From Streptomyces anulatus (GTDB lineage: Bacteria; Actinomycetota; Actinomycetes; Streptomycetales; Streptomycetaceae), in assembly GCF_000721175.1 (NCBI RefSeq), contig NZ_JOEZ01000030.1, positions 62,001 to 126,000 of the forward strand: a stretch of 64,000 nucleotides of DNA, written 5' to 3'. A program made the position numbers and the translations under genes. Each line of letters opens with the position of its first letter. The first letter of the stretch is position 1. This document shows, piece by piece, positions 1 to 64,000 of this stretch. Below the pieces are notes generated by a model. It saw only the letters and a program-made list of their open reading frames with translations, did no database searches and was not told the DNA's origin.

Positions 1-2
1 GG

Positions 3-872
3 CTACCGATGACCGATCCCGACCTGCGTGCCCGCCACCTCTCCGTGGGCGCGGCCGTCTTCAATCTCCGGGTGGCCGCGGCGCACCTGGGCTGGGAGCC
101 CGTCGTCCGGCTGCTGCCCGACGCAGACGATCCCGAGCTGCTGGCCATCGTGCACCTGGCCGGGGCCGGCGAGGACGGGCCCCCGTCCTTGCGGCCGCTG
201 TACGAGGCCGTCGAACGGCGTCACAGCAGCCGGATGCCCTTCACCGGCCGCCCCGTGCCCGAGGCGATCGTGACGGAGATGATCGCCGCGGCGCGCACGC
301 AGGGCGCGCGCCTTGAGGTCCCCGACATCGTAGGGACCAGGCGTCTGCTGCGGTTGACCCGGACGGGCGAGGTCCGCAACGCTTCCCACCCCGGCCGCAC
401 GGCGGAGGCGCACGGCTGCCTCACCGCCCCGGGACTCGACTCCGGGTACGGCGTCCCCGTCACCGCGGTGGGAGCCCTGGACGCGTCCGGCCGGATACCG
501 ATGCGGGACTTCACCGGTCGGCTGCCCGTGCCGCGTCTTCCCGCCCTGCACTTCGAACGCCACGCGCAGGTGGCACTGTTGTGGACGGCGCGGGACCGGC
601 GTGAGGACTGGCTGCGGGCGGGCCAGGCGCTGCAACACGTGCTGCTCACGGCGACCTCGTACGGGGTACGCACCTCGATACTGCACCAGGCGATGGAATG
701 GACGGATCTGCGGGCGGCGGTGAGCGGTTCGCAGCAGCGGTGCCCGCAGCTGCTGATCCGGTTCGGATACGGCCCCGAGGGCGGCCGCACCCCGCGCGCG
801 GCCGCGTACGCCGCGTCGTCCCCAACGCCCGGGCCGGCGGTTTCCGGTGGGAGGACCGCCCTACCCGGTTGA
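3..872 (+). CDS. Acg-type FMN nitroreductase-family protein, 5' partial
   Basis: The frame is open across the left window edge, so the N-terminus is missing; about 290 residues are visible against roughly 330 usual for the family. The segments SVGAAVFNLRVAA and LQHVLLTATSYGVRT, and a C-terminal region ending in LLIRFGYG, resemble the Acg (Rv2032-like) branch of the nitroreductase fold. This branch is known as a member of the mycobacterial dormancy regulon; its substrate is not established. The next genes (PPOX protein, NarK, CBS protein, AdhE, universal stress proteins) are the usual company of such genes. The internal ATG at 9 is probably not the true start. The family call is fairly safe; the activity is unknown. 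Confidence 0.75.
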   Translation, partial: LPMTDPDLRARHLSVGAAVFNLRVAAAHLGWEPVVRLLPDADDPELLAIVHLAGAGEDGPPSLRPLYEAVERRHSSRMPFTGRPVPEAIVTEMIAAARTQGARLEVPDIVGTRRLLRLTRTGEVRNASHPGRTAEAHGCLTAPGLDSGYGVPVTAVGALDASGRIPMRDFTGRLPVPRLPALHFERHAQVALLWTARDRREDWLRAGQALQHVLLTATSYGVRTSILHQAMEWTDLRAAVSGSQQRCPQLLIRFGYGPEGGRTPRAAAYAASSPTPGPAVSGGRTALPG

Positions 873-931
873 CCGTGTCCGGTCGGCACTGCCGACCGGA
901 GAGGCATTCGGAAACGCCCGCGGCGTCCGCC

Positions 932-1354
932 TCATCCGGTGGTGCGGGTGCCCGTGATCCTGCGACCCGTGACCAACTCGGACTCGATGCGCACAAAGAC
1001 CCCGTCACGTACGGGCATCCAGGAATGCGGGCCGGACTGCGAGAGCCGTTCGTGCTCGGCGGGCTCGGTCACCACGCCGGCCCGGCCGGTGACGACCACG
1101 CTCCAGCCCGACCGGGTCGCCGCGCTGAACTCGTCCGCCTCGAAAGCGACCACGGCACCATCAATGGCGTGCACGAGGTCGGAGACCGCAGAGGTGTACA
1201 GCAGAACGGAGTCGTCCTCGTCCAGGAAGAAGTTGACCGGGAGGACCGCGGGCAGTGCCTGCCGGGTGTACACGACCCGGCCGAGCGGCACTTTGGCCAG
1301 CAGACGAATGCATTCCAGCCGGTCGAGAATGCGAATGGCGTCGTTCTCGAGCAT
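932..1354 (-). CDS. Pyridoxamine 5'-phosphate oxidase-family flavoprotein
   Basis: A 140-residue single-domain protein of the PPOX split-barrel fold, which binds FMN or F420. Visible are the N-terminal LARVPLGRV-like strand (here LAKVPLGRVVY), the central LPVNFFLDEDDSVLLYT strands, and the GWSVVVTGRAGVV strand typical of small actinobacterial PPOX proteins. The length is normal for the family. It is transcribed divergently from narK, with a perfect palindrome 35 bp before its start. Related proteins belong to the DosR regulon in mycobacteria. It probably acts as a small flavin- or F420-dependent reductase or cofactor-binding protein; the substrate cannot be told from sequence. Confidence 0.85.
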   Translation of the reverse strand: MLENDAIRILDRLECIRLLAKVPLGRVVYTRQALPAVLPVNFFLDEDDSVLLYTSAVSDLVHAIDGAVVAFEADEFSAATRSGWSVVVTGRAGVVTEPAEHERLSQSGPHSWMPVRDGVFVRIESELVTGRRITGTRTTG

Positions 1355-1388
1355 CCCACCATCCTCCGTGTCGCGGCGTTACGCCGGG

Positions 1389-1406
1389 TAGGGCCGGTCG
1401 GCCCTA
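1389..1406. promoter_or_regulatory. Perfect palindrome, DosR-like box before the PPOX gene
   Basis: TAGGGCCGGTCGGCCCTA has perfect 8-bp arms around a GT centre. It contains GGGCC-N4-GGCCC, the spacing of the mycobacterial DosR box GGGAC-N4-GTCCC. It lies 35 bp upstream of the PPOX start codon. Binding by a DevR/OsdR-type response regulator is an inference. Confidence 0.55.
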
Positions 1407-1527
1407 TCTGCGGATCCCGGCAGCAGACGGGCCGCAGCCGCCGCTCGGACCGATTCGTGTGAGCGATCCGGGGCACGGATTCGAAAGGGCCGGCCGGATT
1501 CGATGGAGGACCGTCAGCCTCGCGGCA

Positions 1528-1541
1528 GGGCCCCTTGGCCC
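1528..1541. promoter_or_regulatory. Second GGGCC-N4-GGCCC box in the PPOX-narK promoter region
   Basis: GGGCCCCTTGGCCC matches the same GGGCC-N4-GGCCC layout as the palindrome at 1389-1406, about 137 bp away in the same divergent intergenic region and about 120 bp upstream of narK. Two boxes in one 309-bp spacer support co-regulation of both divergent genes. Confidence 0.45.
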
Positions 1542-1617
1542 ATGCCGCCCCGGCGTCCCGAGGGCGACAGTGGCTGAGCAGTCGCCGATCCGCGGGCAGA
1601 AGGCCTGCGGATCATCT

Positions 1618-1632
1618 GCTACTCCATGTAGC
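1618..1632. promoter_or_regulatory. Inverted repeat just upstream of narK
   Basis: GCTACTCCATGTAGC consists of GCTAC and GTAGC around five bases, 31 bp before the narK start. A closely similar repeat lies before the beta-propeller gene at 8519-8533. It could be a repressor site near the transcription start; the binding protein is unknown. Confidence 0.4.
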
Positions 1633-1663
1633 GGAACCAGATAAAAGGGAAGAGGCGGACAGC

Positions 1664-2947
1664 ATGGTCCAGGCTTCGATGACCGACAGCAACAGGACGG
1701 CTTCGGGTGCGCCGATGCCCGGCCGAGCCTGGCTGATGCTGGCCCTGGCCACCGTCGGTTTCGCCGTCAACTTCTGGGCCTGGGCGCTGCTCAGCCCGCT
1801 CGGCCCCCGGTTCAAGGACGGTCTCGACCTGTCATCGTTCGAGCAGTCGCTGCTGGTGGCGGTGCCGGTCGTCGTCGGTTCTCTGGGCCGGATCCCGGTC
1901 GGCGCACTGACCGACCGGTTCGGCGGACGGGTCATGTTCCCGATCGTGTCGGCGGCCACCATCGTGCCGGTGCTCTACCTCGGCCTGGCCGGACACTCCT
2001 CCCTCGCCGCCCTGCTCATCGGCGGGTTCTTCCTCGGTATCGGCGGCACCGCCTTCGCTGTCGGCGTTCCGCTCGTCAACGCCTGGTTCCCGCCCGAGCG
2101 GCGCGGTCTTGCCATCGGAGTTTTCGGCGCGGGTATGGGCGGCACCGCCATCAGCGCCCTGACCACGGTGAAGCTGGTCGACGCCAACAGCATGTCCACG
2201 CCGTTCCTGATCACCGCGGCGGTTCTCGCGGTGTACGCCGCGGCCGCCGCTCTCCTGCTCCGTGACGCGCCCGGCCGGACCGTGCCGACCGAGTCGCCGG
2301 CACGCCGCCTGGCCGCCACCGTCCGGCTGCCCATCACCTGGCAGGCGTCCGCACTGTATGCGGTTGCGTTCGGCGGCTACGTAGCCTTCTCCGTCTACCT
2401 GCCGACCTACCTCAAGACCGGCTACGGCCTCGCCCAGGCCGACGCGGCGAACCGCATGGCCGGGTTCGTTCTCCTCGCGGTGGCGATGCGCCCGTTCGGT
2501 GGCTGGCTGTCCGACCGCGTCGGCCCGGTCCGAGTGCTGGCCGGCTCGCTGGCCACGGTCGTGGCCGGTGCCGTCGCGCAGGCGTTCACCCCCGCCCTGG
2601 CGCCCGTGGGCACCATCGCCTTCCTGGCCATGGCCGCCGCACTCGGCGCGGGCAGCGGGGCGACCTTCGCCCTGGTGGCCCTGCGCACCCCGGCCGACCA
2701 GGTCGGCTCGGTGACCGGAGTGGTGGGCGCCGCGGGCGGACTGGGCGGGTTCCTGCCGCCGCTGGTGATGGGGTCGCTGTACGGGGCGTTCGAGTCGTAC
2801 GCGATAGGCCTTGTCCTGCTCGCGATCGTGTCCGCCGGGGCTCTGGCCTTCACCCTTACCGCCGTCCGCGCCTCGTCCGCTGGCGGTGAGGGGAAGTCAC
2901 GCGCCGGCCGGCGGCGCGAGCCCCGCGCGGCCGGCCGGACCGCCTGA
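1664..2947 (+). CDS. narK: NarK-type nitrate/nitrite MFS transporter
   Basis: A 427-residue major facilitator with about 12 hydrophobic segments. The loop LTDRFGGR after TM2 is the MFS signature. The block GIGGTAFAVGVPLVNAWFPP followed by RRGLAIGVFGAGMGGTA is the nitrate/nitrite-porter hallmark, and GGWLSDRVG repeats the signature in the second half. It should move nitrate in or nitrite out across the cytoplasmic membrane, fitting nitrate respiration under low oxygen. The ATG at 1664 was chosen because a purine-rich AAAAGGGAAGAGG stretch lies just upstream; an in-frame start at 1535 would add about 43 unlikely residues. Its two predicted regulatory boxes suggest hypoxic control. Nar reductase genes are not in this window. 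Confidence 0.85.
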   Translation: MVQASMTDSNRTASGAPMPGRAWLMLALATVGFAVNFWAWALLSPLGPRFKDGLDLSSFEQSLLVAVPVVVGSLGRIPVGALTDRFGGRVMFPIVSAATIVPVLYLGLAGHSSLAALLIGGFFLGIGGTAFAVGVPLVNAWFPPERRGLAIGVFGAGMGGTAISALTTVKLVDANSMSTPFLITAAVLAVYAAAAALLLRDAPGRTVPTESPARRLAATVRLPITWQASALYAVAFGGYVAFSVYLPTYLKTGYGLAQADAANRMAGFVLLAVAMRPFGGWLSDRVGPVRVLAGSLATVVAGAVAQAFTPALAPVGTIAFLAMAAALGAGSGATFALVALRTPADQVGSVTGVVGAAGGLGGFLPPLVMGSLYGAFESYAIGLVLLAIVSAGALAFTLTAVRASSAGGEGKSRAGRRREPRAAGRTA

Positions 2948-3102
2948 GGACAGGCGGCCCAGACCGGCAGAAGCGAACGACAGCGAGCGGAGAAGAGCGG
3001 GCCGTCGCTCGTCGTCCGGCTACTTCGCCGTTGTGGACGCCGAAGGCGCGCCCGGAGGCCGGCCGGGCCGCTTCGGAGGCGAGCGGGCAGCAGGCGACAC
3101 AC

Positions 3103-3138
3103 GGGCTCCTCGGCCCAGTTGCCAGGGCCGAGGAGCCC
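3103..3138. terminator. Perfect 14-bp inverted repeat after narK (terminator or paired regulatory boxes)
   Basis: GGGCTCCTCGGCCC and its exact reverse complement are separated by 8 bases. It is the only strong hairpin in the 511-bp spacer between narK and the CBS gene, and has no T-run, as is usual for Streptomyces terminators. Each arm also matches GGGCY-N4-GGCCC, and the arms start 22 bp apart, so a double regulator site is an alternative. A small GGCAC-TTCG-GTGCC hairpin lies at 3238-3251. I see no gene in 2948-3458. Confidence 0.5.
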
Positions 3139-3458
3139 CTCCCCACCAGGACCGGCCGCCCCTGGTACGTGGCTGGGGAGCGCGGCAACCTTGGGACGTG
3201 GCAGAACGGTCACAGGCAGTGGAGCACCGGACCGCCAGGCACTTCGGTGCCCGTGAGACCTCCGCCACCATGCGGGCACTCCACGACCGGTACCGAACGT
3301 GCTCACCACGGCGGCGCCCGTCGGACGACCGCACAGTCCCCATGGCGGGACGGCTCGCAGAAGTAGGCGTCACGCGGCGCCTGCCAGGTGTGGCGGGGCG
3401 CCGGAGTCGGCCATCGGCTCCGGCTCTCTTCGCCCTTGCTCGTGAAGGAGGACCCATC

Positions 3459-4106
3459 GTGACCCCTCGCACTGTCGGTGAGGTAATGACACGGGACGTC
3501 GTGCAGGCCGGCCCGACGACACCGTTCAAGGAGGTCGTACGGTTGCTCGACCACCACCGGATCAGCGGACTGCCGGTGGTCGACGCCGACGACAAGGTCC
3601 TCGGTGTCCTGTCCGGAAGCGACCTGGTACGCGCCCAGGCGTACCAGGAAGGCTCCGCTCCGCCACCGGCCGTGACCGCGCAGGACATGATGTCCAGCCC
3701 GGCCGTCACCGTGCACCCGGAGCAGACCGTGCCGGACGCCGCCCGGCTCATGGAGCGCCGCGGTGTCGAGCGGCTGCCCGTGGTGGACGAGGCCGACCGT
3801 CTGATCGGCATCGCCACTCGCCGCGACCTTCTCCGGGTCTTCCTGCGTGCGGACGACGACATCCGCCGCGAGGTGACCGAGGAGATCGTCGTCGGCGCAG
3901 AGGAGCTGTCGTCCGACGCGGTCCTCGTCTCCGTCCGCGACGGCGTCATCACTCTCGCGGGCCAGGTGGAACTGCGTTCCCGGATACCGGAGATCGTCCA
4001 CGCCGTCTGGCGCCTCGAAGGCGTGGTCGGCGTGGTGAACGGCCTGGGCTTCCGCATCGACGACTGTGCGGCAACGGTTGGGCCCGCTCGCATCGGGAGT
4101 TCATGA
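3459..4106 (+). CDS. CBS-domain pair with C-terminal BON domain
   Basis: A 215-residue cytoplasmic protein. Two CBS motifs occupy roughly residues 7-60 (VGEVMTRDVV, RISGLPVVDADDKVLGVLS) and 77-130 (DMMSSPAVTV, GVERLPVVDEADRLIGIATR). A BON domain follows at about 150-205 (VLVSVRDGVITLAGQVE, GVVGVVNGLGF). CBS pairs bind adenine nucleotides and act as energy sensors; BON usually contacts membranes. The GTG at 3459 has AAGGAGG upstream and begins exactly at the first CBS domain; the longer open frame upstream has no family similarity. Proteins of this architecture are common in dormancy clusters beside AdhE and universal stress proteins. The target of its sensing is unknown. Confidence 0.85.
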   Translation: MTPRTVGEVMTRDVVQAGPTTPFKEVVRLLDHHRISGLPVVDADDKVLGVLSGSDLVRAQAYQEGSAPPPAVTAQDMMSSPAVTVHPEQTVPDAARLMERRGVERLPVVDEADRLIGIATRRDLLRVFLRADDDIRREVTEEIVVGAEELSSDAVLVSVRDGVITLAGQVELRSRIPEIVHAVWRLEGVVGVVNGLGFRIDDCAATVGPARIGSS

Positions 4107-4134
4107 GAACGCGGCCGGCAGCCTCGAACGGCCT

Positions 4135-4148
4135 GGGCCGACGGTCCC
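4135..4148. promoter_or_regulatory. DosR-like box upstream of adhE
   Basis: GGGCCGACGGTCCC fits GGGnC-N4-GnCCC, one half as in the PPOX palindrome and the other as in mycobacterial DosR boxes. It lies 164 bp before adhE. A further imperfect inverted repeat (GGACCGCCGT and ACGGCGGCCC, 9 of 10 paired) is at 4266-4290, close to the start codon. Confidence 0.4.
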
Positions 4149-4312
4149 TGTCGAGCCGGGCCGGACGGCCCCGGAAGAGGCCCTCCGGCGCCTCCTGCGG
4201 CAGACGGCGCCGGAGGACAGTGAAGGCGGAGAGCGGCGCGGTTCACCGCCGCACCGCTCCTGGCCGGACCGCCGTACACCACGGCGGCCCCTGACAACGG
4301 AGGCACATCGCC

Positions 4313-6955
4313 ATGACCCGACAGGACGTGCGGACCGAGGACCGCGTCAGGACCGACGCCCCGTCCGACACCGCGGTCGCCGTGGACCGTCTGGTGGCGG
4401 ACGGTCTCAAGGCATTAGCCGATTACGAGAGCCTGACCCAGGAACAGGTCGACCACATCGTCAAGAAGGCGTCGGTCGCCGCCCTGGACCAGCACACCGC
4501 GCTGGCCCGTCTGGCGGTCGAGGAGACGGGACGCGGGGTCTTCGAGGACAAGGCGGCCAAGAACATGTTCGCCTGCGAGCACGTCACGCACAGCATGGGC
4601 CGCATGAAGACCGTCGGGGTCATCGGCCGGGACGACATCGAGGACATGGTCGAGATCGCGGAACCGGTGGGAGTGGTGGCCGCGGTCACCCCCGTCACCA
4701 ACCCGACCTCGACCACGATTTTCAAGGCGCTGATGGCGCTGAAGACCCGTAATCCGGTGGTCTTCGCGTTCCACCCCTCCGCCCAGCGGTGCAGCGCCGA
4801 AGCGGCCCGCGTCGTACGGGACGCGGCCATCGCCGCCGGTGCACCGGAGCACTGCGTGCAGTGGATCGAGGCCCCGTCCGTCGAGGCGACCAGCACGCTG
4901 ATGCGGCACCCCGGTGTCTCCCTGATCCTCGCCACCGGCGGCAACGCCATGGTCAAGGCCGCCTACTCGGCCGGCAAGCCCGCACTCGGCGTCGGCGCCG
5001 GCAACGTCCCCGCCTACGTCCACCGCAGCGCCAAGCTGCGCAGGGCCGTCAACGACCTGGTGCTGTCCAAGTCGTTCGACAACGGCATGATCTGCGCCTC
5101 CGAACAGGCCGTCATCCTGGACACGGCGATCCATGACGCGGCACTCGCCGAGTTCCGCACCCTGCACGCCCATCTGGCCACCCCGCAGGAGAAGGCGAAG
5201 CTGGAGACCTTCCTGTTCCCCGCCACCGGCGGTTCAGGTGCCGGCTGCGAGCCCAAGGTCAACGCCGCCGCAGTCGGACAGAGCCCCGCGTGGATCGCCG
5301 CGCGGGCCGGGTTCTCGGTGCCGGAGAACACCTCGGTCATCCTGGTCGAGGCCGAACGCGTCGGCCCCGACGAGCCGTTGACCCGCGAGAAGCTCTGCCC
5401 GGTCCTCGCCGTGCTGCGCGCCGAGGACGAACGTCACGGCTTCGGCCTGGCCGCCGACATGGTCGCCTTCCACGGCCAGGGCCACAGCGCCGTCATCCAC
5501 ACGGAAGACGCGGCCGTGGCGGAGGCGTACGGCATGCGGATGAAGACCGCACGGATCATCGTCAACTCCCCCTCCTCCCAGGGTGCGATCGGCGGCATCT
5601 ACAACGGCTTGCTGCCCTCACTCACCTTGGGCTGCGGCTCCTGGGGCAGCACCTCGGTGTCCGACAACGTCTCCGCCGCGCAACTGCTGAACGTCAAGCG
5701 GGTCTCCGCCCGCCGCAACAACCTCCAGTGGTTCAAGGTCCCCCCGAAGATCTACTTCGAGCCGCAGGCCATCCGCTACCTGACCTCCATGCCCGACGTC
5801 CACCGCGTCACCATCGTCACCGACGCCACCATGACCCGCCTCGGGTTCGTCGACCGGATCAGCCGCGTACTGCAGCAGCGCCGGGAACCGGTCACCCTCC
5901 AGATCATCGACAACGTCCAGCCCGAACCCAGCATCGACTCCGTCCAGCACGGCGCCGACCTCATGCGGGACTTCCGCCCCGACACGATCATCGCGCTCGG
6001 CGGCGGCTCCCCCATGGACGCCGCCAAGGTCATGTGGCTGCTGTACGAACAGCCCGGCATCGACTTCGCCGACATGCGGCAGAAGTTCTCCGACATCCGC
6101 AAGCGCGCCTTCCGCTTCCCCACCCTGGGCAAGCTCGCCCGCCTGGTCTGCGTGCCCACCACCTCCGGCACCGGAGCCGAGGTCACCCCCTTCGCCGTCA
6201 TCTCCGACCCCGCCACCGGCAAGAAGTACCCCCTGGCCGACTACGCGCTCACGCCCAGCGTGGCCATCATCGACCCTCTCCTCACCACGGTCCTGCCCCC
6301 GGCCCTCGCTGCCGACAGCGGCTTCGACGCCCTCACGCACGCCGTCGAGGCGTACGTGTCGGTCTACGCCAACGACTTCACCGACGGCCTCGCGCTGCAC
6401 GCCATCCGCCTGGTCTTCGACCACCTGGAGGCAGCGGTCACCGACCGCGAGGGCGCACCGGAAGCCCGGGAGAAGATGCACAACGCCGGCACCATCGCCG
6501 GCATGGCCTTCGGCAACGCCTTTCTCGGCATCGTCCACGCCATGTCCCACACTCTCGGCGCGACCTTCCACATCGCGCACGGGCGCACCAACGCCGTGCT
6601 GCTCCCCCACGTCATCCGCTACAACGGCACCATCCCGACGAAGCTGACCGGCTGGCCCAAGTACGAGGACTACCGCGCTCCCGAGCGGTTCCAGGACATC
6701 GCCCGCGCCCTGGGGCTGCCCGCCACGACCCCGCCCGAGGGCGTGGAGTCCCTCGCCGCGGCCGTCGAGCGCCTGCGTGACGCCGTCGGCATCGAGCCGA
6801 CATTCAAGGCGCTGGGAGTCGACGAACGGACCTTCCTGGACGCGCTGCCGCAACAGGCCCTCCAGGCCTACGAGGACCAGTGCGCACCGGCCAACCCCCG
6901 CATGCCGATGCTGGACGACATGCGGGAGCTGATGCGCACGGCCTACTACGGCTGA
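4313..6955 (+). CDS. adhE: Bifunctional acetaldehyde-CoA / alcohol dehydrogenase AdhE
   Basis: An 880-residue fusion of full family length. Residues about 20-450 are a CoA-acylating aldehyde dehydrogenase with the catalytic cysteine in NGMICASEQ at Cys261. Residues about 480-880 are an iron-type alcohol dehydrogenase with the nucleotide-binding GGGSPMDAAK and metal ligands in DSGFDALTHAVEAY and HAMSHTLGATFHIAHG. It converts acetyl-CoA to acetaldehyde and then ethanol, reoxidising two NADH, in the cytoplasm; such enzymes form spirosomes. ACGGAGG precedes the ATG. The predicted DosR-like box upstream and the neighbouring hypoxia-type genes suggest a role in redox balance when respiration stalls. 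The gene appears intact and monocistronic. Confidence 0.95.
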   Translation: MTRQDVRTEDRVRTDAPSDTAVAVDRLVADGLKALADYESLTQEQVDHIVKKASVAALDQHTALARLAVEETGRGVFEDKAAKNMFACEHVTHSMGRMKTVGVIGRDDIEDMVEIAEPVGVVAAVTPVTNPTSTTIFKALMALKTRNPVVFAFHPSAQRCSAEAARVVRDAAIAAGAPEHCVQWIEAPSVEATSTLMRHPGVSLILATGGNAMVKAAYSAGKPALGVGAGNVPAYVHRSAKLRRAVNDLVLSKSFDNGMICASEQAVILDTAIHDAALAEFRTLHAHLATPQEKAKLETFLFPATGGSGAGCEPKVNAAAVGQSPAWIAARAGFSVPENTSVILVEAERVGPDEPLTREKLCPVLAVLRAEDERHGFGLAADMVAFHGQGHSAVIHTEDAAVAEAYGMRMKTARIIVNSPSSQGAIGGIYNGLLPSLTLGCGSWGSTSVSDNVSAAQLLNVKRVSARRNNLQWFKVPPKIYFEPQAIRYLTSMPDVHRVTIVTDATMTRLGFVDRISRVLQQRREPVTLQIIDNVQPEPSIDSVQHGADLMRDFRPDTIIALGGGSPMDAAKVMWLLYEQPGIDFADMRQKFSDIRKRAFRFPTLGKLARLVCVPTTSGTGAEVTPFAVISDPATGKKYPLADYALTPSVAIIDPLLTTVLPPALAADSGFDALTHAVEAYVSVYANDFTDGLALHAIRLVFDHLEAAVTDREGAPEAREKMHNAGTIAGMAFGNAFLGIVHAMSHTLGATFHIAHGRTNAVLLPHVIRYNGTIPTKLTGWPKYEDYRAPERFQDIARALGLPATTPPEGVESLAAAVERLRDAVGIEPTFKALGVDERTFLDALPQQALQAYEDQCAPANPRMPMLDDMRELMRTAYYG

Positions 6956-7158
6956 ACACGGGGCGGTCATCTCCGCGCGGAAGGCGCCAAGGTCCCCCCT
7001 GACAGCCCTGGCAAGGGACCGCCCGCAGATACGGTCACCGTCCAGTGCGCTTCGCGATCCGGGCCGGGAGCGGGCGGACAGACTGCTCCCGCCCCACCGT
7101 CGGATCCGGTGCGGCGCGTTCGGGTCGAAGCGGCGTGAGGCTCGGGCGCCGAAGCGTC

Positions 7159-8463
7159 TCAGCCTGTGGTGGGGCCGGTCCAGTCCGTGGGGACGTGACC
7201 GAGGCGTACCCGCTGCGGGTGGTCGCCGACGGGGATCGAGGTGACCTTCTCACCGGTGGCGAAGTCGATGGCCGTCACCTGGTCGGTGCCGCTCTCGGAC
7301 ACCACGCAGTGCTTGCCGTCTCCGCTGACGGTGGCCCAGTACGGCTTGGAGGCGGTGACGAGCGGGCCTTCCTGAAGCGTCTCGCGGTTCACGACGGTGA
7401 CGTAGTCGTCCATGGTCCCGGCGATGCAGAGCTTGTCGCCCCGGGGGCTCATGGACATGCCGTGGTGGCGGGAGTCGTTGACGTAGGTGGTGCGTTCGTC
7501 GCTGGTGTCCGGGTTCTTCGGCAGGGTCTTCACTCGGGTGATCTTGTCGTTGTGCACGTCGTACTCGACGAAGCCGTTGAAGAAGGAAACCTGGAAGTAC
7601 ATCTTCGACTCGTCGGGCGTGAAGGCGACGGGGCGCAGCGCGTCAGACAGGTCCTTGCGGCCGAAGGCGTCGAGCCGTTCGCGCATGTCGATGATCTTCT
7701 TGACCTGGAAGGTCTTCGCGTCGGCGATGGTGATGCGGCGGTCGCCCTTGGTGAAGTCCTGCCAGGGCGCGTCCATGTCGGTGTTGACCTCGCCGATGGA
7801 CATGTTCCAGAGGTACTTGCCGTCGTCGGTGTAGACGTTCTCGTGCGGTTTGTCGCCCGTCTTGAAGCTGCCTGCCTCCTCGCCCGTCGCCATGTCGAGG
7901 ACGTGCACGGTGTTGGAGATGGAGGCGGAGACGGCGACCTGGGTGCCGTCGGGGGAGACCGCCATGTGGTCGGAGCGGAAACCGGAGACCGGGAAGCGCC
8001 AGTTGATCTTGCCGCTCTCCACGTCGATGGAGACCACGTCGGCGAAACTCGGCCGGGAGGCGACGACGGACCTGCCGTCCTTCGTGGTGTACATGTCGTC
8101 GACGTACTGGTCGTGCCCCTCACCCGGGCCGAGTCGGATACCGAGGAAGAAGGCGAGCTTGACGGGGTTGAGGTAGATCTCCCGCAGGCGCTCCTTCTTG
8201 TCGGGGATCATGTTGATCCGGCCGATTCCGGCGTAGTCGCCACGGGAGTTGATGACGTCGGCGGTGCCCTCCCAGTTGTTGCCGACGAAGAACACCTCCT
8301 TGAGCTCCTCGAAGGAGGTTGCCCGTGCCTGCTTCGGGATCTCGCTCGCGCCGGCCGAGCCGGGGATCGTGGACAACGATCCTGCGGTCAGCCCCACGGC
8401 GACAAGGGCGGCCATGCCGAAGGGGTGCCGACGGCGAGGACGACGAGCAGGGGAACGCTTCAT
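7159..8463 (-). CDS. Secreted YncE/YVTN-type beta-propeller protein
   Basis: A 434-residue protein with an N-terminal signal peptide: basic MKRSPARRPRRR, a hydrophobic stretch, then an Ala-rich cleavage region. The mature part shows repeated beta-propeller blades with the pattern VVSIDVESGKI, VHVLDMATGE, VVSESGTDQVTAIDFATGE, typical of YVTN/cytochrome-D1-like propellers. Such proteins act outside the membrane and may bind metals or partner proteins; no enzymatic residue is evident. The ATG at 8463 was chosen for its signal peptide and GGAG upstream; the open frame extends further upstream without such features. It is convergent with adhE. A box of the adhE/PPOX type lies 234 bp upstream, so it may belong to the same regulon. 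Confidence 0.75.
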   Translation of the reverse strand: MKRSPARRPRRRHPFGMAALVAVGLTAGSLSTIPGSAGASEIPKQARATSFEELKEVFFVGNNWEGTADVINSRGDYAGIGRINMIPDKKERLREIYLNPVKLAFFLGIRLGPGEGHDQYVDDMYTTKDGRSVVASRPSFADVVSIDVESGKINWRFPVSGFRSDHMAVSPDGTQVAVSASISNTVHVLDMATGEEAGSFKTGDKPHENVYTDDGKYLWNMSIGEVNTDMDAPWQDFTKGDRRITIADAKTFQVKKIIDMRERLDAFGRKDLSDALRPVAFTPDESKMYFQVSFFNGFVEYDVHNDKITRVKTLPKNPDTSDERTTYVNDSRHHGMSMSPRGDKLCIAGTMDDYVTVVNRETLQEGPLVTASKPYWATVSGDGKHCVVSESGTDQVTAIDFATGEKVTSIPVGDHPQRVRLGHVPTDWTGPTTG

Positions 8464-8518
8464 GGTGAACTCCAGAGGCAGGGGTGGGCGGCGCGCCGTC
8501 AGACACAGGCCCGCATCT

Positions 8519-8533
8519 GTTACTGGAGGTAAC
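8519..8533. promoter_or_regulatory. Inverted repeat upstream of the beta-propeller gene
   Basis: GTTACTGGAGGTAAC consists of GTTAC and GTAAC around five bases, 56 bp before the start. On the gene's strand its centre reads CTCCA, as in the narK repeat GCTACTCCATGTAGC. TetR-type sites often have this TTAC-N5-GTAA form; the protein is unknown. Confidence 0.4.
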
Positions 8534-8696
8534 GTAGCCAGGAGAGGGAAAGTTGAACAGAGTCCCATCGAGATTCCTCGCCGGGCGCGATCGAGCCTTC
8601 CCGACGGTTGGCCACGGGCAGAATCATCCGAGCCGCCCTGTTCGCGACGGACGAACTCCGGTAACCCAAGCGTCATTTGGGCGTCGGGAATCCCGA

Positions 8697-8710
8697 GGGC
8701 CATCGGGCCC
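8697..8710. promoter_or_regulatory. GGGCC-N4-GGCCC box upstream of the beta-propeller gene
   Basis: GGGCCATCGGGCCC is an exact match to the layout seen before PPOX and narK, 234 bp from the beta-propeller start. It lies in the 482-bp spacer 8464-8945, where I support no gene: the open frame 8624-8995 on the minus strand has unusually poor G/C third positions. An odd-centred palindrome TCGGGAATCCCGA is at 8684-8696. Confidence 0.4.
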
Positions 8711-8945
8711 GCGGGGGCCCGCTCGGCCCTGCCTCGGGTCGCGCGGCGTCACGACAATGGCCTCAACCCGTACGGATCCGTCCGGGCGCACAGGGGGTCG
8801 CCGACGCTCCAGCTCCCGCCGCCACCTGCCAACTACCTCGACACGAAAGGCGGATGAGTGCAGGGCGCCCTCAGGACCGGGATCCGACGGTCCGTCCGTC
8901 CACTCCGTCACCAGCGATGCCTGGAGCTCACGTACCGTCAACAAA

Positions 8946-9833
8946 TCATGACCGCTCAGCGGCCCCTCGTACGACAGCGACCGGGCAGTGCGCATGATGC
9001 AGGACCGCCTGGCTGACCGCCCCCAGCATCAGCCCGGCGAACCCACCACGGCCCCGAGCGCCGACCACCAGCAGCTGCGCCGAGCGACTGGCCTCGATCA
9101 GCGCCTCACGGGTCTGGCTGCGCAGAGCCCGAGGCTCCACGATCACTCCCGGGTACCGCTCCCGGCGCCCAGCCAGCACCTCGGCCACCAGCCGCTCCTC
9201 CGCCTCGGCGAGTTCTGTCGACGGGTCCACATAGGTGTCTGCGCCCTCGTGCATTTCGGAAGGGGGCGCACTCCACAGGGTCCAGGCATGAATCGCCCTC
9301 AGCGGCGCTCCACGCAGCGCGGCCTCCGCGAAGGCGAACTCGATCGCCTGCTCGCCCGCGGCGGAGCCGTCCACGCCCACCACGACCGGCCCCTTCTCGT
9401 CGCCCCCCTCACGCACGACCAGAACCGGACACTGGCCGTGCGCGGCAAGATGCACCGCCGTCGAGCCGATCAGCAGCCCGACGAACCCGCCCATGCCCCG
9501 CGACCCGACGACCACGAGATCCGCAGCCCGCGACTGCGCCTCCAGCACCGTCAACGGCTCACCGGTCACCACCGCGTGCGAGACATCCACCCCCGGCGCC
9601 GCACTCCTGGCCCGCGCCACCGCCTCAGCCACCAGGCGCTCGACCATGTCGCGCAGCCCGCCCTCCGGCGGGCCCAGCGGCGACGGAGTCAGCGGCACAT
9701 GCATCGCGGGCCACAAGAACGCGTGCACCACGCGCAGCCCGGCACCGCGCCACCGTGCCTCGCGCGCCGCAGCCTCCACCGCCGCGAGGCTCGACGCGGA
9801 CCCGTCCACGCCCACGACCACCAGACCGCTCAT
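8946..9833 (-). CDS. Two-domain universal stress protein
   Basis: A 295-residue tandem UspA protein. Each half starts with a VVVGVDGS strand and ends with the ATP-binding Gly motif: VVGSRGMGGFVGLLIGST in the first and VVGARGRGGFAGLMLGAVS in the second, followed by HCPVLVV/HCPVAVV. ATP-binding Usp proteins of this kind help actinobacteria survive hypoxia and slow growth. The ATG at 9833 places GGAG just upstream and starts one residue before the first strand; an upstream GTG adds eight unlikely residues. No clear GGGnC-N4-GnCCC box was seen before it. Confidence 0.9.
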   Translation of the reverse strand: MSGLVVVGVDGSASSLAAVEAAAREARWRGAGLRVVHAFLWPAMHVPLTPSPLGPPEGGLRDMVERLVAEAVARARSAAPGVDVSHAVVTGEPLTVLEAQSRAADLVVVGSRGMGGFVGLLIGSTAVHLAAHGQCPVLVVREGGDEKGPVVVGVDGSAAGEQAIEFAFAEAALRGAPLRAIHAWTLWSAPPSEMHEGADTYVDPSTELAEAEERLVAEVLAGRRERYPGVIVEPRALRSQTREALIEASRSAQLLVVGARGRGGFAGLMLGAVSQAVLHHAHCPVAVVRGAAERS

Positions 9834-10037
9834 CCCGACTCCTCGACACCGACGCACCTTCGTCTCCCAGCGTCCCCCAGAAGCCTCACTGCTGCCAGGG
9901 GACCGTCCCTGCCGCTCCGTCGCCTCGCACCGAGGCCGGAGCCGGGTGGCGTTCCCCTACAGAGGACCCGACCGGTTCGTGGGCACCACCCGACCATTCG
10001 GGATAAATGTGGTAGATAGACGAAATGGTCATGATGA

Positions 10038-10172
10038 CTGTTGTTCGTGCGGGGCAACGAGGACGTGGCCGATTCACCGGTCTGCGTCTGCTTCCTCGGA
10101 TCGGTCGGTCAGGATCTCGTCCACCACGCGAACCGCCCGGTCGTCGTATGTGGATCCGATGCCTCAGGGTGA
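10038..10172 (+). pseudogene. C-terminal remnant of a universal stress protein
   Basis: One frame in the 465-bp spacer 9834-10298 encodes LGSVGQDLVHHANRPVVV followed by a short tail and a stop. This is the end of a Usp domain, just after its Gly loop. The upstream part of the domain is absent and the frame is blocked at 10035-10037. It is probably debris from a lost member of the Usp array. The rest of the spacer contains a short AT-rich tract near 10000-10040 that may carry a promoter, and no other gene. Confidence 0.55.
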
Positions 10173-10298
10173 GGATTCCGGAGCGCCCGGACGAGAAGGC
10201 GGTTCCACCCGCGACGCGCATCACGGGCTGAGCGCCCATGAGGTCGTGCTGCCCTGCCACCCTCCAGCCGCCCGAACCCTCAACACCTGGAAGCCGCC

Positions 10299-10934
10299 AT
10301 GAGCAATCTCGCACTCGCCCTCATCGCCCTGGGAACCTGGATCGCCATCGGCCTCGCCACCGCCTGGTGGATGGCCCGCAAGGGCTTCCGCCACTGGGGA
10401 TGGCCGCTCATGGGGATCGTCTTCGGGCCGATCCTGACCCTCGCCGCCGGCGAGCGTACCCGACTGCACCGCCTCGGACCGCTCGCCCGGACAGAAGTCG
10501 GTCCGCCCGGCCCGGGCGGCCTGCGAGTACTGGTGGGCGTGGACGGCTCCCCGCAATCCCTGGCCGCGCTGGACCAGGCCGCTGACCTCCTGGGGCCGTA
10601 CGCGCAGGCCCTCGTCGCCGTCGAGGTGGTCGGCTACGACGCGGCCGACAGCGAAACGGACCCGAGCATCACCACGGCGAAAAACCACCTGCGGGCCGTC
10701 ACCGAGCGCACCGCCGGGCGGGTGACGCACTGCGACATCATCTCCGGGCCACCCGCGCAGGCGCTGATGGCCTACGCCAAGGAACAGGACATCGACCTCA
10801 TCGTCGTCGGCACACACGGACGCGGCCTGTCACGCCGCCTACTCGGCAACGTCGCCCAGCAACTGGTGCGTCAACAGAGCGTGCCGGTTCTCGTCATCGG
10901 CGAGCAGCGTACATCCCCCGATGAAGCCGTGTAG
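10299..10934 (+). CDS. Membrane-anchored universal stress protein
   Basis: A 211-residue protein of unusual layout. Residues about 5-25 (LALALIALGTWIAIGLATAW) form a transmembrane helix, and a second hydrophobic stretch follows near 33-50. A single Usp domain runs from LRVLVGVDGS (about residue 75) to the ATP-loop VVGTHGRGLSRRLLGN and VPVLVIGE. The cytoplasmic Usp domain would thus be tethered to the inner membrane. The neighbouring Usp genes lack such an anchor. It may link nucleotide or energy sensing to a membrane partner; this is inference. Confidence 0.85.
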   Translation: MSNLALALIALGTWIAIGLATAWWMARKGFRHWGWPLMGIVFGPILTLAAGERTRLHRLGPLARTEVGPPGPGGLRVLVGVDGSPQSLAALDQAADLLGPYAQALVAVEVVGYDAADSETDPSITTAKNHLRAVTERTAGRVTHCDIISGPPAQALMAYAKEQDIDLIVVGTHGRGLSRRLLGNVAQQLVRQQSVPVLVIGEQRTSPDEAV

Positions 10935-11014
10935 AAAGCGCACTCCCTGGAAGGTTCTCGGCGTACGAGCGACCCAGGCGTGACAGGCCGGGCCAGGCCA
11001 CCGCGGCATTCGCG

Positions 11015-11866
11015 TCACACCGTGGCCAGCGGCGACCGTGCCAGCAAGATGATGCCCGTCACGGCCGCCGCCGCTCCCAGCATCTGCACGGTCAGTGCCC
11101 CGCCGGTGAGTGCGAGCTGCTCGCCGAAGACGACGATGCCGATCGCGACGGCGCCGATCGGCTCCAGGGTGTCGATGATCGGCAGACTGACAGCCAGAGA
11201 GCCGGCCTGGAAGGCGCTCTGGGACAGAACCAGGCTCGTCACCCCGACGGTGATCAGCGCGTATGGTTCCCAGTGCAGGAGTACTTCGAGGCCGTCGGCC
11301 CGGAACCGGCCGGCCGTGCTCTTGGCCAAGCCGTCGAGAAGCGCCAGCATCAGTGCCGCGCAGACCGCGTATGCGGCTGTCCGTACCCATCCAGGGCGCC
11401 TGGCTCCCATCGGCGCCAGCAGGGCCACGGCACCGACGATCACCGCGAACGCGGGGACCCAGTCGTGGAGCGCAGGGAGCGTAACGCCGGCAGAGAGCGG
11501 CAGCACCGCCAGGAACACCGCCACGCCTCCCGCCGTGCAGGCCATTCCCGTCTTCTCCCAACGGGTCAGTCGCTCCGCGCGCCGCAGAGCCAGGAACGGC
11601 AGCGCGAACAGGAGATCGGTTGCCGCGAGCGGAAGGACCAGGGCCAGCGGGCCGTACGCGAGCGCGAGTCCGAGGAAGGCGAAGGAGGAGACGGAGAGCC
11701 CCAGCCCCGCCAGCCATCTGGGCCGACGGGCCAGGTCGAGCAGGAGCCGCAGCCTCATCGACTCCTGTACGGACGCCTGCCGCGCCGCTTCGTGCTGCAG
11801 CACCGACCCGATACCGAAACATACGGCGGCCATCAGGGCACTCGGCACCGCGATCACGATGTTCAC
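11015..11866 (-). CDS. DMT-superfamily (EamA/NIPA-like) membrane transporter
   Basis: A 283-residue protein with about nine or ten hydrophobic helices and two internally similar halves. The first segment MNIVIAVPSALMAAVCFGIG and the motif LDGLAKSTAG before the second half are typical of actinobacterial DMT proteins related to the NIPA group. The start is a GTG with no strong ribosome site. It sits between two Usp genes. Substrate cannot be deduced; metabolite efflux or divalent cation transport are both possible. A second member of the superfamily is found at 50709-51602. Confidence 0.75.
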   Translation of the reverse strand: MNIVIAVPSALMAAVCFGIGSVLQHEAARQASVQESMRLRLLLDLARRPRWLAGLGLSVSSFAFLGLALAYGPLALVLPLAATDLLFALPFLALRRAERLTRWEKTGMACTAGGVAVFLAVLPLSAGVTLPALHDWVPAFAVIVGAVALLAPMGARRPGWVRTAAYAVCAALMLALLDGLAKSTAGRFRADGLEVLLHWEPYALITVGVTSLVLSQSAFQAGSLAVSLPIIDTLEPIGAVAIGIVVFGEQLALTGGALTVQMLGAAAAVTGIILLARSPLATV

Positions 11867-12016
11867 TGGTCAAGGAGCCTTGCCGCCACGGGACGGACCA
11901 CGTCTGAGGCACGAGAGAACGGTCTGGGCAGGCCCGTCAGGCACGCGAGCACGCCGGATGTCGCCAGGGTCCGCGCGACGGACTCTGACGCGGGCATGGT
12001 CCGGGCTGCGAAGGTG

Positions 12017-12895
12017 TCATTCATGCGCGATGACGGCGACGGGCGCCGGACAGTGGTGGATCAGGGCATGGGTGACGGATCCGATGTGTGCGCCCAGAGG
12101 TCCTTTGCGTACCCGTCGGCCGACCACCACGAGGTCCGCGGCCGCCGCGGCCTGCAGGAGTAGTCGAGCCGGCCCGCCGATGGGCGACTGTTCGGCGACC
12201 TCCACGGAAGGGAACCTCTGCCGCCATGGTTTCAGGGCTTCCGTAAGGCGCCGCGCGAGGCTGGGGCCCATTTCCCGCTCGGCCGCGATGAGCGCCGAGG
12301 CGTCGCGGACCACGGGCATGATCGACCACCCGTACAGGACCAGGACACGGTCGCCACGGAGTGAGGCTTCCTGGAAGGCGAAGTCGAGGAGCGGGGCGAA
12401 GAACTGGTCGAGGTCCACGCCGACGACCACGTCGCGCGCCGGGCCGGCCGGGACAGCGCCGTCCGCTGCGTCCGGCCGCTCCCGTGCCCGTACGAGCACG
12501 ACCGGGTGCTCGGTGACGCTGATCGTCGCCATGCCGACCGACCCGAGGAGGAACCCCCTCAACACGCCCAGACCGCGAGAGCCGAGTACCAGGAGACCGG
12601 CCTCGGCCGCCTCGTCGGCCAGGACCTCGGAGGGCTGCCCGGATCGCCGACGACTCTCGGTCTCCAGAGAAGGGTGCTCGCGCCGCACCGCTTCCGCGGC
12701 CTCGGCCAGCAGATCGTCGGCCCAGTGGCTCCGCGCTTCGAGGCTGCCGGACCGCGCGGTCGCCGGGCCCTGCGACTGATCCGCGTAGACGATCCGCAGG
12801 TTCACTTCGCGCAGTACCGCCTCCCCGGCGGCCCATACGGCCGCCGCGACGGCCGCCGGCGACCCGTCCACACCGGCAGTCACAGGACGGGACAT
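12017..12895 (-). CDS. Two-domain universal stress protein
   Basis: A 292-residue tandem Usp protein. The first domain runs from PVTAGVDGS to VLGSRGLGVLRGFLLGSVG and HPVVLVR. The second begins VVVGVDLDQF and ends VVGRRVRKGPLGAHIGSVT with CPAPVAVI. The second domain's Gly loop has Arg/Lys in place of the usual small residues (GRRVRKG), so nucleotide binding there may be lost. The ATG at 12895 is preferred over the GTG at 12901 because AAGGGA lies eight bases away. A near-consensus DosR-like box sits about 45 bp upstream. This is the third Usp gene in 4 kb. Confidence 0.88.
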   Translation of the reverse strand: MSRPVTAGVDGSPAAVAAAVWAAGEAVLREVNLRIVYADQSQGPATARSGSLEARSHWADDLLAEAAEAVRREHPSLETESRRRSGQPSEVLADEAAEAGLLVLGSRGLGVLRGFLLGSVGMATISVTEHPVVLVRARERPDAADGAVPAGPARDVVVGVDLDQFFAPLLDFAFQEASLRGDRVLVLYGWSIMPVVRDASALIAAEREMGPSLARRLTEALKPWRQRFPSVEVAEQSPIGGPARLLLQAAAAADLVVVGRRVRKGPLGAHIGSVTHALIHHCPAPVAVIAHE

Positions 12896-12939
12896 GCTCA
12901 CGTTCCCTTCTGGCGACGGAGGGCTCCTCGCCGGACTGC

Positions 12940-12953
12940 GGGCCTGAGGTCAC
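12940..12953. promoter_or_regulatory. Near-consensus DosR-like box before the Usp gene
   Basis: GGGCCTGAGGTCAC matches GGGnC-N4-GnCCC in all but one defined position and lies about 45 bp before the Usp start, a position suited to activation. Confidence 0.3.
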
Positions 12954-13306
12954 GCGGAGTGGCTCCGTACTGCGACGGGTGAGGCGACTTTCCTCAGCCA
13001 CTTTCCGCACATCGAGGTGATCTTGAGCACCCGTTCGGGCTCGGGACGATCGACACGCACCTCCCCGCCCCGCAGCCCCGGCACACGAGGTGGGGCAGAA
13101 CCCCGTACGACCACGATGAAGGATCGTGGCGCGCTGCGCGCGCTGGGCGTGCCGAGAAGGACCCCCTGCGGGGCGGATGGGGTTGCGGGTGGGACGGAAG
13201 GCTACGTGCTCCTGTCTCATCCCAGGGTGTCCGGTCCTCGCGGTCGTGGGCTTCCGTCGTCATCGCCGTGCGCCTGGGCGCATTCGATCCGGCGCGGTAC
13301 GCAGCT
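12954..13306. other. Non-coding spacer between the Usp and FUSC genes
   Basis: This 353-bp stretch has no reading frame with convincing codon bias or family motifs on either strand. It probably contains the upstream part of the Usp promoter and the 3' flank of the FUSC gene. No strong terminator hairpin was found. Confidence 0.5.
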
Positions 13307-14812
13307 TCAGGCGTTGGTCGACGCCGTGTAAGGAGCGTGGCTCAGCGGGCTGACGAGTTCGGCGAGGGCACGTTCCAGGTCGTGGAGGTGTGCAAGGGCA
13401 GGGTCTGCCGCAGTGGAGTGATTCGCATGGACGGGCGCTGTGGGGATCGCGCCGGGGCGGGGCGCGGTGAGGATCTCGACTGCGGACTCGACCCGCCAGC
13501 AGGCAGCCGCGAGGCGGGCGTCGTGCGAGGCGTCGGGGTCGGCGGCGACAACGGCCAGGCTGCGGACCTCGCGGGCGCAGTCGTCGAGCAGGGCCAAGAC
13601 CTTGCGGGCGCGCGCTTTGCGGGCCCGAAGTGGGTTGAGTGGGTGGACCAGGGGCGCGAGGGAGAGCCGTACCCGCCCCAGCAGAAGTTCGAGCTCGGCG
13701 ATGTGGGGCTCGGGGTCGGCGTCCGGGGCGCCGGCAAGACGCGCAGCGGCCTGGGCGGTGCACGCGTGGACACAACTCAGTGCGCGCTGGATCCAGGAAT
13801 GGGTCGTCGCGTGCGTGGTGACGGGAAGTACCACCAGCACCGCGAGGGCGGCTCCGAGCGCCCCGACTCCGGTTTCCGTCAGCCGCAGCACGAGCAGTCC
13901 GGGGTTCAGGACTCCGAGCAGTCCGTAGAGGAGGGAGACCATCAACGTGACGGCGAAGATCATCCAGGAGTACGACACCGCGGCCGTGTAGAAGATCCCG
14001 AAGACGCACACCGCCACCAGGATCATCGTGCCCGTGAGGTTGCCCTGGATGGGAATCGCGATGAGCAGTCCGGCGGGAATTCCCAGGACGGTGCCCAGAA
14101 CGCGGCGGAAGCCGCGCACGAGGGTCTCACCGCGCGACGTGGTGTTCACGAAGATCCACCAGGCCGTGCCCACCGCCCAGTACCAGCGGTCCTGCGACAG
14201 CACCTGCCCCACCCCCAGAGCGAACGCGCACGCCACAGTCGCCTGTATCGCTTGGCGGGTCGTCACACGCTCCAGACCCCGCCCTCCCGCCGGAGGAGGC
14301 ACAACCGCGGGCGGATAGTGGCGCTCGAAATGCCACAGCCCGAAACGGACCGCCGAGGAGACCAGGAGGGCAAGGACGACAGCAGTGAGGAGCTCGGGCA
14401 GTTGGGTGAGAGTGGCGTGCAGGAACTGGGCGGTGAAGAACATCATGAAGGCGAAGATCCCCAGCGCGTTCCCGCGCGGCCCCCATCGCCGCGCGAAGAC
14501 TCCCGCACCGATCACTGCCAGGAAAGCGAGGTCCCGGACCAGGGGAACATCGTGCAGTCCGCTCGCGAGCGCAAGTACCGGGAATCCGACCGCCGGCAAC
14601 AGGGCGGTGGTCAGGACCTGAGCGCGGATGTCCGCGTCCGTGACCGTGAACAGGGCCAGAAGAGCGGCCAGGCCGCCCGTGATGGCAGCGACCAGCGAGT
14701 GCCCGGTCACCGCACACGCGGCCACCGCCCCGCCGACCCCCACGACGGAGCGCGCGGCACTACGCAATCGCAGTCGACCCGGATCCGGTGCTACGAGCAA
14801 CCTCTTCAACAC
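13307..14812 (-). CDS. FUSC-family inner-membrane protein (aromatic acid exporter-like)
   Basis: A 501-residue protein with two blocks of hydrophobic helices (residues about 25-165 and 205-345), each ahead of a soluble part, as in FUSC/ArAE proteins. The second block has AVGTAWWIFVNTTSRG with GFRRVLGTVLGIPAG, the conserved FUSC core. The C-terminal third is soluble and helical. Relatives export aromatic acids or other small amphipathic compounds. The GTG at 14812 has GGAGGG five bases upstream, and the same residues VLKRLLVAPDPGR begin the truncated copy upstream, which supports this start. It is likely transcribed from the promoter at 15172-15200 through that copy. Confidence 0.8.
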   Translation of the reverse strand: MLKRLLVAPDPGRLRLRSAARSVVGVGGAVAACAVTGHSLVAAITGGLAALLALFTVTDADIRAQVLTTALLPAVGFPVLALASGLHDVPLVRDLAFLAVIGAGVFARRWGPRGNALGIFAFMMFFTAQFLHATLTQLPELLTAVVLALLVSSAVRFGLWHFERHYPPAVVPPPAGGRGLERVTTRQAIQATVACAFALGVGQVLSQDRWYWAVGTAWWIFVNTTSRGETLVRGFRRVLGTVLGIPAGLLIAIPIQGNLTGTMILVAVCVFGIFYTAAVSYSWMIFAVTLMVSLLYGLLGVLNPGLLVLRLTETGVGALGAALAVLVVLPVTTHATTHSWIQRALSCVHACTAQAAARLAGAPDADPEPHIAELELLLGRVRLSLAPLVHPLNPLRARKARARKVLALLDDCAREVRSLAVVAADPDASHDARLAAACWRVESAVEILTAPRPGAIPTAPVHANHSTAADPALAHLHDLERALAELVSPLSHAPYTASTNA

Positions 14813-14861
14813 GACTTCCCTCCGAAGACCGAAACGACCAACTCGCAAAGCTGACGCATAG

Positions 14862-15056
14862 TCAGGAAAGTCGGCAACGGGTCAGCGCCGGTCCGAGGGC
14901 GAGCAGTGCCGCGAGACCGCCCGTGATGGCCGCCACCAGCCAGAGGCCGGCGAGGCCGCACAGCGCGACCGCGAGGCCGATACCGGGAACGGCACGGACG
15001 GCGAAGCGCAGCCGTACCCGCCCCGGGTCCGGCGCCACGAACAGCCTCTTCAGCAC
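14862..15056 (-). pseudogene. Truncated duplicate of the FUSC gene 5' end
   Basis: A 64-codon frame whose product begins MLKRLFVAPDPGR and contains LVAAITGGLAALLAL. It matches the first ~50 residues of the adjacent FUSC protein, then diverges into a short unrelated tail and stops 50 bp before the FUSC start. The ribosome site region is also similar (GGTGGAAGT versus GGAGGGAAGTC). This looks like a tandem duplication with deletion. It could be debris, or a translated one-helix leader whose termination lies close to the FUSC start. Confidence 0.65.
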
Positions 15057-15093
15057 ACTTCCACCCCTTCCGCGTCACCGCGGGACTCGCATG

Positions 15094-15122
15094 AAAAAGG
15101 CGCCGCGGAAGTCCGCAGCGCC
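15094..15122 (-). terminator. Hairpin plus U-tract in the FUSC leader (attenuator candidate)
   Basis: On the minus strand the sequence reads GGCGCTGCGGA, two bases, TCCGCGGCGCC, then TTTTT: an 11-bp stem with one mismatch followed by five T. It sits about 50 bases downstream of the predicted promoter and about 40 bases before the first FUSC-like start codon, so it would stop transcription before the gene. Intrinsic terminators with a U-run are uncommon in Streptomyces. Confidence 0.55.
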
Positions 15123-15171
15123 ATCGACGGATCCATTGCAGCACCTGCCGGGCCCATGGATCAAACCGGGA

Positions 15172-15200
15172 GGATTACTCTGTACCAATGGACCAGTCAA
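15172..15200 (-). promoter_or_regulatory. Sigma-70-type promoter reading into the FUSC leader
   Basis: On the minus strand TTGACT at 15195-15200 and TAATCC at 15172-15177 are separated by 17 bases. Both resemble the HrdB consensus (TTGACn and TAnnnT). It directs transcription leftward through the hairpin at 15094-15122. Confidence 0.5.
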
Positions 15201-15243
15201 GGGGCCGAGAGGTCGGCCATCAGCACGCCAACGGACCATCCAC

Positions 15244-15267
15244 GAGATGAGTACGTGTACTCATCTC
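15244..15267. promoter_or_regulatory. 24-bp palindromic operator
   Basis: Arms GAGATGAGTAC and GTACTCATCTC are perfect over 11 bp around a GT centre. It lies about 100 bp before the small membrane protein gene and 430 bp before an AsnC regulator gene. The pattern is typical of a dimeric repressor site; the ligand protein is not evident, although the nearby AsnC protein is a candidate. Confidence 0.5.
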
Positions 15268-15364
15268 CCCACGGTGCGGGCGGCGCACGATGCCGACATG
15301 GACATGGACATGCGCACGACCGCGCTCCGGGAGGAGCGCGAGTCGCGGAGCGGAGAACCTCCTG

Positions 15365-15616
15365 GTGTTCCTGGCCCTCGCTCCGTTCGACGCTCTCGTG
15401 GGCGGCTACGCCTGGCTCGCGGTGGGCATGGAGGCCTGGGCCGCCGCGCACAGCGGCGCGCAACCCACGCTTCCGGTGGCGGAGCCGGCGGGTAGCGGGG
15501 GTGTGCTGGCGGCTGTGGGACCGGCCCTGTGCTGGGGCCGGTTCCGGGGCGCCGCCGTGACCCGGTTCGTCCTGACGGCCGTGCTGATGGCCTGGCTGCT
15601 GTCGCTCTACGGGTGA
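15365..15616 (+). CDS. Small hypothetical membrane protein
   Basis: An 83-residue frame with two hydrophobic segments: LALAPFDALVGGYAWLAVGM near the N-terminus and VTRFVLTAVLMAWLLSLYG at the C-terminus. The GTG at 15365 was chosen because GGAG lies about ten bases upstream and the hydrophobic part starts there; an ATG at 15290 would add a Trp/Arg-rich, implausible leader. I do not recognise the family. It sits between the palindrome at 15244 and the AsnC gene, with a 78-bp spacer to the latter. Confidence 0.45.
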   Translation: MFLALAPFDALVGGYAWLAVGMEAWAAAHSGAQPTLPVAEPAGSGGVLAAVGPALCWGRFRGAAVTRFVLTAVLMAWLLSLYG

Positions 15617-15694
15617 CACGCCGGCGCACGGGGTGCGCCCCCGCTGGGTACAGTCGGAGCCGCACCGGACGGCTCGGAAGGAGATCTGCGGATC

Positions 15695-16210
15695 ATGGCG
15701 GTGGACGCTCTCGACACCCGGATCCTGCGCCTGCTGATCGAGCAGCCGCGCACCAGCGTCCGGGAGTACGCGCGCATCCTCGGCGTGGCCCGCGGCACCT
15801 TGCAGGCCCGGCTCGACCGGCTGGAGCGCGACGGCGTGATCACCGGCACCGGACCGACCCTCTCCCCCGCCGCGCTCGGCCATCCCGTGCTCGCCTTCGT
15901 CCACCTGGAGGTCACGCAGGGGCATCTGGTCGAGGTGGGCGACGCCCTGGCGGCTGTGCCCGAGATCATCGAGGCGTTCTCGACGACGGGCGGAGGCGAT
16001 CTGCTGACCCGCGTGGTCGCCCGGGACAACGGGCACCTGGAGGACGTGATCCAGCGGCTGATCCAGCTGCCGGGTGTCGTCAGGACACGGACGGACGTGG
16101 CGCTGCGCGAGCGGGTGGCGCACCGGGTGCTGCCGTTGGTCGAGTCCGTGGGGCGGGCGACCGGGGCCGGCCGGGCCCCGGGACCGGTCAGGGCTGACCG
16201 TCAGGGGTGA
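15695..16210 (+). CDS. Lrp/AsnC-family transcriptional regulator
   Basis: A 171-residue protein. An N-terminal winged helix-turn-helix (LDTRILRLLIEQPRTSVREY, then GVARGTLQARLDRLERDGVI) is followed by the RAM ligand-binding domain (VTQGHLVEVGDALAAVPEI, TGGGDLLTRVVARD, LIQLPGVVRTRT). Members bind amino acids or related metabolites and assemble as octamers. GGAAGGAG is upstream of the ATG. The conserved IVLDEVVS-like tail is replaced by a short Arg/Gly-rich extension. Its targets are unknown; the palindrome at 15244-15267 is a plausible one. Confidence 0.88.
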   Translation: MAVDALDTRILRLLIEQPRTSVREYARILGVARGTLQARLDRLERDGVITGTGPTLSPAALGHPVLAFVHLEVTQGHLVEVGDALAAVPEIIEAFSTTGGGDLLTRVVARDNGHLEDVIQRLIQLPGVVRTRTDVALRERVAHRVLPLVESVGRATGAGRAPGPVRADRQG

Positions 16211-16248
16211 CCGGACCCGTCGGTCCGCGGCTGCGGCATGCTGGGGCC

Positions 16249-16941
16249 ATGACATCCCATGCCGTAACCACTCCCGGCCCCCACGTCATCTTCGATCTCG
16301 ACGGGACGCTGGTGGACAGCGAGCCGAACTACTACGAGGCGGGGCGCCGGTTGCTCGCCCGGTACGGGGTGCGGGACTTCGACTGGGAGGTCAACTCCCG
16401 GTTCATCGGCATCAGCACGCTGGAGACGCTGACCGTCCTGCGCGGGGAGTACGGGATCGTCGCCCCGGTCGAGGAACTGCTCGCCGGGAAGAACGCCCTG
16501 TATCTGGAGCTCGCCAGGGCGTCGACGGAGGTCTTCCCGCAGATGCGGGTGCTGGTGGAGCGGCTGCACGCGGCCGGGGTGCCGATGTCGGTGGCCTCCG
16601 GTTCGTCCCGGGCCGCGATCGGGGCGGTGCTCGCGGTCACGGGTCTTGACGCGTACTTCCCGCTGTACGTCTCCGCCGAGGAGGTCGCGCACGGCAAGCC
16701 GGAGCCGGACGTGTTCCTGGAGGCGGCCCGGCGGATGGGGGCGGAGCCGGCGGACTGCGTGGTGCTGGAGGACGCCCCGGCCGGGGCGGCGGCCGCGCAC
16801 GCGGCGGGCATGCGGTGCATCGCCGTTCCCCATGTGCCGGAGACCGTGTCCGACCCGGCGTTCAAGGCGGCCGACCTGTTGTTCCCGGGCGGGCAGACGG
16901 CGTTCACGGCCGAGGCCGCGTACCGCCTGCTGCTCGGCTGA
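16249..16941 (+). CDS. HAD-superfamily phosphatase/phosphoglucomutase-like hydrolase
   Basis: A 230-residue haloacid dehalogenase protein. Motif I is VIFDLDGTLVDSE (nucleophile Asp in DxD), motif II the Ser in VASGSSRAAI, motif III the Lys in HGKPEPDVFLEAA, and motif IV VLEDAPAGAAAA. An alpha-helical cap lies after motif I, as in the beta-phosphoglucomutase/HAD-IA subgroup. It probably removes phosphate from a small sugar phosphate or similar metabolite in the cytoplasm. An upstream in-frame ATG at 16207 overlaps the AsnC gene and would add 14 unlikely residues, so 16249 was chosen. Confidence 0.88.
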   Translation: MTSHAVTTPGPHVIFDLDGTLVDSEPNYYEAGRRLLARYGVRDFDWEVNSRFIGISTLETLTVLRGEYGIVAPVEELLAGKNALYLELARASTEVFPQMRVLVERLHAAGVPMSVASGSSRAAIGAVLAVTGLDAYFPLYVSAEEVAHGKPEPDVFLEAARRMGAEPADCVVLEDAPAGAAAAHAAGMRCIAVPHVPETVSDPAFKAADLLFPGGQTAFTAEAAYRLLLG

Positions 16942-17160
16942 CAGTGAGGATGCGACGTGGTGACGCCGTCGGCGTCGGGGCCGGCGGGGAAGGGTGTCGG
17001 GCCGTCAGCCGAGCCCGGTGAAAAGGCCGTCGGGGCATCCGGGCCCCGCCGGACAGATATCCTGATCATGTCGTTCGCCGCACCGCCCAGGACTCCGCCG
17101 GAGGCCGGGGCCCCGGGGGCCGACAGCCGGAGCGGGCCATAATTCGAGATAGGTGTACAG

Positions 17161-18420
17161 GTGCTGGTAGCTGGTCGGTACCGATTGGTATCCCCCATCG
17201 GTCGTGGCGGCATGGGCGAGGTGTGGCGCGCCACGGACGAGGTGCTGGGACGCGCCGTGGCCGTCAAGCTGCTGCTGGGTGACCAGGCGGATGCCTCGTC
17301 GACCGCCCGCTTCCGGCTGGAGGCCCAGACCGCCGCCCGGTTGAGCCACCCGCACCTGGTGGCCGTGTTCGACTTCGGGGCCTGGGAGGACCGTTTTTTC
17401 CTGGTGATGGAGCTGGTCGAGGGGCAAAGCCTCGGAGACCTGCTGGCCGCCCAGGAGCGGGTCCATCCCGAACAGGTCGCTCTGATCGCTGGCCAGGCGG
17501 CCGCCGGGCTGGCCGCCGCGCACCGCCAGGGCATCGTCCACCGCGACATCAAGCCGGGCAACCTGATGCTGGACGCGGACGGTTCGGTGAAGATCGGCGA
17601 CTTCGGTATCGCCCAGTTCGTCGACGACCCCTCGACCGCGTTGACGACGGCCGGTCACATCGTGGGCACGAGCCTCTATCTGGCCCCCGAGCGCGCACTG
17701 GGGCGCACCGCCGACTCCGCGTCCGACATGTACTCCCTGGGCTGCGTCGTCTACCAACTGCTGCTCGGTCAGCCGCCGTTCAAGTCCGACACCGCGACCG
17801 CCACGCTCTACCAGCACGTCGACACCCCGCCGGTCCCGCTGCGGCAGCGCGGCGTGGAGATCTCCGCCGCCTTCGACTCGTACCTGCTCGGACTGCTGGC
17901 GAAGCAGCCCGAGGAGCGGCCCACCGCTCAGCAGGTCTCCGACTGGTTCCGCACCGACGCCTGGCGCGGCCGGCCGGAGCCCCTCCCGATGCAGACGCCC
18001 ACGTCCCACCGGGCGTCCGCCCCCGTGGCCCCGAAGGCCTCCCTCGCGGCGCCGCCCGCACCGGTCGGCCCGACGACCTACCGGCTCCCGGGGCCCACGG
18101 GGCGAAGACGGCAGGCGCCGGCCCGGTCGGCTCCGGCCCGCCGCCGCAGTACCCGCGAGGCGATTCGGCGGCGGCCCAGGGTGGCCAGCGCCATCGCGGG
18201 CGCGGCGACGTTCCTGGCCGCCGTGTATCTGGGGATGATCCTGTTCTCCCCGGACTCCAGTTCCGCCGGCACTCCGGATCGGAGTCCGTCCTCGGGCACC
18301 TCGCAGGACGTCCGCGACGGCGGCGGCGAACAGCAGCCTGAGCAGCAGGGTGAGCAAGGTCAGCAGGACGGGGACCAGGGCCGGGAAGACGGGGACGGGG
18401 ACGGCGAACAGGACGACTGA
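17161..18420 (+). CDS. Membrane-anchored Ser/Thr protein kinase
   Basis: A 419-residue Hanks-type kinase. The glycine loop GRGGMGEVW is at residues 14-22, the catalytic lysine VAVK at Lys36, the catalytic loop HRDIKPGN at 127-134, DFG at 147-149 and APE in the activation segment. After about residue 275 comes a Pro/Ala/Arg-rich linker, one transmembrane helix near 343-363 (AGAATFLAAVYLGMILF) and a short outside tail rich in Gly, Gln, Glu and Asp. No PASTA or other sensor domain is present, so sensing would have to use the acidic tail or a partner. The GTG start lies at the first residues of the kinase domain. Confidence 0.92.
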   Translation: MLVAGRYRLVSPIGRGGMGEVWRATDEVLGRAVAVKLLLGDQADASSTARFRLEAQTAARLSHPHLVAVFDFGAWEDRFFLVMELVEGQSLGDLLAAQERVHPEQVALIAGQAAAGLAAAHRQGIVHRDIKPGNLMLDADGSVKIGDFGIAQFVDDPSTALTTAGHIVGTSLYLAPERALGRTADSASDMYSLGCVVYQLLLGQPPFKSDTATATLYQHVDTPPVPLRQRGVEISAAFDSYLLGLLAKQPEERPTAQQVSDWFRTDAWRGRPEPLPMQTPTSHRASAPVAPKASLAAPPAPVGPTTYRLPGPTGRRRQAPARSAPARRRSTREAIRRRPRVASAIAGAATFLAAVYLGMILFSPDSSSAGTPDRSPSSGTSQDVRDGGGEQQPEQQGEQGQQDGDQGREDGDGDGEQDD

Positions 18421-18448
18421 GTCCTGCCCACCGCTCCTCCGCCCGCCT

Positions 18449-19441
18449 TCACCAGCGGTCGTGGACCTCCGCGCGGATCGACCGGTCGTACAGGTCCCGT
18501 ACCGCGTCCAGCGTGGACTGCGGCAGCGGCGGAAGGGCGGCCGCCGCCGCATTGGCCCGGGTCTGTTCCACCGAGCGTGCGCCGGGGATCACGCTGGTCA
18601 CGCCCGGCTGCTGGATGATCCAGCGCAGCGCGGTCTGTGCGGGGGTCGCGCCCTCGGGGGCCAGTTCGGCGAACTCGGCGGCCGCGGCGACGCCGGTCGC
18701 GTAGTCGATGCCGGAGAACGTCTCGCCCTGGTCGAACGCCTCACCGTGCCGGTTGTACGTCCGGTGGTCGTCGGGGCCGAAGACCGTGTCCCTGGTGTAC
18801 TTGCCGGAGAGCAGGCCGGAGGCGAGCGGGACCCGGGCGATGATGCCGACGCCCGCGGCGACGGCCGCCGGGAGGACCTCGTCCAGCGGCTTGAGGCGGA
18901 ACGGGTTGAGGATGATCTGCACGCTCGCGACGCCGGGACGCGCGATGGCGGTGAGGGCCTCGGCGCAGGTCTCGACGCTCACCGCGTAGGCGGCGATCCG
19001 CTGCTCGGCGACGAGGGTGTCCAGGGCGTCGTAGACGGCGTCCGAGGAGTAGACGGCGCTGGGCGGGCAGTGCAGTTGGACCAGGTCGAGCGTGTCGGTT
19101 CCGAGGTTGGTCCGGGAACGGTCGTTCCAGGTACGGAAGTTGTCCAGGACGTAGTTCTCCGGCACCTGGTCGGCGCGGCGGCCCATCTTGGTGGCGACGA
19201 AGACGTCCGCGTCGGGGCGGTCCTTGAGGTAGCGGCCGATGAGCTGTTCACTGCGGCCGTCGCCGTACACGTCCGCGGTGTCGAAGAAGGTGACGCCGGA
19301 TTCGACGGCCGCGTCGAGAACCCCGAAGGCGTCGCCCTCCGCGACCTCGCCCCAGTCGCCCCCGAGCTGCCAGGTGCCCTGTCCGACGACCGAGACGTCA
19401 CGGCCGGTCCTGCCGAGTGTGCGCTGTTCCATGAGGATCAT
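18449..19441 (-). CDS. Aldo/keto reductase
   Basis: A 330-residue TIM-barrel oxidoreductase. It shows the start RTLGRTGRDVSVVGQGTW, the catalytic DTADVYGDGRSEQLIG (Asp/Tyr pair), the Lys in VFVATKMG, and the C-terminal NADPH-binding SVIPGARSVEQTRANAAA. It reduces aldehydes or ketones with NADPH; substrate is unknown. The ATG at 19441 was chosen on family alignment; an upstream start would add 21 unrelated residues. It is convergent with the kinase gene (28-bp spacer) and downstream of the GH16 gene on the same strand. Confidence 0.9.
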   Translation of the reverse strand: MILMEQRTLGRTGRDVSVVGQGTWQLGGDWGEVAEGDAFGVLDAAVESGVTFFDTADVYGDGRSEQLIGRYLKDRPDADVFVATKMGRRADQVPENYVLDNFRTWNDRSRTNLGTDTLDLVQLHCPPSAVYSSDAVYDALDTLVAEQRIAAYAVSVETCAEALTAIARPGVASVQIILNPFRLKPLDEVLPAAVAAGVGIIARVPLASGLLSGKYTRDTVFGPDDHRTYNRHGEAFDQGETFSGIDYATGVAAAAEFAELAPEGATPAQTALRWIIQQPGVTSVIPGARSVEQTRANAAAAALPPLPQSTLDAVRDLYDRSIRAEVHDRW

Positions 19442-19648
19442 GCTATTCCGCTTCTCGCGTGGAAAGGGGTGGACGGCGGCAGGAGCACTACTGCCACCGT
19501 CCACGTCCGAGGGCCGCCCGGCGAGCCGGCGGGCCGGGAATCAGCCCCGGTACTGCACGAGGACCCGGGTGAAGTCCCACGGCTGCTGTCCGACACCGGA
19601 GCAGGTGGAGCTGGAGGCGGGCGCTGTCGGCGGGGCTGTCGCCCGTGG

Positions 19649-20557
19649 TCAGTCGCCGGTCGTCACGCGGACGTGGTCGATGACCATCTGCTGCGGGAAC
19701 TGGGTGCTGCCGTCGGGGTCGCCCGGCCAGTAGCCGCCGACCGCGAGGTTCAGGATGAGGAAGAAGGGCTTGTTGAACACCCACTGGTTGCCGCCCAGGT
19801 CGGCCGGGGTGCGACGCTGGAAGACGTTGCCGTCGACGGACCAGGTGATGGAGTCGGGCGCCCAGTCGACGGCGAAGGTGTGGAAGTCGTCGGCGAACGC
19901 CTGTCCGTCGGGCAGCGTGTACGCGGCGCCGATGCCGCCGGAGCCGGAGTATCCCGGGCCGTGCAGGGTGCCGTGGACGGTGCCGGGTTCGAAGCCGACG
20001 TTCTCCATCACGTCGATCTCGCCGCTGTCCGGCCAGCCGACGTTGCCGAAGTCGTCGCCCAGCATCCAGAACGCGGGCCAGATGCCCTGGCCGCGCGGGA
20101 TCTTGATCCGCGCCTCGACGTGGCCGTAGGCGGCGGCGAACCTGCCCGAGGTGTTGAGCCGGGACGAGGTGTACGCACAGGCCCCGTACCAGCACTGGTA
20201 GTTGCCCGGGTTCTCCTTCCGGGCGGTGATCACGAGGTTGCCCTGGCCGTCGAGCGCGGCGTTGTCGTTGCCCGGGGTGTAGAACTGCCGCTCGTGGTTG
20301 TTGACGTTGTCACCGGTCTCGATCTGCCACTTGCCGCCGTCCACGGCGGCGCCCGCCGGTCCGTCGAACTGGTCCTCGAAGGCGACCGTCTGGGCCCCGG
20401 GGCCGGGGGCCGGGGAGCCGGCGGCGGGTGCGGCGGACGCCCCGCCGGGGAGGGCGGTCAGGATGGCGGAACAGCAGAGCAGCGAGGCCGCGTAGAGAGC
20501 GACGCGGCGGCGCCGGGAGACGCTGCGCGCCGTGGAGTGCGTGGAGTGCACGGTCAT
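19649..20557 (-). CDS. Secreted GH16 beta-glucanase (laminarinase-type)
   Basis: A 302-residue glycoside hydrolase family 16 protein. A signal peptide with an Arg run (VSRRRRVALYAASLLCC) is followed by the catalytic jelly roll. The GH16 active site GEIDVMENVG contains the two catalytic Glu, with WPAFWMLG upstream and FHTFAVDWAPDSITWSVDG downstream. It should hydrolyse beta-1,3 or mixed-linkage glucan outside the cell. The frame continues past the TGA for 35 further sense codons (19544-19648) with a Thr/Ala/Pro linker and CSGVGQQPWDFTRVLVQYRG, which looks coding. Either a C-terminal tail was lost by a nonsense change or there is readthrough. A good promoter lies at 20652-20680. Confidence 0.9.
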   Translation of the reverse strand: MTVHSTHSTARSVSRRRRVALYAASLLCCSAILTALPGGASAAPAAGSPAPGPGAQTVAFEDQFDGPAGAAVDGGKWQIETGDNVNNHERQFYTPGNDNAALDGQGNLVITARKENPGNYQCWYGACAYTSSRLNTSGRFAAAYGHVEARIKIPRGQGIWPAFWMLGDDFGNVGWPDSGEIDVMENVGFEPGTVHGTLHGPGYSGSGGIGAAYTLPDGQAFADDFHTFAVDWAPDSITWSVDGNVFQRRTPADLGGNQWVFNKPFFLILNLAVGGYWPGDPDGSTQFPQQMVIDHVRVTTGD

Positions 20558-20561
20558 CACA

Positions 20562-23500
20562 TCACTTCGCGTGGGGGGCATGCGCATGACAGGTTGACAC
20601 CGAGAGGTGAACGGTTGGGGCGATCACCTCAGGCGCACATTTCAATTCTTGATTTAAGGGAGTGCCGCAGAAGCCGTCAATAACCTGGTCCGGACCGAAA
20701 AAGGAACGGCATACCCCGAAGACATATGCACCTGAAGCAACGGGCCCGCCGTGCGGTTCACCCCGGGCGGCAGCAGAGTGGAGACAGCGGGGGGCGTGGA
20801 GATGTGGAACCACGGACCGACGGGACGGGCCGGCGGCGACGGGCCGCCGTGACGAAGGGAGCATCACGTGGAGAACGACGGCACACCGCGGCCCCACTTC
20901 GTCGTACAGATCCATGACGCGCGTCGGCTGCACTTCGACTTCCGGCTGGAGGTCGACGGCGTACTGAAGTCCTGGGCGGTGCCCCGCGGTCCCTCGGAGA
21001 ACCCCAGCGACCGTCGGCTCGCCGTGCCCACGGAGGATCACGCCCTGGAGTACCGCGAGTTCGAAGGGGTCATCCCCAGGGGCGAGTCGGGCAGCGGCAC
21101 GGTCATCGTCTGGGACCAGGGCACCTACCGGCCGCTCGGGCACGACGCGCAGGGCGACCGCGTCACCTTCGCCGAGTCCCTGGACCTCGGCCATGCGACG
21201 TTCTGGCTGTACGGGGCGAAACTGCACGGCGAGTTCGCGCTGACCCGCATCCAGAGAGGCGACGAACCGGACAGCGGGGGCCATGAGGCGTGGCTGCTGA
21301 TCAAGGCCGACGATCGCCTCGCCGTACGCGGCAGGCCCGGTTCCCCCGACCCGTACCACGCCCGCTCTGCCCGTACGGGACGGACGCTGCACCAGGTCGC
21401 CGCGGCGGCTGTCCGGGAGCCCGGGGATCTCTAGGGCGTGTTTCGAAAGTAGCGCCGTCCGCCCGGAGGGCGGGCTCGGCGGCGTCTGGTGCGTGCGATC
21501 GCAAGGCGGAGGGTCGCCCCGATACTGGGCCCCGCCGAAGCCGACGAGCGCGTCCCGGGCGGCCCTGCGGACCACCGGCTTCGCGTGGTCGAGGAGGCGG
21601 ACGAGATCGGGCAGCGCGGGCTCCCAGGAGGCGCGGCCGAGTGTACGGACCGCCATCCGCACCACGTCCGGCAGCGGATCGGACAGCAGGAGCGCGGTGA
21701 GCCGGGCGTGGGTGTCCCGGTCGAACAGGGCGCGCGAGGTCCGGTGGGCGTGCAGGCGCACCCCGGTACGCGGGTGGCGCAGCAACTCCTCGACCATTGC
21801 CCGCACCCCGGGGTCCGGAACGGCTCCGGGCGCGGGCGCGTGCTCCTCGACGAGCCGGGTGAGCACCCGGCGGGTCTGCTCGGGCGTTCCGGCGCGGGCG
21901 AGGCCCAGCAGTTCCGGCAGCGACGGGGGGTCCGCCGGAGCCGCCGGTGTCCGGAACGGGGTGCGCAGGGCGTCGAGCGCGGCGGCGTCCTCGTGTTCGG
22001 CCCCGGGCGCGCGCAAGGGGCCGCCGACGAGGACGAGCGCATCGGCCAGGGCATCGCGGCCCCCGGTGCGCAGGAGGCGCTCGGCCCTGGTCAGCGTGGG
22101 GGTCCGGAGCAGGCGCAGGCCGGTCAGCAGGTCGAGCAGCCCGAGGTCGCCCGCTTCGATACGCGGCGCCAGGAGGTGGGCGAGGACATCCGCCCGAACG
22201 TTGCGCAGCGTGGTGCGGGCCGCCTGGTGCACGGCGGGGGGACCGTGTTCCCACCACCGGACGAGCAGCGGGACGAGCGGGGGCAGGTCGTCCTCGGGCA
22301 GCCGGGCCGCCCAGCGCAGCACCCGCTCGGGCCGCACGCCGTGGGCGGTCAGTTCCGCGACGGCGGGCTGGCGACCGCAACCCCCTCCGAGGTGGGCTTC
22401 GGTGCGGTCCCCGGGGTGGGCGAGGAGGTCCAGGGAGGTGGCGTCGGGGAGTACGTCGACCCGGCCGCGCAGATAGGCCCGCAGCACGGCGAGCGACGTC
22501 TCCGGCTCGGGCCAGTCGGCCAGGGCCCGCGCGGCGGTGGTGCGGCGCTCCGGACTCCGGGCGTCCAGCATGGCCAGCAACCGGGCTCGCTGGGCGGCCG
22601 ACCGGGGCTGGTCGAGATCGTCCGCCCGCACCGGAAGCGATGAGGCTCCGGCGGCCGCGCTCGCCGCCCTGGTCTCGGCGATGGTCCACTCGGGCGCGTC
22701 GAGCGGCTGGAGCTCGGTCATCCAGTCGACGAGCCGCCCCCGCACGCCGGGCGCGGCCCCCGGATACGCCTCGACGAGCGCAGAGAGCAGCTCCCGGGAC
22801 CCGGGCGCGGCGGGGACACGGCCGGCCCCTTCCGTACCGGAGGCACCGGGGGCACATCGGGCTCCGGCCCCGGCGGTGGCGCCGCGCCCCCGAAACTCCG
22901 CCAGCGCTTCGGGCGTCCGCACCGCTTCGGTCAACTGCGCGCGCCACACGGCTGGTTCCCCGGCGGCCGCCTGCTCCTCCGGTACGCCGAACGCCTCACG
23001 GAGCACCGCGGGCGCGGCTCGCCAGGGGTCGGCGCCGAGGTGGGCGGCGGCCAGGGCCCGGTCGAGGTCGTCGCGGACGAGCACCGCGCCCAGCCGCCGG
23101 AGCAACGTGAGCGTGGAGGTGGCCGTCCGGGGCCGGGGCCCGGCGTCCGGGTCGGCGGCCGGCAGGGCGCGGAGCCCTTCGACGGCGCCGAGACGCTGGA
23201 CGACGGACAGGCGCGGTGCGACGGCATGCAGGACGTCGATCAGCTCCCCGGCCGACCCGGCCGCCTCTCCCCCGGCCGCGGCGGCGTCGAACGCGTCCGT
23301 CACCGAACCGGCGTGCCGGGCGAGTACCGCCACCTCGTCGGCGGACCACGGCCCCGGGCACAGGCGCAGAGCGCACAGCAGGAGGCGGCTTCGGAGTCCG
23401 GCCTCGCCGACGCCGCCGGCCATGCCGAGCCAGTAGCCCAACAGGCCGCGCGCTGCGGGCAGTTCGCCGGACACGCCAACATCCGGGAGTGCGGGACGCC

Positions 23501-26312
23501 GGGCGATGCGCAGGGCGAGCGCCGGGTCCCATCCGGCCCGCAGCAGAGCCGCCACATCGGGGTCGGACCCGCCCGGCGCCCCGCCCCGGCCGGCGGGCGG
23601 CGTCGCCACACCGTGCCGGGCCAAGGGCTCCGCCAGCTCCTCCACGGAGCCGGCGGCGAGCCGGACGCCGCCGTCGGCGACGAGCGCCAGCAGGGCGGGG
23701 ACGACCGGCGAGGCCCCCGCGTCGAGGGCGAGCACGGCGCGGGCGGTCACCTCGCGGTCCAGGGCGCTCAGCAGGAGACGGCGGGCGTGCTCGTCGCGCG
23801 CCTCCTCGGCGGCGGCGAGGAGCGTGGCGGCGCAGGCGCGGCCCAGGACGGCCCGCAGCGCCCGTGTCAGTGCGGACCGCAGCCCTGGGTTGTCGTCGCG
23901 GGCGATGGCCCGCAGGAGATGCGGGACGGAGGCGGGCGCGCCCGCGTGGAGGAGGGTGGCCGCCGCGGTCTTCCTGATGTTCATGTTCGGGTGATGGAGG
24001 CAGGCGGCGACGGCCTCGCCCGCCCAGCGGGCCCGTGCCGTGCCCAGGGCCTGCAGGGCCGCCCGTACGGTCCGGACGTCCGGGTCAAAGGTCAGCGGGA
24101 CGAGCGTCGCGGACAGGGCGCGGGCATCCTCGCCCGAGGCGTCGTGGGCCAGCAGGGCGATGACGTGCTTGCGCACGTGCGGGTCGCGGCTGCGCAGCAG
24201 GCGGTGCACCCGGGCGCGAGTGGAGGGGGTCGCGGGGCACTGGAGCAACGCCTTGAGCAGCACCGCCTGTTCGGCGCCGGTGAGCCCGGGGCGCTCCAGC
24301 AGACCGAGGACCGTCGCGGTGAGGAACGCGTGGCCCGCGCCGGTGTCGTCCTGCGCGTCGAGCAGACAGACGGGCCTGATCCGCCGCCGCCCCCGCAGTC
24401 GGCGCCCGAGGGCGCGCACCGCTTCCAACGCCTCGTGCGGCAACTCCGGTTCGCCGTCCGGCCGGGGCGGGCCGGGAGCGTCTTCCTGGGATGCCGCGAG
24501 ATCACGCACGACGCGCAGGAGCAGGCCGGCCACGAGGGACTGGCTCACCGTACCGGCGTACTCCGCGATCCGGCACAGCGACGCCACGGGGTCGTCCACG
24601 TCCACGCGGGCGCGCAGGACGGCCAGTTCCCGCTCATCCGGTGCGCCGAGGTCGGCCTCGATGTCGCGCGGGAGGGCCTGGGGGTCGAGCCGGTCGAGCA
24701 GGTCCCGCCGCTGCCCGGGGTCGGGAGTGAGGTGCCACAGGATCGCCTGTGCCCGGTCCCGTACGGGGCGCAGTTCGGGTGCGACCGGGAGGCGGCGGGA
24801 TCCGTCCGGGGCCGTGGGCGGGCCGTCCGCCGGGGCGCCGACGCCGAAGCCCCGGGCCAGCACCGATCGCGTACGGTCACCGCCGATGGCCTCCAGGGCG
24901 TCCAGTGCGGCGGCCGGGGCCGTGGGCAGCAGGGCGAGTACGGCCTCCTCGGCGCCCGGGGGGCGCAGGACGCGGATCGCGTCGAGGAACGGGCGCGGGT
25001 CGCGGGCGGCGGGGAGAAGCCCTGCGACGGCCTCGCCGATGGGGATGTCGGCGGCACCCTGCCGCGACAGGGCGACGAGCAGCTCCAGGCGGCGCGGCCA
25101 GTCCGGGGCGGTGGGCGGGGCGTCGGCGAGGGCGTCGAACAGTGGGCGACGGCAGGTGTAGAGGACCGTGGCGAGGTCCTCCGCCGGGAGGGTGTGGTCG
25201 GTCAGGGCCAGGGCGAGGAGCGGCCCAGCGTCCGGATCGCCCGGGAAGTGGCCACGCCGGTGCAGTCCGCGCAGACAGGTCAGCACGGGCCCGGCGAGCA
25301 GGAGGGGGTCCGTGGCGGCCAGGGCCACCAGGCGGGCGATGTCGGTGCGTTCCGCCTGTTCGCCCAGGAGTTCCACGGCCTGCCGGCGCAGGGCCGGAGG
25401 CCCGGCCGGATCCTCGGCCGTGGTCCACAGCACCCTGTGGTGACCGTGCCGGGCCGCGGCGACGAGAGCGGCGGCCGCGAGCGCCGCCGTCGGACGCCCG
25501 CCATGGCCGGCGCACCCACTGGCGTCCCGGGCCCCCGGACCATCGGCGGACCGCCCGTCCCGGGCCCCTGACGGCCGGGTCAGCAGCGAGGGGTCCAAAG
25601 GGGTCACCGCCGCCCAGGGCTCGGCGAGTTCGCGCAGCGCACCGGTCACGACGTCGGGGTCGGACGCGTCGAGGAGCCGGACGAGCCGGCCTCGTACGAA
25701 CGCCGGTGCGAGCAGTCCGGCATGCAGCCCGTCACGGGCCAGCCGCAGCGCCTCGGCCTGGAGGACCGGGTCGCCGGTGTCGACGAGTTCGGCCACGAGC
25801 AGGTCGGGGCGGCGCGCTTCGGCGGCGTCGCTCTCGCGGACGGCCCGGTAGAGGAGTTCGCCCGCCGGTTCCGTACGGAGGACCGCCGGGTCGCCGAGGA
25901 GTTCGGCGCGCAGCCAGGCGATCCGTACCCGGGCGGGCAGCTCGGCAGCGCGCCAGTCGGGCAGCCGGTGCCGCGGCTTCCGCTTCGCGAGCCGGGCGTG
26001 GAGCTCCGCGAGCAGGAGGGACTCCTCGGGCGACGCCCCCGCGAAATCGGGCAACAGGCGGGCCATCAGGGTCAGATACTCTCCCCCGCCTCGCACCCCG
26101 TCTCCGGCATCCGTGGCATCCGCGCTGTCCGTGCTGTCCGTGCGTTCGACCAGGAGGGCGAGGCCGAGGTGCCGTATCCGGGGCACGGCGTGCCGGACCA
26201 TCCGGCCGAGCAGCTCCGGCGGGCAGGTACGGGCGTCGAGGAGCCGGGCGAGCAGACCGGCGTCGGCGCGGTCGAGGGCCGCGTGGATCGGTTCGTCCGG
26301 CAGGGTGGTCAC
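20562..26312 (-). CDS. Giant HEAT-repeat protein with an anomalous 3' end
   Basis: The body of this frame, from a GTG at 26312 to about 21531, encodes ~1,590 residues of Ala/Leu/Arg-rich helical HEAT-like repeats; examples are HPNMNIRKTAAATLLHAG and RDPHVRKHVIALLAHDA. Such scaffolds bind proteins or nucleic acid; no enzyme domain is visible. The start is uncertain: a much longer open frame runs to 26534 and no strong ribosome site was found. After ARDALVGFGG the frame enters the repeat at 21434-21530 and finds no stop until 20562, reading antisense through the PE gene for about 320 codons. That tail has no HEAT pattern, so the native 3' end was probably lost to the repeat. Confidence 0.7.
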   Translation of the reverse strand: MTTLPDEPIHAALDRADAGLLARLLDARTCPPELLGRMVRHAVPRIRHLGLALLVERTDSTDSADATDAGDGVRGGGEYLTLMARLLPDFAGASPEESLLLAELHARLAKRKPRHRLPDWRAAELPARVRIAWLRAELLGDPAVLRTEPAGELLYRAVRESDAAEARRPDLLVAELVDTGDPVLQAEALRLARDGLHAGLLAPAFVRGRLVRLLDASDPDVVTGALRELAEPWAAVTPLDPSLLTRPSGARDGRSADGPGARDASGCAGHGGRPTAALAAAALVAAARHGHHRVLWTTAEDPAGPPALRRQAVELLGEQAERTDIARLVALAATDPLLLAGPVLTCLRGLHRRGHFPGDPDAGPLLALALTDHTLPAEDLATVLYTCRRPLFDALADAPPTAPDWPRRLELLVALSRQGAADIPIGEAVAGLLPAARDPRPFLDAIRVLRPPGAEEAVLALLPTAPAAALDALEAIGGDRTRSVLARGFGVGAPADGPPTAPDGSRRLPVAPELRPVRDRAQAILWHLTPDPGQRRDLLDRLDPQALPRDIEADLGAPDERELAVLRARVDVDDPVASLCRIAEYAGTVSQSLVAGLLLRVVRDLAASQEDAPGPPRPDGEPELPHEALEAVRALGRRLRGRRRIRPVCLLDAQDDTGAGHAFLTATVLGLLERPGLTGAEQAVLLKALLQCPATPSTRARVHRLLRSRDPHVRKHVIALLAHDASGEDARALSATLVPLTFDPDVRTVRAALQALGTARARWAGEAVAACLHHPNMNIRKTAAATLLHAGAPASVPHLLRAIARDDNPGLRSALTRALRAVLGRACAATLLAAAEEARDEHARRLLLSALDREVTARAVLALDAGASPVVPALLALVADGGVRLAAGSVEELAEPLARHGVATPPAGRGGAPGGSDPDVAALLRAGWDPALALRIARRPALPDVGVSGELPAARGLLGYWLGMAGGVGEAGLRSRLLLCALRLCPGPWSADEVAVLARHAGSVTDAFDAAAAGGEAAGSAGELIDVLHAVAPRLSVVQRLGAVEGLRALPAADPDAGPRPRTATSTLTLLRRLGAVLVRDDLDRALAAAHLGADPWRAAPAVLREAFGVPEEQAAAGEPAVWRAQLTEAVRTPEALAEFRGRGATAGAGARCAPGASGTEGAGRVPAAPGSRELLSALVEAYPGAAPGVRGRLVDWMTELQPLDAPEWTIAETRAASAAAGASSLPVRADDLDQPRSAAQRARLLAMLDARSPERRTTAARALADWPEPETSLAVLRAYLRGRVDVLPDATSLDLLAHPGDRTEAHLGGGCGRQPAVAELTAHGVRPERVLRWAARLPEDDLPPLVPLLVRWWEHGPPAVHQAARTTLRNVRADVLAHLLAPRIEAGDLGLLDLLTGLRLLRTPTLTRAERLLRTGGRDALADALVLVGGPLRAPGAEHEDAAALDALRTPFRTPAAPADPPSLPELLGLARAGTPEQTRRVLTRLVEEHAPAPGAVPDPGVRAMVEELLRHPRTGVRLHAHRTSRALFDRDTHARLTALLLSDPLPDVVRMAVRTLGRASWEPALPDLVRLLDHAKPVVRRAARDALVGFGGAQYRGDPPPCDRTHQTPPSPPSGRTALLSKHALEIPGLPDSRRGDLVQRPSRTGRAGVVRVGGTGPAAYGEAIVGLDQQPRLMAPAVRFVASLDAGQRELAVQFRPVQPERRMAEVQGLGEGDAVALRVVPERPVGALVPDDDRAAARLAPGDDPFELAVLQGVILRGHGEPTVAGVLRGTAGHRPGLQYAVDLQPEVEVQPTRVMDLYDEVGPRCAVVLHVMLPSSRRPVAAGPSRRSVVPHLHAPRCLHSAAARGEPHGGPVASGAYVFGVCRSFFGPDQVIDGFCGTPLNQELKCAPEVIAPTVHLSVSTCHAHAPHAK
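20652..20680 (-). promoter_or_regulatory. Sigma-70-type promoter of the GH16 gene, with adjacent palindrome
   Basis: On the minus strand TTGACG (20675-20680) and TTAAAT (20652-20657) are 17 bases apart, about 100 bp before the GH16 start. A perfect palindrome GGTCCGGACC at 20687-20696 lies just upstream of the -35 element and could bind a carbohydrate-responsive regulator. This explains most of the 310-bp spacer 20558-20867. Confidence 0.55.
20868..21434 (+). CDS. Stand-alone LigD-type 3'-phosphoesterase domain protein
   Basis: A 188-residue protein equal to the phosphoesterase (PE) domain of bacterial LigD. Conserved parts are VVQIHDARRLHFDFRLE (metal and phosphate ligands), LKSWAVPRGPS, EDHALEYREFEGVIPRGESG and GTVIVWDQGTY, and the end strand GHEAWLLIK. 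PE enzymes remove 3'-phosphates and ribonucleotides from DNA ends during repair. No ligase or polymerase domain is attached. AAGGGAG precedes the GTG start. Its stop codon TAG forms the first bases of a dispersed repeat at 21434, and the whole gene lies antisense to the 3' extension of the HEAT-repeat frame. Confidence 0.85.
   Translation: MENDGTPRPHFVVQIHDARRLHFDFRLEVDGVLKSWAVPRGPSENPSDRRLAVPTEDHALEYREFEGVIPRGESGSGTVIVWDQGTYRPLGHDAQGDRVTFAESLDLGHATFWLYGAKLHGEFALTRIQRGDEPDSGGHEAWLLIKADDRLAVRGRPGSPDPYHARSARTGRTLHQVAAAAVREPGDL
21434..21530. repeat. Partial copy of a dispersed Streptomyces repeat
   Basis: The stretch begins GGGCGTGTTTCGAAAGTAG directly at the stop of the PE gene, has a GC-rich hairpin CCGCCC/GGGCGG, and continues through GATCGCAAGGCGGAGGGTCG to GATACTGGGC, where the HEAT coding sequence begins. 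From memory, this is one half of a short dispersed element common in Streptomyces whose far end is the inverted CTACTTTCGAAACACGCCC. The far end is not present here. Confidence 0.5.
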
Positions 26313-26439
26313 CGGCGGATCGTAGACGGCCGGTTCACTCTGCCGCCTCGGGATATTCCGACGCCTGGTACCGCACCGGCCCGCCCTGATCGATGATGTG
26401 GCCGCGGGCCGCCGCCGTGGCAGGGGCAAAATCCGGTGG

Positions 26440-27000
26440 ACGAAGGGATTGTGCGAAGCGGGAACCGGCTGGGGGCCGCGCGAGGAGAACGCGGAGGGCC
26501 CGGGCCGCGGCGCCGCCCTGCCCATCGGCTTCAACCGCCATCCGCTCTACGCACGCGGGCTTCTGCTGGTGGGCGACTCCGGCGGGATGGTCAGCCCGGG
26601 GACGGCGAGGGCATCGGCCAGGCGATGAGGCGGGCGAGGTCGCCGCCGAGACCGCGGCCCACCCCCGGGGGCCCCGCCGAGACCGCGGCCCACCCCCGGG
26701 GGCCCCGTCGCGAACAGGTGCTGCGCGGCTGCCCGGTGGAGATGAACCGCCGCCGGGGCCGCTACTACCGCGCCTGGGCGACACCGCCGCGACCTGATCT
26801 TCAGCCGCTCGGGCTTCCAGCCGGTGCTCAACCGGTACGTCGTGGGCTCGCCGTTCCTCCTCGACACGCCGGCCCGCCTGCTCACCGACCTGACGGACAA
26901 GCCTGCGCGCGATGTGATCGACCACGTCCTCAGCACGGCGTTCCGCCTCGTCCCGGCCCCGAGGCCGGGCCTGCGCGGCGGCCGGCCCCGGAAGGGCTGA
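26440..27000 (+). pseudogene. Decayed geranylgeranyl reductase-like flavoprotein gene
   Basis: Pieces of one protein lie in different frames but in the right order: REENAEGPGRGAALPIGFNR and GLLLVGDSGGM (FAD-binding GD motif), then GEGIGQAM, EAGEVAAETAAHP, CPVEMNRRRGRYYRAW, and a C-terminal part with PARLLTDLTDKPARDVIDHV. This is the 3' half of a geranylgeranyl reductase/FAD-dependent oxidoreductase. At least three frame changes are needed, one of them caused by an exact 31-bp tandem duplication at 26645-26706. The 5' half with the Rossmann start is missing. Confidence 0.75.
26645..26706. repeat. Exact 31-bp tandem duplication
   Basis: Two adjacent identical 31-bp units (26645-26675 and 26676-26706) beginning GCCGAGACCGCGGCCCACC. 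Because 31 is not a multiple of three, the duplication itself breaks the reading frame of the reductase remnant: the peptide AETAAHPRGP is encoded in two successive frames. Confidence 0.9.
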
Positions 27001-27158
27001 CGCGGAAGGCATGTCCCCGTACAGCGCACGAGGACGGCCGTCGCCCGGGCCCCGAGAACCACGCCCCCGACGGAGGCGGGTGTCCGGGCGGCGAGCCGGG
27101 CGGCGTACGGTTTCGACGACAGGTGACCGGTGGACCGGAGGAACGGACCGATGACGGT

Positions 27159-28307
27159 ATGAGGATCACCGCGCAGGGGCTCAACCGCTCCACGCTCGCG
27201 CGCCAGTTGCTCCTGCGGCGCGAGCCGCTGGACGCCGCCGAGGGGGTGCGGCGCGTGGTCGCACTCCAGGCCCAGCAGCCGGCCTCGCCCTACCTCGCCC
27301 TCTGGAACCGGCTCACGGAGTTCGACCCGGCCGGTCTCGACGCGGCGTTCGCGGAGCACGCCGTCGTCAAGGCGACGCTGATGCGGCTGACGCTCCATGC
27401 CGTGCACGCCGAGGACCACCCCGCGTTCCGGGAGGCCATGCATCCGGTGGTGCGCGCGTCCCGGCTGAGTACCCGCTTCACCGCGTCCGGGCTGACGGCC
27501 GAGGACGCCGACGCGCTGGTCCCCCGGCTGCTGGAGTTCGCGGACCGGCCCCGGACCACCGCCGAGTGCGAGGCCTGGCTGGGCGAACGGCTGGGCGAGC
27601 CGCCGAGGCCCGGCGCGTGGTGGGGGCTGCGGCAGTACACACCACTGCTCCACGCGCCCACCGCACCGCCGTGGTCGTTCGGTCACCGCCCCTCGTACAT
27701 AGCGCCCCGGACCGGTCCCCTGCGGACGGATCCTGGTCCGGAGGCGTCGGCCGCCGCCCTGCGGACGCTGGTCCTGCGCTACCTCTCGGGGTTCGGGCCC
27801 GCCTCGGTCGCGGACGTGGCGCAGTTCGCGATGGTCACACGGACCAGGGCGCGGGCGGCGCTGGCGGACCTCGCCGGGCGCCTGGAGCGGCTGACGGGTC
27901 CGGAGGGCGAGGAGTTGTTCGACCTGCCGGGCGCCCCGCGTCCGGACGGGACGGAGCCGGCACCGCCACGGCTGATGGCGATGTGGGACAGCGTCCTGCT
28001 GGCGTACGCGGATCGCGGCCGGGTCCTCCCGGAGGCGTACCGCAGGATCGTGATCCGGGCGAACGGTGACGTCCTGCCGACGCTGCTGGTCGACGGGTAC
28101 GTCGCCGGAGTGTGGCGGCCGGTCACCGGGGGCGTGGAGACGACCGCGTTCCACCCCCTGCCCGACGAGGTCTGGGAGGGGCTCGCCGTCGAGGCCCGGT
28201 CGCTGGTGGGGTTCCTCGCCGACCGTGAACCGGAGGTCTACCGGCGCTACGGCCACTGGTGGGGCCGCCTCCCGGATGCCACCGTGCGGCTGCTGCCCGC
28301 GGGCTGA
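27159..28307 (+). CDS. Winged-helix DNA-binding protein of the HTH_42/AlkZ-like family
   Basis: A 382-residue protein. It begins LNRSTLARQLLLRRE and VVALQAQQPASPYLALWNR; the internal LSGFGPASVADVAQFAMVTR and WDSVLLAYADRGRVLPE are conserved in the HTH_42 (PF06224-type) family. That family includes AlkZ DNA glycosylases that unhook interstrand crosslinks through a QxQ motif; here the sequence LQAQQ provides it near residue 34. It may therefore protect DNA, though many family members are uncharacterised. ATG 27159 was chosen by alignment; GGAGG is 16 bases away, so the GTG at 27123 is possible. The stop codon overlaps the repeat element at 28307. Confidence 0.8.
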   Translation: MRITAQGLNRSTLARQLLLRREPLDAAEGVRRVVALQAQQPASPYLALWNRLTEFDPAGLDAAFAEHAVVKATLMRLTLHAVHAEDHPAFREAMHPVVRASRLSTRFTASGLTAEDADALVPRLLEFADRPRTTAECEAWLGERLGEPPRPGAWWGLRQYTPLLHAPTAPPWSFGHRPSYIAPRTGPLRTDPGPEASAAALRTLVLRYLSGFGPASVADVAQFAMVTRTRARAALADLAGRLERLTGPEGEELFDLPGAPRPDGTEPAPPRLMAMWDSVLLAYADRGRVLPEAYRRIVIRANGDVLPTLLVDGYVAGVWRPVTGGVETTAFHPLPDEVWEGLAVEARSLVGFLADREPEVYRRYGHWWGRLPDATVRLLPAG

Positions 28308-28470
28308 GAGCCTGTCGGGTGGCCTTCGACCGGAAAGCGGACGCGGTCCGGTGCGTTCGATTCCCCGGCGCCGAGAGGTCCTCGTAGCGGAGCTACCAGG
28401 ACCTCTCGGCAACGCCGGAAGCGTGCGTGCCAGGGCGTGGCCCCCGGCCAGAGGTCACCCGACAGACTCT
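28307..28470. repeat. 164-bp MITE-like element with terminal inverted repeats
   Basis: The ends AGAGCCTGTCGGGTGGCC (28307-28324) and the inverse of AGAGTCTGTCGGGTGACC (28453-28470) match at 16 of 18 positions. Inside is a long hairpin: 13-bp perfect arms GCCGAGAGGTCCT (28370-28382) and AGGACCTCTCGGC (28398-28410), capped by GTAGC-GGA-GCTAC. There is no coding capacity. It lies between the HTH_42 gene and tatA and begins in the HTH_42 stop codon. Its structure suggests a non-autonomous mobile repeat; it could also act as a terminator. Confidence 0.75.
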
Positions 28471-28509
28471 GAGCCGGGAAGCCTGATGCCGGAACCTGCG
28501 GACGGATGC

Positions 28510-28525
28510 TCTACAGCCCTGTAGA
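28510..28525. promoter_or_regulatory. BlaI-type operator upstream of tatA
   Basis: TCTACAGCCCTGTAGA has perfect 7-bp arms TCTACAG/CTGTAGA, 71 bp before the tatA start. The TACA/TGTA half sites are those of BlaI/MecI/CopY repressors, and a BlaI gene lies 1.4 kb away. The same arms occur at 30494-30515. Confidence 0.65.
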
Positions 28526-28595
28526 TTCACTTCTGCCGGGCCGTCAGGGATCCGGATGCCCCGTCGTCCAGTCCGCTCCAGAGAAAGCAGCAACC

Positions 28596-28799
28596 ATGTT
28601 CGGGATCGGCGAGCTCACTCTCCTTCTCCTGGTGATCGTGGCGGTGCTGGCCGTGAAGAGGCTGCCCGAGCTCATGCGGTCGGCCGGAAAGGCGGCGCGC
28701 ATCCTCAAGAGCGAGAAGCAGGCTCTCAAGGACGACGACGGGCCCCGGTCGCCTCGCCGCGTGATCCGCGGCGAGGCGACCGAACGAGAGACGCCGTAG
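28596..28799 (+). CDS. tatA: Twin-arginine translocase TatA/TatE-family subunit
   Basis: A 67-residue protein with one N-terminal transmembrane helix (MFGIGELTLLLLVIVAVLAV), the FG/hinge region KRLPELMRSAGKAARI forming the amphipathic helix, and a charged C-terminal tail. TatA forms the protein-conducting part of the Tat system that exports folded proteins. Tat substrates are numerous in Streptomyces, and this is likely an extra copy: no tatB or tatC is nearby. The palindrome in its promoter matches the one between blaI and terD, suggesting repression by BlaI and a role in an envelope-stress response. Confidence 0.88.
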   Translation: MFGIGELTLLLLVIVAVLAVKRLPELMRSAGKAARILKSEKQALKDDDGPRSPRRVIRGEATERETP

Positions 28800-28955
28800 C
28801 CCTGGCGCCGGCCGTCGTCCACCACACTGTGGGCGGGGCGCGGCGGGGCGGGTTCGGACCGGCACGGAACTCTCGATGCCGGCCGGGCGCGGAACCTCAG
28901 GTGGACCCAGGCGGTCGCCGCGCTGGACGCCAGTGGGTCCTGGCCCGGCGGCGTC

Positions 28956-28981
28956 GGCCCGCCGGAGCGGTCCGGCGGGCC
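28956..28981. terminator. Bidirectional terminator between tatA and the M56 gene
   Basis: GGCCCGCCGGA and TCCGGCGGGCC form a perfect 11-bp stem with a four-base GCGG loop. It lies between two convergent genes and would end transcription from both sides. Confidence 0.6.
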
Positions 28982-28993
28982 TGACATCCCGCG

Positions 28994-29929
28994 CTACAGC
29001 GGCGTCGCCGCCTCCAGGACGAGGAACAGCGCGACGGCCGCGTTCAGCGCGGACAGCGCGGAGACGGTCGTCCCGGCCGCGGCGACGAACGCGGCCGCGC
29101 CGGCCGGGGTGAGGGCGGGGGGCCAGCCGCGGTCCGGCGGCACCGGGCCCAGGAGCGCCGCCACTCGGCGCGGCACCGGTCCCGCGGCGGCGAAGGCGGC
29201 GAAGGCCGTGCCGCCGGGGGCCGGACGGGAGACGAGCGCCGCCTTGCCGACCGCGCGTGCGGTCAGCCGGCGGTCGCCGGTGACCCGGGCCGCCTCCTCG
29301 TCCGCCCAGCGCTCCGTGCTGTAGACCAGGGCCCCGAGCAGCGGCCACAGCAGGGGGTTGACGCAGCCGGCCAGCCGCGTCGCGAGCAGCAACCGGTGGT
29401 GGCGGCCCGCCAGATGGGCCCGTTCGTGTGCGAACAGCGCCCGGCGCTCGGCCGGTTCGAGGGAGGCGAGCAGGGCGGTGGAGACCATCACCCGCCCCGG
29501 GGAGCCGGGGAGCGCGTAGGCGTACGGGACGTCGTCGGGCAGCACGGCGACGCCGTCGCCGCCCGGCAGTGCCGCGAGCGCCCGGTGGGCCCGCGCCCGG
29601 AAGCGGTAATGGCGGTGGACGGTGAACCCGCAGGCCGCCGTGACGGCGACGAGCGCCAGGATGGACGCCTTGCCCGCGAACGCGTCGTGCGGCACGGCCT
29701 CGCGGACCTCGTCGTCGGACCAGCCGTCGGGCAGCGGGTTGCCGGGCAGCTGGGCCGTGCCCACGACCACCAGCAGTCCGAGGCACACGAGGCTGCAGGA
29801 GGCGAGGATCACGGCGACGGTGGTCAGCAGCCGGGCGGCCCTGCGGGGGTGCAGGTGCTGCTCGGCCAGGCGCGCGATCGGCAACGCGGTCACTGGCAGG
29901 ACGAGGGGCAGGTAGACGAAGACGCCCAT
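28994..29929 (-). CDS. M56/BlaR1-like membrane metalloprotease
   Basis: A 311-residue integral membrane protein. The zinc-binding HEXXH is HERAH at residues 168-172, with the third ligand probably in the STERWADEEAA segment. About four to five hydrophobic helices flank it. M56 proteases cleave the partner BlaI repressor when a cell-wall signal arrives. There is no C-terminal penicillin-binding sensor domain as in BlaR1, so the signal is different or arrives through another protein. The ATG lies two bases after the blaI stop, giving a coupled blaI-M56 operon. Confidence 0.88.
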   Translation of the reverse strand: MGVFVYLPLVLPVTALPIARLAEQHLHPRRAARLLTTVAVILASCSLVCLGLLVVVGTAQLPGNPLPDGWSDDEVREAVPHDAFAGKASILALVAVTAACGFTVHRHYRFRARAHRALAALPGGDGVAVLPDDVPYAYALPGSPGRVMVSTALLASLEPAERRALFAHERAHLAGRHHRLLLATRLAGCVNPLLWPLLGALVYSTERWADEEAARVTGDRRLTARAVGKAALVSRPAPGGTAFAAFAAAGPVPRRVAALLGPVPPDRGWPPALTPAGAAAFVAAAGTTVSALSALNAAVALFLVLEAATPL

Positions 29930-29931
29930 CG

Positions 29932-30363
29932 TCAGCGCTCCGGCCGGTCCGAGGGCGCCCCGGGGCCGTCGGGACCGCTCTCGGCGAGCAGGGCCCGCAG
30001 GAGCTCCTCGTCGTGCGGGGAGAGGACGGAGACGAAGCTGGAGAGCACCGCGTCGCGGTCGCTCTGCTTGTCGAGGAGCCGGCGCATCCGCAGGGCGGCG
30101 AGCCCCGCCTCGTTCGCCACGGGCTCCCACAGGACGGGGCGCCCCCGTCCGGTGCGTGTGACCGCCTGCTTGGCGTGCAGTCTCGTCAGGATCGTGATGA
30201 CGGTGCTGTACGACAGGCCCGCGCCGAGCCGATCCAGCACCCAAGCGGCGGTCACCGGCTCGCTCGCCCCGCCCAGCACCGACAGCACCTGGGCCTCCAG
30301 CTCGCCCTGGCCACGCCTGCGGACAGGCGCTTCCCGCTCGCCACCGGCTCCTTCGGCGTCCAC
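29932..30363 (-). CDS. blaI: BlaI/MecI/CopY-family repressor
   Basis: A 143-residue regulator. The N-terminal winged helix is GELEAQVLSVLGGASEPVTA, then LSYSTVITILTRLHAKQAV with RTGRGRPVLWEPV; the C-terminal part (SFVSVLSPHDEELLRALL) is the dimerisation region cut by M56 proteases. The GTG start has AAGGGG upstream. It probably represses its own operon and the divergent terD genes through the operator at 30494-30515, and tatA through that at 28510-28525. The inducing signal is unknown. Confidence 0.92.
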   Translation of the reverse strand: MDAEGAGGEREAPVRRRGQGELEAQVLSVLGGASEPVTAAWVLDRLGAGLSYSTVITILTRLHAKQAVTRTGRGRPVLWEPVANEAGLAALRMRRLLDKQSDRDAVLSSFVSVLSPHDEELLRALLAESGPDGPGAPSDRPER

Positions 30364-30493
30364 GGCCCGACCCCTTTTCTCCGTTCGGCCGCCCGGGCGT
30401 GGCGCTTCGCCTGCCGGGCATCAAGAAATCGTATCCAGCCTGCGGCGGGACCGGCCACCGACCGGGGTCGGGCCGCTCGCCTCCTGGCCCCGA

Positions 30494-30515
30494 AAATCTA
30501 CAGTGCTGTAGATTT
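30494..30515. promoter_or_regulatory. BlaI-type operator between blaI and terD
   Basis: Perfect 10-bp arms AAATCTACAG and CTGTAGATTT around TG. The core TCTACAG/CTGTAGA is identical to the tatA site. It lies 131 bp from the blaI start and 87 bp from the terD start, in the divergent promoter region. Confidence 0.7.
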
Positions 30516-30601
30516 CATCCCGGACCGCAGCGTGTCCGCGCCGTCACCCGTGGCGTGGCCGCCACCACGTGAACACCCGTCACCGCACAAGGGAGAACAT
30601 C

Positions 30602-31177
30602 ATGGGCGTCAGCCTCGCCAAGGGCGGAAACGTCTCGCTGAGCAAGGAGGCTCCCGGGCTGACCGCGATCCTCGTGGGTCTCGGCTGGGACGTCCGCACC
30701 ACCACAGGCACCGACTACGACCTGGACGCGAGCGCGCTGCTCTGCGACGAGGCGGGCAAGGTGCAGTCCAACGAGCACTTCATCTTCTACAACAACCTGA
30801 AGAGCCCCGACGGTTCGGTCGAGCACACCGGCGACAACCTCACCGGTGAGGGCGAGGGCGACGACGAGATCGTCAAGGTCGACCTCGCCTCGGTGCCCGC
30901 GACCGTCGCGAAGATCGTGTTCCCGGTGTCGATCCACGAGGCGGAAGGCCGGGGCCAGAGCTTCGGCCAGGTGCGCAACGCGTACATCCGTGTGGTGAAC
31001 CAGGCGGGCGGCGCGGAGATCGCCCGCTACGACCTGAGCGAGGACGCCTCCACCGAGACGGCGATGGTCTTCGGTGAGCTGTACCGGCACGGCGCCGAGT
31101 GGAAGTTCCGCGCGGTCGGGCAGGGTTACGCATCCGGCCTGAGCGGCATCGTCGCCGATTTCGGCGTCACTCTCTGA
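30602..31177 (+). CDS. terD: TerD-family stress protein
   Basis: A 191-residue TerD-domain protein. It shows the N-terminal [19 protein letters not shown], the calcium-binding region [10 protein letters not shown], and [20 protein letters not shown] followed by [10 protein letters not shown]. TerD proteins bind calcium and are linked to tellurite, oxidative and phage stress; in Streptomyces they affect differentiation. AGGGAGAAC lies upstream of the ATG. The gene is intact. The position behind a BlaI-type operator is unusual for TerD genes. Confidence 0.95.
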
Positions 31178-31249
31178 GCCGCCGGGCTCCGGACAGCACC
31201 GCACGACCACCGAAGCCATCACAGGCACCCAGTCACCGAAGGCGGAACG

Positions 31250-31831
31250 ATGACGATCAACCTCACCAAGGGCCAGCAGGTCAGCCTCACCAAGTCCGGC
31301 GGCGGCGAACTCGGCGTCGTACGGATGGGTCTGGGCTGGAAGTCCGCTCCCCGTAAGGGATTTCTGGCGCGGCTGACCGCCCGCGAGATCGACCTGGACG
31401 CCTCGGCGGTGCTCTTCGCGGGCCCGGACCCGCAGGACGTGGTCTTCTTCCAGCACCTGACCAGTGACGACGGTTCGGTCCAGCACACCGGGGACAACCG
31501 GGTCGGCGGGGCGGGCCAGGGTGGCGACGACGAGTCCATCGTCGTCGACCTGCGGCGCGTGCCGGTCCATGTGGACCAGATCGTCTTCACGGTGAACTCG
31601 TTCACCGGCCAGACCTTCGAGGAGGTCGAGGCGGCCTTCTGCCGTCTGGTCGACGAGAGCAACGGCCAGGAGCTGGCCCGGTACACGCTGACCGGCGGCG
31701 GGCGGCACACCGCCCAGATCATGGCCAAGGTCCAGCGGACCGGCTCGGGCTGGCAGATGACCGCGATCGGCGCGGCGGCGGACGGGCGGACCTTCCAGGA
31801 CCTCATGCCCGCGGTCGTGCAGCACCTCTAG
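31250..31831 (+). CDS. TerD-family stress protein, second copy
   Basis: A 193-residue TerD paralogue, 72 bp downstream of the first and probably in the same transcript. It starts MTINLTKGQQVSLTKSGGG and has an insert after GLGWK (SAPRKGFLARLTAREI) before the calcium-binding EIDLDASAVL. VVFFQHLTSDDGSVQHTGDN and DDESIVVDLRRVP follow. It is more like the TerD/TerZ branch with a basic loop than the first copy. The two proteins may work together. Confidence 0.93.
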   Translation: MTINLTKGQQVSLTKSGGGELGVVRMGLGWKSAPRKGFLARLTAREIDLDASAVLFAGPDPQDVVFFQHLTSDDGSVQHTGDNRVGGAGQGGDDESIVVDLRRVPVHVDQIVFTVNSFTGQTFEEVEAAFCRLVDESNGQELARYTLTGGGRHTAQIMAKVQRTGSGWQMTAIGAAADGRTFQDLMPAVVQHL

Positions 31832-31930
31832 GACGCCTCACCGGACAGCGGCGGGGGTGTCGTACGGGTCACGTGCGCACCCCCGCGGGCAGCCGTACGG
31901 ACCACCCACAGGTATGGACCGAGGAACAGC

Positions 31931-32689
31931 ATGGGCAGACCTTCCCGGCTCGGGGACGAGGACAGATCCGACTACGTGAGCGCACTCGACGAGGTGATCG
32001 GCTCCCCGGAGATCCGACAGCTGCTCGAACGCTCGGGAGTCCCCGGCGACCGGCTGCGCGTCCGGGGCCTGGCGGCCGTCGCGTACACCACCGCGGCCTC
32101 CGACGCCGAGTACCGGCGGTACGCGGCCCTGCGGCGGCAGGCGCGCGGCGCGCGACGGGACGCCGGGATGTCGCCGCTCTCCGGGCCGGGCGATCAGGAG
32201 CGGCCGGGTGCGGGGGTGCTGGCGGTCCTCGGGGTGCTGACGCCGGTGCTCGCCGCCGTGGCCGCGGCGACGTTCCTGCTCCTCGGGTACGGGCTGCGAC
32301 TCGCCGAGGCACTGCCCGACCTGGCGGGCACCCTGGTCGGCGTCGGCTGGCTCAGTCTGGTGGTCGCGGGAGCCACGGGCCTGGTCAGCGTCGTCGCCCT
32401 CTACCGCAAGGCGGCGAAGCAGCCGGCGGGCGGCACGGCATCCGGGCCCGACCGGTCCCCGGCTCTCGAAGACTCCCGTGAGGCCTGGCTCGCGGCGCTG
32501 CGCGACCGGGGGATCCGGCCGTTCCTCCTCCAGGAGCTCGCCGAGGCGGCGGTGCCCGCGCGGGGGCCGGGCGCGGGCCACGGCTCCCGTTTCAGCTCAC
32601 CGGCGTTCGCAGGACCTGACTACTCCGGTCCCGGCTTCGACGGCTCCGGCGGGCCCGTCCCGCGGCGGCCCGGACCAGCGCGGCCATGA
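31931..32689 (+). CDS. Hypothetical protein with two membrane helices
   Basis: A 252-residue protein. The N-terminal 90 residues are charged and helical (VSALDEVIGSPEIRQLLERS). Two hydrophobic segments follow at about 95-120 (LAVLGVLTPVLAAVAAATFL) and 135-160 (LAGTLVGVGWLSLVVAGATG). A charged tail with LEDSREAWLAALRDRGIRPF continues to a Gly/Pro-rich end. It follows the TerD genes and is likely in their operon. The last ~98 bp overlap the end of the convergent hydrolase gene. I do not recognise a named family. Confidence 0.6.
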   Translation: MGRPSRLGDEDRSDYVSALDEVIGSPEIRQLLERSGVPGDRLRVRGLAAVAYTTAASDAEYRRYAALRRQARGARRDAGMSPLSGPGDQERPGAGVLAVLGVLTPVLAAVAAATFLLLGYGLRLAEALPDLAGTLVGVGWLSLVVAGATGLVSVVALYRKAAKQPAGGTASGPDRSPALEDSREAWLAALRDRGIRPFLLQELAEAAVPARGPGAGHGSRFSSPAFAGPDYSGPGFDGSGGPVPRRPGPARP

Positions 32690-33341
32690 CCCGGGTGTCC
32701 TCGCCCATCTCCGGGTGCCACTGCACCCCGAGCACCAGGCTCCCGTGCCCGGGGAGCTCCAGGGCCTCCACCGTCCCGTCGGGTGCGTGCGCCGAGGCCA
32801 CCAGACCGGCGCCGAGGCGGTCGACCGCCTGGTGGTGGTAGGCGGGGACCACGGCGGTCTCCGGCACGGCGTCCGCGTACGCGGTACCGGGCACGGGGGT
32901 CACCGGGTGGCTGCCGAAGACGCCGGGGCCGCCGGTGTGGTCGTCCAGATGCTGGTGCAGGGTGCCGCCGAGGGCGACGTTCAACAGCTGCATGCCCCGG
33001 CAGATGCCGAGCAGGGGGACCTGCCGCGCGATCGCCGCGCGGATCAACGCCAGTTCCCAGGCGTCGCGTTCGCGGGCCGGGGGGCCGGTACGGGGGTCGG
33101 CGACCGCTCCGTACCGCGCCGGCTCCACGTCCGCTCCCCCGGCGATCACCAGCCCGTCCAGGGCGGCGACGGTGTCCCGGGCCGCGTCCGGCGCGTCGTC
33201 GGGCGGCAGCAGCACCGCGAGTCCGCCCGCCGCCCGGACGAGTCGGGGATAGCCGGCGGGCAGCAGCACCGCCGGCATCTCCCACACACCCCAGCGGGCC
33301 GGGTCCTGATAGGTGCTGATGCCGATGACGGGCCGGGGCAT
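32592..33341 (-). CDS. Gamma-glutamyl-gamma-aminobutyrate hydrolase-like class I amidotransferase (C26)
   Basis: A 249-residue protein. The catalytic nucleophile lies in LLGICRGMQLLNVALGG, with the His-Glu pair in QWHPEMGED. The N-terminus PVIGISTYQDP and LDGLVIAGGADVEPARYG are typical of PuuD-like gamma-glutamyl hydrolases. These release glutamate from gamma-glutamylated amine degradation products. It lies downstream of the permease gene on the same strand (93-bp spacer with a strong hairpin), opposite the glutamine synthetase homologue, so the set covers both putting on and removing the glutamyl group. Confidence 0.88.
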   Translation of the reverse strand: MPRPVIGISTYQDPARWGVWEMPAVLLPAGYPRLVRAAGGLAVLLPPDDAPDAARDTVAALDGLVIAGGADVEPARYGAVADPRTGPPARERDAWELALIRAAIARQVPLLGICRGMQLLNVALGGTLHQHLDDHTGGPGVFGSHPVTPVPGTAYADAVPETAVVPAYHHQAVDRLGAGLVASAHAPDGTVEALELPGHGSLVLGVQWHPEMGEDTRVMAALVRAAAGRARRSRRSRDRSSQVLRTPVS

Positions 33342-33390
33342 GGAACGTACTCCTTCGGGTCGGGGTGATCACGTGGTCGCTTTCAGGGGG

Positions 33391-33420
33391 CGGGCCCCCG
33401 CCTCCGGAGGCGGGGGCCCG
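33391..33420. terminator. 30-bp perfect palindrome between the permease and hydrolase genes
   Basis: The arms CGGGCCCCCGCCTCC and GGAGGCGGGGGCCCG are perfectly complementary over 15 bp with no loop bases. It follows the permease stop by 14 bp and precedes the hydrolase start by 50 bp, so it would end or reduce transcription between them. Confidence 0.6.
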
Positions 33421-33434
33421 TCGCCCGGGCGGGC

Positions 33435-34904
33435 TCAGTCGCGGGCGAGTTCGGCCTCGGCCTCCGCCAGCGCGGCGAACTCCTCCTCCGGGGCTCCCGC
33501 GACCAGCCGGTGGCGGCTGTAGAAGGCGAAGTAGGCCAGCGCGACCGCGTACACGCCGAGCGCGATGAACGCCGCGTCGCGGTCCACCAGGAAGGTCGCC
33601 ACCAGAGCCGAGCATGCCAGAACGAACGCCACGGACGAGGTGAGCGCGCCGCCGGGGGTGCGGTAGGCGCGCGGCAGCTCCGGTTCGCGGCGGCGCAGCA
33701 CCATGTGGGAGAGCGCCATGAGGGCGTAGCTGATCGTGGCGCCGAAGACGGCGACGTTCAGCATCCGGCCGCCGTTGCCGCTCCAGGCGGCGAGCGTGAA
33801 CCCGATGACGCCGGGGATCAGCAGGCCCAGGTAGGGGGACTTGCGGCGGTTGGTCAGCGACAGGAAGCGTGGCAGGTAGCCGGCCCTGGAGAGGGCGAAC
33901 AGCTGACGGGATCCGGCGAAGATCAGGGAGAAGAAGGACGCCACCAGTCCGGCGAGGCCCGCGTAGTTGACGAAGCGGCTCAGGGCGGTCGGCTCGCCGG
34001 TGCCCTGCAGGGCCACCACGAGCGGGTTCCCGGCCTCCTTGATGGCGTTGGCGCCCTGGGCGCCGGTGGCGGAGACGAAGGTGATGAGGGCCAGGAAGAC
34101 CAGTACGGCGAGCGAGATGGCCAGGGCCTTCGGCATCGAGCGGATGGGGTCCTTGGCCTCTTCGGCGGCGAGCGGCACTCCCTCCACCCCGAGGAAGAAC
34201 CACATGCCGAACGGGAAGGCGGCCCAGATGCCCAGAAGTCCGTACGGCAGCCAGGAGTTGGAGCCGAAGGCGGTGGTGTCCACCGGGATGTCGTCGAGGT
34301 GGCCCGCGTCGAACTCGGTGAACGCGCCGACGGCGAAGATCAGCAGCGCGGCCACCGCGATGGCGGTCACCACCAGGCTGAAGCGGAGTGCCTCGCCGAC
34401 TCCCCAGAGGTGGATGCCGATGAAGATCGCGAAGCAGGCGAGGTAGACGGGCCAGTCGGAGGTGAGGCCGAACAGGCCGAGCGATTCCACGTAGTCGCCG
34501 ATGAACAGGGAGATGGCGGCGGGGGCGAGGATGTACTCGATGAGGATGGCCGTACCGGTCAGGAAGCCGCCCCAGGTGCCGAGCGCCCGCCGGGCGAAGC
34601 CGTAACCGCCGCCCGCCGTGGGCAGGATGGCGGAGAGTTCGGCCAGCGCGAAGACGAGACACGCGTACATGACGCCCATCAGGACCATGGCCGCGGCGAG
34701 TCCGCCGAATCCGCCCTTGGACAGGCCGATGTTCCAGCCGGAGAAGTCGCCGGAGACGACGTAGGCGACGCCGAGCCCGGTCAGCAGGAGCCAGCCGGCG
34801 CTGCCCCGGCGCAGGGTCCGGCGGTGAAGGTACGCGTCCGTGCCGGACGTCCCCGGGCCTGCGCCCCCGGGCGGTCCGGCGGGTGTTTCGGTTCCCTGAG
34901 CCAT
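33435..34904 (-). CDS. APC-family permease, ethanolamine/amino acid type
   Basis: A 489-residue transporter with about 12 hydrophobic helices. The first, GWLLLTGLGVAYVVSGDFSG with WNIGLSKGGFGG, and the motif LAELSAILPTAGGGYGFARR are typical of the EAT (ethanolamine) branch of the APC superfamily; EGVPLAAEEAKDP is conserved in the middle. It should import ethanolamine or a similar amine. ATG 34904 has GGGAG upstream; the frame extends far beyond without homology. The neighbours, a GlnA4-like enzyme and aldehyde dehydrogenase, support amine uptake. Confidence 0.85.
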   Translation of the reverse strand: MAQGTETPAGPPGGAGPGTSGTDAYLHRRTLRRGSAGWLLLTGLGVAYVVSGDFSGWNIGLSKGGFGGLAAAMVLMGVMYACLVFALAELSAILPTAGGGYGFARRALGTWGGFLTGTAILIEYILAPAAISLFIGDYVESLGLFGLTSDWPVYLACFAIFIGIHLWGVGEALRFSLVVTAIAVAALLIFAVGAFTEFDAGHLDDIPVDTTAFGSNSWLPYGLLGIWAAFPFGMWFFLGVEGVPLAAEEAKDPIRSMPKALAISLAVLVFLALITFVSATGAQGANAIKEAGNPLVVALQGTGEPTALSRFVNYAGLAGLVASFFSLIFAGSRQLFALSRAGYLPRFLSLTNRRKSPYLGLLIPGVIGFTLAAWSGNGGRMLNVAVFGATISYALMALSHMVLRRREPELPRAYRTPGGALTSSVAFVLACSALVATFLVDRDAAFIALGVYAVALAYFAFYSRHRLVAGAPEEEFAALAEAEAELARD

Positions 34905-35074
34905 GAGCGCTCCCGATGTCTGTCGACTCCGCCGACGGGAGTCGATGGCACTGCGTCGGTCAAAGGTTCGTCGGCACACCTTTGTGGAACGTGGGGGCGA
35001 ATGGCAAGGGCCGTGCGTTGAAGAGTGGTTACGGATTCGACTCCGCGCCGCTCGCCGCTCAAGCGCGCCGGGGC

Positions 35075-35854
35075 TCAGGCGAGGAAGCCGCGCAGCAGCG
35101 CCGCCGTGCCGCCGCAGTGCTCGCGCATCATCTCGCGCGCCGCGTCCGCGTCCCGGTCGAGCACCGCCTCGACGACGGCCGCGTGCTGCCGCTGGGAGTG
35201 CTCCAGGTTGCGCACCAGCAGCGGGATGCAGTCCAGCAGTTCGTTGAGGGTGGCCCGGACCGCGGCGTACTGGGCGGCGAGCGTACGAGAGCCGGAGAGT
35301 TCGGCGAGCGTGAGGTGGAGCAGGGTGTCCTGGCGGCGGTAGTCCTCCAGCCGGGCGCCCTGCGTCGCGTCGAGCGCGACCCGCAGCCGGGTCTCGCCGT
35401 CCGCCGGGAGCCGCTCGGCGCACAGGCCCGCCGCCCCGGCCTCCAGCACCTCGCGGAAGCGCAGGGTGTCCTCCACGTCGACGGCGGCGATGCGGCGGCG
35501 CAGTTCGTCGCCGCCGCCGGGGGCGGCGGTGCGCGGCAGGACGAACGTTCCTCCGTAGCGGCCGCGGCGGCTCTCGACCATGCCCTGGTCCTGGAGGACC
35601 TTGAGGACCTCGCGCAGGGTCACCCGGCTGATCCTCAGGTGCTGGGACAACTCGCGCTCGGACGGGAGGCGTTCACCCGGCGGGACCAGGCCGAGGCGCA
35701 GGAGCTGGAGGATCTGCTCCAGCGCCTCCTCGAAGCCGTTGCCCGCGCGGACCGGTCGCAGCACGGAGGCCGGCCGGGCGGCCGGCACGTCGCACCCCTC
35801 CCCCGCCGCCCCTACCGCCGGACGGGTGTCGTCCGCTCTTCTCCTCGTGACCAC
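35075..35854 (-). CDS. FadR-type GntR-family regulator
   Basis: A 259-residue regulator. The winged helix (LVPPGERLPSERELSQHLRI, SRVTLREVLKVLQDQGMVES and RRGRYGGTFV) lies at about residues 45-105. The C-terminal FCD domain (VEDTLRFREVLEAGAAGLCA, LLHLTLAELSGS, HAAVVEAVLDRDADAAREMM) binds the effector through a metal. It is divergent from the glutamine synthetase homologue and upstream of the permease, so it most likely controls both, with the amine or its glutamylated product as effector. Confidence 0.9.
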   Translation of the reverse strand: MVTRRRADDTRPAVGAAGEGCDVPAARPASVLRPVRAGNGFEEALEQILQLLRLGLVPPGERLPSERELSQHLRISRVTLREVLKVLQDQGMVESRRGRYGGTFVLPRTAAPGGGDELRRRIAAVDVEDTLRFREVLEAGAAGLCAERLPADGETRLRVALDATQGARLEDYRRQDTLLHLTLAELSGSRTLAAQYAAVRATLNELLDCIPLLVRNLEHSQRQHAAVVEAVLDRDADAAREMMREHCGGTAALLRGFLA

Positions 35855-35878
35855 TGGCGGATCCCCTTCCCAAGCAAT

Positions 35879-35894
35879 GGTTCTCTGTCATACC
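35879..35894. promoter_or_regulatory. Possible GntR-regulator site upstream of the glutamine synthetase homologue
   Basis: GGTTCTCTGTCATACC has GGT and ACC half sites around ten bases, 34 bp before the glutamine synthetase-like gene and 25 bp before the regulator gene. It is the only symmetric element in the 73-bp divergent spacer. The symmetry is short. Confidence 0.3.
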
Positions 35895-35927
35895 TTATGC
35901 CTCCCGGTTCACCCAAGGAGGCATCCC

Positions 35928-37292
35928 GTGGCAGACCGCACACCCCCGCTCGGCGTCGACGAGCTCCGCTCACGTGTCGCGGACGGGTCGATAGACACCG
36001 TGGTGCTGGCCTTCCCGGACATGCAGGGCCGGCTTCAGGGGAAGCGGTTCGCGGCCGGGTTCTTCCTCGACGAGGTGCTGGAGCACGGTACCGAGGGCTG
36101 CAACTACCTCCTGGCCGTGGACACCGAGATGCGGACCGTCGACGGCTACGCGATGTCCTCGTGGGAGAACGGCTACGGCGACTTCGGCATGGTCCCGGAT
36201 GCCGCGACCCTGCGCCCCGTCCCCTGGCACGAGGGGACGGCTCTGCTGATCGCGGATCTCGCCTGGCACGACGGCAGTCCGGTGGTGGCCGCGCCGCGTC
36301 AGATCCTGCGCCGCCAGCTCGACCGGCTGGCGGAGCTCGGCTGCACCGCGCAGGTCGGCACGGAACTGGAGTTCATCGTCTTCCGGGACAGTTACGAGGA
36401 GGCCTGGGACCGCGACTACCGCGGGCTGACCCCGGCCAACCAGTACAACATCGACTACTCGATCCTCGGCACGGGGCGCATCGAGCCGCTGCTGCGCCGG
36501 ATCCGCAACGAGATGCAGGAGGCCGGGCTGACCGTCGAGTCCGCCAAGGGCGAGTGCAACCCCGGTCAGCACGAGATCGTCTTCCGCTACGACGAGGCGC
36601 TCACCACCTGCGACCAGCACGCCGTCTACAAGACGGGCGCCAAGGAGATCGCGGCCCAGGAGGGCGTCTCGCTGACCTTCATGGCCAAGTACGACGAGCG
36701 CGAGGGCAACTCCTGCCACATCCACCTCTCGTTGACCGACGAGGGGGGCGAGAACCTGATGGCGGGCGAGGGCCCGGACGGCATGTCCGAGCTGATGCGG
36801 CACTTCCTGGCCGGTCAGCTCGCCGCGCTGCGGGACTTCTCCCTCCTCTACGCGCCCACCATCAACTCCTACAAACGCTTCCAGCCAGGCTCCTTCGCTC
36901 CCACCGCCGTCGCCTGGGGCGTCGACAACCGCACCTGCGCCCTGCGGGTCGTCGGCCACGGGCGCTCGATGCGCTTCGAGAACCGGTTGCCCGGCGGGGA
37001 CGTCAACCCGCACCTGGCCGTCGCCGGTCTGGTCGCCGCCGGACTGTACGGGGTCGAGCACCGGCTGCCGCTGCCCGAGGCCTGTACGGGCAACGCGTAC
37101 ACCGGGGACTACGACCAGGTGCCGACGACGCTGCGCGAGGCGGCCGAGCTGTGGGAGGCCAGCCCCATCGCCAAGGAGGCCTTCGGCGAGGAGGTCGTCG
37201 CGCACTACCTGAACATGGCCCGAGTCGAACTGACCGCGTACGACTCCGCGGTGACCGACTGGGAGCTGCGCCGCTCCTTCGAACGCCTCTGA
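35928..37292 (+). CDS. glnA4: Glutamine synthetase-like gamma-glutamyl amine ligase (GlnA4-like)
   Basis: A 454-residue member of the glutamine synthetase fold. Active-site segments are VGTELEFIVF, SAKGECNPGQHEIVFRYDEA (metal and glutamate ligands), SCHIHLSL (ATP/metal His), NSYKRFQPGSFAPT and MRFENRLPGGDVNPHLAVAG. The sequence is of the type that joins glutamate to amines rather than to ammonia; in Streptomyces coelicolor GlnA4 glutamylates ethanolamine. The neighbours (permease, aldehyde dehydrogenase, C26 hydrolase) fit such a pathway. AAGGAGG precedes the GTG. Whether the substrate is ethanolamine or a polyamine cannot be settled by eye. Confidence 0.85.
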   Translation: MADRTPPLGVDELRSRVADGSIDTVVLAFPDMQGRLQGKRFAAGFFLDEVLEHGTEGCNYLLAVDTEMRTVDGYAMSSWENGYGDFGMVPDAATLRPVPWHEGTALLIADLAWHDGSPVVAAPRQILRRQLDRLAELGCTAQVGTELEFIVFRDSYEEAWDRDYRGLTPANQYNIDYSILGTGRIEPLLRRIRNEMQEAGLTVESAKGECNPGQHEIVFRYDEALTTCDQHAVYKTGAKEIAAQEGVSLTFMAKYDEREGNSCHIHLSLTDEGGENLMAGEGPDGMSELMRHFLAGQLAALRDFSLLYAPTINSYKRFQPGSFAPTAVAWGVDNRTCALRVVGHGRSMRFENRLPGGDVNPHLAVAGLVAAGLYGVEHRLPLPEACTGNAYTGDYDQVPTTLREAAELWEASPIAKEAFGEEVVAHYLNMARVELTAYDSAVTDWELRRSFERL

Positions 37293-37343
37293 CAGCCAGA
37301 ACACCTCCGCACCACCACCACCTTCCGTGATCGGGGTCCGTAC

Positions 37344-38726
37344 GTGTCACAACCCGCCCTGGACGTCCTGAACCCGGCGACCGCCGAGGTCGTCGCCACC
37401 GTGCCCGCCGCCTCCGCCGCCGATGTGGACGCCGCCGTCACCCGCGCCGCCGCGGCCCAGCGGCCCTGGGCGGCCGCCGCGCCCGCCGACCGGGCCCGTC
37501 TGCTGCGCCGCTTCGCCGTCGTCGTCGACGAACACATCGAGGAACTGGCCCGGTTGGAGGTCCGCGAGGCCGGCCACACCATCGGCAACGCCCGGTGGGA
37601 GGCGGGCAACGTACGCGATCTCCTCGACTACAGCGCGGGCGGGGCCGAACGGCTCCTGGGCCGGCAGATCCCGGTGGCGGGCGGCATCGACTTCACCATC
37701 CTGGAGCCGCTGGGCGTCGTCGGCGTCATCGCCCCGTGGAACTTCCCGATGCCGATCGCCGCCTGGGGTCTCGCCCCGGCCCTCGCGGCGGGCAACGCCG
37801 TCCTCCTCAAGCCCGCCGAGACGACCCCGCTGACCGCCCTCCGACTGGCCGAACTCGCCCTGCGGGCAGGCCTTCCCGACGGGCTGTTCCAGGTGCTGCC
37901 CGGCGAGGGGCCGGTGGCCGGAAGCGCCCTGGTCGAGCATCCGGGCGTCGCGAAGATCGTGTTCACCGGCTCCACCCGGACCGGCAAGCACATCATGACC
38001 CGCTGCGCCGAGCGCGTGAAGCGGCTCACCCTGGAGCTGGGTGGCAAGAGCCCCAACGTCGTCTTCGCCGACGCCGATGTGGAGGCCGCGGCGGCGGCCG
38101 CCCCGATGTCCTTCCTGGACAACGCCGGCCAGGACTGCTGTGCCCGCACCCGCATCCTGGTCGAGCGGTCCGTGTACGACCGCTTCCTCGACCTGCTCGT
38201 CCCGGCCGTGTCCGCCGTCGTGGTGGGCGACCCGAACGACGAGAAGACGCAGATGGGGCCGCTGATCTCGGCCGTCCAGCGGGACCGGGTCCGAGGGCTC
38301 GTCGACGGCGGCCGGGGAGCCGACGGTGTACGGACCATCCTCGGAACGGCCCCCGAGGGCCCCGGGTTCTGGTATCCGCCGACCGTCCTCACCGGGGTCT
38401 CGCCCGATGCGCCGGTGGCCGTGGAGGAGGTCTTCGGGCCGGTCGCGGTGGTCGTGCCGTTCGAGGACGAGGAGGACGCGCTGCGCCTCGCGAACGCCAC
38501 CGACTACGGGCTCGCCGGCTCGGTCTGGACCCGGGACGTCGGCCGCGCGCTGCGCCTCGGGCAGGGGCTGCGGGCGGGCAACCTCTCCGTCAACTCGCAT
38601 TCCAGCGTGCGCTATTCGACCCCCTTCGGCGGCTACAAGCAGTCGGGCCTGGGCCGCGAGCTCGGCCCGGACGCCCTGGCCGCCTTCACCGAGACCAAGA
38701 ACGTCTTCATCAGCACGGAGGCCTGA
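37344..38726 (+). CDS. NAD(P)-dependent aldehyde dehydrogenase
   Basis: A 460-residue enzyme. The nucleotide-binding [21 protein letters not shown] (catalytic Glu) and the catalytic cysteine in [15 protein letters not shown], with [13 protein letters not shown] and the C-terminal [15 protein letters not shown], are all present. It would oxidise the aldehyde formed from a gamma-glutamylated amine. It starts 51 bp after the glutamine synthetase-like gene and ends 5 bp before the SDR gene; the three probably form one operon. Confidence 0.93.
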
Positions 38727-38731
38727 GCACC

Positions 38732-39517
38732 ATGACCGACACTTCTTCCGTCTGCCGCCGCCTGGTCGGCCGCACCGCCGTCGTCACCGGAGCCGGCAGC
38801 GGCATCGGCCTGGCCACCGTGCGGCGGCTGACCGCCGAGGGCGCGCACGTCGTCTGCGCCGATGTGGACGAGGATCGCGGCAAGGCCGCCGCCGAGGAGG
38901 CCGCCGGGCTCTTCGTCCGTACCGACGTCACCGACGCCGAGCAGGTCGACGCCCTCTTCAAGGCCGCGTTCGACACCTACGGCTCGGTCGACATCGCGTT
39001 CAACAACGCGGGGATCTCGCCGCCCGACGACGACTCCATCCTGGACACCGGCCTGGAGGCGTGGCGGCGGGTGCAGGAGGTCAACCTGACCTCCGTGTTC
39101 CTCTGCTGCAAGGCGGCCATCCCCTATATGCGCGCGCAGGGCAAGGGCTCCATCATCAACACGGCCTCGTTCGTGGCCCGGATGGGCGCCGCCACCTCGC
39201 AGATCTCGTACACCGCGTCCAAGGGCGGAGTGCTGGCGATGTCGCGCGAGCTGGGGGTGCAGTTCGCGCGCGACGGCATCCGGGTCAACGCCCTGTGCCC
39301 CGGTCCGGTCAACACACCGCTGCTCCAGGAGCTGTTCGCCAAGGACCCGGAGCGGGCCGCCCGGCGTCTTGTGCACATCCCGGTCGGACGGTTCGCCGAG
39401 CCGACCGAGATCGCCGCCGCCGTCGCGTTCCTGGCTAGCGACGACTCCTCGTTCGTGAACGCCACGGACTTCCTGGTCGACGGCGGGATCGCGGGGGCGT
39501 ACGTCACCCCGGTCTGA
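38732..39517 (+). CDS. Short-chain dehydrogenase/reductase
   Basis: A 261-residue SDR. It shows the cofactor motif TGAGSGIG, NNAGIS, the catalytic Ser in NTASF, YTASKGG with Tyr and Lys, and GPVNTP after the active site. The Asp in CADVDEDRG suggests NAD preference. It likely oxidises the alcohol stage of the amine pathway, before the aldehyde dehydrogenase. Its ribosome site GGAGG lies in the end of the aldehyde dehydrogenase gene. Confidence 0.92.
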   Translation: MTDTSSVCRRLVGRTAVVTGAGSGIGLATVRRLTAEGAHVVCADVDEDRGKAAAEEAAGLFVRTDVTDAEQVDALFKAAFDTYGSVDIAFNNAGISPPDDDSILDTGLEAWRRVQEVNLTSVFLCCKAAIPYMRAQGKGSIINTASFVARMGAATSQISYTASKGGVLAMSRELGVQFARDGIRVNALCPGPVNTPLLQELFAKDPERAARRLVHIPVGRFAEPTEIAAAVAFLASDDSSFVNATDFLVDGGIAGAYVTPV

Positions 39518-39564
39518 TCCCGGCCCCGGCCCCGGCCCGATCCCGGCGGTCTCCTGCGGTCCCG

Positions 39565-39594
39565 GCGGCCGGACGTCATCGGACGTCCGGCCGC
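39565..39594. terminator. Bidirectional terminator between SDR and PucR genes
   Basis: GCGGCCGGACGTC and GACGTCCGGCCGC form a perfect 13-bp stem with an ATCG loop, between convergent genes. There is no T-tract, as usual here. Confidence 0.65.
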
Positions 39595-39605
39595 TCCGCC
39601 GTCGT

Positions 39606-40811
39606 TCAGCCCGGGGCCGCGGCCGGATCGCCCCGCAGACGTCGGGCCCGGAGCACCAGGAGCATCTCGAAGCGCTGGTCCGGTTCGTCGATGGCGTCGC
39701 CCCACAGCTCGCGGATCTGCCGCAGCCGGTAGCGGGCCGTCTGGGGGTGGATACCGAGGCGGGCGGCGACATCGGAGGCGCCGCCGGGGGTCTCGATCCA
39801 GGCGAGCAGCGTCTCCGCCATGCGCCGCGTCTGGGTCGGGCTGAGGCCGTCCAGCGGGGCGAGGCAACGGCGGGCTGCGGCGTCGATCAGCTCATGGGCG
39901 GGGAGCAGCAGCAGTTCCTCCGTCCGTTCTGTGCAGTACAGCACCTCGCCCTGCGGCAGCAGGCCCTTCTTGATCAACTGGACGGCGGTCTCCGCCCAGC
40001 GCAGCGAGGTCGCCGCCGCCGCCAGCGGGACCGCCGGGCCGATCGCCCCGGACCAGCCGGCCGTGGCTCGCCGCAGGATCTCCGCACGGCCCGCCGTGTC
40101 CGGATCCGGGATGACGATGCGCGGCTGCTCGCTCTCCATCTCCAGCAGGATGCCCTGCCCCACCGCGGGGGCCACGGCCTCGCGGGCCGGGCGCATGAGC
40201 ACGCCCACGGCGATCGTCTCCGGGAGCTCCCAGCCGATGCGGGCGGCCCGCTCGGCCAGGGTCATGGACACATCCCCGCGGTGTTCCACGAGGAGGAGAT
40301 CGATGAGCTGCCGCTGGAGGCGGAGCCGTTCACTGGCACGCCGGGCCGCCGCCTCGGCGTAGCCCCGTACCGACTGTTCCACGAGCCCGTCCAGATACTC
40401 GAATCCCGATTCGGCCAGCTCGTACATGGCGGGCGCGGGGATGTCGACCTGCTGGCCGATCTCGGCGAGCCTGCGCCAGGTGAGCCGGACCCCGAGGCGA
40501 TAGATGGCCTGGAGCGCGTCGAGGCTGCGGCCCTCGAGCCCCTCGCCCCGCCCGAACTCCTGGAACATCTCAGGCGGCACCCGTGGGTGGGCGCCGGCGG
40601 TGAGGTTGTGGACGAAGCCCTCGATGGCGCGGCGGATCCCGACGAGGGCCAGCGGCTCCCCGGACTCGTCCTCGACCAGGTGCAGATAGGGATATTCCTG
40701 GCGGATCTGGCAGAGGATCGTCTGGGCGAGCTCCGGGGCCTCGGACCGGGCGATGGCCTCGAAGCGATCGAGCTTCGACCGGGGGACGTCCTGCCAGGCG
40801 GGGCGCGTCAC
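39606..40811 (-). CDS. PucR-family transcriptional regulator
   Basis: A 401-residue regulator. The C-terminal helix-turn-helix of the CdaR/PucR type lies near residues 335-390 (LLAWIETPGGASDVAARLGI then HPQTARYRLRQIRELWG). The central GGDEF-like region has LAAAATSLRWAETAVQLI. The N-terminal half (RRAIEGFVHNLTAGAHPRVP) matches a domain common in actinobacterial PucR proteins. The GTG start overlaps the stop of the upstream 50-aa DUF2613 gene by GTGA, which fixes the start and implies coupled translation. The regulated genes are unknown; the adjacent amine-catabolic and envelope clusters are both candidates. Confidence 0.88.
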   Translation of the reverse strand: MTRPAWQDVPRSKLDRFEAIARSEAPELAQTILCQIRQEYPYLHLVEDESGEPLALVGIRRAIEGFVHNLTAGAHPRVPPEMFQEFGRGEGLEGRSLDALQAIYRLGVRLTWRRLAEIGQQVDIPAPAMYELAESGFEYLDGLVEQSVRGYAEAAARRASERLRLQRQLIDLLLVEHRGDVSMTLAERAARIGWELPETIAVGVLMRPAREAVAPAVGQGILLEMESEQPRIVIPDPDTAGRAEILRRATAGWSGAIGPAVPLAAAATSLRWAETAVQLIKKGLLPQGEVLYCTERTEELLLLPAHELIDAAARRCLAPLDGLSPTQTRRMAETLLAWIETPGGASDVAARLGIHPQTARYRLRQIRELWGDAIDEPDQRFEMLLVLRARRLRGDPAAAPG

Positions 40812-40960
40812 GGAGCCGCCGGTCCGGTGTCATAGCTGATCAAGGGCGTATTGGGCTGGTCGGGGGTGGCGTCGAGCAGTGCCACGACACCGACCGCCGC
40901 GCCAACGGCGAGCGTCGCGGCCACCAGGACGGTGACAGCGGCGGCGATGAGTCTGCGCAT
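40808..40960 (-). CDS. DUF2613-family 50-residue membrane peptide
   Basis: A short gene coding for 50 residues. It starts MRRLIAAAVTVLVAATLAV, one transmembrane helix reaching to about residue 29, followed by a short outside tail LLDATPDQPNTPLISYD. AAGGAG is 11 bases before the ATG. It matches the DUF2613 family, known in Streptomyces and mycobacteria but without function. The stop overlaps the PucR start (GTGA), so the peptide and regulator are made together. It is divergent from the DUF3068 gene. Confidence 0.8.
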   Translation of the reverse strand: MRRLIAAAVTVLVAATLAVGAAVGVVALLDATPDQPNTPLISYDTGPAAP

Positions 40961-41041
40961 AGTCGGGTCAGCTCCTTGCTGGAGACGATCCCCACCCCTT
41001 CAGCCGGGCCCCTCCGGCTGGGACACAGTGTCGACAGCACA

Positions 41042-41070
41042 TTGACATCCGTCAAGAGCGTGCTTACTGT
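41042..41070 (+). promoter_or_regulatory. Sigma-70-type promoter of the envelope gene cluster
   Basis: TTGACA (41042-41047), 17 bases, TACTGT (41065-41070), 75 bp before the DUF3068 start. The -35 is a perfect consensus and the -10 has the required TAnnnT, so constitutive housekeeping transcription is likely. Confidence 0.65.
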
Positions 41071-41145
41071 TCACGCCAATCAAGGGCTTGACCGGCCCGG
41101 GGCCCGTGCACCTCCGCGAAGAGATTTCGACCCAGGAGTGCCCGG

Positions 41146-42129
41146 ATGCGCCACAACGCTTCACCCCTGTCGCTTGTCCTGCTGGGGGCGGGAGTCTTCC
41201 TGCTCGTCCTCGCGCCGCTGCTCGTCTGGTACGTCCAGCCGCATGCCAAGCGCACCCCCATCGACACCGACACCACCACCGTCTTCACCGGGACGGGCAG
41301 CTACTTCGACACGTCCGAGGTGGAGACGGTCGAGGGCAGAACGATCACGATCACCCGGCAGGTGCGCGGGGACGTGGCCGACAGCGAGAAGAGCGGCAAC
41401 GCCGTGTGGGACGTGTCCACGTCGGTCGACCACCAGGACACCCTGCCCGCCTCGGACCCGCGTGACGCCCTCCAGTGGACACTGGAGCGCTGGGTGACCG
41501 ACCGGGCCACCAACGAGCCGGTCCACTGCTGCGAGGAGACCCCGGCGTTCGACGGGGAGGCGTACCTGAAGTTCCCCTTCGACGTCGAGAAGCGTTCCTA
41601 CCGCTGGTGGGACAGCACGCTCGGCGGTGTCGTGCGGCTCTCGTACGCCGGTGAGCAGGAGATTCAGGGCTACTCCGGCCTTCTCTTCAAGGGCGAGGTG
41701 GAGCCCACCAAAACCGGGGTGCGCCAGGTGCCGGGGCTGCTCGTGGGGAAGAAGAAGACCCCCCAGGTGCTGGCCGAGGAGTGGTATTCCAACAGCGGCA
41801 TCGAGCTGGTCGTGGACCGGCGGACCGGCCGCATCATCAACGCGGCGATCGGCCCGAGGAAGACGCTGCGCGCCCCGGGCTCCGAGAAGGACGCCGTCGT
41901 GCTGCTGGAGAGCAAGCGGGTGGAGTTCACCGAGGAGACCCAGCTCAAGCAGGTCGAGCTCGCTTCGGCGGACAGCGACCGGCTGGCGATGCTCGGCACG
42001 ACCGCGCCGGCCGGGGCGGCCGGGCTGGGCGGCGTGCTCGCTCTCGTGGGTGTCGTCCTCGTCGTGCGGGGGCGCCGGACGGAGCCGGAAGCTCCGAATA
42101 CTCACATGAGGACGATTCCGCACACCTGA
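41146..42129 (+). CDS. DUF3068 (PorA-family) membrane-anchored protein
   Basis: A 327-residue protein. An N-terminal helix (LSLVLLGAGVFLLVLAPLLV) precedes a large outside domain with DTTTVFTGTGSYFD and RSYRWWDSTLGGVVRLSYAG, then a C-terminal helix (LGGVLALVGVVLVVRGRR). This two-anchor layout defines DUF3068. The domain has no known enzymatic role. It is the first gene of the envelope run and may shape or receive the surface product. The start ATG is 75 bp from a strong promoter. Confidence 0.85.
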   Translation: MRHNASPLSLVLLGAGVFLLVLAPLLVWYVQPHAKRTPIDTDTTTVFTGTGSYFDTSEVETVEGRTITITRQVRGDVADSEKSGNAVWDVSTSVDHQDTLPASDPRDALQWTLERWVTDRATNEPVHCCEETPAFDGEAYLKFPFDVEKRSYRWWDSTLGGVVRLSYAGEQEIQGYSGLLFKGEVEPTKTGVRQVPGLLVGKKKTPQVLAEEWYSNSGIELVVDRRTGRIINAAIGPRKTLRAPGSEKDAVVLLESKRVEFTEETQLKQVELASADSDRLAMLGTTAPAGAAGLGGVLALVGVVLVVRGRRTEPEAPNTHMRTIPHT

Positions 42130-42220
42130 GTTACCGACAAGTTGTTGCGCTGGTGAGTAGCCGGGCGCGTACCCGTGCCGAAAACTGTCTATCCCCACCA
42201 GAGCACGGCCCCCCGGTCTC

Positions 42221-42320
42221 GTCCCCGTCCATCCCTCTCAACTCTCCTCTTCCTCCCGCCTCACCCTCGCGATCCCTCGCCCCCTGTCACGTCCCCGTAC
42301 CGCACGGCCCTCGCCCCTCC
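42221..42320 (+). other. C-rich, G-poor untranslated region before the glycosyltransferase gene
   Basis: Within the 239-bp spacer 42130-42368 the plus strand is strongly C-rich and G-poor: I count 45 C and 9 G in the 80 bases 42221-42300. In such a GC-rich genome this skew resembles a Rho-utilisation region. It could allow Rho-dependent control of the glycosyltransferase operon. No gene lies in the spacer. Confidence 0.4.
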
Positions 42321-42368
42321 TGGGCCGCTTCCCCGATTCCCCGCACCCCGAGCCGAGTTGGAGCACCC

Positions 42369-43562
42369 ATGCCCCAGCACGTCCCTCCCCCACTGCTCGA
42401 CGCCGCCGCACGCCCGGGTCAGGGCCCGGCGTCCGCCCCGGTCCCCGCCACCCCGAGACGCATCGTCTTCCTCGCCCACCGCGACCTGGGCAATCCGGCC
42501 GCCGGCGGCTCCGAGCTGCTGGTCGACCAGCTCGCTCTGGGCCTCACCGAGCAGGGCCACGACGTCACGCTGCTGTGTGGCGGGCAGGCCGCCCGCCGGC
42601 CCTACCGGGTCGTCTCGGCGGGCAGCACGCTGGGGCACTACGTCGGCGCGCGGTCCGCGTTCGCCCGGCACATCGGGGCGTGCGACCTGCTCGTCGAGGT
42701 CTGCAACGGCATGCCGTACCTGGCGCCCCTGTGGCACCGCGGGCCAACGGTGTGCCTGGTCAACCACGTGCACACCGACCTGTGGGACATGCGCTTCCCG
42801 GCGCCGGTGGCCCGTGCCGGGCGCAAACTCGAACACTGGGCCCTGTCCCGGGCCTACCGCGACCACCTGATGATCGCGGTGTCCCCGTCCACGGCGGGCG
42901 CCCTGCGCGACCTCGGCGTGCCCGACCGGCGGATCCGGGTGGTGCACAACGGCGTCCAGGAGCCGAGCCCGCAGAGCGAGAGGTCCCAGGAGCCGCTGTT
43001 CGTGGCGCTGGGCCGGCTCGTCGACTACAAGCGCATCGACCTGCTGCTCCAGCTCTGGGAGCGGGTCCGGCCGGTCACCGGCGGGCGCCTCGTCATCGTC
43101 GGTGACGGCCCCGAGCGGGCCCGGCTGGAACAACTCGCCGGTCCCGGTGTGGAGTTCGCCGGCCATGTGACCGAGGCGGAGAAGCACCGGCTGCTCTGTG
43201 CCGCCTGGATGCTGCTGCACCCGGCGGCCGTCGAGGGGTGGGGGCTCGTGGTCACGGAGGCCGCGGCCCGTTCCACCCCGACCCTGGGCTTCGACGTGCC
43301 GGGGCTGCGCGACTCCGTCGAGGACGGCGTCACCGGGATCCTCGCCCCGGGCGCGTCCTCCTTCGCCGCCGCCTGGTGCGCACTGGCGCTGGACGACGAG
43401 CGGCGCGAGGCGATGGGCAAGGCGGCCCGCGAGCGCGCCGCGGACTACCGGTGGACCGCCAGTGTGCGCCGGTTCGCGGCGGTGGCCGCCGAGGCGGCGG
43501 CCGGTTCCACGGCTCCGACGGCGGACGGCCCGGACGCCCCGACGATCGGCGCGAGCGCGTGA
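42369..43562 (+). CDS. GT4-family glycosyltransferase
   Basis: A 397-residue GT-B enzyme. The N-terminal acceptor domain begins RRIVFLAHRDLGNPAAGGSE and contains HGHDVTLLCGG-like (QGHDVTLLCGG); the C-terminal donor domain has ALGRLVDYKRIDLLLQLW, GDGPERARLEQL and the conserved EGWGLVVTEAAARSTP. It transfers a sugar from a nucleotide donor in the cytoplasm. Its stop overlaps the next gene by GTGA. With the AftD-like protein downstream it probably builds part of a cell-surface glycan; donor and acceptor are unknown. Confidence 0.9.
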   Translation: MPQHVPPPLLDAAARPGQGPASAPVPATPRRIVFLAHRDLGNPAAGGSELLVDQLALGLTEQGHDVTLLCGGQAARRPYRVVSAGSTLGHYVGARSAFARHIGACDLLVEVCNGMPYLAPLWHRGPTVCLVNHVHTDLWDMRFPAPVARAGRKLEHWALSRAYRDHLMIAVSPSTAGALRDLGVPDRRIRVVHNGVQEPSPQSERSQEPLFVALGRLVDYKRIDLLLQLWERVRPVTGGRLVIVGDGPERARLEQLAGPGVEFAGHVTEAEKHRLLCAAWMLLHPAAVEGWGLVVTEAAARSTPTLGFDVPGLRDSVEDGVTGILAPGASSFAAAWCALALDDERREAMGKAARERAADYRWTASVRRFAAVAAEAAAGSTAPTADGPDAPTIGASA

Positions 43563-44278
43563 AGGACCCTTCGTTCCGGCGGTCGGCCGCCCTCTTCCGC
43601 GCCTTCCTGCGCGAACAGGGCGACCCCGCCACGGCATACACCCTGCTGGCCCGTGACGCGGCCGACCAGGTCGAACGGCACGGTCCGCTCCGGGACAAGG
43701 TCGTCGTCGACATCGGCGGCGGCGACGGCTACTTCACCCGGGAGTTCCGGCGGCGCGGTGCGCAGAGCTACCTCTTCGAACCGGATCCGGCGGAGATCGG
43801 CCCCGGGCAGCGCGCGGACACCGTCGTCGCCGACGGCTATCTGCTGCCGCTCGCCGACGGCGCGGCCGACGTCTGCTTCTCCTCCAACGTGCTGGAGCAC
43901 GTCGCCGATCCGCACACCTTCCTCAGCGAGATGGCACGGGTGACCCGCCCCGGCGGTCTCATCTACGTCTCGTTCACCAACTGGCTCTCTCCGTGGGGCG
44001 GCCACGAGTGGGCGCCCTGGCACTACCTCGGCGCCGAACGCGCCCGGGGCCGCTACGAGCGGCGCACCGGCGGCCCGGCCAAGCACCGGCTCGGCGAGAA
44101 CCTCTTCAAGATCGGCGTCGGCGAGACCCTGGACCACGTCCGGAGCCGCTCCGACGTAACCATCGTCTCAGCACGCTCGCGCTACTGGCCCGTCCTTCCC
44201 CAGCTTGTGCCGCGGATCCCCGTACTCCGGGAGTTCGCCACCTGGAACCTCCTCCTCATCCTCCGGCGGTGTTCATGA
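43559..44278 (+). CDS. Class I SAM-dependent methyltransferase
   Basis: A 239-residue methyltransferase. Motif I is VVVDIGGGDGYFTREF, the acidic end of strand 2 is YLFEPDP, and the post-motif region FSSNVLEHVADPHTFLSEMA with RPGGLIYVSF is typical of the Methyltransf_11 group. The GTG start overlaps the upstream stop (GTGA) and its own stop overlaps the AftD-like start (ATGA). The substrate is probably a sugar or lipid-linked intermediate of this cluster. Confidence 0.9.
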   Translation: MKDPSFRRSAALFRAFLREQGDPATAYTLLARDAADQVERHGPLRDKVVVDIGGGDGYFTREFRRRGAQSYLFEPDPAEIGPGQRADTVVADGYLLPLADGAADVCFSSNVLEHVADPHTFLSEMARVTRPGGLIYVSFTNWLSPWGGHEWAPWHYLGAERARGRYERRTGGPAKHRLGENLFKIGVGETLDHVRSRSDVTIVSARSRYWPVLPQLVPRIPVLREFATWNLLLILRRCS

Positions 44279-47200
44279 CCAGCGCTGTCCACCCAACCCG
44301 GTCCACGGCCCCGGACGGCGCGGGTCCCGTGCCGCCCGGCTCTGCCGAGGGCCCGCCCCCGCCCCGGTCGCGGCGTTGGCTGCTGGGCTTCTGGGCCGCC
44401 GTGTTCGCGGCGTTCCTCGCGGTGTCGCCCGGGCGGATGACGTTCGACACGAAGCTCGGCGTCGTCGTGGATCCCTGGCGTTTCCTGGGTGATCTGGGCG
44501 AGCTGTGGCACAGCCGGGCCGGGTTCGGCGGGATCGCCGACCAGTACGTGGGCTACGCCATCCCGATGCTGCCGTACTACGGCGCCGCCGACCTGCTGCA
44601 TGTGCCGGTCTGGCTCGCGGAGCGGCTGTGGCTGTCGCTGATCGTGGCGACCGCCTTCTGGGGTGCGCTGCGGCTGGCGGAGCGGCTGCGCGTGGGTTCC
44701 CCGGCCACCCGGCTGCTGGGCGCGGTGGTGTACGCGCTGTGGCCGACGTACACGATCGTCGTGGGCTCGACCTCGGCGGCGGCCCTGCCGGGCGCCCTGC
44801 TGCCGTGGGTGCTGCTGCCCCTGACGGACCCGCGGCTCACACCGCGGATCGCCGCGGCCCGGTCCGCGCTGCTGATCCCTCTGATGGGCGGCGTCAACGC
44901 CGCCTCCACGCTGGCCTCGCTGCTGCCGGTGGGGCTGTATCTGCTGTCCCGGCCCGGCGGCCCGCGCAAGCGCGCGCTGCTGGCCTGGTGGATCCCGGGC
45001 GTGATCCTGGCGACCGCCTGGTGGATCGTGCCACTGCTGCTCCTCGGCACCTTCGGCGAGAACTTCATGCCGTACGTGGAGTCCTCGTACACCACCACCA
45101 CGACCATGTCGGCGACCGAGGTGCTGCGCGGCGGTGGGAACTGGGTCGGCTATCTGAACTTCGGCGAGGCCTGGCTGCCCGCCGGCTGGACCGTCGCCAC
45201 CGCGACCGTCACCATCCTGGGCTCGGCGCTCGCCGCCGCCCTGGGTCTGGCAGGGCTGGCACGGCGTGATCTGCCCGAGCGCCGCTGGCTGGTGCTGACC
45301 GTCCTGAGCGTCGCGCTCATCACGCTCGCCGGCTACGGCGGCGCGCTGGGCGGGCTGTTCCACGGGACGGTGCAGGACTGGCTGGACGGCTGGCTGGTGC
45401 CGTTCCGGAACATCTACAAGTTCCAGACGGGTCTGGCGCTGGCGCTGGCCCTGGGGCTCGCGCACCTCACCTCGGTGGCGTCCCTGGCCGCCGCCGCGCG
45501 GAGCGGCGGCAACCCGGTGCGCGCCCGCCGGCTCGCCCCGGTGGTCGCTGCCGCGATCGTGCTGCCGGGTCTCGCCTGGCCGTACCTCAACGGGTCGATC
45601 CTGCAGACGGGTTCGTTCCAGCAGCTGCCCAAGTACTGGGACGCGACCGGGAGCTGGCTCAAGGACAACTCGGCGAACGACCGTGCCCTGGTGGTCCCCG
45701 CGACCGCGCACGGCATCTACACCTGGGGCTCCCCCATCGACCAGCCGCTGGACGTCCTGGCGAACTCGCCCTGGGCTCAAAGGGATTACGTGCCGTTCGG
45801 CACGCCGGGCAACCGGCGGGCGATGGACGCCGTCGAGCAGGCGCTGACCTCCGGCGGCCAGGTTCCGGGGCTGAGCGAGTACCTGAACCGGGCCGGGCTC
45901 CACTATGTGGTGGTCCGCAACGACCTGGATCCCGACCAGTTGGGGTACGTCCCGACGACCACGGTGAAGCGCACGCTGGAGGCCTCCGGCTACCGGCGCG
46001 TGACCGGGTTCGGTCCGGTGATGACCGGCGGCCGGATCGCGGCGGACACCCCCGTACAGGTCGAGGGCCTCTATCCGCGGCAGCGGGCCGTGGAGATCTA
46101 CGAGCCGCCCGCCGGGACGGAGCGTCCGGGCCGGGCGGGTACGGCCCCGGTGGCCTCGACGGCCGTCGTGAGCGGCGGGCCCGAGTCGCTGCTGCCGCTG
46201 TCGGCGAGCGGCGCACTGGACGGCCGGCCGGCCGTGCTGGCCGGTGACGCGCACCCGGGTCTGGGACGGCCGTCGCTGTACGCGGCGGGCGACGGGCTGC
46301 GGCGCGCCGACACCCGGTTCGGGCTGGTGAACTCCAACACCTCGTACACGTACACCGCGGACGAACGCAACGCCGCGGAGGCGGCGCAGGATCCGGGCAG
46401 GAGCCCCCGGCAGATCCTGCCGACGTCCGGTGCGAAGCACCAGACGACCGCCGTGCTGCGGGGCGCGAAGAAGGTCAGTGCCTCGTCCGTGGGGAACTGG
46501 CTGTTCCATCTGCCGCAGTACGACCCGGTCAACGCGTTCGACGGCAATCCGGACACCGGCTGGGCGGAAGGGTCCCCGGGATCGCCCGAGAACGAGTGGG
46601 TGCGGATCGACTTCACCTCCCCGACCGACCTGCCGGGCTCGCTCCAGGTGACGCCGCTGCCCAGCGCGAACGTGCGCGCCGCACCGACGGTCGTCCGGGT
46701 CGAGACCGACCGGGGCTTCAAGGACAGCCCGCTGAAGCCGGACGGATCGGCGCAGACGGTGGCCGCGCCCGCCGGGCAGGCGGCCTGGCTGAAGGTGACG
46801 ATCCTGGAGTCCCAGCAGGGGCGTCCCGGGCTCACCGGCGCCGGGTTCACCGACATCGCGATCCCCGGGGTGCAGGTGACCCGGATGCTGGAGCTGCCCT
46901 CCGACGCGCCGCGTGAGGGCGCGGACTCCACCATCTACTCGCTGCGGCGGGGCAGTGACCCGGGCGGTCTGTCGTCGGTGGCGGCCGAGGTCGGCCTGCA
47001 CCGGCAGTTCACCGCCCAGGAGGCGGGCACGTACAAGGTGTCCGCGAGTGCTGTGCCGGTGCCCGGGGACGACCTGGACAAGCTGCTGTTCGAGCTGACG
47101 GGCGAGCGGGACAAGATCGAGGTGCGTGCCGACTCCACGGCACGTCTGGGCACCAATCTGAGTCCGCGCAATCTGACCGACGGTGATCTGACCACGGCGT

Positions 47201-48654
47201 GGATCGCGGGCGAACGCCCCGTACTGCATCTGTCGTGGCCGGAGAAGAGGGAGGTCGGCGAGATCGTCTTCGCGGCGGCCGGTGGTCTCTCCACCCGCCC
47301 CGAGCAGGTGCAGATCAGCTCGCCCGACGGTACGGCGGTGGCCGCCGTGGACGAGAACGGCATGGCCCGCTTCTCGCCGATCAGGACCGACCGGATGGAC
47401 ATCACCATCTCGCGGCAGGCGCCGCTGACCGTCCACAACCCGGTCGCCGACGACCAGTTGCAGCTGCCGGTCGGCCTGAGCGAGGTCTACATCCCGGCCC
47501 TGGAGGAGTACCGCTCGCCGCAGCCGAAGCCGGACAAGACCTTCAGCCTGGCCTGCGGCAAGGGCCCGGTCCTGTCCGTCGGCGGTACGTTCCTGGAGAC
47601 CCGGGCCGAGGGCCGGGTGCGGGACCTGACCCAGCGCCGGCCCATCGAGGTGACGCCGTGCACGAAGGACGGCTCGGTGGAGCTGGCCGCCTCGTCCACC
47701 ACCGTCGAGGCGGGGGACGCGGGACCGCTCGCCATCACCGACGTCACGCTGAGCAACGGCACCTCCGAGGCCGGGGCGAGCACGCCGCGCTCGGTGGACG
47801 TCGAGCAGGGCGACGGCGACCGGCGCACGATCGCCGTCGGCGCGGGCGAGGCCTCCTACCTCCAGATCCACGAGAACCACAACGCGGGCTGGAAGGCCAC
47901 CCTGGACGGCGAGGAGCTGACGCCGCTGCGGATCGACGGCTGGCAGCAGGCCTGGCTGGTCCCGGAGGGCGAAGGCGGCAAGGTCGCCCTGGAGTACGAG
48001 CCGGCCCGGATCTACCAGGTGGGTCTGATCGGGGCGGGCGCCCTGCTCCTGGTGCTCGCCGGCCTCGCCTTCGGGCGCCGCCGGAAAGCCGAGCCGTACG
48101 CGGCCGAGGAGCAGCCCGTTCCGCCGGGACCGGGCCTGATCCTGGGCACGGTCGCCCTCACCCTGGTGGGTGTGGTGATCGCGGGGCCGCTCGCCCTGGC
48201 GGTTCCCCTCCTCGCCGTACTCGCCCACTTCCGGCCGCGGTTGCTCTCGCCGGTGGCGTTCGCGGCGATGGCCGCCGCGGGTGTCGTCGCGGCGGTGGGC
48301 ACCGGGGACACCACGGCGGCGGACGAGGGCGCGTTCGGCGCGACGGCCCAGTTCCTGGCCCTGGTCGGCCTGTTCGCGGCCCTGGTCACGGTCGGGCGCG
48401 GGCCGCTCGGCAGGCGGGCCGCCGGTGGCCCGGTCGCGGCGGGCGACGGGGCGCCCACGGTCCCGGCGCAGGCCGTCTCCCCCTCCGGCCGGACACTGTC
48501 CACCGACCCGAAGCGGCCGCAGGGAACTCCACCGCCCGCTCCCGGAGCCGGACACGGATCCGACGCGGGCGACGACCCCGGCCACGGTGGTGACGGTCCG
48601 ACGCGGCAACTGGGCGTTCAGCGCCCGCCGTCCCGGCCCGGAGGGAGCACCTGA
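44275..48654 (+). CDS. AftD-like alpha-(1->3)-arabinofuranosyltransferase family protein
   Basis: A 1,459-residue GT-C membrane protein. The N-terminal part (WLLGFWAAVFAAFLAVSPG then TFDTKLGVVVDPW, about ten more helices to residue ~450) matches the DUF3367/AftD catalytic region. The middle is extracellular with galactose-binding-like (F5/8 C) modules: FDGNPDTGWAEG near residue 755 and LTDGDLTTAWIAG near 966. C-terminal helices lie near 1245-1265 and 1285-1340. In mycobacteria AftD adds arabinose branches to cell-wall arabinan using a decaprenyl-linked donor. Streptomyces has no mycolyl-arabinogalactan, so this protein must build another surface glycan. It is coupled to both neighbours. Confidence 0.85.
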   Translation: MTSAVHPTRSTAPDGAGPVPPGSAEGPPPPRSRRWLLGFWAAVFAAFLAVSPGRMTFDTKLGVVVDPWRFLGDLGELWHSRAGFGGIADQYVGYAIPMLPYYGAADLLHVPVWLAERLWLSLIVATAFWGALRLAERLRVGSPATRLLGAVVYALWPTYTIVVGSTSAAALPGALLPWVLLPLTDPRLTPRIAAARSALLIPLMGGVNAASTLASLLPVGLYLLSRPGGPRKRALLAWWIPGVILATAWWIVPLLLLGTFGENFMPYVESSYTTTTTMSATEVLRGGGNWVGYLNFGEAWLPAGWTVATATVTILGSALAAALGLAGLARRDLPERRWLVLTVLSVALITLAGYGGALGGLFHGTVQDWLDGWLVPFRNIYKFQTGLALALALGLAHLTSVASLAAAARSGGNPVRARRLAPVVAAAIVLPGLAWPYLNGSILQTGSFQQLPKYWDATGSWLKDNSANDRALVVPATAHGIYTWGSPIDQPLDVLANSPWAQRDYVPFGTPGNRRAMDAVEQALTSGGQVPGLSEYLNRAGLHYVVVRNDLDPDQLGYVPTTTVKRTLEASGYRRVTGFGPVMTGGRIAADTPVQVEGLYPRQRAVEIYEPPAGTERPGRAGTAPVASTAVVSGGPESLLPLSASGALDGRPAVLAGDAHPGLGRPSLYAAGDGLRRADTRFGLVNSNTSYTYTADERNAAEAAQDPGRSPRQILPTSGAKHQTTAVLRGAKKVSASSVGNWLFHLPQYDPVNAFDGNPDTGWAEGSPGSPENEWVRIDFTSPTDLPGSLQVTPLPSANVRAAPTVVRVETDRGFKDSPLKPDGSAQTVAAPAGQAAWLKVTILESQQGRPGLTGAGFTDIAIPGVQVTRMLELPSDAPREGADSTIYSLRRGSDPGGLSSVAAEVGLHRQFTAQEAGTYKVSASAVPVPGDDLDKLLFELTGERDKIEVRADSTARLGTNLSPRNLTDGDLTTAWIAGERPVLHLSWPEKREVGEIVFAAAGGLSTRPEQVQISSPDGTAVAAVDENGMARFSPIRTDRMDITISRQAPLTVHNPVADDQLQLPVGLSEVYIPALEEYRSPQPKPDKTFSLACGKGPVLSVGGTFLETRAEGRVRDLTQRRPIEVTPCTKDGSVELAASSTTVEAGDAGPLAITDVTLSNGTSEAGASTPRSVDVEQGDGDRRTIAVGAGEASYLQIHENHNAGWKATLDGEELTPLRIDGWQQAWLVPEGEGGKVALEYEPARIYQVGLIGAGALLLVLAGLAFGRRRKAEPYAAEEQPVPPGPGLILGTVALTLVGVVIAGPLALAVPLLAVLAHFRPRLLSPVAFAAMAAAGVVAAVGTGDTTAADEGAFGATAQFLALVGLFAALVTVGRGPLGRRAAGGPVAAGDGAPTVPAQAVSPSGRTLSTDPKRPQGTPPPAPGAGHGSDAGDDPGHGGDGPTRQLGVQRPPSRPGGST

Positions 48655-49982
48655 TGGTGACCACGCAGCAATCGCGGGCGCGGGGCGACGGGCCCCGGCC
48701 CGGGACCCCGGACCGGGTGCCGTTCCCGGTGGTCGACGAGGTGGCCCGGCACTGCGAGCAGGGCGCCGAGCCGAACACGGTGCACATCGAGATCCATCTG
48801 CCCGGCCGGGTGGACGAGGGGCGGCTGCGCTCCGCGTTCACCGAGGCGCTGGCCCGGCACCCCCGGGCGCTGATGCGGGAGCGCCCCCGGGGCCCGTTCG
48901 CCCGGCGCTACGAGTGGGAGCTGACCGCCGGCGCCGACGCGGATCCGGTCTCCTTCCCGCCGTCCGGGCCCGGGGCGCTCGACCGGGCCCGGGCGCGGGC
49001 GCTGGACCAGGCCCCGCCGCTGACGGCATCGCCGCCGCTGCGGCTGGAGGTGGTCGAGGAGCCGGGGCGCGAGGGGTGTGTGCTGGTGTTCGCCGTGCAC
49101 CACACCGCCCTCGACGGACCGGCGTGCCTGCGGCTGGCGGCGACGGCCGCCGAGATCTACGGCGCGCACCGCACCCCGCCACCGCCCGCCCCGGCGCGCC
49201 CGGCGTCCGAGCCGCTCGTCGGGGAGTCCCCGGCGTCGCCCCTGGCCCGGCCCGCCCGGATCGCGGCGGGCGCGCCGGGACCGTCCCCCGTACCGGGCAA
49301 CGCGATGCTGCTGGTCGAACTGCCGGTCCCCCGGCGGGAGTCCGGCGCCCCGTACACGGTGAACGACCAGCTGATGGTGGCCACCGCGCTCACGGTGGCC
49401 GACTGGAACCGGGCGCAGGGCGGGCCGGGGGCCGACCGCCGGCCGCTGCGGATCACCATGCCGGTCGACGACCGCAGCCGGGGGCCCGAGATGCCGATCG
49501 GGAACGGCACCCGGCTGGTGGAGGTCGGTTTCGCCGCCCCGGAGCTGGCGCCCGGGGCGGATGTCGCCGCCCTGCTCCGGGCGACCGCCGAGCGGACCCG
49601 GGCGCTCAAGGCGCGCCCCCGGCCCCCGCTGGGCCGCTCGGCTTCCCTGCTGACCGCGCCGCTGCTGCCGGTGGCCGCCCGCGCCGCGTTCACCCGGGGG
49701 CTGAGGGTGCTGGCGGGTCCGTGGACCTCGACGACGCTGCTGAGCAACATCGGCCGGGTGCCGTACCCGTTGGACTTCGGGGAGGCGGGCCGGGCGAAGG
49801 CCGTGTGGTTCTCCGCGCCCGCCCGGATGCCCCGGGGGCTGACTTTCACCACGGCGTCCACGGGCGGTCGGCTGCATCTGGCGCTGCGCTGGTCGCGCAC
49901 CCTGCTCGGGGACGAGGACGGCGTACGCCTGCGCGAGATGTTCACCAGCCACCTGGCCTCTACGTCCTCGGAGACCGTATGA
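48654..49982 (+). CDS. Condensation/acyltransferase-domain protein
   Basis: A 442-residue protein of the chloramphenicol acetyltransferase-like superfamily. The catalytic HHxxxDG is HHTALDG at residues 149-155. The second half has ITMPVDDRSRGPEMPIGNGT and TLLSNIGRVPYPLDFG, as in condensation, PapA and wax-ester-synthase-like enzymes. It probably esterifies the glycan or its lipid carrier with an acyl group. The ATG overlaps the AftD stop by one base, with GGAGGGAG upstream. No carrier protein or NRPS module is near, so a free acyl-CoA donor is more likely. Confidence 0.82.
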   Translation: MVTTQQSRARGDGPRPGTPDRVPFPVVDEVARHCEQGAEPNTVHIEIHLPGRVDEGRLRSAFTEALARHPRALMRERPRGPFARRYEWELTAGADADPVSFPPSGPGALDRARARALDQAPPLTASPPLRLEVVEEPGREGCVLVFAVHHTALDGPACLRLAATAAEIYGAHRTPPPPAPARPASEPLVGESPASPLARPARIAAGAPGPSPVPGNAMLLVELPVPRRESGAPYTVNDQLMVATALTVADWNRAQGGPGADRRPLRITMPVDDRSRGPEMPIGNGTRLVEVGFAAPELAPGADVAALLRATAERTRALKARPRPPLGRSASLLTAPLLPVAARAAFTRGLRVLAGPWTSTTLLSNIGRVPYPLDFGEAGRAKAVWFSAPARMPRGLTFTTASTGGRLHLALRWSRTLLGDEDGVRLREMFTSHLASTSSETV

Positions 49983-50704
49983 CCAGCACCGCCTCTCCTC
50001 CGCCCGGGCTGCGGGACTTCTACGAGAACCCGGCCGTCCCCGTGGCGTCGGGCGACGGGCGCAGCAGACGGCAGGCGCGGCTCCTCGCCGACGCGCTGGA
50101 CGCGCCGGGTCAGGTGATCCTCGACATCGGGTGCGGCGACGGCACGGCTGCGGCCACGGCGGCCCCGATCCTCGCCGGGCACCGGCTGATCGGTGTCGAC
50201 TGGTCGCAGGACGCGCTGCGCAGGGCCCGGCCCCGGATGGGCCTCGTGGTGCGCGGCGAGTTGGAGCACGGCGGGCTGCCGCTGGCCGACGGGTGCGCGG
50301 ACGCGGTGCTGTTCAGCGAGATCCTGGAGCATCTGGTCGACCCGGACCAGGCGCTGGACGAGCTGCGGCGCGTCCTGCGGCCCGGCGGCCACCTGATGCT
50401 GTCCACCCCGAACCTGGCGGCCTGGTACAACCGGGCGCTCCTGCTCGCCGGGGTGCAGCCGGTGTTCTCGGAGGTCAGCCTGCGCGGGATCCACGGCCGC
50501 CCCGGCTCGGAGGTGGTCGGGCATCTGCGGCTGTACACGGCCCGTGCGCTGCGCTCGTTCCTGACGGCGTCCGGCTTCACCGATGTGACGATCAAGGGCG
50601 CCCCCTTCCACGGGGTGCCGCGTCCGCTGCGGCTGCTGGACCGGGCGGCGTGCGCGGTGCCCGGGGCGTCCTCCATCCTGCTGGCCCACGCGCGGCGGAG
50701 GTAG
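49979..50704 (+). CDS. Class I SAM-dependent methyltransferase, second in the cluster
   Basis: A 241-residue methyltransferase. Motif I is VILDIGCGDGTAAATA, with HRLIGVDWS after strand 2 and FSEILEHLVDPDQALDELRR in the post-motif; RPGGHLMLSTPN follows. The start overlaps the acyltransferase stop by ATGA. It is only distantly similar to the first methyltransferase of the cluster, so the two probably act on different positions. Confidence 0.9.
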   Translation: MTSTASPPPGLRDFYENPAVPVASGDGRSRRQARLLADALDAPGQVILDIGCGDGTAAATAAPILAGHRLIGVDWSQDALRRARPRMGLVVRGELEHGGLPLADGCADAVLFSEILEHLVDPDQALDELRRVLRPGGHLMLSTPNLAAWYNRALLLAGVQPVFSEVSLRGIHGRPGSEVVGHLRLYTARALRSFLTASGFTDVTIKGAPFHGVPRPLRLLDRAACAVPGASSILLAHARRR

Positions 50705-50708
50705 CGCG

Positions 50709-51602
50709 ATGTGGTGGGGTGTCGGCGCGGCGCTGGTCGCCAACGCGCTGTACAGCGTGGGGTTCGTGGTGGAGAAGCGGGCCCTGGGCTCGCTGCCCGC
50801 GCTCTCCGCCGGCCGGCCGCTGCACGTCATCCGGGTGCTGCTGACGAGCCCGCTGTGGATCGTCGGCGCGCTGGCGCTGGCGGCCGGGTTCGGGGCCCAG
50901 CTGGTCGTCTACCGGGCTCTGCCGATCGCGGCGGCGCAGGGCATCTTCGTCTCCGGTCTGGTGCTGCTCCTGCTGCTGTCCTCGGCCGTGCTCGGCGAGG
51001 AGTCGACGGGCCGCGAACGCTATGCGCTGGGCGGGGTGTTGGTCGCCCTGCTGATGGTCGTCGCCTCCGTGCGCGAGGGCGAGGACGTGGTGAGCGGCGG
51101 CGCCCCGTGGATGCTGGTGCTCCTGGTCTGTCTGCCGGCGCTGGCGGCGGGCGTCTGGCTGTACGTACGGGTCGAGAGCCGGGCGGCCAAACGGCACCGG
51201 GTCCCGACCAGCGGCATCGGGTACGGGGTGGCGGTGGGCCTGCTCTACGGGGTCAGCTCGCTGGCCATCAAGGGCACGTCCAGCCGTCTGAACAGCACGG
51301 ATCCGAGCGAGGCCGCGCTGTCGCTGCTGGGGTCCCCGTATCCGTATCTGCTGCTGTTCACCGCGGCGGCCGGTCTGGTGATGTCGCAGGCGGCGCTGCA
51401 GCGCTGCCGGGCGTCCCTCATCGTGCCGGTGTGCACCACGGTGACCTGTCTGTTCACCGCGGTCCTCGGGACGCTCGCGTTCGGCGAGACGCTGCCCGAG
51501 GATCCGCTGCTGCTGGCCCTGCGGGTGGGCGGCACGGCGCTCGCCCTGTCCGTCCTGCTGGCCATGCCGCGTCACGATCCGCCGCCCGCCGCGCCGTCCT
51601 GA
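50709..51602 (+). CDS. DMT-superfamily transporter (possible lipid-linked sugar flippase)
   Basis: A 297-residue membrane protein with about ten helices. It starts VGAALVANALYSVGFVVEKR and has ALPIAAAQGIFVSGLVLLLL; the internal repeat has VGLLYGVSSLAIKGTSSR. It resembles small DMT proteins, some of which move lipid-linked sugars. It is four bases after the methyltransferase gene. In this context, translocating a polyprenyl-linked sugar donor for the AftD-like enzyme is a reasonable guess. Confidence 0.8.
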   Translation: MWWGVGAALVANALYSVGFVVEKRALGSLPALSAGRPLHVIRVLLTSPLWIVGALALAAGFGAQLVVYRALPIAAAQGIFVSGLVLLLLLSSAVLGEESTGRERYALGGVLVALLMVVASVREGEDVVSGGAPWMLVLLVCLPALAAGVWLYVRVESRAAKRHRVPTSGIGYGVAVGLLYGVSSLAIKGTSSRLNSTDPSEAALSLLGSPYPYLLLFTAAAGLVMSQAALQRCRASLIVPVCTTVTCLFTAVLGTLAFGETLPEDPLLLALRVGGTALALSVLLAMPRHDPPPAAPS

Positions 51603-51654
51603 CCGCCGCATCCGATCCGCCGTCCGGTCCACCTGAGTTGAGGGAGCTTTACCG

Positions 51655-51873
51655 ATGAACCCCGACGACCCGCTGCTCGCCATCCTGGCCTGCCCGCTCG
51701 ACAAGGGACCGCTGTCCCTGCTGCCCGAGGAGGAGGCGCTGTACAACCCCCGGCTGCGCCTGAGTTACCCGATCGTGGACGGCATCCCGCAGCTGCTGCC
51801 CTCGTCGGGCCGGAAGGTCTCGGCTGACGACCACGAGCGCCTGCTCACCCGGCTCAAGGCTTCGGCCACGTGA
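51655..51873 (+). CDS. Trm112-like small protein (UPF0434 family)
   Basis: A 72-residue protein of the Trm112p family: LLAILACPLDKGPLSLL, then LRLSYPIVDGIPQLLP. Of the four zinc cysteines of eukaryotic Trm112 only one is present here, so it may not bind zinc. In other organisms Trm112 stabilises and activates methyltransferases. GGGAG lies upstream of the ATG. Its stop overlaps the start of the FkbM methyltransferase (GTGA), suggesting it is a partner for one or more methyltransferases of this cluster. Confidence 0.85.
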   Translation: MNPDDPLLAILACPLDKGPLSLLPEEEALYNPRLRLSYPIVDGIPQLLPSSGRKVSADDHERLLTRLKASAT

Positions 51874-52640
51874 CCACGTTCGCCGCGGCGGTGGCGTCCC
51901 GGCTGCCCAGCAGCCTCGTCGGCTCCGTGGCCGTCGCCCTCTATCCGCGCTTCGAGCCCGAGCTCCGGCGGCTCGCCGACTTCTGCCCGCCGGACGGCGT
52001 CGCCCTCGACATCGGGGGCTGGTACGGCCCCTGGTCGCGGCGGCTGGCCGCCCGCTGCGCCGAGGTGGTCACCATCGAGCCGGTGCCGCATCTGGCGGAG
52101 CATCTGCGCCGGACGCTGCCGTCGAACGCCCGGGTGGTCCAGGGCGCGGCGACCGACCGGGAGGGCACGGCGCAGCTGTGGTTCCCGGAGGGCGACCGGG
52201 GCGACCGGGGGGTGTCGTCGCTGGCCCGCCGCGAGATCCACGCGCACTGCCTGGAGGTGCCGTCGATCACCGTCGACAGTCTGGGGCTGCGCGGGGTCGG
52301 CTTCGTGAAGATGGATGTCGACGGCGGCGAGCGGGCGGCGCTGCTCGGCGCGGCGGAGCTGCTGAGCAAGGACCGGCCGGCCCTGCTCATCGAGCTGGAG
52401 AGCCGGCTCGGCCCGATCGCACCGGCGATCGACGTGCTGACCGGACAGGGCTACGCGGGCTGGCTCCTGGCGGGCCGGCGCTGGATCGCGCTCGACGGGT
52501 TCGACCTGGTGGCCCACCAGGCGCGGACCGAGCACCTGGTGCACCAGGGTCTGCTGCGCCGGGCCCTCGTGCCGCACCGCGACCGGTACATCAACTCGGT
52601 GCTCTTCCTGCCGGACGGGCGGACGCCGGGCACGGTCTGA
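51870..52640 (+). CDS. FkbM-family methyltransferase
   Basis: A 256-residue methyltransferase. Motif I is VALDIGGWYGPWSRRL, followed by VVTIEPVPHLAEHLRR and the FkbM hallmark VGFVKMDVDGGERAALLGAA with PALLIELE. FkbM enzymes O-methylate sugars or polyketides. It is translationally coupled to the Trm112-like gene and ends the cluster. A weak stem GGTGCGG/CCGCACC follows at 52738-52761 in the 179-bp spacer before the convergent gene. Confidence 0.9.
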   Translation: MTTFAAAVASRLPSSLVGSVAVALYPRFEPELRRLADFCPPDGVALDIGGWYGPWSRRLAARCAEVVTIEPVPHLAEHLRRTLPSNARVVQGAATDREGTAQLWFPEGDRGDRGVSSLARREIHAHCLEVPSITVDSLGLRGVGFVKMDVDGGERAALLGAAELLSKDRPALLIELESRLGPIAPAIDVLTGQGYAGWLLAGRRWIALDGFDLVAHQARTEHLVHQGLLRRALVPHRDRYINSVLFLPDGRTPGTV

Positions 52641-52819
52641 CCGGCCCCGCATCAAGCTGCCCGCCCCGTCGGCCCACCTGGCCGACGCCGGGAACGGGCG
52701 CTTCGCCCTTTCCTCGACGGCGGCGTTCGCACACCGCGGTGCGGAGTGGGCCGACCGCACCTTCCGGTCCCCGCACCGGCCCCGGCCCCGTCCGTCGGCC
52801 CACCGCTGGACGAGCGGGG

Positions 52820-54550
52820 CTACCGCGCCATCTCGTACGCCCCCGACAGCGCCTCGACGCGCTCCCAGATCCGGGCCGAGCGGGCCGCGTCGACGACCGG
52901 GCGGCGTACCGCGCCCAGCGCCCACTCCTGCTGGTCCCCGGTGGCGGAGTCCTTGCCGTGCAGTTCGACGGCGTGCGCGGAGAAGTCGCGTACGAGCACG
53001 GCGAACAGTTCGTCGAGCAGGTCCTGGTCCAGGCCGGTCAGCCGGGCCTGCTCCAGGATCAGCTGGCCGTGGACGACGAGGGCGAACAACTGGCCGACGG
53101 CGAGGAGGAGGTCGAGGTCGCGGCTCTGCTCCTCGTCGGGGGCGGCCGTCTCGACGAACGTGCACAGGGCGTCCGCCTGTTCGCGGAAGCGGGCGACGTT
53201 CGGCACCTCGGCGTACGCGTCGAACGCGGTGCGCCAGTCGTGAAAGCGTACGGAGCCGAGGCCGCGCGCCGGGCCCTGCCGGAACAGGAAGGCGTCGTCG
53301 GCGGCGTCGAGGCGGGTCGGGACGACCGGGTGGTCGACCGGGTTCAGCAGGTGGTTCCGCATGAACTTGAGGATCAGCGCGAGGTTCACGTGGACCGTGC
53401 CCTCCAGCTTCGGCAGGCCCCGGATCTCGATGGCGGCCTGGGCGAAGTAGTTGTCCTTCTCGAAGCCCTTGGCGGCGATGACGTCCCACATGAGGTCGAT
53501 GACCTTCTCACCCTCCGTGGTCACCTTCATCTTCGTCATCGGGTTGAAGAGGAGGTAGCGGCGGTCGTCGGGTCCGGCGGAGCGGAAGTAGTCGACGGCG
53601 CGGTCGCTGAACAGCTTCATCCCGACGAGCCGGACGTACGCGTCGGTCAGCTCGCGGCGCACGTGCGGGAACGCGGTGACCGGGCGGCCGTAGAGGATGC
53701 GGTTGCTCGCGTGGGTGACGGCCTCGTACATCGCGTGCTCGCAGATGCCGATGGAGGCGGTGCAGAGGTTGAACTTGCCGACGTTGACGGTGTTGAGTGC
53801 GGCGTCGAAGGCGGCCCGGCCGGTGTGCAGGATGTCGGCGGGGGCGACCGGGTAGTTCTCCAGGCGGAACTCGCTGACGTACTTCGAGGAGTCGACGACG
53901 TTCTTCACGAGGTGGTACGCCTCGTGGCGGCTGTCGGCCGCGAAGAAGACGTAGCCGTCGGGGCCCTCGACGTCGGTGCGCCGGCCGAAGACGGAGACGA
54001 GACCGGCGGCGTTGCCGTTGCCGATGTAGTACTTGGAGCCGGACGCCCGGAAGCCGCCGGCACCGTCGCTGTCCGGCTCCAGCAGCATGTCCGTGGAGTA
54101 GATGTCGGCGCCGTGGGTCTTCTCGGAGAGGCCGAAGGCGAACACCTCACCCTGGGAGAGGAGTTCGGCCGCCCGGTCGCGGGCGGCGGCGTTGTCGCTC
54201 TGCCAGACCGGGCCGAGGCCGAGGATGGTCACCTGCCAGGCGTACCAGTAGTCGAGGCCGTAGAACCCCAAGATCTCGTTGAGCGCGGCGATCCTCGCCG
54301 TGTCCCAGCGCTGCTCCTTGCCCCCCGCGGCGGAGGCAGGGGTGAGGAACGTGGCGAACAGGCCCTCCTTCGCGGAGAAGGCGAGGAAGTCGCCCAGCCA
54401 GGCGCGCGAGCGGTAGTCCTCGATCAGCCGGCGCTTGCCCCGCTCCTCGAACCAGTCGACGGTGGCACGCAGCAGCCTGCGGGTCTCGGGGTCGAAGTGC
54501 TGCGGGTCGTAGGTGCGCGGGTTGAACAGCAAGGACGCGGACTCAGCCAT
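52820..54550 (-). CDS. Acyl-CoA dehydrogenase/oxidase-family protein
   Basis: A 576-residue flavoprotein. The middle part has FAFGLSEKTHGADIYSTDM, with SKYYIGNGNAAGLVSVFGR and the RGLPKLEGTVHVNLALILKF helix. It is longer than typical acyl-CoA dehydrogenases (about 380) and has a C-terminal helical extension as in the acyl-CoA oxidase-like group; the ML..DGAGGF pattern is normal. It oxidises an acyl-CoA to the enoyl form. It lies alone on its strand upstream of the PadR gene's end (69-bp spacer), so PadR may control it. Confidence 0.85.
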   Translation of the reverse strand: MAESASLLFNPRTYDPQHFDPETRRLLRATVDWFEERGKRRLIEDYRSRAWLGDFLAFSAKEGLFATFLTPASAAGGKEQRWDTARIAALNEILGFYGLDYWYAWQVTILGLGPVWQSDNAAARDRAAELLSQGEVFAFGLSEKTHGADIYSTDMLLEPDSDGAGGFRASGSKYYIGNGNAAGLVSVFGRRTDVEGPDGYVFFAADSRHEAYHLVKNVVDSSKYVSEFRLENYPVAPADILHTGRAAFDAALNTVNVGKFNLCTASIGICEHAMYEAVTHASNRILYGRPVTAFPHVRRELTDAYVRLVGMKLFSDRAVDYFRSAGPDDRRYLLFNPMTKMKVTTEGEKVIDLMWDVIAAKGFEKDNYFAQAAIEIRGLPKLEGTVHVNLALILKFMRNHLLNPVDHPVVPTRLDAADDAFLFRQGPARGLGSVRFHDWRTAFDAYAEVPNVARFREQADALCTFVETAAPDEEQSRDLDLLLAVGQLFALVVHGQLILEQARLTGLDQDLLDELFAVLVRDFSAHAVELHGKDSATGDQQEWALGAVRRPVVDAARSARIWERVEALSGAYEMAR

Positions 54551-54619
54551 GGCGGTTGCCTTCCGGGAAAGGTGAGGGTGAGGGTGGTAGTGGTTACGGA
54601 GGTGGCGGCCGGGTGCCGT

Positions 54620-55192
54620 TCAGGCGTCCGGACCCGACGCCTGCGCTGCGAGCCGTTGGAGCGTGTCGAGTACGTCGTCGAGCCAGGCGATCGTCATGCG
54701 CTCGTACGCGATGCCGCCGCGCAGCACGACGTGCTGGAGCTCCTGGCCCGCGTCCGGCGACGCCGGGGCTTCGGGCCCGGTGAAGTCGCGCAGTTCCCCG
54801 GCGAGGTAGTGCGCGAGCCGGTCCCGGTGCACCTGGTGGTGCCGTTCTACCTCGCGGATCAGGGCGGCCGGGTCGTCGAAGGCCGCGCCGCGGATCTTCA
54901 CGGCGAGGTCGTGCCGGAGGCTCTCGGGCTCGATCGGCTTGCGCAGCCACGCGGCGAGGGCCGAGCGGCCGGGCCCGGTGACGGAGTACTCCTTCTTGTC
55001 CGGCCGGCCCTGCTGCGGCACCTCGCGGACGAGGAGCAGACCGTCGGACACCATGCGCCCGAGCACGCGGTAGATCTGCTGGTGGGTGGCGGTCCAGAAG
55101 TACCCGATGGACCGCTCGAACCGCCGGGCCAGCTCGTAGCCGGAGCCGGGCCGCTCCAGCAGGGAGACGAGGATCGCGTGGTCGAGGGCCAT
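54620..55192 (-). CDS. PadR-family transcriptional regulator
   Basis: A 190-residue PadR protein. The winged helix lies at residues 5-80 (AILVSLLERPGSGYELARRF, FWTATHQQIYRVLGRMVSDG and KKEYSVTGPG). The C-terminal part (AALIREVERHHQVHRDRLAH) forms the dimer helices. It is divergent from the SDR gene. A perfect palindrome TCTATGCAAC/GTTGCATAGA lies 11 bp upstream, a likely autoregulatory site. The ligand may be a phenolic acid or other small molecule. Confidence 0.92.
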   Translation of the reverse strand: MALDHAILVSLLERPGSGYELARRFERSIGYFWTATHQQIYRVLGRMVSDGLLLVREVPQQGRPDKKEYSVTGPGRSALAAWLRKPIEPESLRHDLAVKIRGAAFDDPAALIREVERHHQVHRDRLAHYLAGELRDFTGPEAPASPDAGQELQHVVLRGGIAYERMTIAWLDDVLDTLQRLAAQASGPDA

Positions 55193-55203
55193 GCCGCGAT
55201 CCT

Positions 55204-55225
55204 TCTATGCAACTCGTTGCATAGA
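55204..55225. promoter_or_regulatory. PadR operator
   Basis: Arms TCTATGCAAC and GTTGCATAGA are perfect over ten bases around TC. The ATGCAAC/GTTGCAT core is the typical PadR-box symmetry. It lies in the divergent region between padR and the SDR gene, so it can control both. Confidence 0.75.
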
Positions 55226-55237
55226 CAAGTCGTGGAG

Positions 55238-55263
55238 CCCGGGTGAGACACGGCTCACCCGGG
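55238..55263. other. Hairpin in the leader of the SDR gene
   Basis: CCCGGGTGAG and CTCACCCGGG form a perfect 10-bp stem around ACACGG, 93 bp before the SDR start. It could terminate divergent transcription or be part of the SDR 5' leader. Confidence 0.4.
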
Positions 55264-55355
55264 TCCTGGCGGCCCCACCAGCAAAAGGGGCGTTTCGACC
55301 AGGCCCGGCAGGGCACCCAGAGCTCTGGGCACCGCCGAGCAGGAAGGGCAGGACC

Positions 55356-56243
55356 ATGACGAGGAACGAACCGCCTCAGGACCCGAACCGGCTGCACCCC
55401 CGTCCCGACTTCCCTCAGCAGGACCAGGAGCATCCCGGCTGGACCGGCCCCATGGATCCGCCGCCCGATCACGGCGAGGAGTCCTACCGGGGATCGGGAC
55501 TGCTCGACGACCGGAAGGCCGTGATCACCGGAGGCGATTCCGGCATCGGCCGTGCGGTCGCGCTGGCCTTCGCGCGGGAGGGCGCGGACGTGGTGCTGAC
55601 CCACCTTCCCGAGGAGGAGAAGGAGGCCCAGGAGACCGTCCGCCTGGTGGAGCAGGCAGGCCGCCGGGCCGTGCCCGCCGTCTGTGACGTCCGGGACGAG
55701 AAGCAGTGCCGTTCGCTCGTGGAGCGGGCCGTGTCGGAGTGCGGCCGGATCGACGTCCTCGTGAACAACGCGGCGTACCAGATGTCCCAGCCCGACGGGA
55801 TCTCCGCGATCTCGACCGAGCAGTTCGACCGTGTGATGCGCACCAACCTGTACGGGATGTTCTGGCTGTGCAAGACCGCGCTGCCGCACATTCCGGCGGG
55901 CGGCTCGATCATCAACACCACCTCGGTGCAGGCGTACAAGCCGAGTCCGCATCTGCTCGACTACGCGATGACGAAGGGCGCGATCGTCACGTTCACGCAG
56001 GGCATGGCCCAGATGCTGGCCTCCGACGGCATCCGCGTCAACGCGGTGGCCCCGGGCCCCGTCTGGACGCCCCTCATTCCGGCGACCCTGCCGGACACCG
56101 CCGAGTTCGGGAAGCAGAGCCCGCTGGGCCGCCCCGCGCAGCCCTCCGAGATGGCGCCCGCCTACGTCTTCCTGGCCTCCGCGAACGCCTCGTTCATCAC
56201 CGGCGAGATCATGAACGCCACCGGCGGCACGCCGCTTCCCTGA
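55356..56243 (+). CDS. Short-chain dehydrogenase (YghA-like)
   Basis: A 295-residue SDR with an N-terminal extension (PQQDQEHPGWTGPMDPPPDH) usual for the YghA/GsiB-associated group. The cofactor motif is TGGDSGIG, NNAAYQ follows, the catalytic residues are in NTTSVQAYKPSPHLLDYAMT with the Lys in TKGA, and GPVWTP comes later. Such enzymes are stress-linked aldehyde or ketone reductases. The ATG was placed after GGAAGGGCAGG. The divergent PadR regulator probably controls it. Confidence 0.92.
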   Translation: MTRNEPPQDPNRLHPRPDFPQQDQEHPGWTGPMDPPPDHGEESYRGSGLLDDRKAVITGGDSGIGRAVALAFAREGADVVLTHLPEEEKEAQETVRLVEQAGRRAVPAVCDVRDEKQCRSLVERAVSECGRIDVLVNNAAYQMSQPDGISAISTEQFDRVMRTNLYGMFWLCKTALPHIPAGGSIINTTSVQAYKPSPHLLDYAMTKGAIVTFTQGMAQMLASDGIRVNAVAPGPVWTPLIPATLPDTAEFGKQSPLGRPAQPSEMAPAYVFLASANASFITGEIMNATGGTPLP

Positions 56244-56297
56244 GCCGACCGGCGTGATTCGGAGCGCGCCGGTGCCGGGAAGGCGCGATGATTGCCC

Positions 56298-56650
56298 GTG
56301 AATCCACGGGCAGCACCGATTCTCGACGCTCTCGCCGCCGACCCCGAGCGGGGCTTCTCCCGCCCGGGCACAAGCACGCCCGGGGCGCATCCCCCGCCGT
56401 ACGCGCCGTGCTGGGCGACACGGTGTTCCACTGCGACGTGCCCGCCACGGGCGGGCGGACGAGCGGCGGGGGGAAGTCCGCCGAGCCGCGGCGGGCCGAG
56501 GACCTGATGGGCGACGCCGTCCACGCCGAGCACGTTCATCTCCACCTGCGGCAGTTCCTTCTCGGTGAAGGCCGCCATGCTCAGCGTGGCCGCACCGCAC
56601 CAGAAGCTGCTGGTCGCCCGGGACGCTCACAAGTCCGTCATCGCCGGCCG
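56298..56650 (+). pseudogene. 5' fragment of an Orn/Lys/Arg decarboxylase-family gene
   Basis: Pieces of one family occur in order in different frames: NPRAAPILDALAADPERGFS, then GHKHARGASPAVRAVLGDTV and DLMGDAVHAEHV, then FISTCGSSFSVKAAMLSVA with HQKLLVARDAHKSVIAG. This is the N-terminal part of a PLP-dependent decarboxylase (Orn/Lys/Arg type, PGHK region). At least two frameshifts and loss of everything after the Lys-Ser-Val segment make it non-functional. It may once have been an amine-producing gene near the amine catabolic genes. Confidence 0.7.
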
Positions 56651-56788
56651 AAACCGAGAAGGACAGCTCCGCTTCCGTTCGGGGCATTCTGCGGCACCGA
56701 CGCGTATCCATGAGCTTGACGGGGCACCCGTGTCGCCGTGCCCCCGACCGGCACCCCTCCCCCCCCAGCACGAAGGAGACACTCCGTC

Positions 56789-57387
56789 ATGCGTGCCATC
56801 GCCCTGGTCTGTACGTTGAACGCCTCGCCCGCCCCCTCCAGCAGCCACCATCTCGCCGAGCAGGTCATGGCCGCGTTCTCACGCCATGACGTGCCGGGCG
56901 AGATCGTCCGGATCGCCGACCACGACGTCCGGCCGGGAATCGGAGTGGACCTCGGCGACGGTGACGCCTGGCCCGTGATCCGGGAGAAGGTCCTGGCCGC
57001 CGACATCCTCCTGATCGCCACGCCATCTGGCTCGGCCACCCGTCCAGCGTCTGCCAGCGGGTCCTGGAACGGCTGAACGCCGAGTCCTCCGAGACGGACG
57101 ACCAGGGCCGCCCGCACACCTACGGCAAGGTCGCCGCCGTAGCGGTCGTCGGCAACGAGGACGGCGCGCACAAAGTGAGCGCCGACGTGTTCCAGGGGCT
57201 GAACGACGTCGGCTTCTCGCTGGCCCCCGGAGCCGTCACGTACTGGGTGGGCGAGGCCATGCACGGCACCGACTACCAGGACCTGGACACCACGCCCGAC
57301 GCCGTCGCCTCGACCACCGAAGCCCTCGCGGCGAACGCCGTCCACCTGGCCCGCCTGCTCGCCGACCACCCCTACCCGGCCTCCTGA
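56789..57387 (+). pseudogene. Frameshifted NADPH-dependent FMN reductase/flavodoxin-like gene
   Basis: The first part reads MRAIALVCTLNASPAPSSSH and ILLIATP, then the frame is lost near 57021-57025, where ACGCCATCTGG appears to lack one C of an expected ACGCCCATCTGG. In the next frame the protein continues IWLGHPSSVCQRVLERLNAE, YGKVAAVAVVGNEDGAHKV and a normal end. Restoring one base would give ~199 residues of the flavodoxin-like NAD(P)H reductase family. AAGGAG precedes the ATG. The gene may be recently broken, or the base may be a sequencing error. Confidence 0.75.
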
Positions 57388-57409
57388 CGGCCCGTGGGCC
57401 GCGCACGGT

Positions 57410-57438
57410 GTCGGCCCCTCCCGCCGCGAGAGGCCGAC
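57410..57438 (+). terminator. Terminator hairpin after the flavodoxin-like gene
   Basis: GTCGGCC and GGCCGAC pair, with inner CTC/GAG separated by single-base bulges, around a CCGCCGC loop. It begins 22 bp after the stop. Confidence 0.5.
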
Positions 57439-57581
57439 GTGTCCGGCGGGCACCACGGCTGCGCAGTTCGGCCCCCGGGATCGTGGAGGCGACCCGCAGC
57501 ACGCGGTGAAGCGTGCGGTGGTCACGAGGCCGGGTGTGCACCAGGCGCGGGAAACTCGTCCTTGTCCGTGGGGCAGAACAT

Positions 57582-57605
57582 GTTTCGCAACCTGTACAGG
57601 GGTAC
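57582..57605 (+). promoter_or_regulatory. SigB-type stress promoter
   Basis: GTTT, 14 bases, GGGTAC fits the Streptomyces SigB consensus GTTT-N14-16-GGGTAY. It is the only clear promoter in the 459-bp spacer 57388-57846 and reads into the stress-type gene at 57847, about 240 bp downstream. Confidence 0.55.
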
Positions 57606-57758
57606 TCCGGCTGATAGGTATCCGGCGTACGCGGAGCTCAGGCGCCGACGGGTTGGGAAAGCAGCCATCGGCGCCGCCCCTGAGGCGGTGTCGCTCCCGC
57701 TCGGTGCCGGCGGGCGCGCCGTTCCGGTCGTCGTCGTTCAGGGGGATCTACGGAAAAC

Positions 57759-57793
57759 GCGGTGGGCGCCCCTCGGAAGAGGGGCGTCACCGC
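57759..57793 (+). other. Structured 5' untranslated region (long hairpin)
   Basis: CGCCCCTC and GAGGGGCG pair around a GGAA loop; after a small internal loop GCGGTG pairs with CACCGC, giving 14 pairs. It lies 54 bases upstream of the start at 57847, inside the leader from the SigB-type promoter. It could be an attenuator or a regulatory RNA structure. Confidence 0.4.
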
Positions 57794-57846
57794 ATCGGTG
57801 CAGGCCTTGTCGCCCGACGGCGGCGAGGCGGAGAAGGGAGCTCGTC

Positions 57847-58173
57847 ATGCCGGCCGGATCCAACAGGAAGCGTGAGCGCCAGTACGAGCACATCAAGGAG
57901 AGCCAGGAAGAACGGGGCACGTCCACGGGGCGCGCGAAGGAGATCGCCGCCCGGACCGTGAACAAGCAGCGTGCCCGGTCGGGTGAGTCCAGGACGGCGA
58001 GCAGAACCTCCACCCACGACAAGAAGTCCGCCTATCAGCGCGGCGGCGAATGCTCCCACAAGGGCGCACAGGGGCCCACGAAGGACCAGCTCTACGAGGA
58101 GGCCAAGAAGAAGAACATCGGCGGGCGTTCCTCCATGAGCAAGGAGGAGCTCCGGAAGGCTCTCGGACGCTGA
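57847..58173 (+). CDS. Small basic stress protein, Rho-N/SAP-like (often called plasmid stabilization protein)
   Basis: A 108-residue charged protein: MPAGSNRKRERQYEHIKESQ, GRAKEIAARTVNKQRARSGE and RTSTHDKKSAYQRGG. The C-terminal 35 residues (TKDQLYEEAKKKNIGGRSS, MSKEELRKALGR) form a Rho-N-terminal-like helix-extended-helix, a nucleic-acid-binding unit. Streptomyces have several such proteins; the common name is a database label without proof. A SigB-type promoter and hairpin leader precede it. It probably binds DNA or RNA in osmotic or general stress. Confidence 0.85.
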   Translation: MPAGSNRKRERQYEHIKESQEERGTSTGRAKEIAARTVNKQRARSGESRTASRTSTHDKKSAYQRGGECSHKGAQGPTKDQLYEEAKKKNIGGRSSMSKEELRKALGR

Positions 58174-58215
58174 CGCGCGGGAGCACTCCCCGGCCACACC
58201 ACGGAGGAGCAGAGG

Positions 58216-58689
58216 ATGTCCGAAGAGGCGCGCGGCGACGATGTGTATCAGCCGCAGGACGATGACGGCCAGGATCCGCCGAACGACGAACTCGACATGG
58301 AGAACGCGCTCGGCGAACGGGACTTGGACGACACGATGGAAGAGGGCTACTCCCCGCCCGAACGCCCTCTGGCCGTCGACGAGTACGGCACGACGGGGGC
58401 GGAGGAGCGCCAGGGCGAGTCCCTCGACCGTCGGCTGGCGCGGGAGGTCGACGACGTGGAGCCGCCGGACGGCGACGGCATCGGCGATCTCGCCGGGGGC
58501 GAGGGCGAGCCGCTGGAGCGGACCGGCCGTGAGGAGCGTGCCGGACGGCTCGGTGCGGCGGAGGACCCGACCGCGCGTCGGTCCGGTGTCTTCGCCGAGG
58601 ACGTGGGCATCGACGGTGGCGCCGCGTCCGCAGAGGAAGCGGCCGTGCACGTCACGGACGAGGCGGACGGCCGGGGACGCCGGGACTGA
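58216..58689 (+). CDS. DUF5709-family acidic protein
   Basis: A 157-residue, highly acidic and hydrophilic protein: DELDMENALGERDLDDTMEE with GYSPPERPLAVDEYGTTGAE and the repeated EERQGESLDRRLAREVDDVE. The PPERP/VDEYGTT block is the DUF5709 hallmark. The family is conserved in Streptomyces but has no function; the composition suggests an intrinsically flexible protein. It starts 42 bp after the previous gene, with GGAGGAG upstream, so they may share the SigB-type promoter. Confidence 0.88.
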   Translation: MSEEARGDDVYQPQDDDGQDPPNDELDMENALGERDLDDTMEEGYSPPERPLAVDEYGTTGAEERQGESLDRRLAREVDDVEPPDGDGIGDLAGGEGEPLERTGREERAGRLGAAEDPTARRSGVFAEDVGIDGGAASAEEAAVHVTDEADGRGRRD

Positions 58690-58728
58690 CGGCGCTCCAC
58701 GCCCCCGTACGCGTACGTCGACCGCGCC

Positions 58729-60081
58729 TCAGGGAAGCGCCACGGCGGGCCCGCTACGCGGCGGGCCCGTACGCACGGCGATCATCGCGATGTCGTCGTT
58801 GCGGTCGTCGACCAGGCCGCTGAGCAGTTCGTCGCAGAAGGTCTCCAGCGGTTCCCGGGCCAGGGCCGCCGCGTGCTGCCGCAGGCGGGCGAGGCCGCGG
58901 TCCAGGTCTTCGGACCGGCGCTCGACGAGGCCGTCGGTGTACAGCAGCAGGGTGGATTCGTACGGCAGCCGTTCCACGGCCGCCGGACGGTGGCTCTCGG
59001 GATCCATGCCCAGCAGCATGCCCCGTCCTTCCGTCAGGAACCGGGTCTCTCCGCCGTGGGTCACCAGCAGGGGCTCGGGATGGCCGGCCACCGCGTAGCG
59101 GAACTGCCAGGGCTCATCGGCCGCCGTCCGCTCGACCAGACCGTAGACGCAGGTGAGCGTCTGATGCGGAGAGAGGATGTGGTGAGCGGCGTCCAGCCGC
59201 GCCAGGATCTTGCCCGGTGGCTCCTTCCGGTCGCAGGCGATGCCCCGGAGCATGTTGCGGGTCTGGCTCATCATGATCGCCGCCCGGAGGTCGTGCCCGG
59301 CGATGTCGCCGATGATCAGGGTCAGGGCCCCGTCGGGCAGCACGAAGGCGTCGTACCAGTCGCCGCCGACCCGCGCGGTGGCCGTCGCCGACTGGTACCG
59401 GGCGGCCAGTTCGAGCGGCGCGTCCGCGGGCAGGCCGGGCAGCAGTGACCGCTGCAGGCGCTCCGCGGTGTGCTGCACCTGCGAGTGCAGGCGGGCGTTG
59501 TCGATGGCCAGGGCCACCCGGTGGGCCAGGTCCTCGACCAGGACGAGGCTCTCTTCCGTGAGCGCCGCCTCGGGGCGGGTGCGCGCCAGGGTCAGTACGC
59601 CGAACACCTGGCGCCGCGCTCTCAGCGGAGCGACCACCGCCGTGTCGGTCGCCAGCCTCTCGAAGAGTTCCCGCTCGCTGGCGTGGAGCGGGTCCGTGCC
59701 CTCCCGCGAGGCCGGGAAGCCGGTGAGGAGCACGGGGCCGACCCCCTGCAGGGCCCGGGCCGCGTGCGCCCGGGACCCCTCCGCCGCCGGCAGCAGTCCT
59801 TCGTACAGGCCGGGACACGCGGCGTCGGCGTAGCGGTGCTCGACGACGACGCGGCGCAGTCGTCCCTCCTCCAGCAGGTCGACGGCGCACCAGTCGGCGA
59901 GGCTCGGGACCAGGGTCCGGCACAGCCGGCGGATGCCGGTGTCCATGTCGAGTGTGCTGGCCAGGGCCTCGGCGGCGTTGGTGAGGAGGGTGAGCCGGTC
60001 GAGCGCCTGCTGTACCCGGGCGTCGACCTCGTGGACATCCGCTCCGTGGGCCGCAGGCCCCGTGCTCCGTGGCGAACTCAT
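58729..60081 (-). CDS. GAF-SpoIIE type PP2C phosphatase
   Basis: A 450-residue phosphatase. A GAF domain spans about residues 35-190 (LSLADWCAVDLLEE-like, FGVLTLARTRPEAALTEE), followed by the SpoIIE/PP2C domain from about 215 to 440. Metal-binding residues are visible in RVGGDWYDAFVLPDGALTLI, GDIAGHDLRAAIMMSQ, LLYTDGLVERR and DDIAMIAV. Such enzymes dephosphorylate anti-anti-sigma factors to activate SigB-type sigma factors. The gene lies beside two genes with a SigB-type promoter, so it may belong to the same stress network. GAGGAG precedes the ATG. Confidence 0.92.
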   Translation of the reverse strand: MSSPRSTGPAAHGADVHEVDARVQQALDRLTLLTNAAEALASTLDMDTGIRRLCRTLVPSLADWCAVDLLEEGRLRRVVVEHRYADAACPGLYEGLLPAAEGSRAHAARALQGVGPVLLTGFPASREGTDPLHASERELFERLATDTAVVAPLRARRQVFGVLTLARTRPEAALTEESLVLVEDLAHRVALAIDNARLHSQVQHTAERLQRSLLPGLPADAPLELAARYQSATATARVGGDWYDAFVLPDGALTLIIGDIAGHDLRAAIMMSQTRNMLRGIACDRKEPPGKILARLDAAHHILSPHQTLTCVYGLVERTAADEPWQFRYAVAGHPEPLLVTHGGETRFLTEGRGMLLGMDPESHRPAAVERLPYESTLLLYTDGLVERRSEDLDRGLARLRQHAAALAREPLETFCDELLSGLVDDRNDDIAMIAVRTGPPRSGPAVALP

Positions 60082-60154
60082 GCCCGCTCCTCGTCTGGAT
60101 CAGGGCTGTTCCGTGTCGGACCGGGCTCGTCCCGCGGCCCGCCCGGCGTCGCGG

Positions 60155-60636
60155 TCAGGTGCCTGGTTCCGCCGGCTGCTGCTTCCCGTCGGTCGACCAG
60201 CGCAGCAGAGCCCCGTGGCCGCCGACCGGCTCGGCCGTTCCGGTGGCCGCGTCTCCCCGATCGTCCGCCGCGAGGTCTTCGGCGGGCTCCGGAGACGGGC
60301 TTGCGTGCCGACGACGACCGCCTCCGCGCCGGTCGGCACCGCCGAACTCAGCAGCGCGTCGCCGGCGCGGACGGCGAAGGGTTCCCGTTCGCCGAACGCG
60401 CGGGCATCGGTCCGGCGCGGCGCGGACTGCTCGGGTCCCGGTCCGGCGATCGCCCTGCGCACCGCCGGACAGGTCTCCTGGTCCGCGCCCCGCCCGGCCA
60501 GGTCCTCACTGATCTGCCGTGCCTTGAGCTCTCGGCGGCTGAGCGTGGCTTCGTCGGCGAACGAGGTGTCGAGATACACCGTCGCCCGGGGGCCCTGGTG
60601 TGCGTAGAGGGGCTTCGGGGGCGCGCGATCCATCAT
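60155..60636 (-). pseudogene. Collapsed Vms1/baeRF-family (Rv2629-like) gene
   Basis: The N-terminal part VYLDTSFADEATLSRRELKA is the start of the baeRF/Rv2629-like eRF1-related family. The C-terminal part, in another frame, reads GGHGALLRWSTDGK and ends at 60155, as in that family's LLRY terminus. Between them only ~90 residues remain where an intact protein has several hundred, including a GDALLSSAVPTGAEAVVV piece near the end. A large internal deletion and a frameshift are required. Such genes are stress-linked and often sit beside phosphatases and dehydrogenases. Confidence 0.6.
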
Positions 60637-60651
60637 GTTCCTCCCGATCGG

Positions 60652-61836
60652 TCAGGGGACGAGCAGGGTCTTGATCATGCCGTCGTCCTTCTTCTGGAAC
60701 GTCTCGTAGGCCTTGGGCCCCTCTTCCAGGGGCAGGTGGTGCGTGGCGAAGGAATCCACGCCCAGCGAGTCCCGGTCCACCAGCAGCGGCAGCAGGTCGT
60801 CGACCCACCGCTTGACGTTGGCCTGACCCATGCGCAGCTGGATCTGCTTGTCGAACAGGGTGAGCAGCGGCATCGGGTCGGCGGAGCCGCCGTAGACGCC
60901 GGAGACGGAGATCGTGCCGCCCCTGCGCACCAGATCGATGGCCGTGTGCAGCGCGGTGAGGCGGTCGATTCCCACCGTCTCCATCAGACGCTGACCGACC
61001 GCGTCGGGCAGCAGCCCGACCGCCGCGTGCGCGGCCTTGGCCACCGGAGCGCCGTGGGCCTCCATGCCGACCGCGTCGATCACCGCGTCCGTACCGCGTC
61101 CGTCCGTGAGGTCGCGGACGGCGTCGCCGAGGTCCTTGCCGTGACGGCGCAGGTCGAGGCAGGTGGCGCCGTACCCGCTCACCCGGTCGAGGCGTTCGGG
61201 GACCCGGTCCACGCCGATGACGAGTCCGGCGCCCCGGTGAAGGGCGATCCTGGCGGCCATGGCGCCGATCGGGCCGAGGCCGAGGACGGTGACGCTGCCG
61301 CCGGGCGGGATGTCCGCGTACTCCACCGCCTGCCAGGCGGTCGGCAGGACGTCCGACAGGTAGACGAACCGGTCGTCCGGCGGGCCGTGCGGGACCTTGA
61401 TCGGCAAGGCGTTCCCGAAGGGGACCCGCAGGTACTCGGCCTGGCCGCCGGGCACCTGCCCGTAGAGCTTGGTGTACCCGAACAGCGAGGCGCCCGTGCC
61501 GCGCTCGCGCACCTGGGTGGTCTCGCACTGGGAGTGCAGCCCCTGCCCGCACATGTGGCAGTGGCCGCAGGACACGTTGAAGGGGATCACGACCCGGTCC
61601 CCCGGGGCGACGGCGGTCACCTCGGGACCGACTTCCTCCACCACGCCCATCGGTTCGTGGCCCAGGATGTCGCCCGCGTCGAGGTAGGGCCCGAGTATCT
61701 CGTAGAGGTGGAGATCGGAGCCGCAGATGCCGGTGGACGTGATCTTGACGATGATGTCCGTCGGATCCTGGATCCGTGGGTCCGGGACAGTCTCCACGCG
61801 GACGTCCCGCTTTCCCTGGTAGGTCAGCGCGCGCAC
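60652..61836 (-). CDS. Zinc-dependent alcohol dehydrogenase (MDR family)
   Basis: A 394-residue zinc MDR enzyme. Catalytic ligands are in GICGSDLHLYE and GHEPMG; structural-zinc cysteines are in CGHCHMCGQGLHSQC. The Rossmann motif is TVLGLGPIGAMAARIAL followed by VIGVDRVPERL. The conserved GTDAVIDAVGMEAHG and long middle insert around VGLLPDAVGQRLMETVG are typical of the glutathione-independent formaldehyde-dehydrogenase-like group. It is a cytoplasmic oxidoreductase, substrate unknown. GTG 61836 was preferred (AAGGAA eight bases upstream) over GTG 61842. The gene is divergent from the isochorismatase gene. Confidence 0.9.
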   Translation of the reverse strand: MRALTYQGKRDVRVETVPDPRIQDPTDIIVKITSTGICGSDLHLYEILGPYLDAGDILGHEPMGVVEEVGPEVTAVAPGDRVVIPFNVSCGHCHMCGQGLHSQCETTQVRERGTGASLFGYTKLYGQVPGGQAEYLRVPFGNALPIKVPHGPPDDRFVYLSDVLPTAWQAVEYADIPPGGSVTVLGLGPIGAMAARIALHRGAGLVIGVDRVPERLDRVSGYGATCLDLRRHGKDLGDAVRDLTDGRGTDAVIDAVGMEAHGAPVAKAAHAAVGLLPDAVGQRLMETVGIDRLTALHTAIDLVRRGGTISVSGVYGGSADPMPLLTLFDKQIQLRMGQANVKRWVDDLLPLLVDRDSLGVDSFATHHLPLEEGPKAYETFQKKDDGMIKTLLVP

Positions 61837-61955
61837 GGTCACACTTCCTTTCCGCCGTGTCAACGGCCCTTTTCCCCGTGTGGGCGACTGCCGGGTTCCC
61901 TTACCGTTCCGCGTGAAACATTCGGGCACGGCCGGACATTTGAGAACATGGGGCC

Positions 61956-62492
61956 ATGGGAAAAAGCGCTCTCATCGTCATCGACATGATCAATACCTAC
62001 GAACATCCCGATGCCGAGCTGCTCATTCCCTCGGTCGGCGCGGCGCTTCCCCATCTCGCGCGCCTGATCGCGCGTGCCCGCGCGGAAGGCGTTCCCGTCA
62101 TCTACGCGAATGACAATTTCGGTGAATGGCGCTCCCATCACGGAGAGATCATCCAGGCCGCTCTGGCGGGGAAGAACGCGGAACTGGTCGAGCCCCTGCT
62201 GCCGGACGACGACGCGCTGTTCGTCGTGAAGGCGCGGCACTCCATCTTCTACGAGACGCCGCTCAGCTACCTGCTCTCCGAACTGCACGTGGACCATGTC
62301 GTGCTCTGCGGCCAGGTGACGGAACAGTGCGTGCTGTATTCGGCCCTCGACGCGCATATCCGGCATCTGGGCGTGACGGTGCCGAAGGACGCCGTGGCAC
62401 ATATCCACCGTGACCTCGCCGAGGCCGCGCTGCGGATGATGCAGCGCAACATGGGGGCTGCCGTCCGCTACGTGGACGAGGTCGACTTCTGA
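61956..62492 (+). CDS. Isochorismatase-like cysteine hydrolase
   Basis: A 178-residue protein. The catalytic triad is Asp in LIVIDMINTY, Lys in VVKARHSIFYETPL and Cys in GQVTEQCVLYSALDA, with the non-proline cis bond region QVTEQC. It belongs to the cysteine hydrolase family that hydrolyses amides or isochorismate-like esters. It is divergent from the zinc dehydrogenase gene with a 119-bp spacer. The substrate is unknown. Confidence 0.9.
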   Translation: MGKSALIVIDMINTYEHPDAELLIPSVGAALPHLARLIARARAEGVPVIYANDNFGEWRSHHGEIIQAALAGKNAELVEPLLPDDDALFVVKARHSIFYETPLSYLLSELHVDHVVLCGQVTEQCVLYSALDAHIRHLGVTVPKDAVAHIHRDLAEAALRMMQRNMGAAVRYVDEVDF

Positions 62493-62617
62493 TACGGACC
62501 GGATGCTGACACGGACCGGACGGCGCGGGCCGGACCGGACGGAGCGGGAAGCGTTCCCGGGCCCGGTGCGCGGCGCGGCGAGCAGCCCGGCGACGCGGTC
62601 GCGGAGGCGGAGGCGCC

Positions 62618-63649
62618 TCAGGTTGTCGGCGGTGTGCGGAGCGCGGTGCGGCCCTCGCGCCAGGCCGCCAGCAGGTGGTCCGCGAGGAGGTCCTCCAGAT
62701 GTCCGGTCGCCTCGATGCCCAGGACGATGTCGGCCGCCAGCTCGGGCTCGTCCGCCAGCAGTCCGCCGATCACCTCGTGGCGCACGACCTGTTCGTGGAC
62801 CGCGTCGGCCTCCACGTGCTCGTCGTAGAAGCGCTGGGCCGCAGGGCCGGCGCCCACGTTGCGGAGAGCTGCCGCGAGCCGCCTGGAGCCCGGGGACGAG
62901 GTGATCTCCACCGCGGCGAAGTGCCCGACCAGCGCGCCGCGCAGCCGCCGGTGGAGCCCGAACAGGGACATCATGTTGACCGTGGCCAGGGCCTGGGCCG
63001 GCGCCACGTCGAGATAGCGGCCGTACTGCGGGTCGAGCCCCAGGTCGGCCATGAGATCGGCGAAGAGCTGGGCATGGATGTCCTCGGCGCGGCCTGCTCC
63101 GAACTCGTCGAACTCCACGGCGACCATCGCCGCCTTCGCCCGCCCGCGGAGTCTGGGCACCACCCACAGATGCGGGTCGGCTTCCTTGAGGTGGTAGAGG
63201 GACCGCACGGTGGCGTACTCCCTCAACTGCCACAGCTCGCCGCCCCGCTGGAGGTGGTGGCTGACGCTGTGGCCGTCATCGCCCACGGGTTCGAGCAGGA
63301 GCGCATCGACCGCCTGCGCCACGTCCGTCCTGCCCGATCCGCCGTCGTGGCGCAGCGCGTCCAGGAAGACGTCCTCGGCGGCGGCGCGCACGCCGAGCAG
63401 GGCGGGGTTCCACTCCAGGCGCTCGTCCGCGCCCGCGAATCCCCGGTAGTGGAGCTCGTACAGGACGTACAGGAGCAGGTGCAGGTCGTCGCCGTAAGGG
63501 TCGGCGTGGTGGATCGCCCCGACGTCGGGCAGGGTCGTCCCGCGGCCTGCCAGCACGTCGAGGACGCTCTCGCTCAGGGGCCCGCGCGCCAGGGGGAGCG
63601 CCGGAGATGCCTCGGGGCTGTTACGGGGGGTGGCAGCCGAGATCGTCAC
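62618..63649 (-). CDS. Iron-containing heme-oxygenase-like redox enzyme
   Basis: A 343-residue helical protein of the Haem_oxygenas_2-type family. Characteristic segments are LHLLLYVLYELHYRGF, AAMVAVEFDEFGAGRAEDIH, YDEHVEADAVHEQVVRHEVI. The conserved Glu and His residues of these helices would bind a di-iron centre. The group includes oxidative C-C-cleaving enzymes. The GTG start has AAGGAG upstream and overlaps the CDGSH stop by GTGA, so the two are made together. The iron-sulfur partner may supply electrons. Confidence 0.85.
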   Translation of the reverse strand: MTISAATPRNSPEASPALPLARGPLSESVLDVLAGRGTTLPDVGAIHHADPYGDDLHLLLYVLYELHYRGFAGADERLEWNPALLGVRAAAEDVFLDALRHDGGSGRTDVAQAVDALLLEPVGDDGHSVSHHLQRGGELWQLREYATVRSLYHLKEADPHLWVVPRLRGRAKAAMVAVEFDEFGAGRAEDIHAQLFADLMADLGLDPQYGRYLDVAPAQALATVNMMSLFGLHRRLRGALVGHFAAVEITSSPGSRRLAAALRNVGAGPAAQRFYDEHVEADAVHEQVVRHEVIGGLLADEPELAADIVLGIEATGHLEDLLADHLLAAWREGRTALRTPPTT

Positions 63650-63945
63650 GGTCGGGGCTCCTTCTCGCCATCCTGGCCGTCCTGGCCGTCCTGGCCGTCC
63701 TGGCCGTCCTGGCCGTCCTGCGGCTTTCGGTCGCGCGGGCGGGCCCTGGAAGCCTTGCGACGACGGTGGCTGGTGTCGCACCAGGGGTAGGCGCGACTGC
63801 GGTGGCAGGTACAGATCGCCACGACGAAGCGGTCGGACCGGACCGTCGTCCCGTCGGCCTGCACGACGTCGACCGGGCCTTCCACCAGGATGGGGCCTTC
63901 CCGGTTCACCACCACGCGTCGCGGCGTCTCATTCCTTCCGGGCAC
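63646..63945 (-). CDS. CDGSH-type iron-sulfur protein
   Basis: A 99-residue protein with the [2Fe-2S] motif CTCHRSRAYPWCDTSH (three Cys and one His). Two beta-rich strands precede it (GPILVEGPVDVVQADGTTV). The C-terminus carries a Gly-Gln-Asp repeat encoded by 5.5 copies of a 9-bp unit, ending EKEPRP. It should transfer electrons or sense redox state. The GTG start at 63945 overlaps the end of the next upstream gene; a later GTG cluster (VVVNREG) is an alternative. It is translationally coupled to the iron-redox enzyme. Confidence 0.9.
   Translation of the reverse strand: MPGRNETPRRVVVNREGPILVEGPVDVVQADGTTVRSDRFVVAICTCHRSRAYPWCDTSHRRRKASRARPRDRKPQDGQDGQDGQDGQDGQDGEKEPRP
63671..63720. repeat. 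9-bp tandem repeat inside the CDGSH gene
   Basis: The unit TCCTGGCCG repeats 5.5 times without error, encoding GQD repeats at the end of the CDGSH protein. Because the unit is a multiple of three, copy-number changes would alter tail length without breaking the frame. Confidence 0.9.
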
Positions 63946-64000
63946 GGATCACCACCAGCTCTTCCCTGTCCGGGTGGTCCCGCAGCAGGCCCTGCGCCCG
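63929..64000 (-). CDS. C-terminal end of an upstream gene, partial
   Basis: A frame entering from the right edge ends RAQGLLRDHPDREELVVIRA followed by RKE and a stop at 63929. The ending VVIRARKE resembles the terminus of HemK2/MTQ2-type methyltransferases, which in actinobacteria lie next to this iron-redox/CDGSH pair. Too little is visible to be sure. Confidence 0.4.
   Translation of the reverse strand, partial: RAQGLLRDHPDREELVVIRARKE

What the first reader, a model, noticed from the sequence alone, without database searches (positions are those of the whole stretch)
41146..52640. Nine-gene envelope glycoconjugate cluster with an AftD-like enzyme
DUF3068 protein, GT4, methyltransferase, AftD-like arabinofuranosyltransferase, HHxxxDG acyltransferase, methyltransferase, DMT transporter, Trm112-like protein and FkbM methyltransferase are co-directional and mostly overlapping. 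It combines glycan extension outside the membrane with acylation and up to three methylations, in an organism type without mycolyl-arabinogalactan. The product is not obvious from known pathways.
Basis: partly seen in the sequence, partly recalled or inferred. Interest (0 to 1): 0.7.

Follow-up and report, generated by a model that had tools for sequence, protein, structure and literature searches.

The report
Streptomyces cousin of mycobacterial envelope locus
A conserved nine-gene cluster in Streptomyces is built around four genes that mycobacteria and corynebacteria use to make and carry envelope glycolipids, although Streptomyces is not known to have the wall those genes serve, so it offers a harmless place to learn what the shared machinery does.

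The parts
41146..42129 (+). g1: LmcA/PgfA-type lipid carrier (DUF3068, Pfam PorA), two membrane helices and an outer beta-barrel domain
42369..43562 (+). g2: GT4 glycosyltransferase, no membrane segment
   Evidence: PF00534, PF13692; 31-55% to GT4 genes beside AftD in other families; start chosen
43559..44278 (+). g3: MtrP-type class I methyltransferase
   Evidence: PF08241; 44-48% to the methyltransferase beside AftD in 9 of 20 fetched stretches
44275..48654 (+). g4: AftD-family GT-C glycosyltransferase with carbohydrate-binding modules
   Evidence: PF11847 739 bits, PF24607; 469 bits to AftD structure 6w98; Asp58 in the SPG..DTK stretch
48654..49982 (+). g5: soluble HxxxDG acyltransferase, condensation/BAHD fold
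   Evidence: His150, Asp154, Gly155 invariant in 51 proteins; model pLDDT 74.8 matches condensation and BAHD structures
49979..50704 (+). g6: second class I methyltransferase
   Evidence: PF08241 72 bits; 54 of 54 loci
50709..51602 (+). g7: DMT-like membrane protein, possible flippase
   Evidence: NF038012 31.9 bits, below cut-off; seven or more hydrophobic segments; kept in rearranged loci
51655..51873 (+). g8: Trm112/YcaR-like small protein, possible methyltransferase partner
   Evidence: PF03966 51.8 bits; 54 of 54 loci
51870..52640 (+). g9: FkbM methyltransferase, optional member
   Evidence: TIGR01444 73.2 bits; 46 of 54 loci
41042..41070 (+). conserved promoter with inverted repeat TTGAC..GTCAA over the -35 region
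   Evidence: 67 of 67 Streptomyces loci with a g1 ORF carry TTGACA-N3/4-GTCAA..TAnnnT 81-297 bases before g1; 0 of 3228 random 399-base windows; TTGACAN{2,3}CGTCAAG once in the own genome
39606..40811 (-). divergent PucR-type regulator, candidate regulator of the cluster
   Evidence: HTH_30 58.6 bits; 54 of 54 loci
40808..40960 (-). small membrane ORF (50 aa) overlapping the start of the regulator gene
   Evidence: minus-strand tblastn hit in 70 of 80 loci, some weak; these 70 are the loci that hold the PucR gene

Best explanation
The cluster is the Streptomycetaceae form of an old actinobacterial envelope module whose core is an LmcA/PgfA-type lipid carrier, a GT4 glycosyltransferase, an MtrP-type methyltransferase and an AftD-family GT-C enzyme. 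Proposed mechanism. (1) Inside, GT4 puts a sugar on a lipid; g5 adds an acyl group from a CoA or carrier-protein thioester; g3, g6 and often g9 methylate sugar or acyl hydroxyls, with g8 assisting a methyltransferase. (2) g7 flips the glycolipid, or a polyprenyl-phosphate sugar, across the membrane. (3) Outside, AftD adds sugar from a polyprenyl-phosphate donor, guided by its binding modules. (4) g1 shields the acyl chains and moves the product to its site in the envelope. Shown: families, conserved linkage, LmcA fold, a core shared with mycobacterial-type loci, no Emb, a conserved promoter element. Inferred: order of steps, sidedness, substrates, and that all nine act on one product. The sugar that AftD transfers is open.
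Against: No expression, mutant or chemical data. g1 is missing from 3 of 54 loci and a second carrier gene exists elsewhere. MptA/B is lacking in 29 of 77 and DPPR synthase in 37 of 77 AftD-positive genomes, so no known donor or backbone route fits all. f72 has GT4, g3 and AftD without a carrier gene, and outside the class only 4 of 41 AftD-positive genomes have one. g7 is not a confirmed DMT member. PgfA and LmcA themselves are not interchangeable (PMC9678360 passage), so family does not fix the cargo.
Confidence: 0.55

Rival explanations
1. The cluster makes an arabinan-bearing lipoglycan (a LAM-like molecule) in Streptomyces, AftD using decaprenyl-phosphate-arabinose as in mycobacteria.
For: AftD family match 739 bits. 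DPPR synthase and DprE1 over cut-off in some AftD-positive Streptomyces, for example G123 with UbiA, DprE1 and DprE2 together. The own genome has a DprE1/DprE2-like pair (491 bits, cut-off 500). MptA/B-like enzyme more frequent with AftD: 48 of 77 against 61 of 220.
Against: No Emb in 23 of 23 non-f3 genomes. Own genome has no DPPR synthase match; 35 of 66 AftD-positive Streptomyces lack one over cut-off, six of them with weaker hits; AftD and DPPR synthase do not clearly co-occur, 40 of 77 against 86 of 220, p 0.06 without correction for kinship. f5 and f7 AftD carriers have no DprE1 over cut-off, 0 of 6. Streptomyces is not known to make LM/LAM (PMC5882110 passage).
Confidence: 0.2
2. It is a specialised-metabolite cluster: a diffusible acylated and methylated glycolipid rather than an envelope component.
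For: Patchy: AftD in 77 of 297 Streptomycetaceae genomes; many tailoring enzymes and a dedicated promoter; relatives of g5 are named condensation proteins.
Against: Its core is shared with envelope loci in other families, and an LmcA-type carrier with AftD points to the envelope. In three chromosome-scale records it lies at 2.45 of 8.27, 3.05 of 9.34 and 3.41 of 10.31 Mb, not at the ends. No synthase for a metabolite core among the nine.
Confidence: 0.12
3. Two neighbouring operons with separate jobs: an old core (g1-g4) and an unrelated g5-g9 set, joined only by position.
For: g5, g7, g8 and g9 gave no tblastn hit, and g6 only the cross-hits of related methyltransferases, in the stretches from outside Streptomycetaceae. 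g9 is missing from 8 of 54 loci.
Against: g4/g5 overlap. In rearranged loci g7 lies next to AftD while g5 and g6 follow g1 and g3 (L151, L155), so the sets are mixed, not separable blocks.
Confidence: 0.08

Closest known systems
Corynebacterineae tmaT/mtrP/lmcA locus (C. glutamicum cg3161-cg3168, M. smegmatis around MSMEG_0317)
   Same: LmcA/PgfA, GT4, MtrP-type methyltransferase and AftD together (PMC7775120 legend passage)
   Different: No MmpA in any of 12 Streptomyces searched and no AT3 acyltransferase among the nine; instead g5-g9; different gene order
LmcA/PgfA (MSMEG_0317, NCgl2760), DUF3068 lipid carrier
   Different: No mycolate cargo expected in Streptomyces (general knowledge); second copy elsewhere in the genome; 22% identity over the aligned core
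AftD, mycobacterial arabinofuranosyltransferase (6w98, 6wbx)
   Same: Whole-length match, GT-C domain and binding modules
   Different: Separate clade on a long stem; Glu for Asp at the putative catalytic site in 14 of 80 and 16 other fixed differences; donor route often missing
MtrP methyltransferase
   Same: 44-48% to the methyltransferase at that place in mycobacterial-type and other loci
   Different: Its published role concerns trehalose mycolates, which Streptomyces is not known to make

Membership tests
LmcA/PgfA (DUF3068) | PF11271 and NF053601 over cut-off | tested here: met
   253 bits (cut-off 29.5) and 319.5 bits (cut-off 160)
LmcA/PgfA (DUF3068) | LmcA beta-barrel fold | tested here: met
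LmcA/PgfA (DUF3068) | Binds an envelope lipid | not testable with these tools
   Needs lipidomics of purified protein
AftD | PF11847 GT-C domain and CBM_AftD | tested here: met
   739 and 59.7 bits
AftD | Acidic catalytic residue near the first membrane helix | tested here: met
   Window Asp58; 64 Asp, 14 Glu, 1 Arg, 1 gap in 80 Streptomyces rows; 12 Asp in 12 others. That this residue is the catalytic one is inferred from the GT-C pattern (PMC12041299 passage)
AftD | Transfers arabinofuranose from decaprenyl-phosphate-arabinose | tested here: inconclusive
   Own genome has DprE1/E2-like genes but no DPPR synthase match; activity not testable here
tmaT/mtrP/lmcA locus | GT4, MtrP-type methyltransferase, carrier and AftD linked | tested here: met
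   Window g1-g4; same quartet in f3, f5 and f7 stretches
tmaT/mtrP/lmcA locus | MmpA present | tested here: not met
   0 of 12 Streptomyces, own genome included; 14 of 29 genomes over cut-off, none of them Streptomyces
tmaT/mtrP/lmcA locus | TmaT-type AT3 acyltransferase in the locus | tested here: not met
   Not among the nine genes; elsewhere in the genome not searched
LM/LAM biosynthesis | Emb arabinosyltransferase | tested here: not met
   PF04602: 0 of 12 Streptomyces, own genome included
LM/LAM biosynthesis | MptA/B-type alpha-1,6-mannosyltransferase | tested here: inconclusive
   Own genome 215 bits (cut-off 40; best f3 hits 422-523); 8 of 8 AftD-positive Streptomyces in the first sample, but 29 of 77 in the larger sample lack it

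The most novel reading that the evidence does not exclude
The LmcA/GT4/MtrP/AftD quartet is an ancestral actinobacterial machine for building and carrying an acylated glycolipid, older than mycolic acids and arabinogalactan. In Streptomyces, and in the unnamed f5 and f7 families, AftD transfers a sugar other than arabinose from decaprenyl-phosphate-arabinose. Mycobacteria and corynebacteria inherited the machine and bent it to mycolate and LAM traffic; MmpA, described as a transport factor, is a GT-C relative of AftD.
Probability: 0.35. Interest if true: 0.8.

Novelty: new variant of a known kind. Interest (0 to 1): 0.6.

Why it matters
Genes of the mycobacterial locus are reported as essential and have uncertain roles (Rv0226c; Rv0227c and MSMEG_0317), and the passages read here treat the locus as a Corynebacterineae trait tied to mycolates or LAM. 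Finding its core in Streptomyces, without Emb enzymes and often without the arabinose-donor entry enzyme, separates the shared function from the mycomembrane and gives a harmless host in which the genes may be removable. It also questions naming every AftD-family protein an arabinosyltransferase.

Tried and rejected
Recent transfer from mycobacteria: rejected. The 13 Streptomyces AftD rows in the tree form one clade on a long stem outside the f3/f5/f7 group; the place of f72 and the splits inside the f3/f5/f7 group are not firm.

Strict dependence on the arabinose-donor route or on an MptA/B mannan backbone: neither held (37 of 77 AftD-positive Streptomycetaceae lack DPPR synthase and 29 of 77 lack MptA/B over cut-off). 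The first small sample for MptA/B (8 of 8 AftD-positive against 1 of 4 AftD-negative Streptomyces) looked stronger than the large one. Fisher values ignore kinship. The number of Streptomyces among the 297 is not known to me, so the genus-level values are for assumed sizes and are not used.

Replacement of the missing DPPR synthase by the gene divergent from DprE1 in the own genome: rejected, it is a BrkB-type membrane protein, and G383 has the same arrangement.

Exact TTGAC-N4-GTCAA as the shared operator: only 1 of 43 loci looked at has the four-base spacer of the window; the others have five. With either spacer the element is in 67 of 67. It is also before g1 in L125, L156 and L158, but no such site was found at the carrier gene of the rearranged loci. 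The motif was defined on these sequences.

MmpA and AftD: HHalign probability 99.1, score 162 over 461 columns, six against seventeen sequences; controls AT3, AftB, Emb, AftA, DMT and an MptB-like protein gave probabilities of 0.6 or less and scores of 24 or less. Four of these six controls were single sequences, so they are weak controls.

Weak or empty: no Rfam hit and no tRNA in the window; g7 against solved structures gave nothing useful; the literature search on bacterial Trm112 gave nothing useful in its listing. Not searched: TmaT-like genes elsewhere in the genome, mycolate genes, Ppm1.

That this locus is not described in Streptomyces rests, in an open-access library only; S. rimosus aftD is named once, as a recombining gene (PMC6437091 passage). 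The Actinoplanes AT3 paper (PMC11064477 passages) concerns a stand-alone gene.
Full report
Observation. The nine genes are present as described, + strand, window 41146-52640. Families are given. Five of eight junctions overlap by 1-4 bases.

Host. AftD (g4) was used to scan the named genome collection: 245 relatives, of which the best 80 were kept, all from Streptomyces; the nearest include S. fimicarius, S. anulatus and S. griseus at 91-93% identity. The window lies in an 8.4-Mb, 166-contig assembly.

Conservation. Of the 80 loci, 54 hold at least 9 kb before AftD and 10.5 kb from its start onward. In all 54 the genes present are collinear: g2, g3, g4, g6, g7, g8 in 54, g5 in 53, g1 in 51, g9 in 46; the divergent PucR gene is in 54, and the acyl-CoA dehydrogenase downstream of the window's cluster was found in none. 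In a sample of 297 Streptomycetaceae genomes AftD is over cut-off in 77, of which 66 are Streptomyces and 11 belong to five other genera. Eight AftD stretches from this sample were fetched. L156 (another genus) and L158 (Streptomyces) keep all nine families in the same order. L151, L152, L154 and L155, of three other genera, hold AftD, DMT-like, GT4, carrier and g3 in another arrangement, with g5 in L151, L152 and L155, g6 in L151 and L155 and g8 in L151 as far as the stretches reach. L153 and L157 are cut by contig ends.

Relation to the mycobacterial locus. In a 396-genome phylum sample PF11847 is found in 77 genomes (75 over cut-off) and PF11271 in 65 (63 over cut-off). In the class 34 genomes have AftD over cut-off (one more, G375, is below it); in 33 the carrier lies within 20 kb on the same contig, and the exception, G303, has the genes on different contigs. 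In all 8 AftD-positive Streptomyces of that sample the distance is 2.2-2.6 kb. Outside the class the link is weak: 4 of 41 genomes with AftD over cut-off have PF11271 over cut-off at all. tblastn with the window proteins against twenty fetched stretches finds GT4 (31-55%) and the g3 methyltransferase (44-48%) beside AftD in f3, f5, f7 and f72. Exceptions: f7 L120 has only weak methyltransferase hits, f22 L130 and f69 L126 have GT4 without g3, f25 L127 has GT4 with a weak methyltransferase hit, and in L114 and L129 neither fell inside the stretch. f72 (G342) has no PF11271 match. All-against-all clustering of ORFs puts an AT3-type ORF in ten and a MmpA-type ORF in eight of the twenty; family scans confirm AT3 in L113 and L117 and MmpA and PgfA in L113. 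The order in L113, AftD - three genes - AT3 - PgfA - MmpA - GT4 - methyltransferase, is that of C. glutamicum cg3161-cg3168 apart from intervening genes (PMC7775120, figure-legend passage). f3 is taken as Mycobacteriaceae from Emb, DprE1 and a 1887-bit match of L113 AftD to the solved AftD structures; the other families are unnamed. Published roles: NCgl2760/LmcA for full-length LM/LAM; TmaT, MtrP and MmpA for acetyl-trehalose-corynomycolate and its transport (PMC8698533 passages). PgfA is reported to bind trehalose monomycolate and to work with MmpL3 in M. smegmatis, and PgfA and LmcA are not interchangeable (PMC9678360 passages). The LmcA structure and its CD36 likeness are published (PMC8972800 passages). 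The passages describe the locus as conserved in Corynebacterineae.

The AftD enzyme. A tree of 28 GT-C domains puts the 13 Streptomyces rows in one fully supported clade with a long stem, outside f3, f5 and f7. Of 80 Streptomyces rows aligned (78 of the 80 collection loci gave a long ORF; the window and L125 were added), 64 have Asp and 14 Glu at the putative catalytic position; 16 other positions are fixed differently from twelve sequences of other families. f5 and f7 also lack the donor route yet share the mycobacterial state at these positions, so the differences are not a marker of the donor.

Donor and backbone. Emb (PF04602): 6 of 6 f3 genomes, 0 of 23 others. DprE1 over cut-off in 16 of 29 genomes, including 5 of 8 AftD-positive and 3 of 4 AftD-negative Streptomyces; the own genome scores 491 against 500; G323 and G395 have only background hits; f5 and f7 have none of 6. 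DPPR synthase over cut-off in 15 of 29; none in the own genome. In 297 Streptomycetaceae: MptA/B in 48 of 77 AftD-positive against 61 of 220 AftD-negative; DPPR synthase in 40 of 77 against 86 of 220. Of the 35 AftD-positive Streptomyces without DPPR synthase over cut-off, six have weaker hits (E 1e-46 to 1e-54). So neither route is a condition for keeping the cluster, and a mannan backbone fits somewhat better than arabinose.

Acylation. The HxxxDG residues of g5 are invariant in 51 proteins; its model, of middling confidence (pLDDT 74.8), matches condensation and BAHD folds. AT3-type ORFs stand by AftD in ten stretches, and in L119 AftD, AT3 and SGNH domains lie in one open frame (the true start of that ORF is uncertain). 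Acylation thus accompanies AftD through unlike enzymes, the best hint that the product is an acylated glycan. That g5 takes the place of TmaT is inference.

Regulation. TTGACA-N3/4-GTCAA with a -10-like TAnnnT lies 81-297 bases before g1 in 67 of 67 Streptomyces loci with a g1 ORF and in 0 of 3228 random windows of the same loci. In the own genome TTGACAN{2,3}CGTCAAG occurs once, here. The motif was defined on these sequences, so conservation, not the match, is the evidence. Binding of the PucR protein is a guess.

Verdict. A real, conserved cluster, best read as the Streptomycetaceae variant of a known actinobacterial envelope locus. The steps inside, flip, outside and carry are inferred from family, fold and hydropathy. 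Product, donor and acceptor are unknown.

Noticed in passing
L113:15335-17029 (+) and related MmpA ORFs against AftD: The MmpA family, described as a trehalose-lipid transport factor without relatives, aligns with the AftD GT-C domain over 461 columns (HHalign 99.1). MmpA may be a GT-C-type enzyme or a relic of one.
   Followed up: partly
L119:8243-16324 (+): In an unnamed family (f72) the AftD GT-C domain, its binding module, an AT3 acyltransferase and an SGNH domain lie in one open frame.
   Followed up: partly
L124:14578-15543 (-): Second PgfA-type gene of the genome, beside rpsA, coaE and a methyltransferase; it is the only carrier copy in six AftD-negative Streptomyces of the twenty sampled, one of which (G172) has a further divergent copy.
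   Followed up: partly
window 40808-40960 (-): A 50-residue membrane ORF overlaps the start of the divergent PucR gene and recurs in the 70 loci that hold that gene.
   Followed up: partly
L161:8853-12706: Some Streptomyces, such as G123, carry UbiA-type DPPR synthase, DprE1 and DprE2 side by side, so an arabinose-donor route exists there, with or without AftD.
   Followed up: partly
window 30569-31831 and 35580-38726: Two TerD-domain genes in tandem, then a glutamine-synthetase-domain gene and an aldehyde dehydrogenase upstream of the cluster.
   Followed up: no
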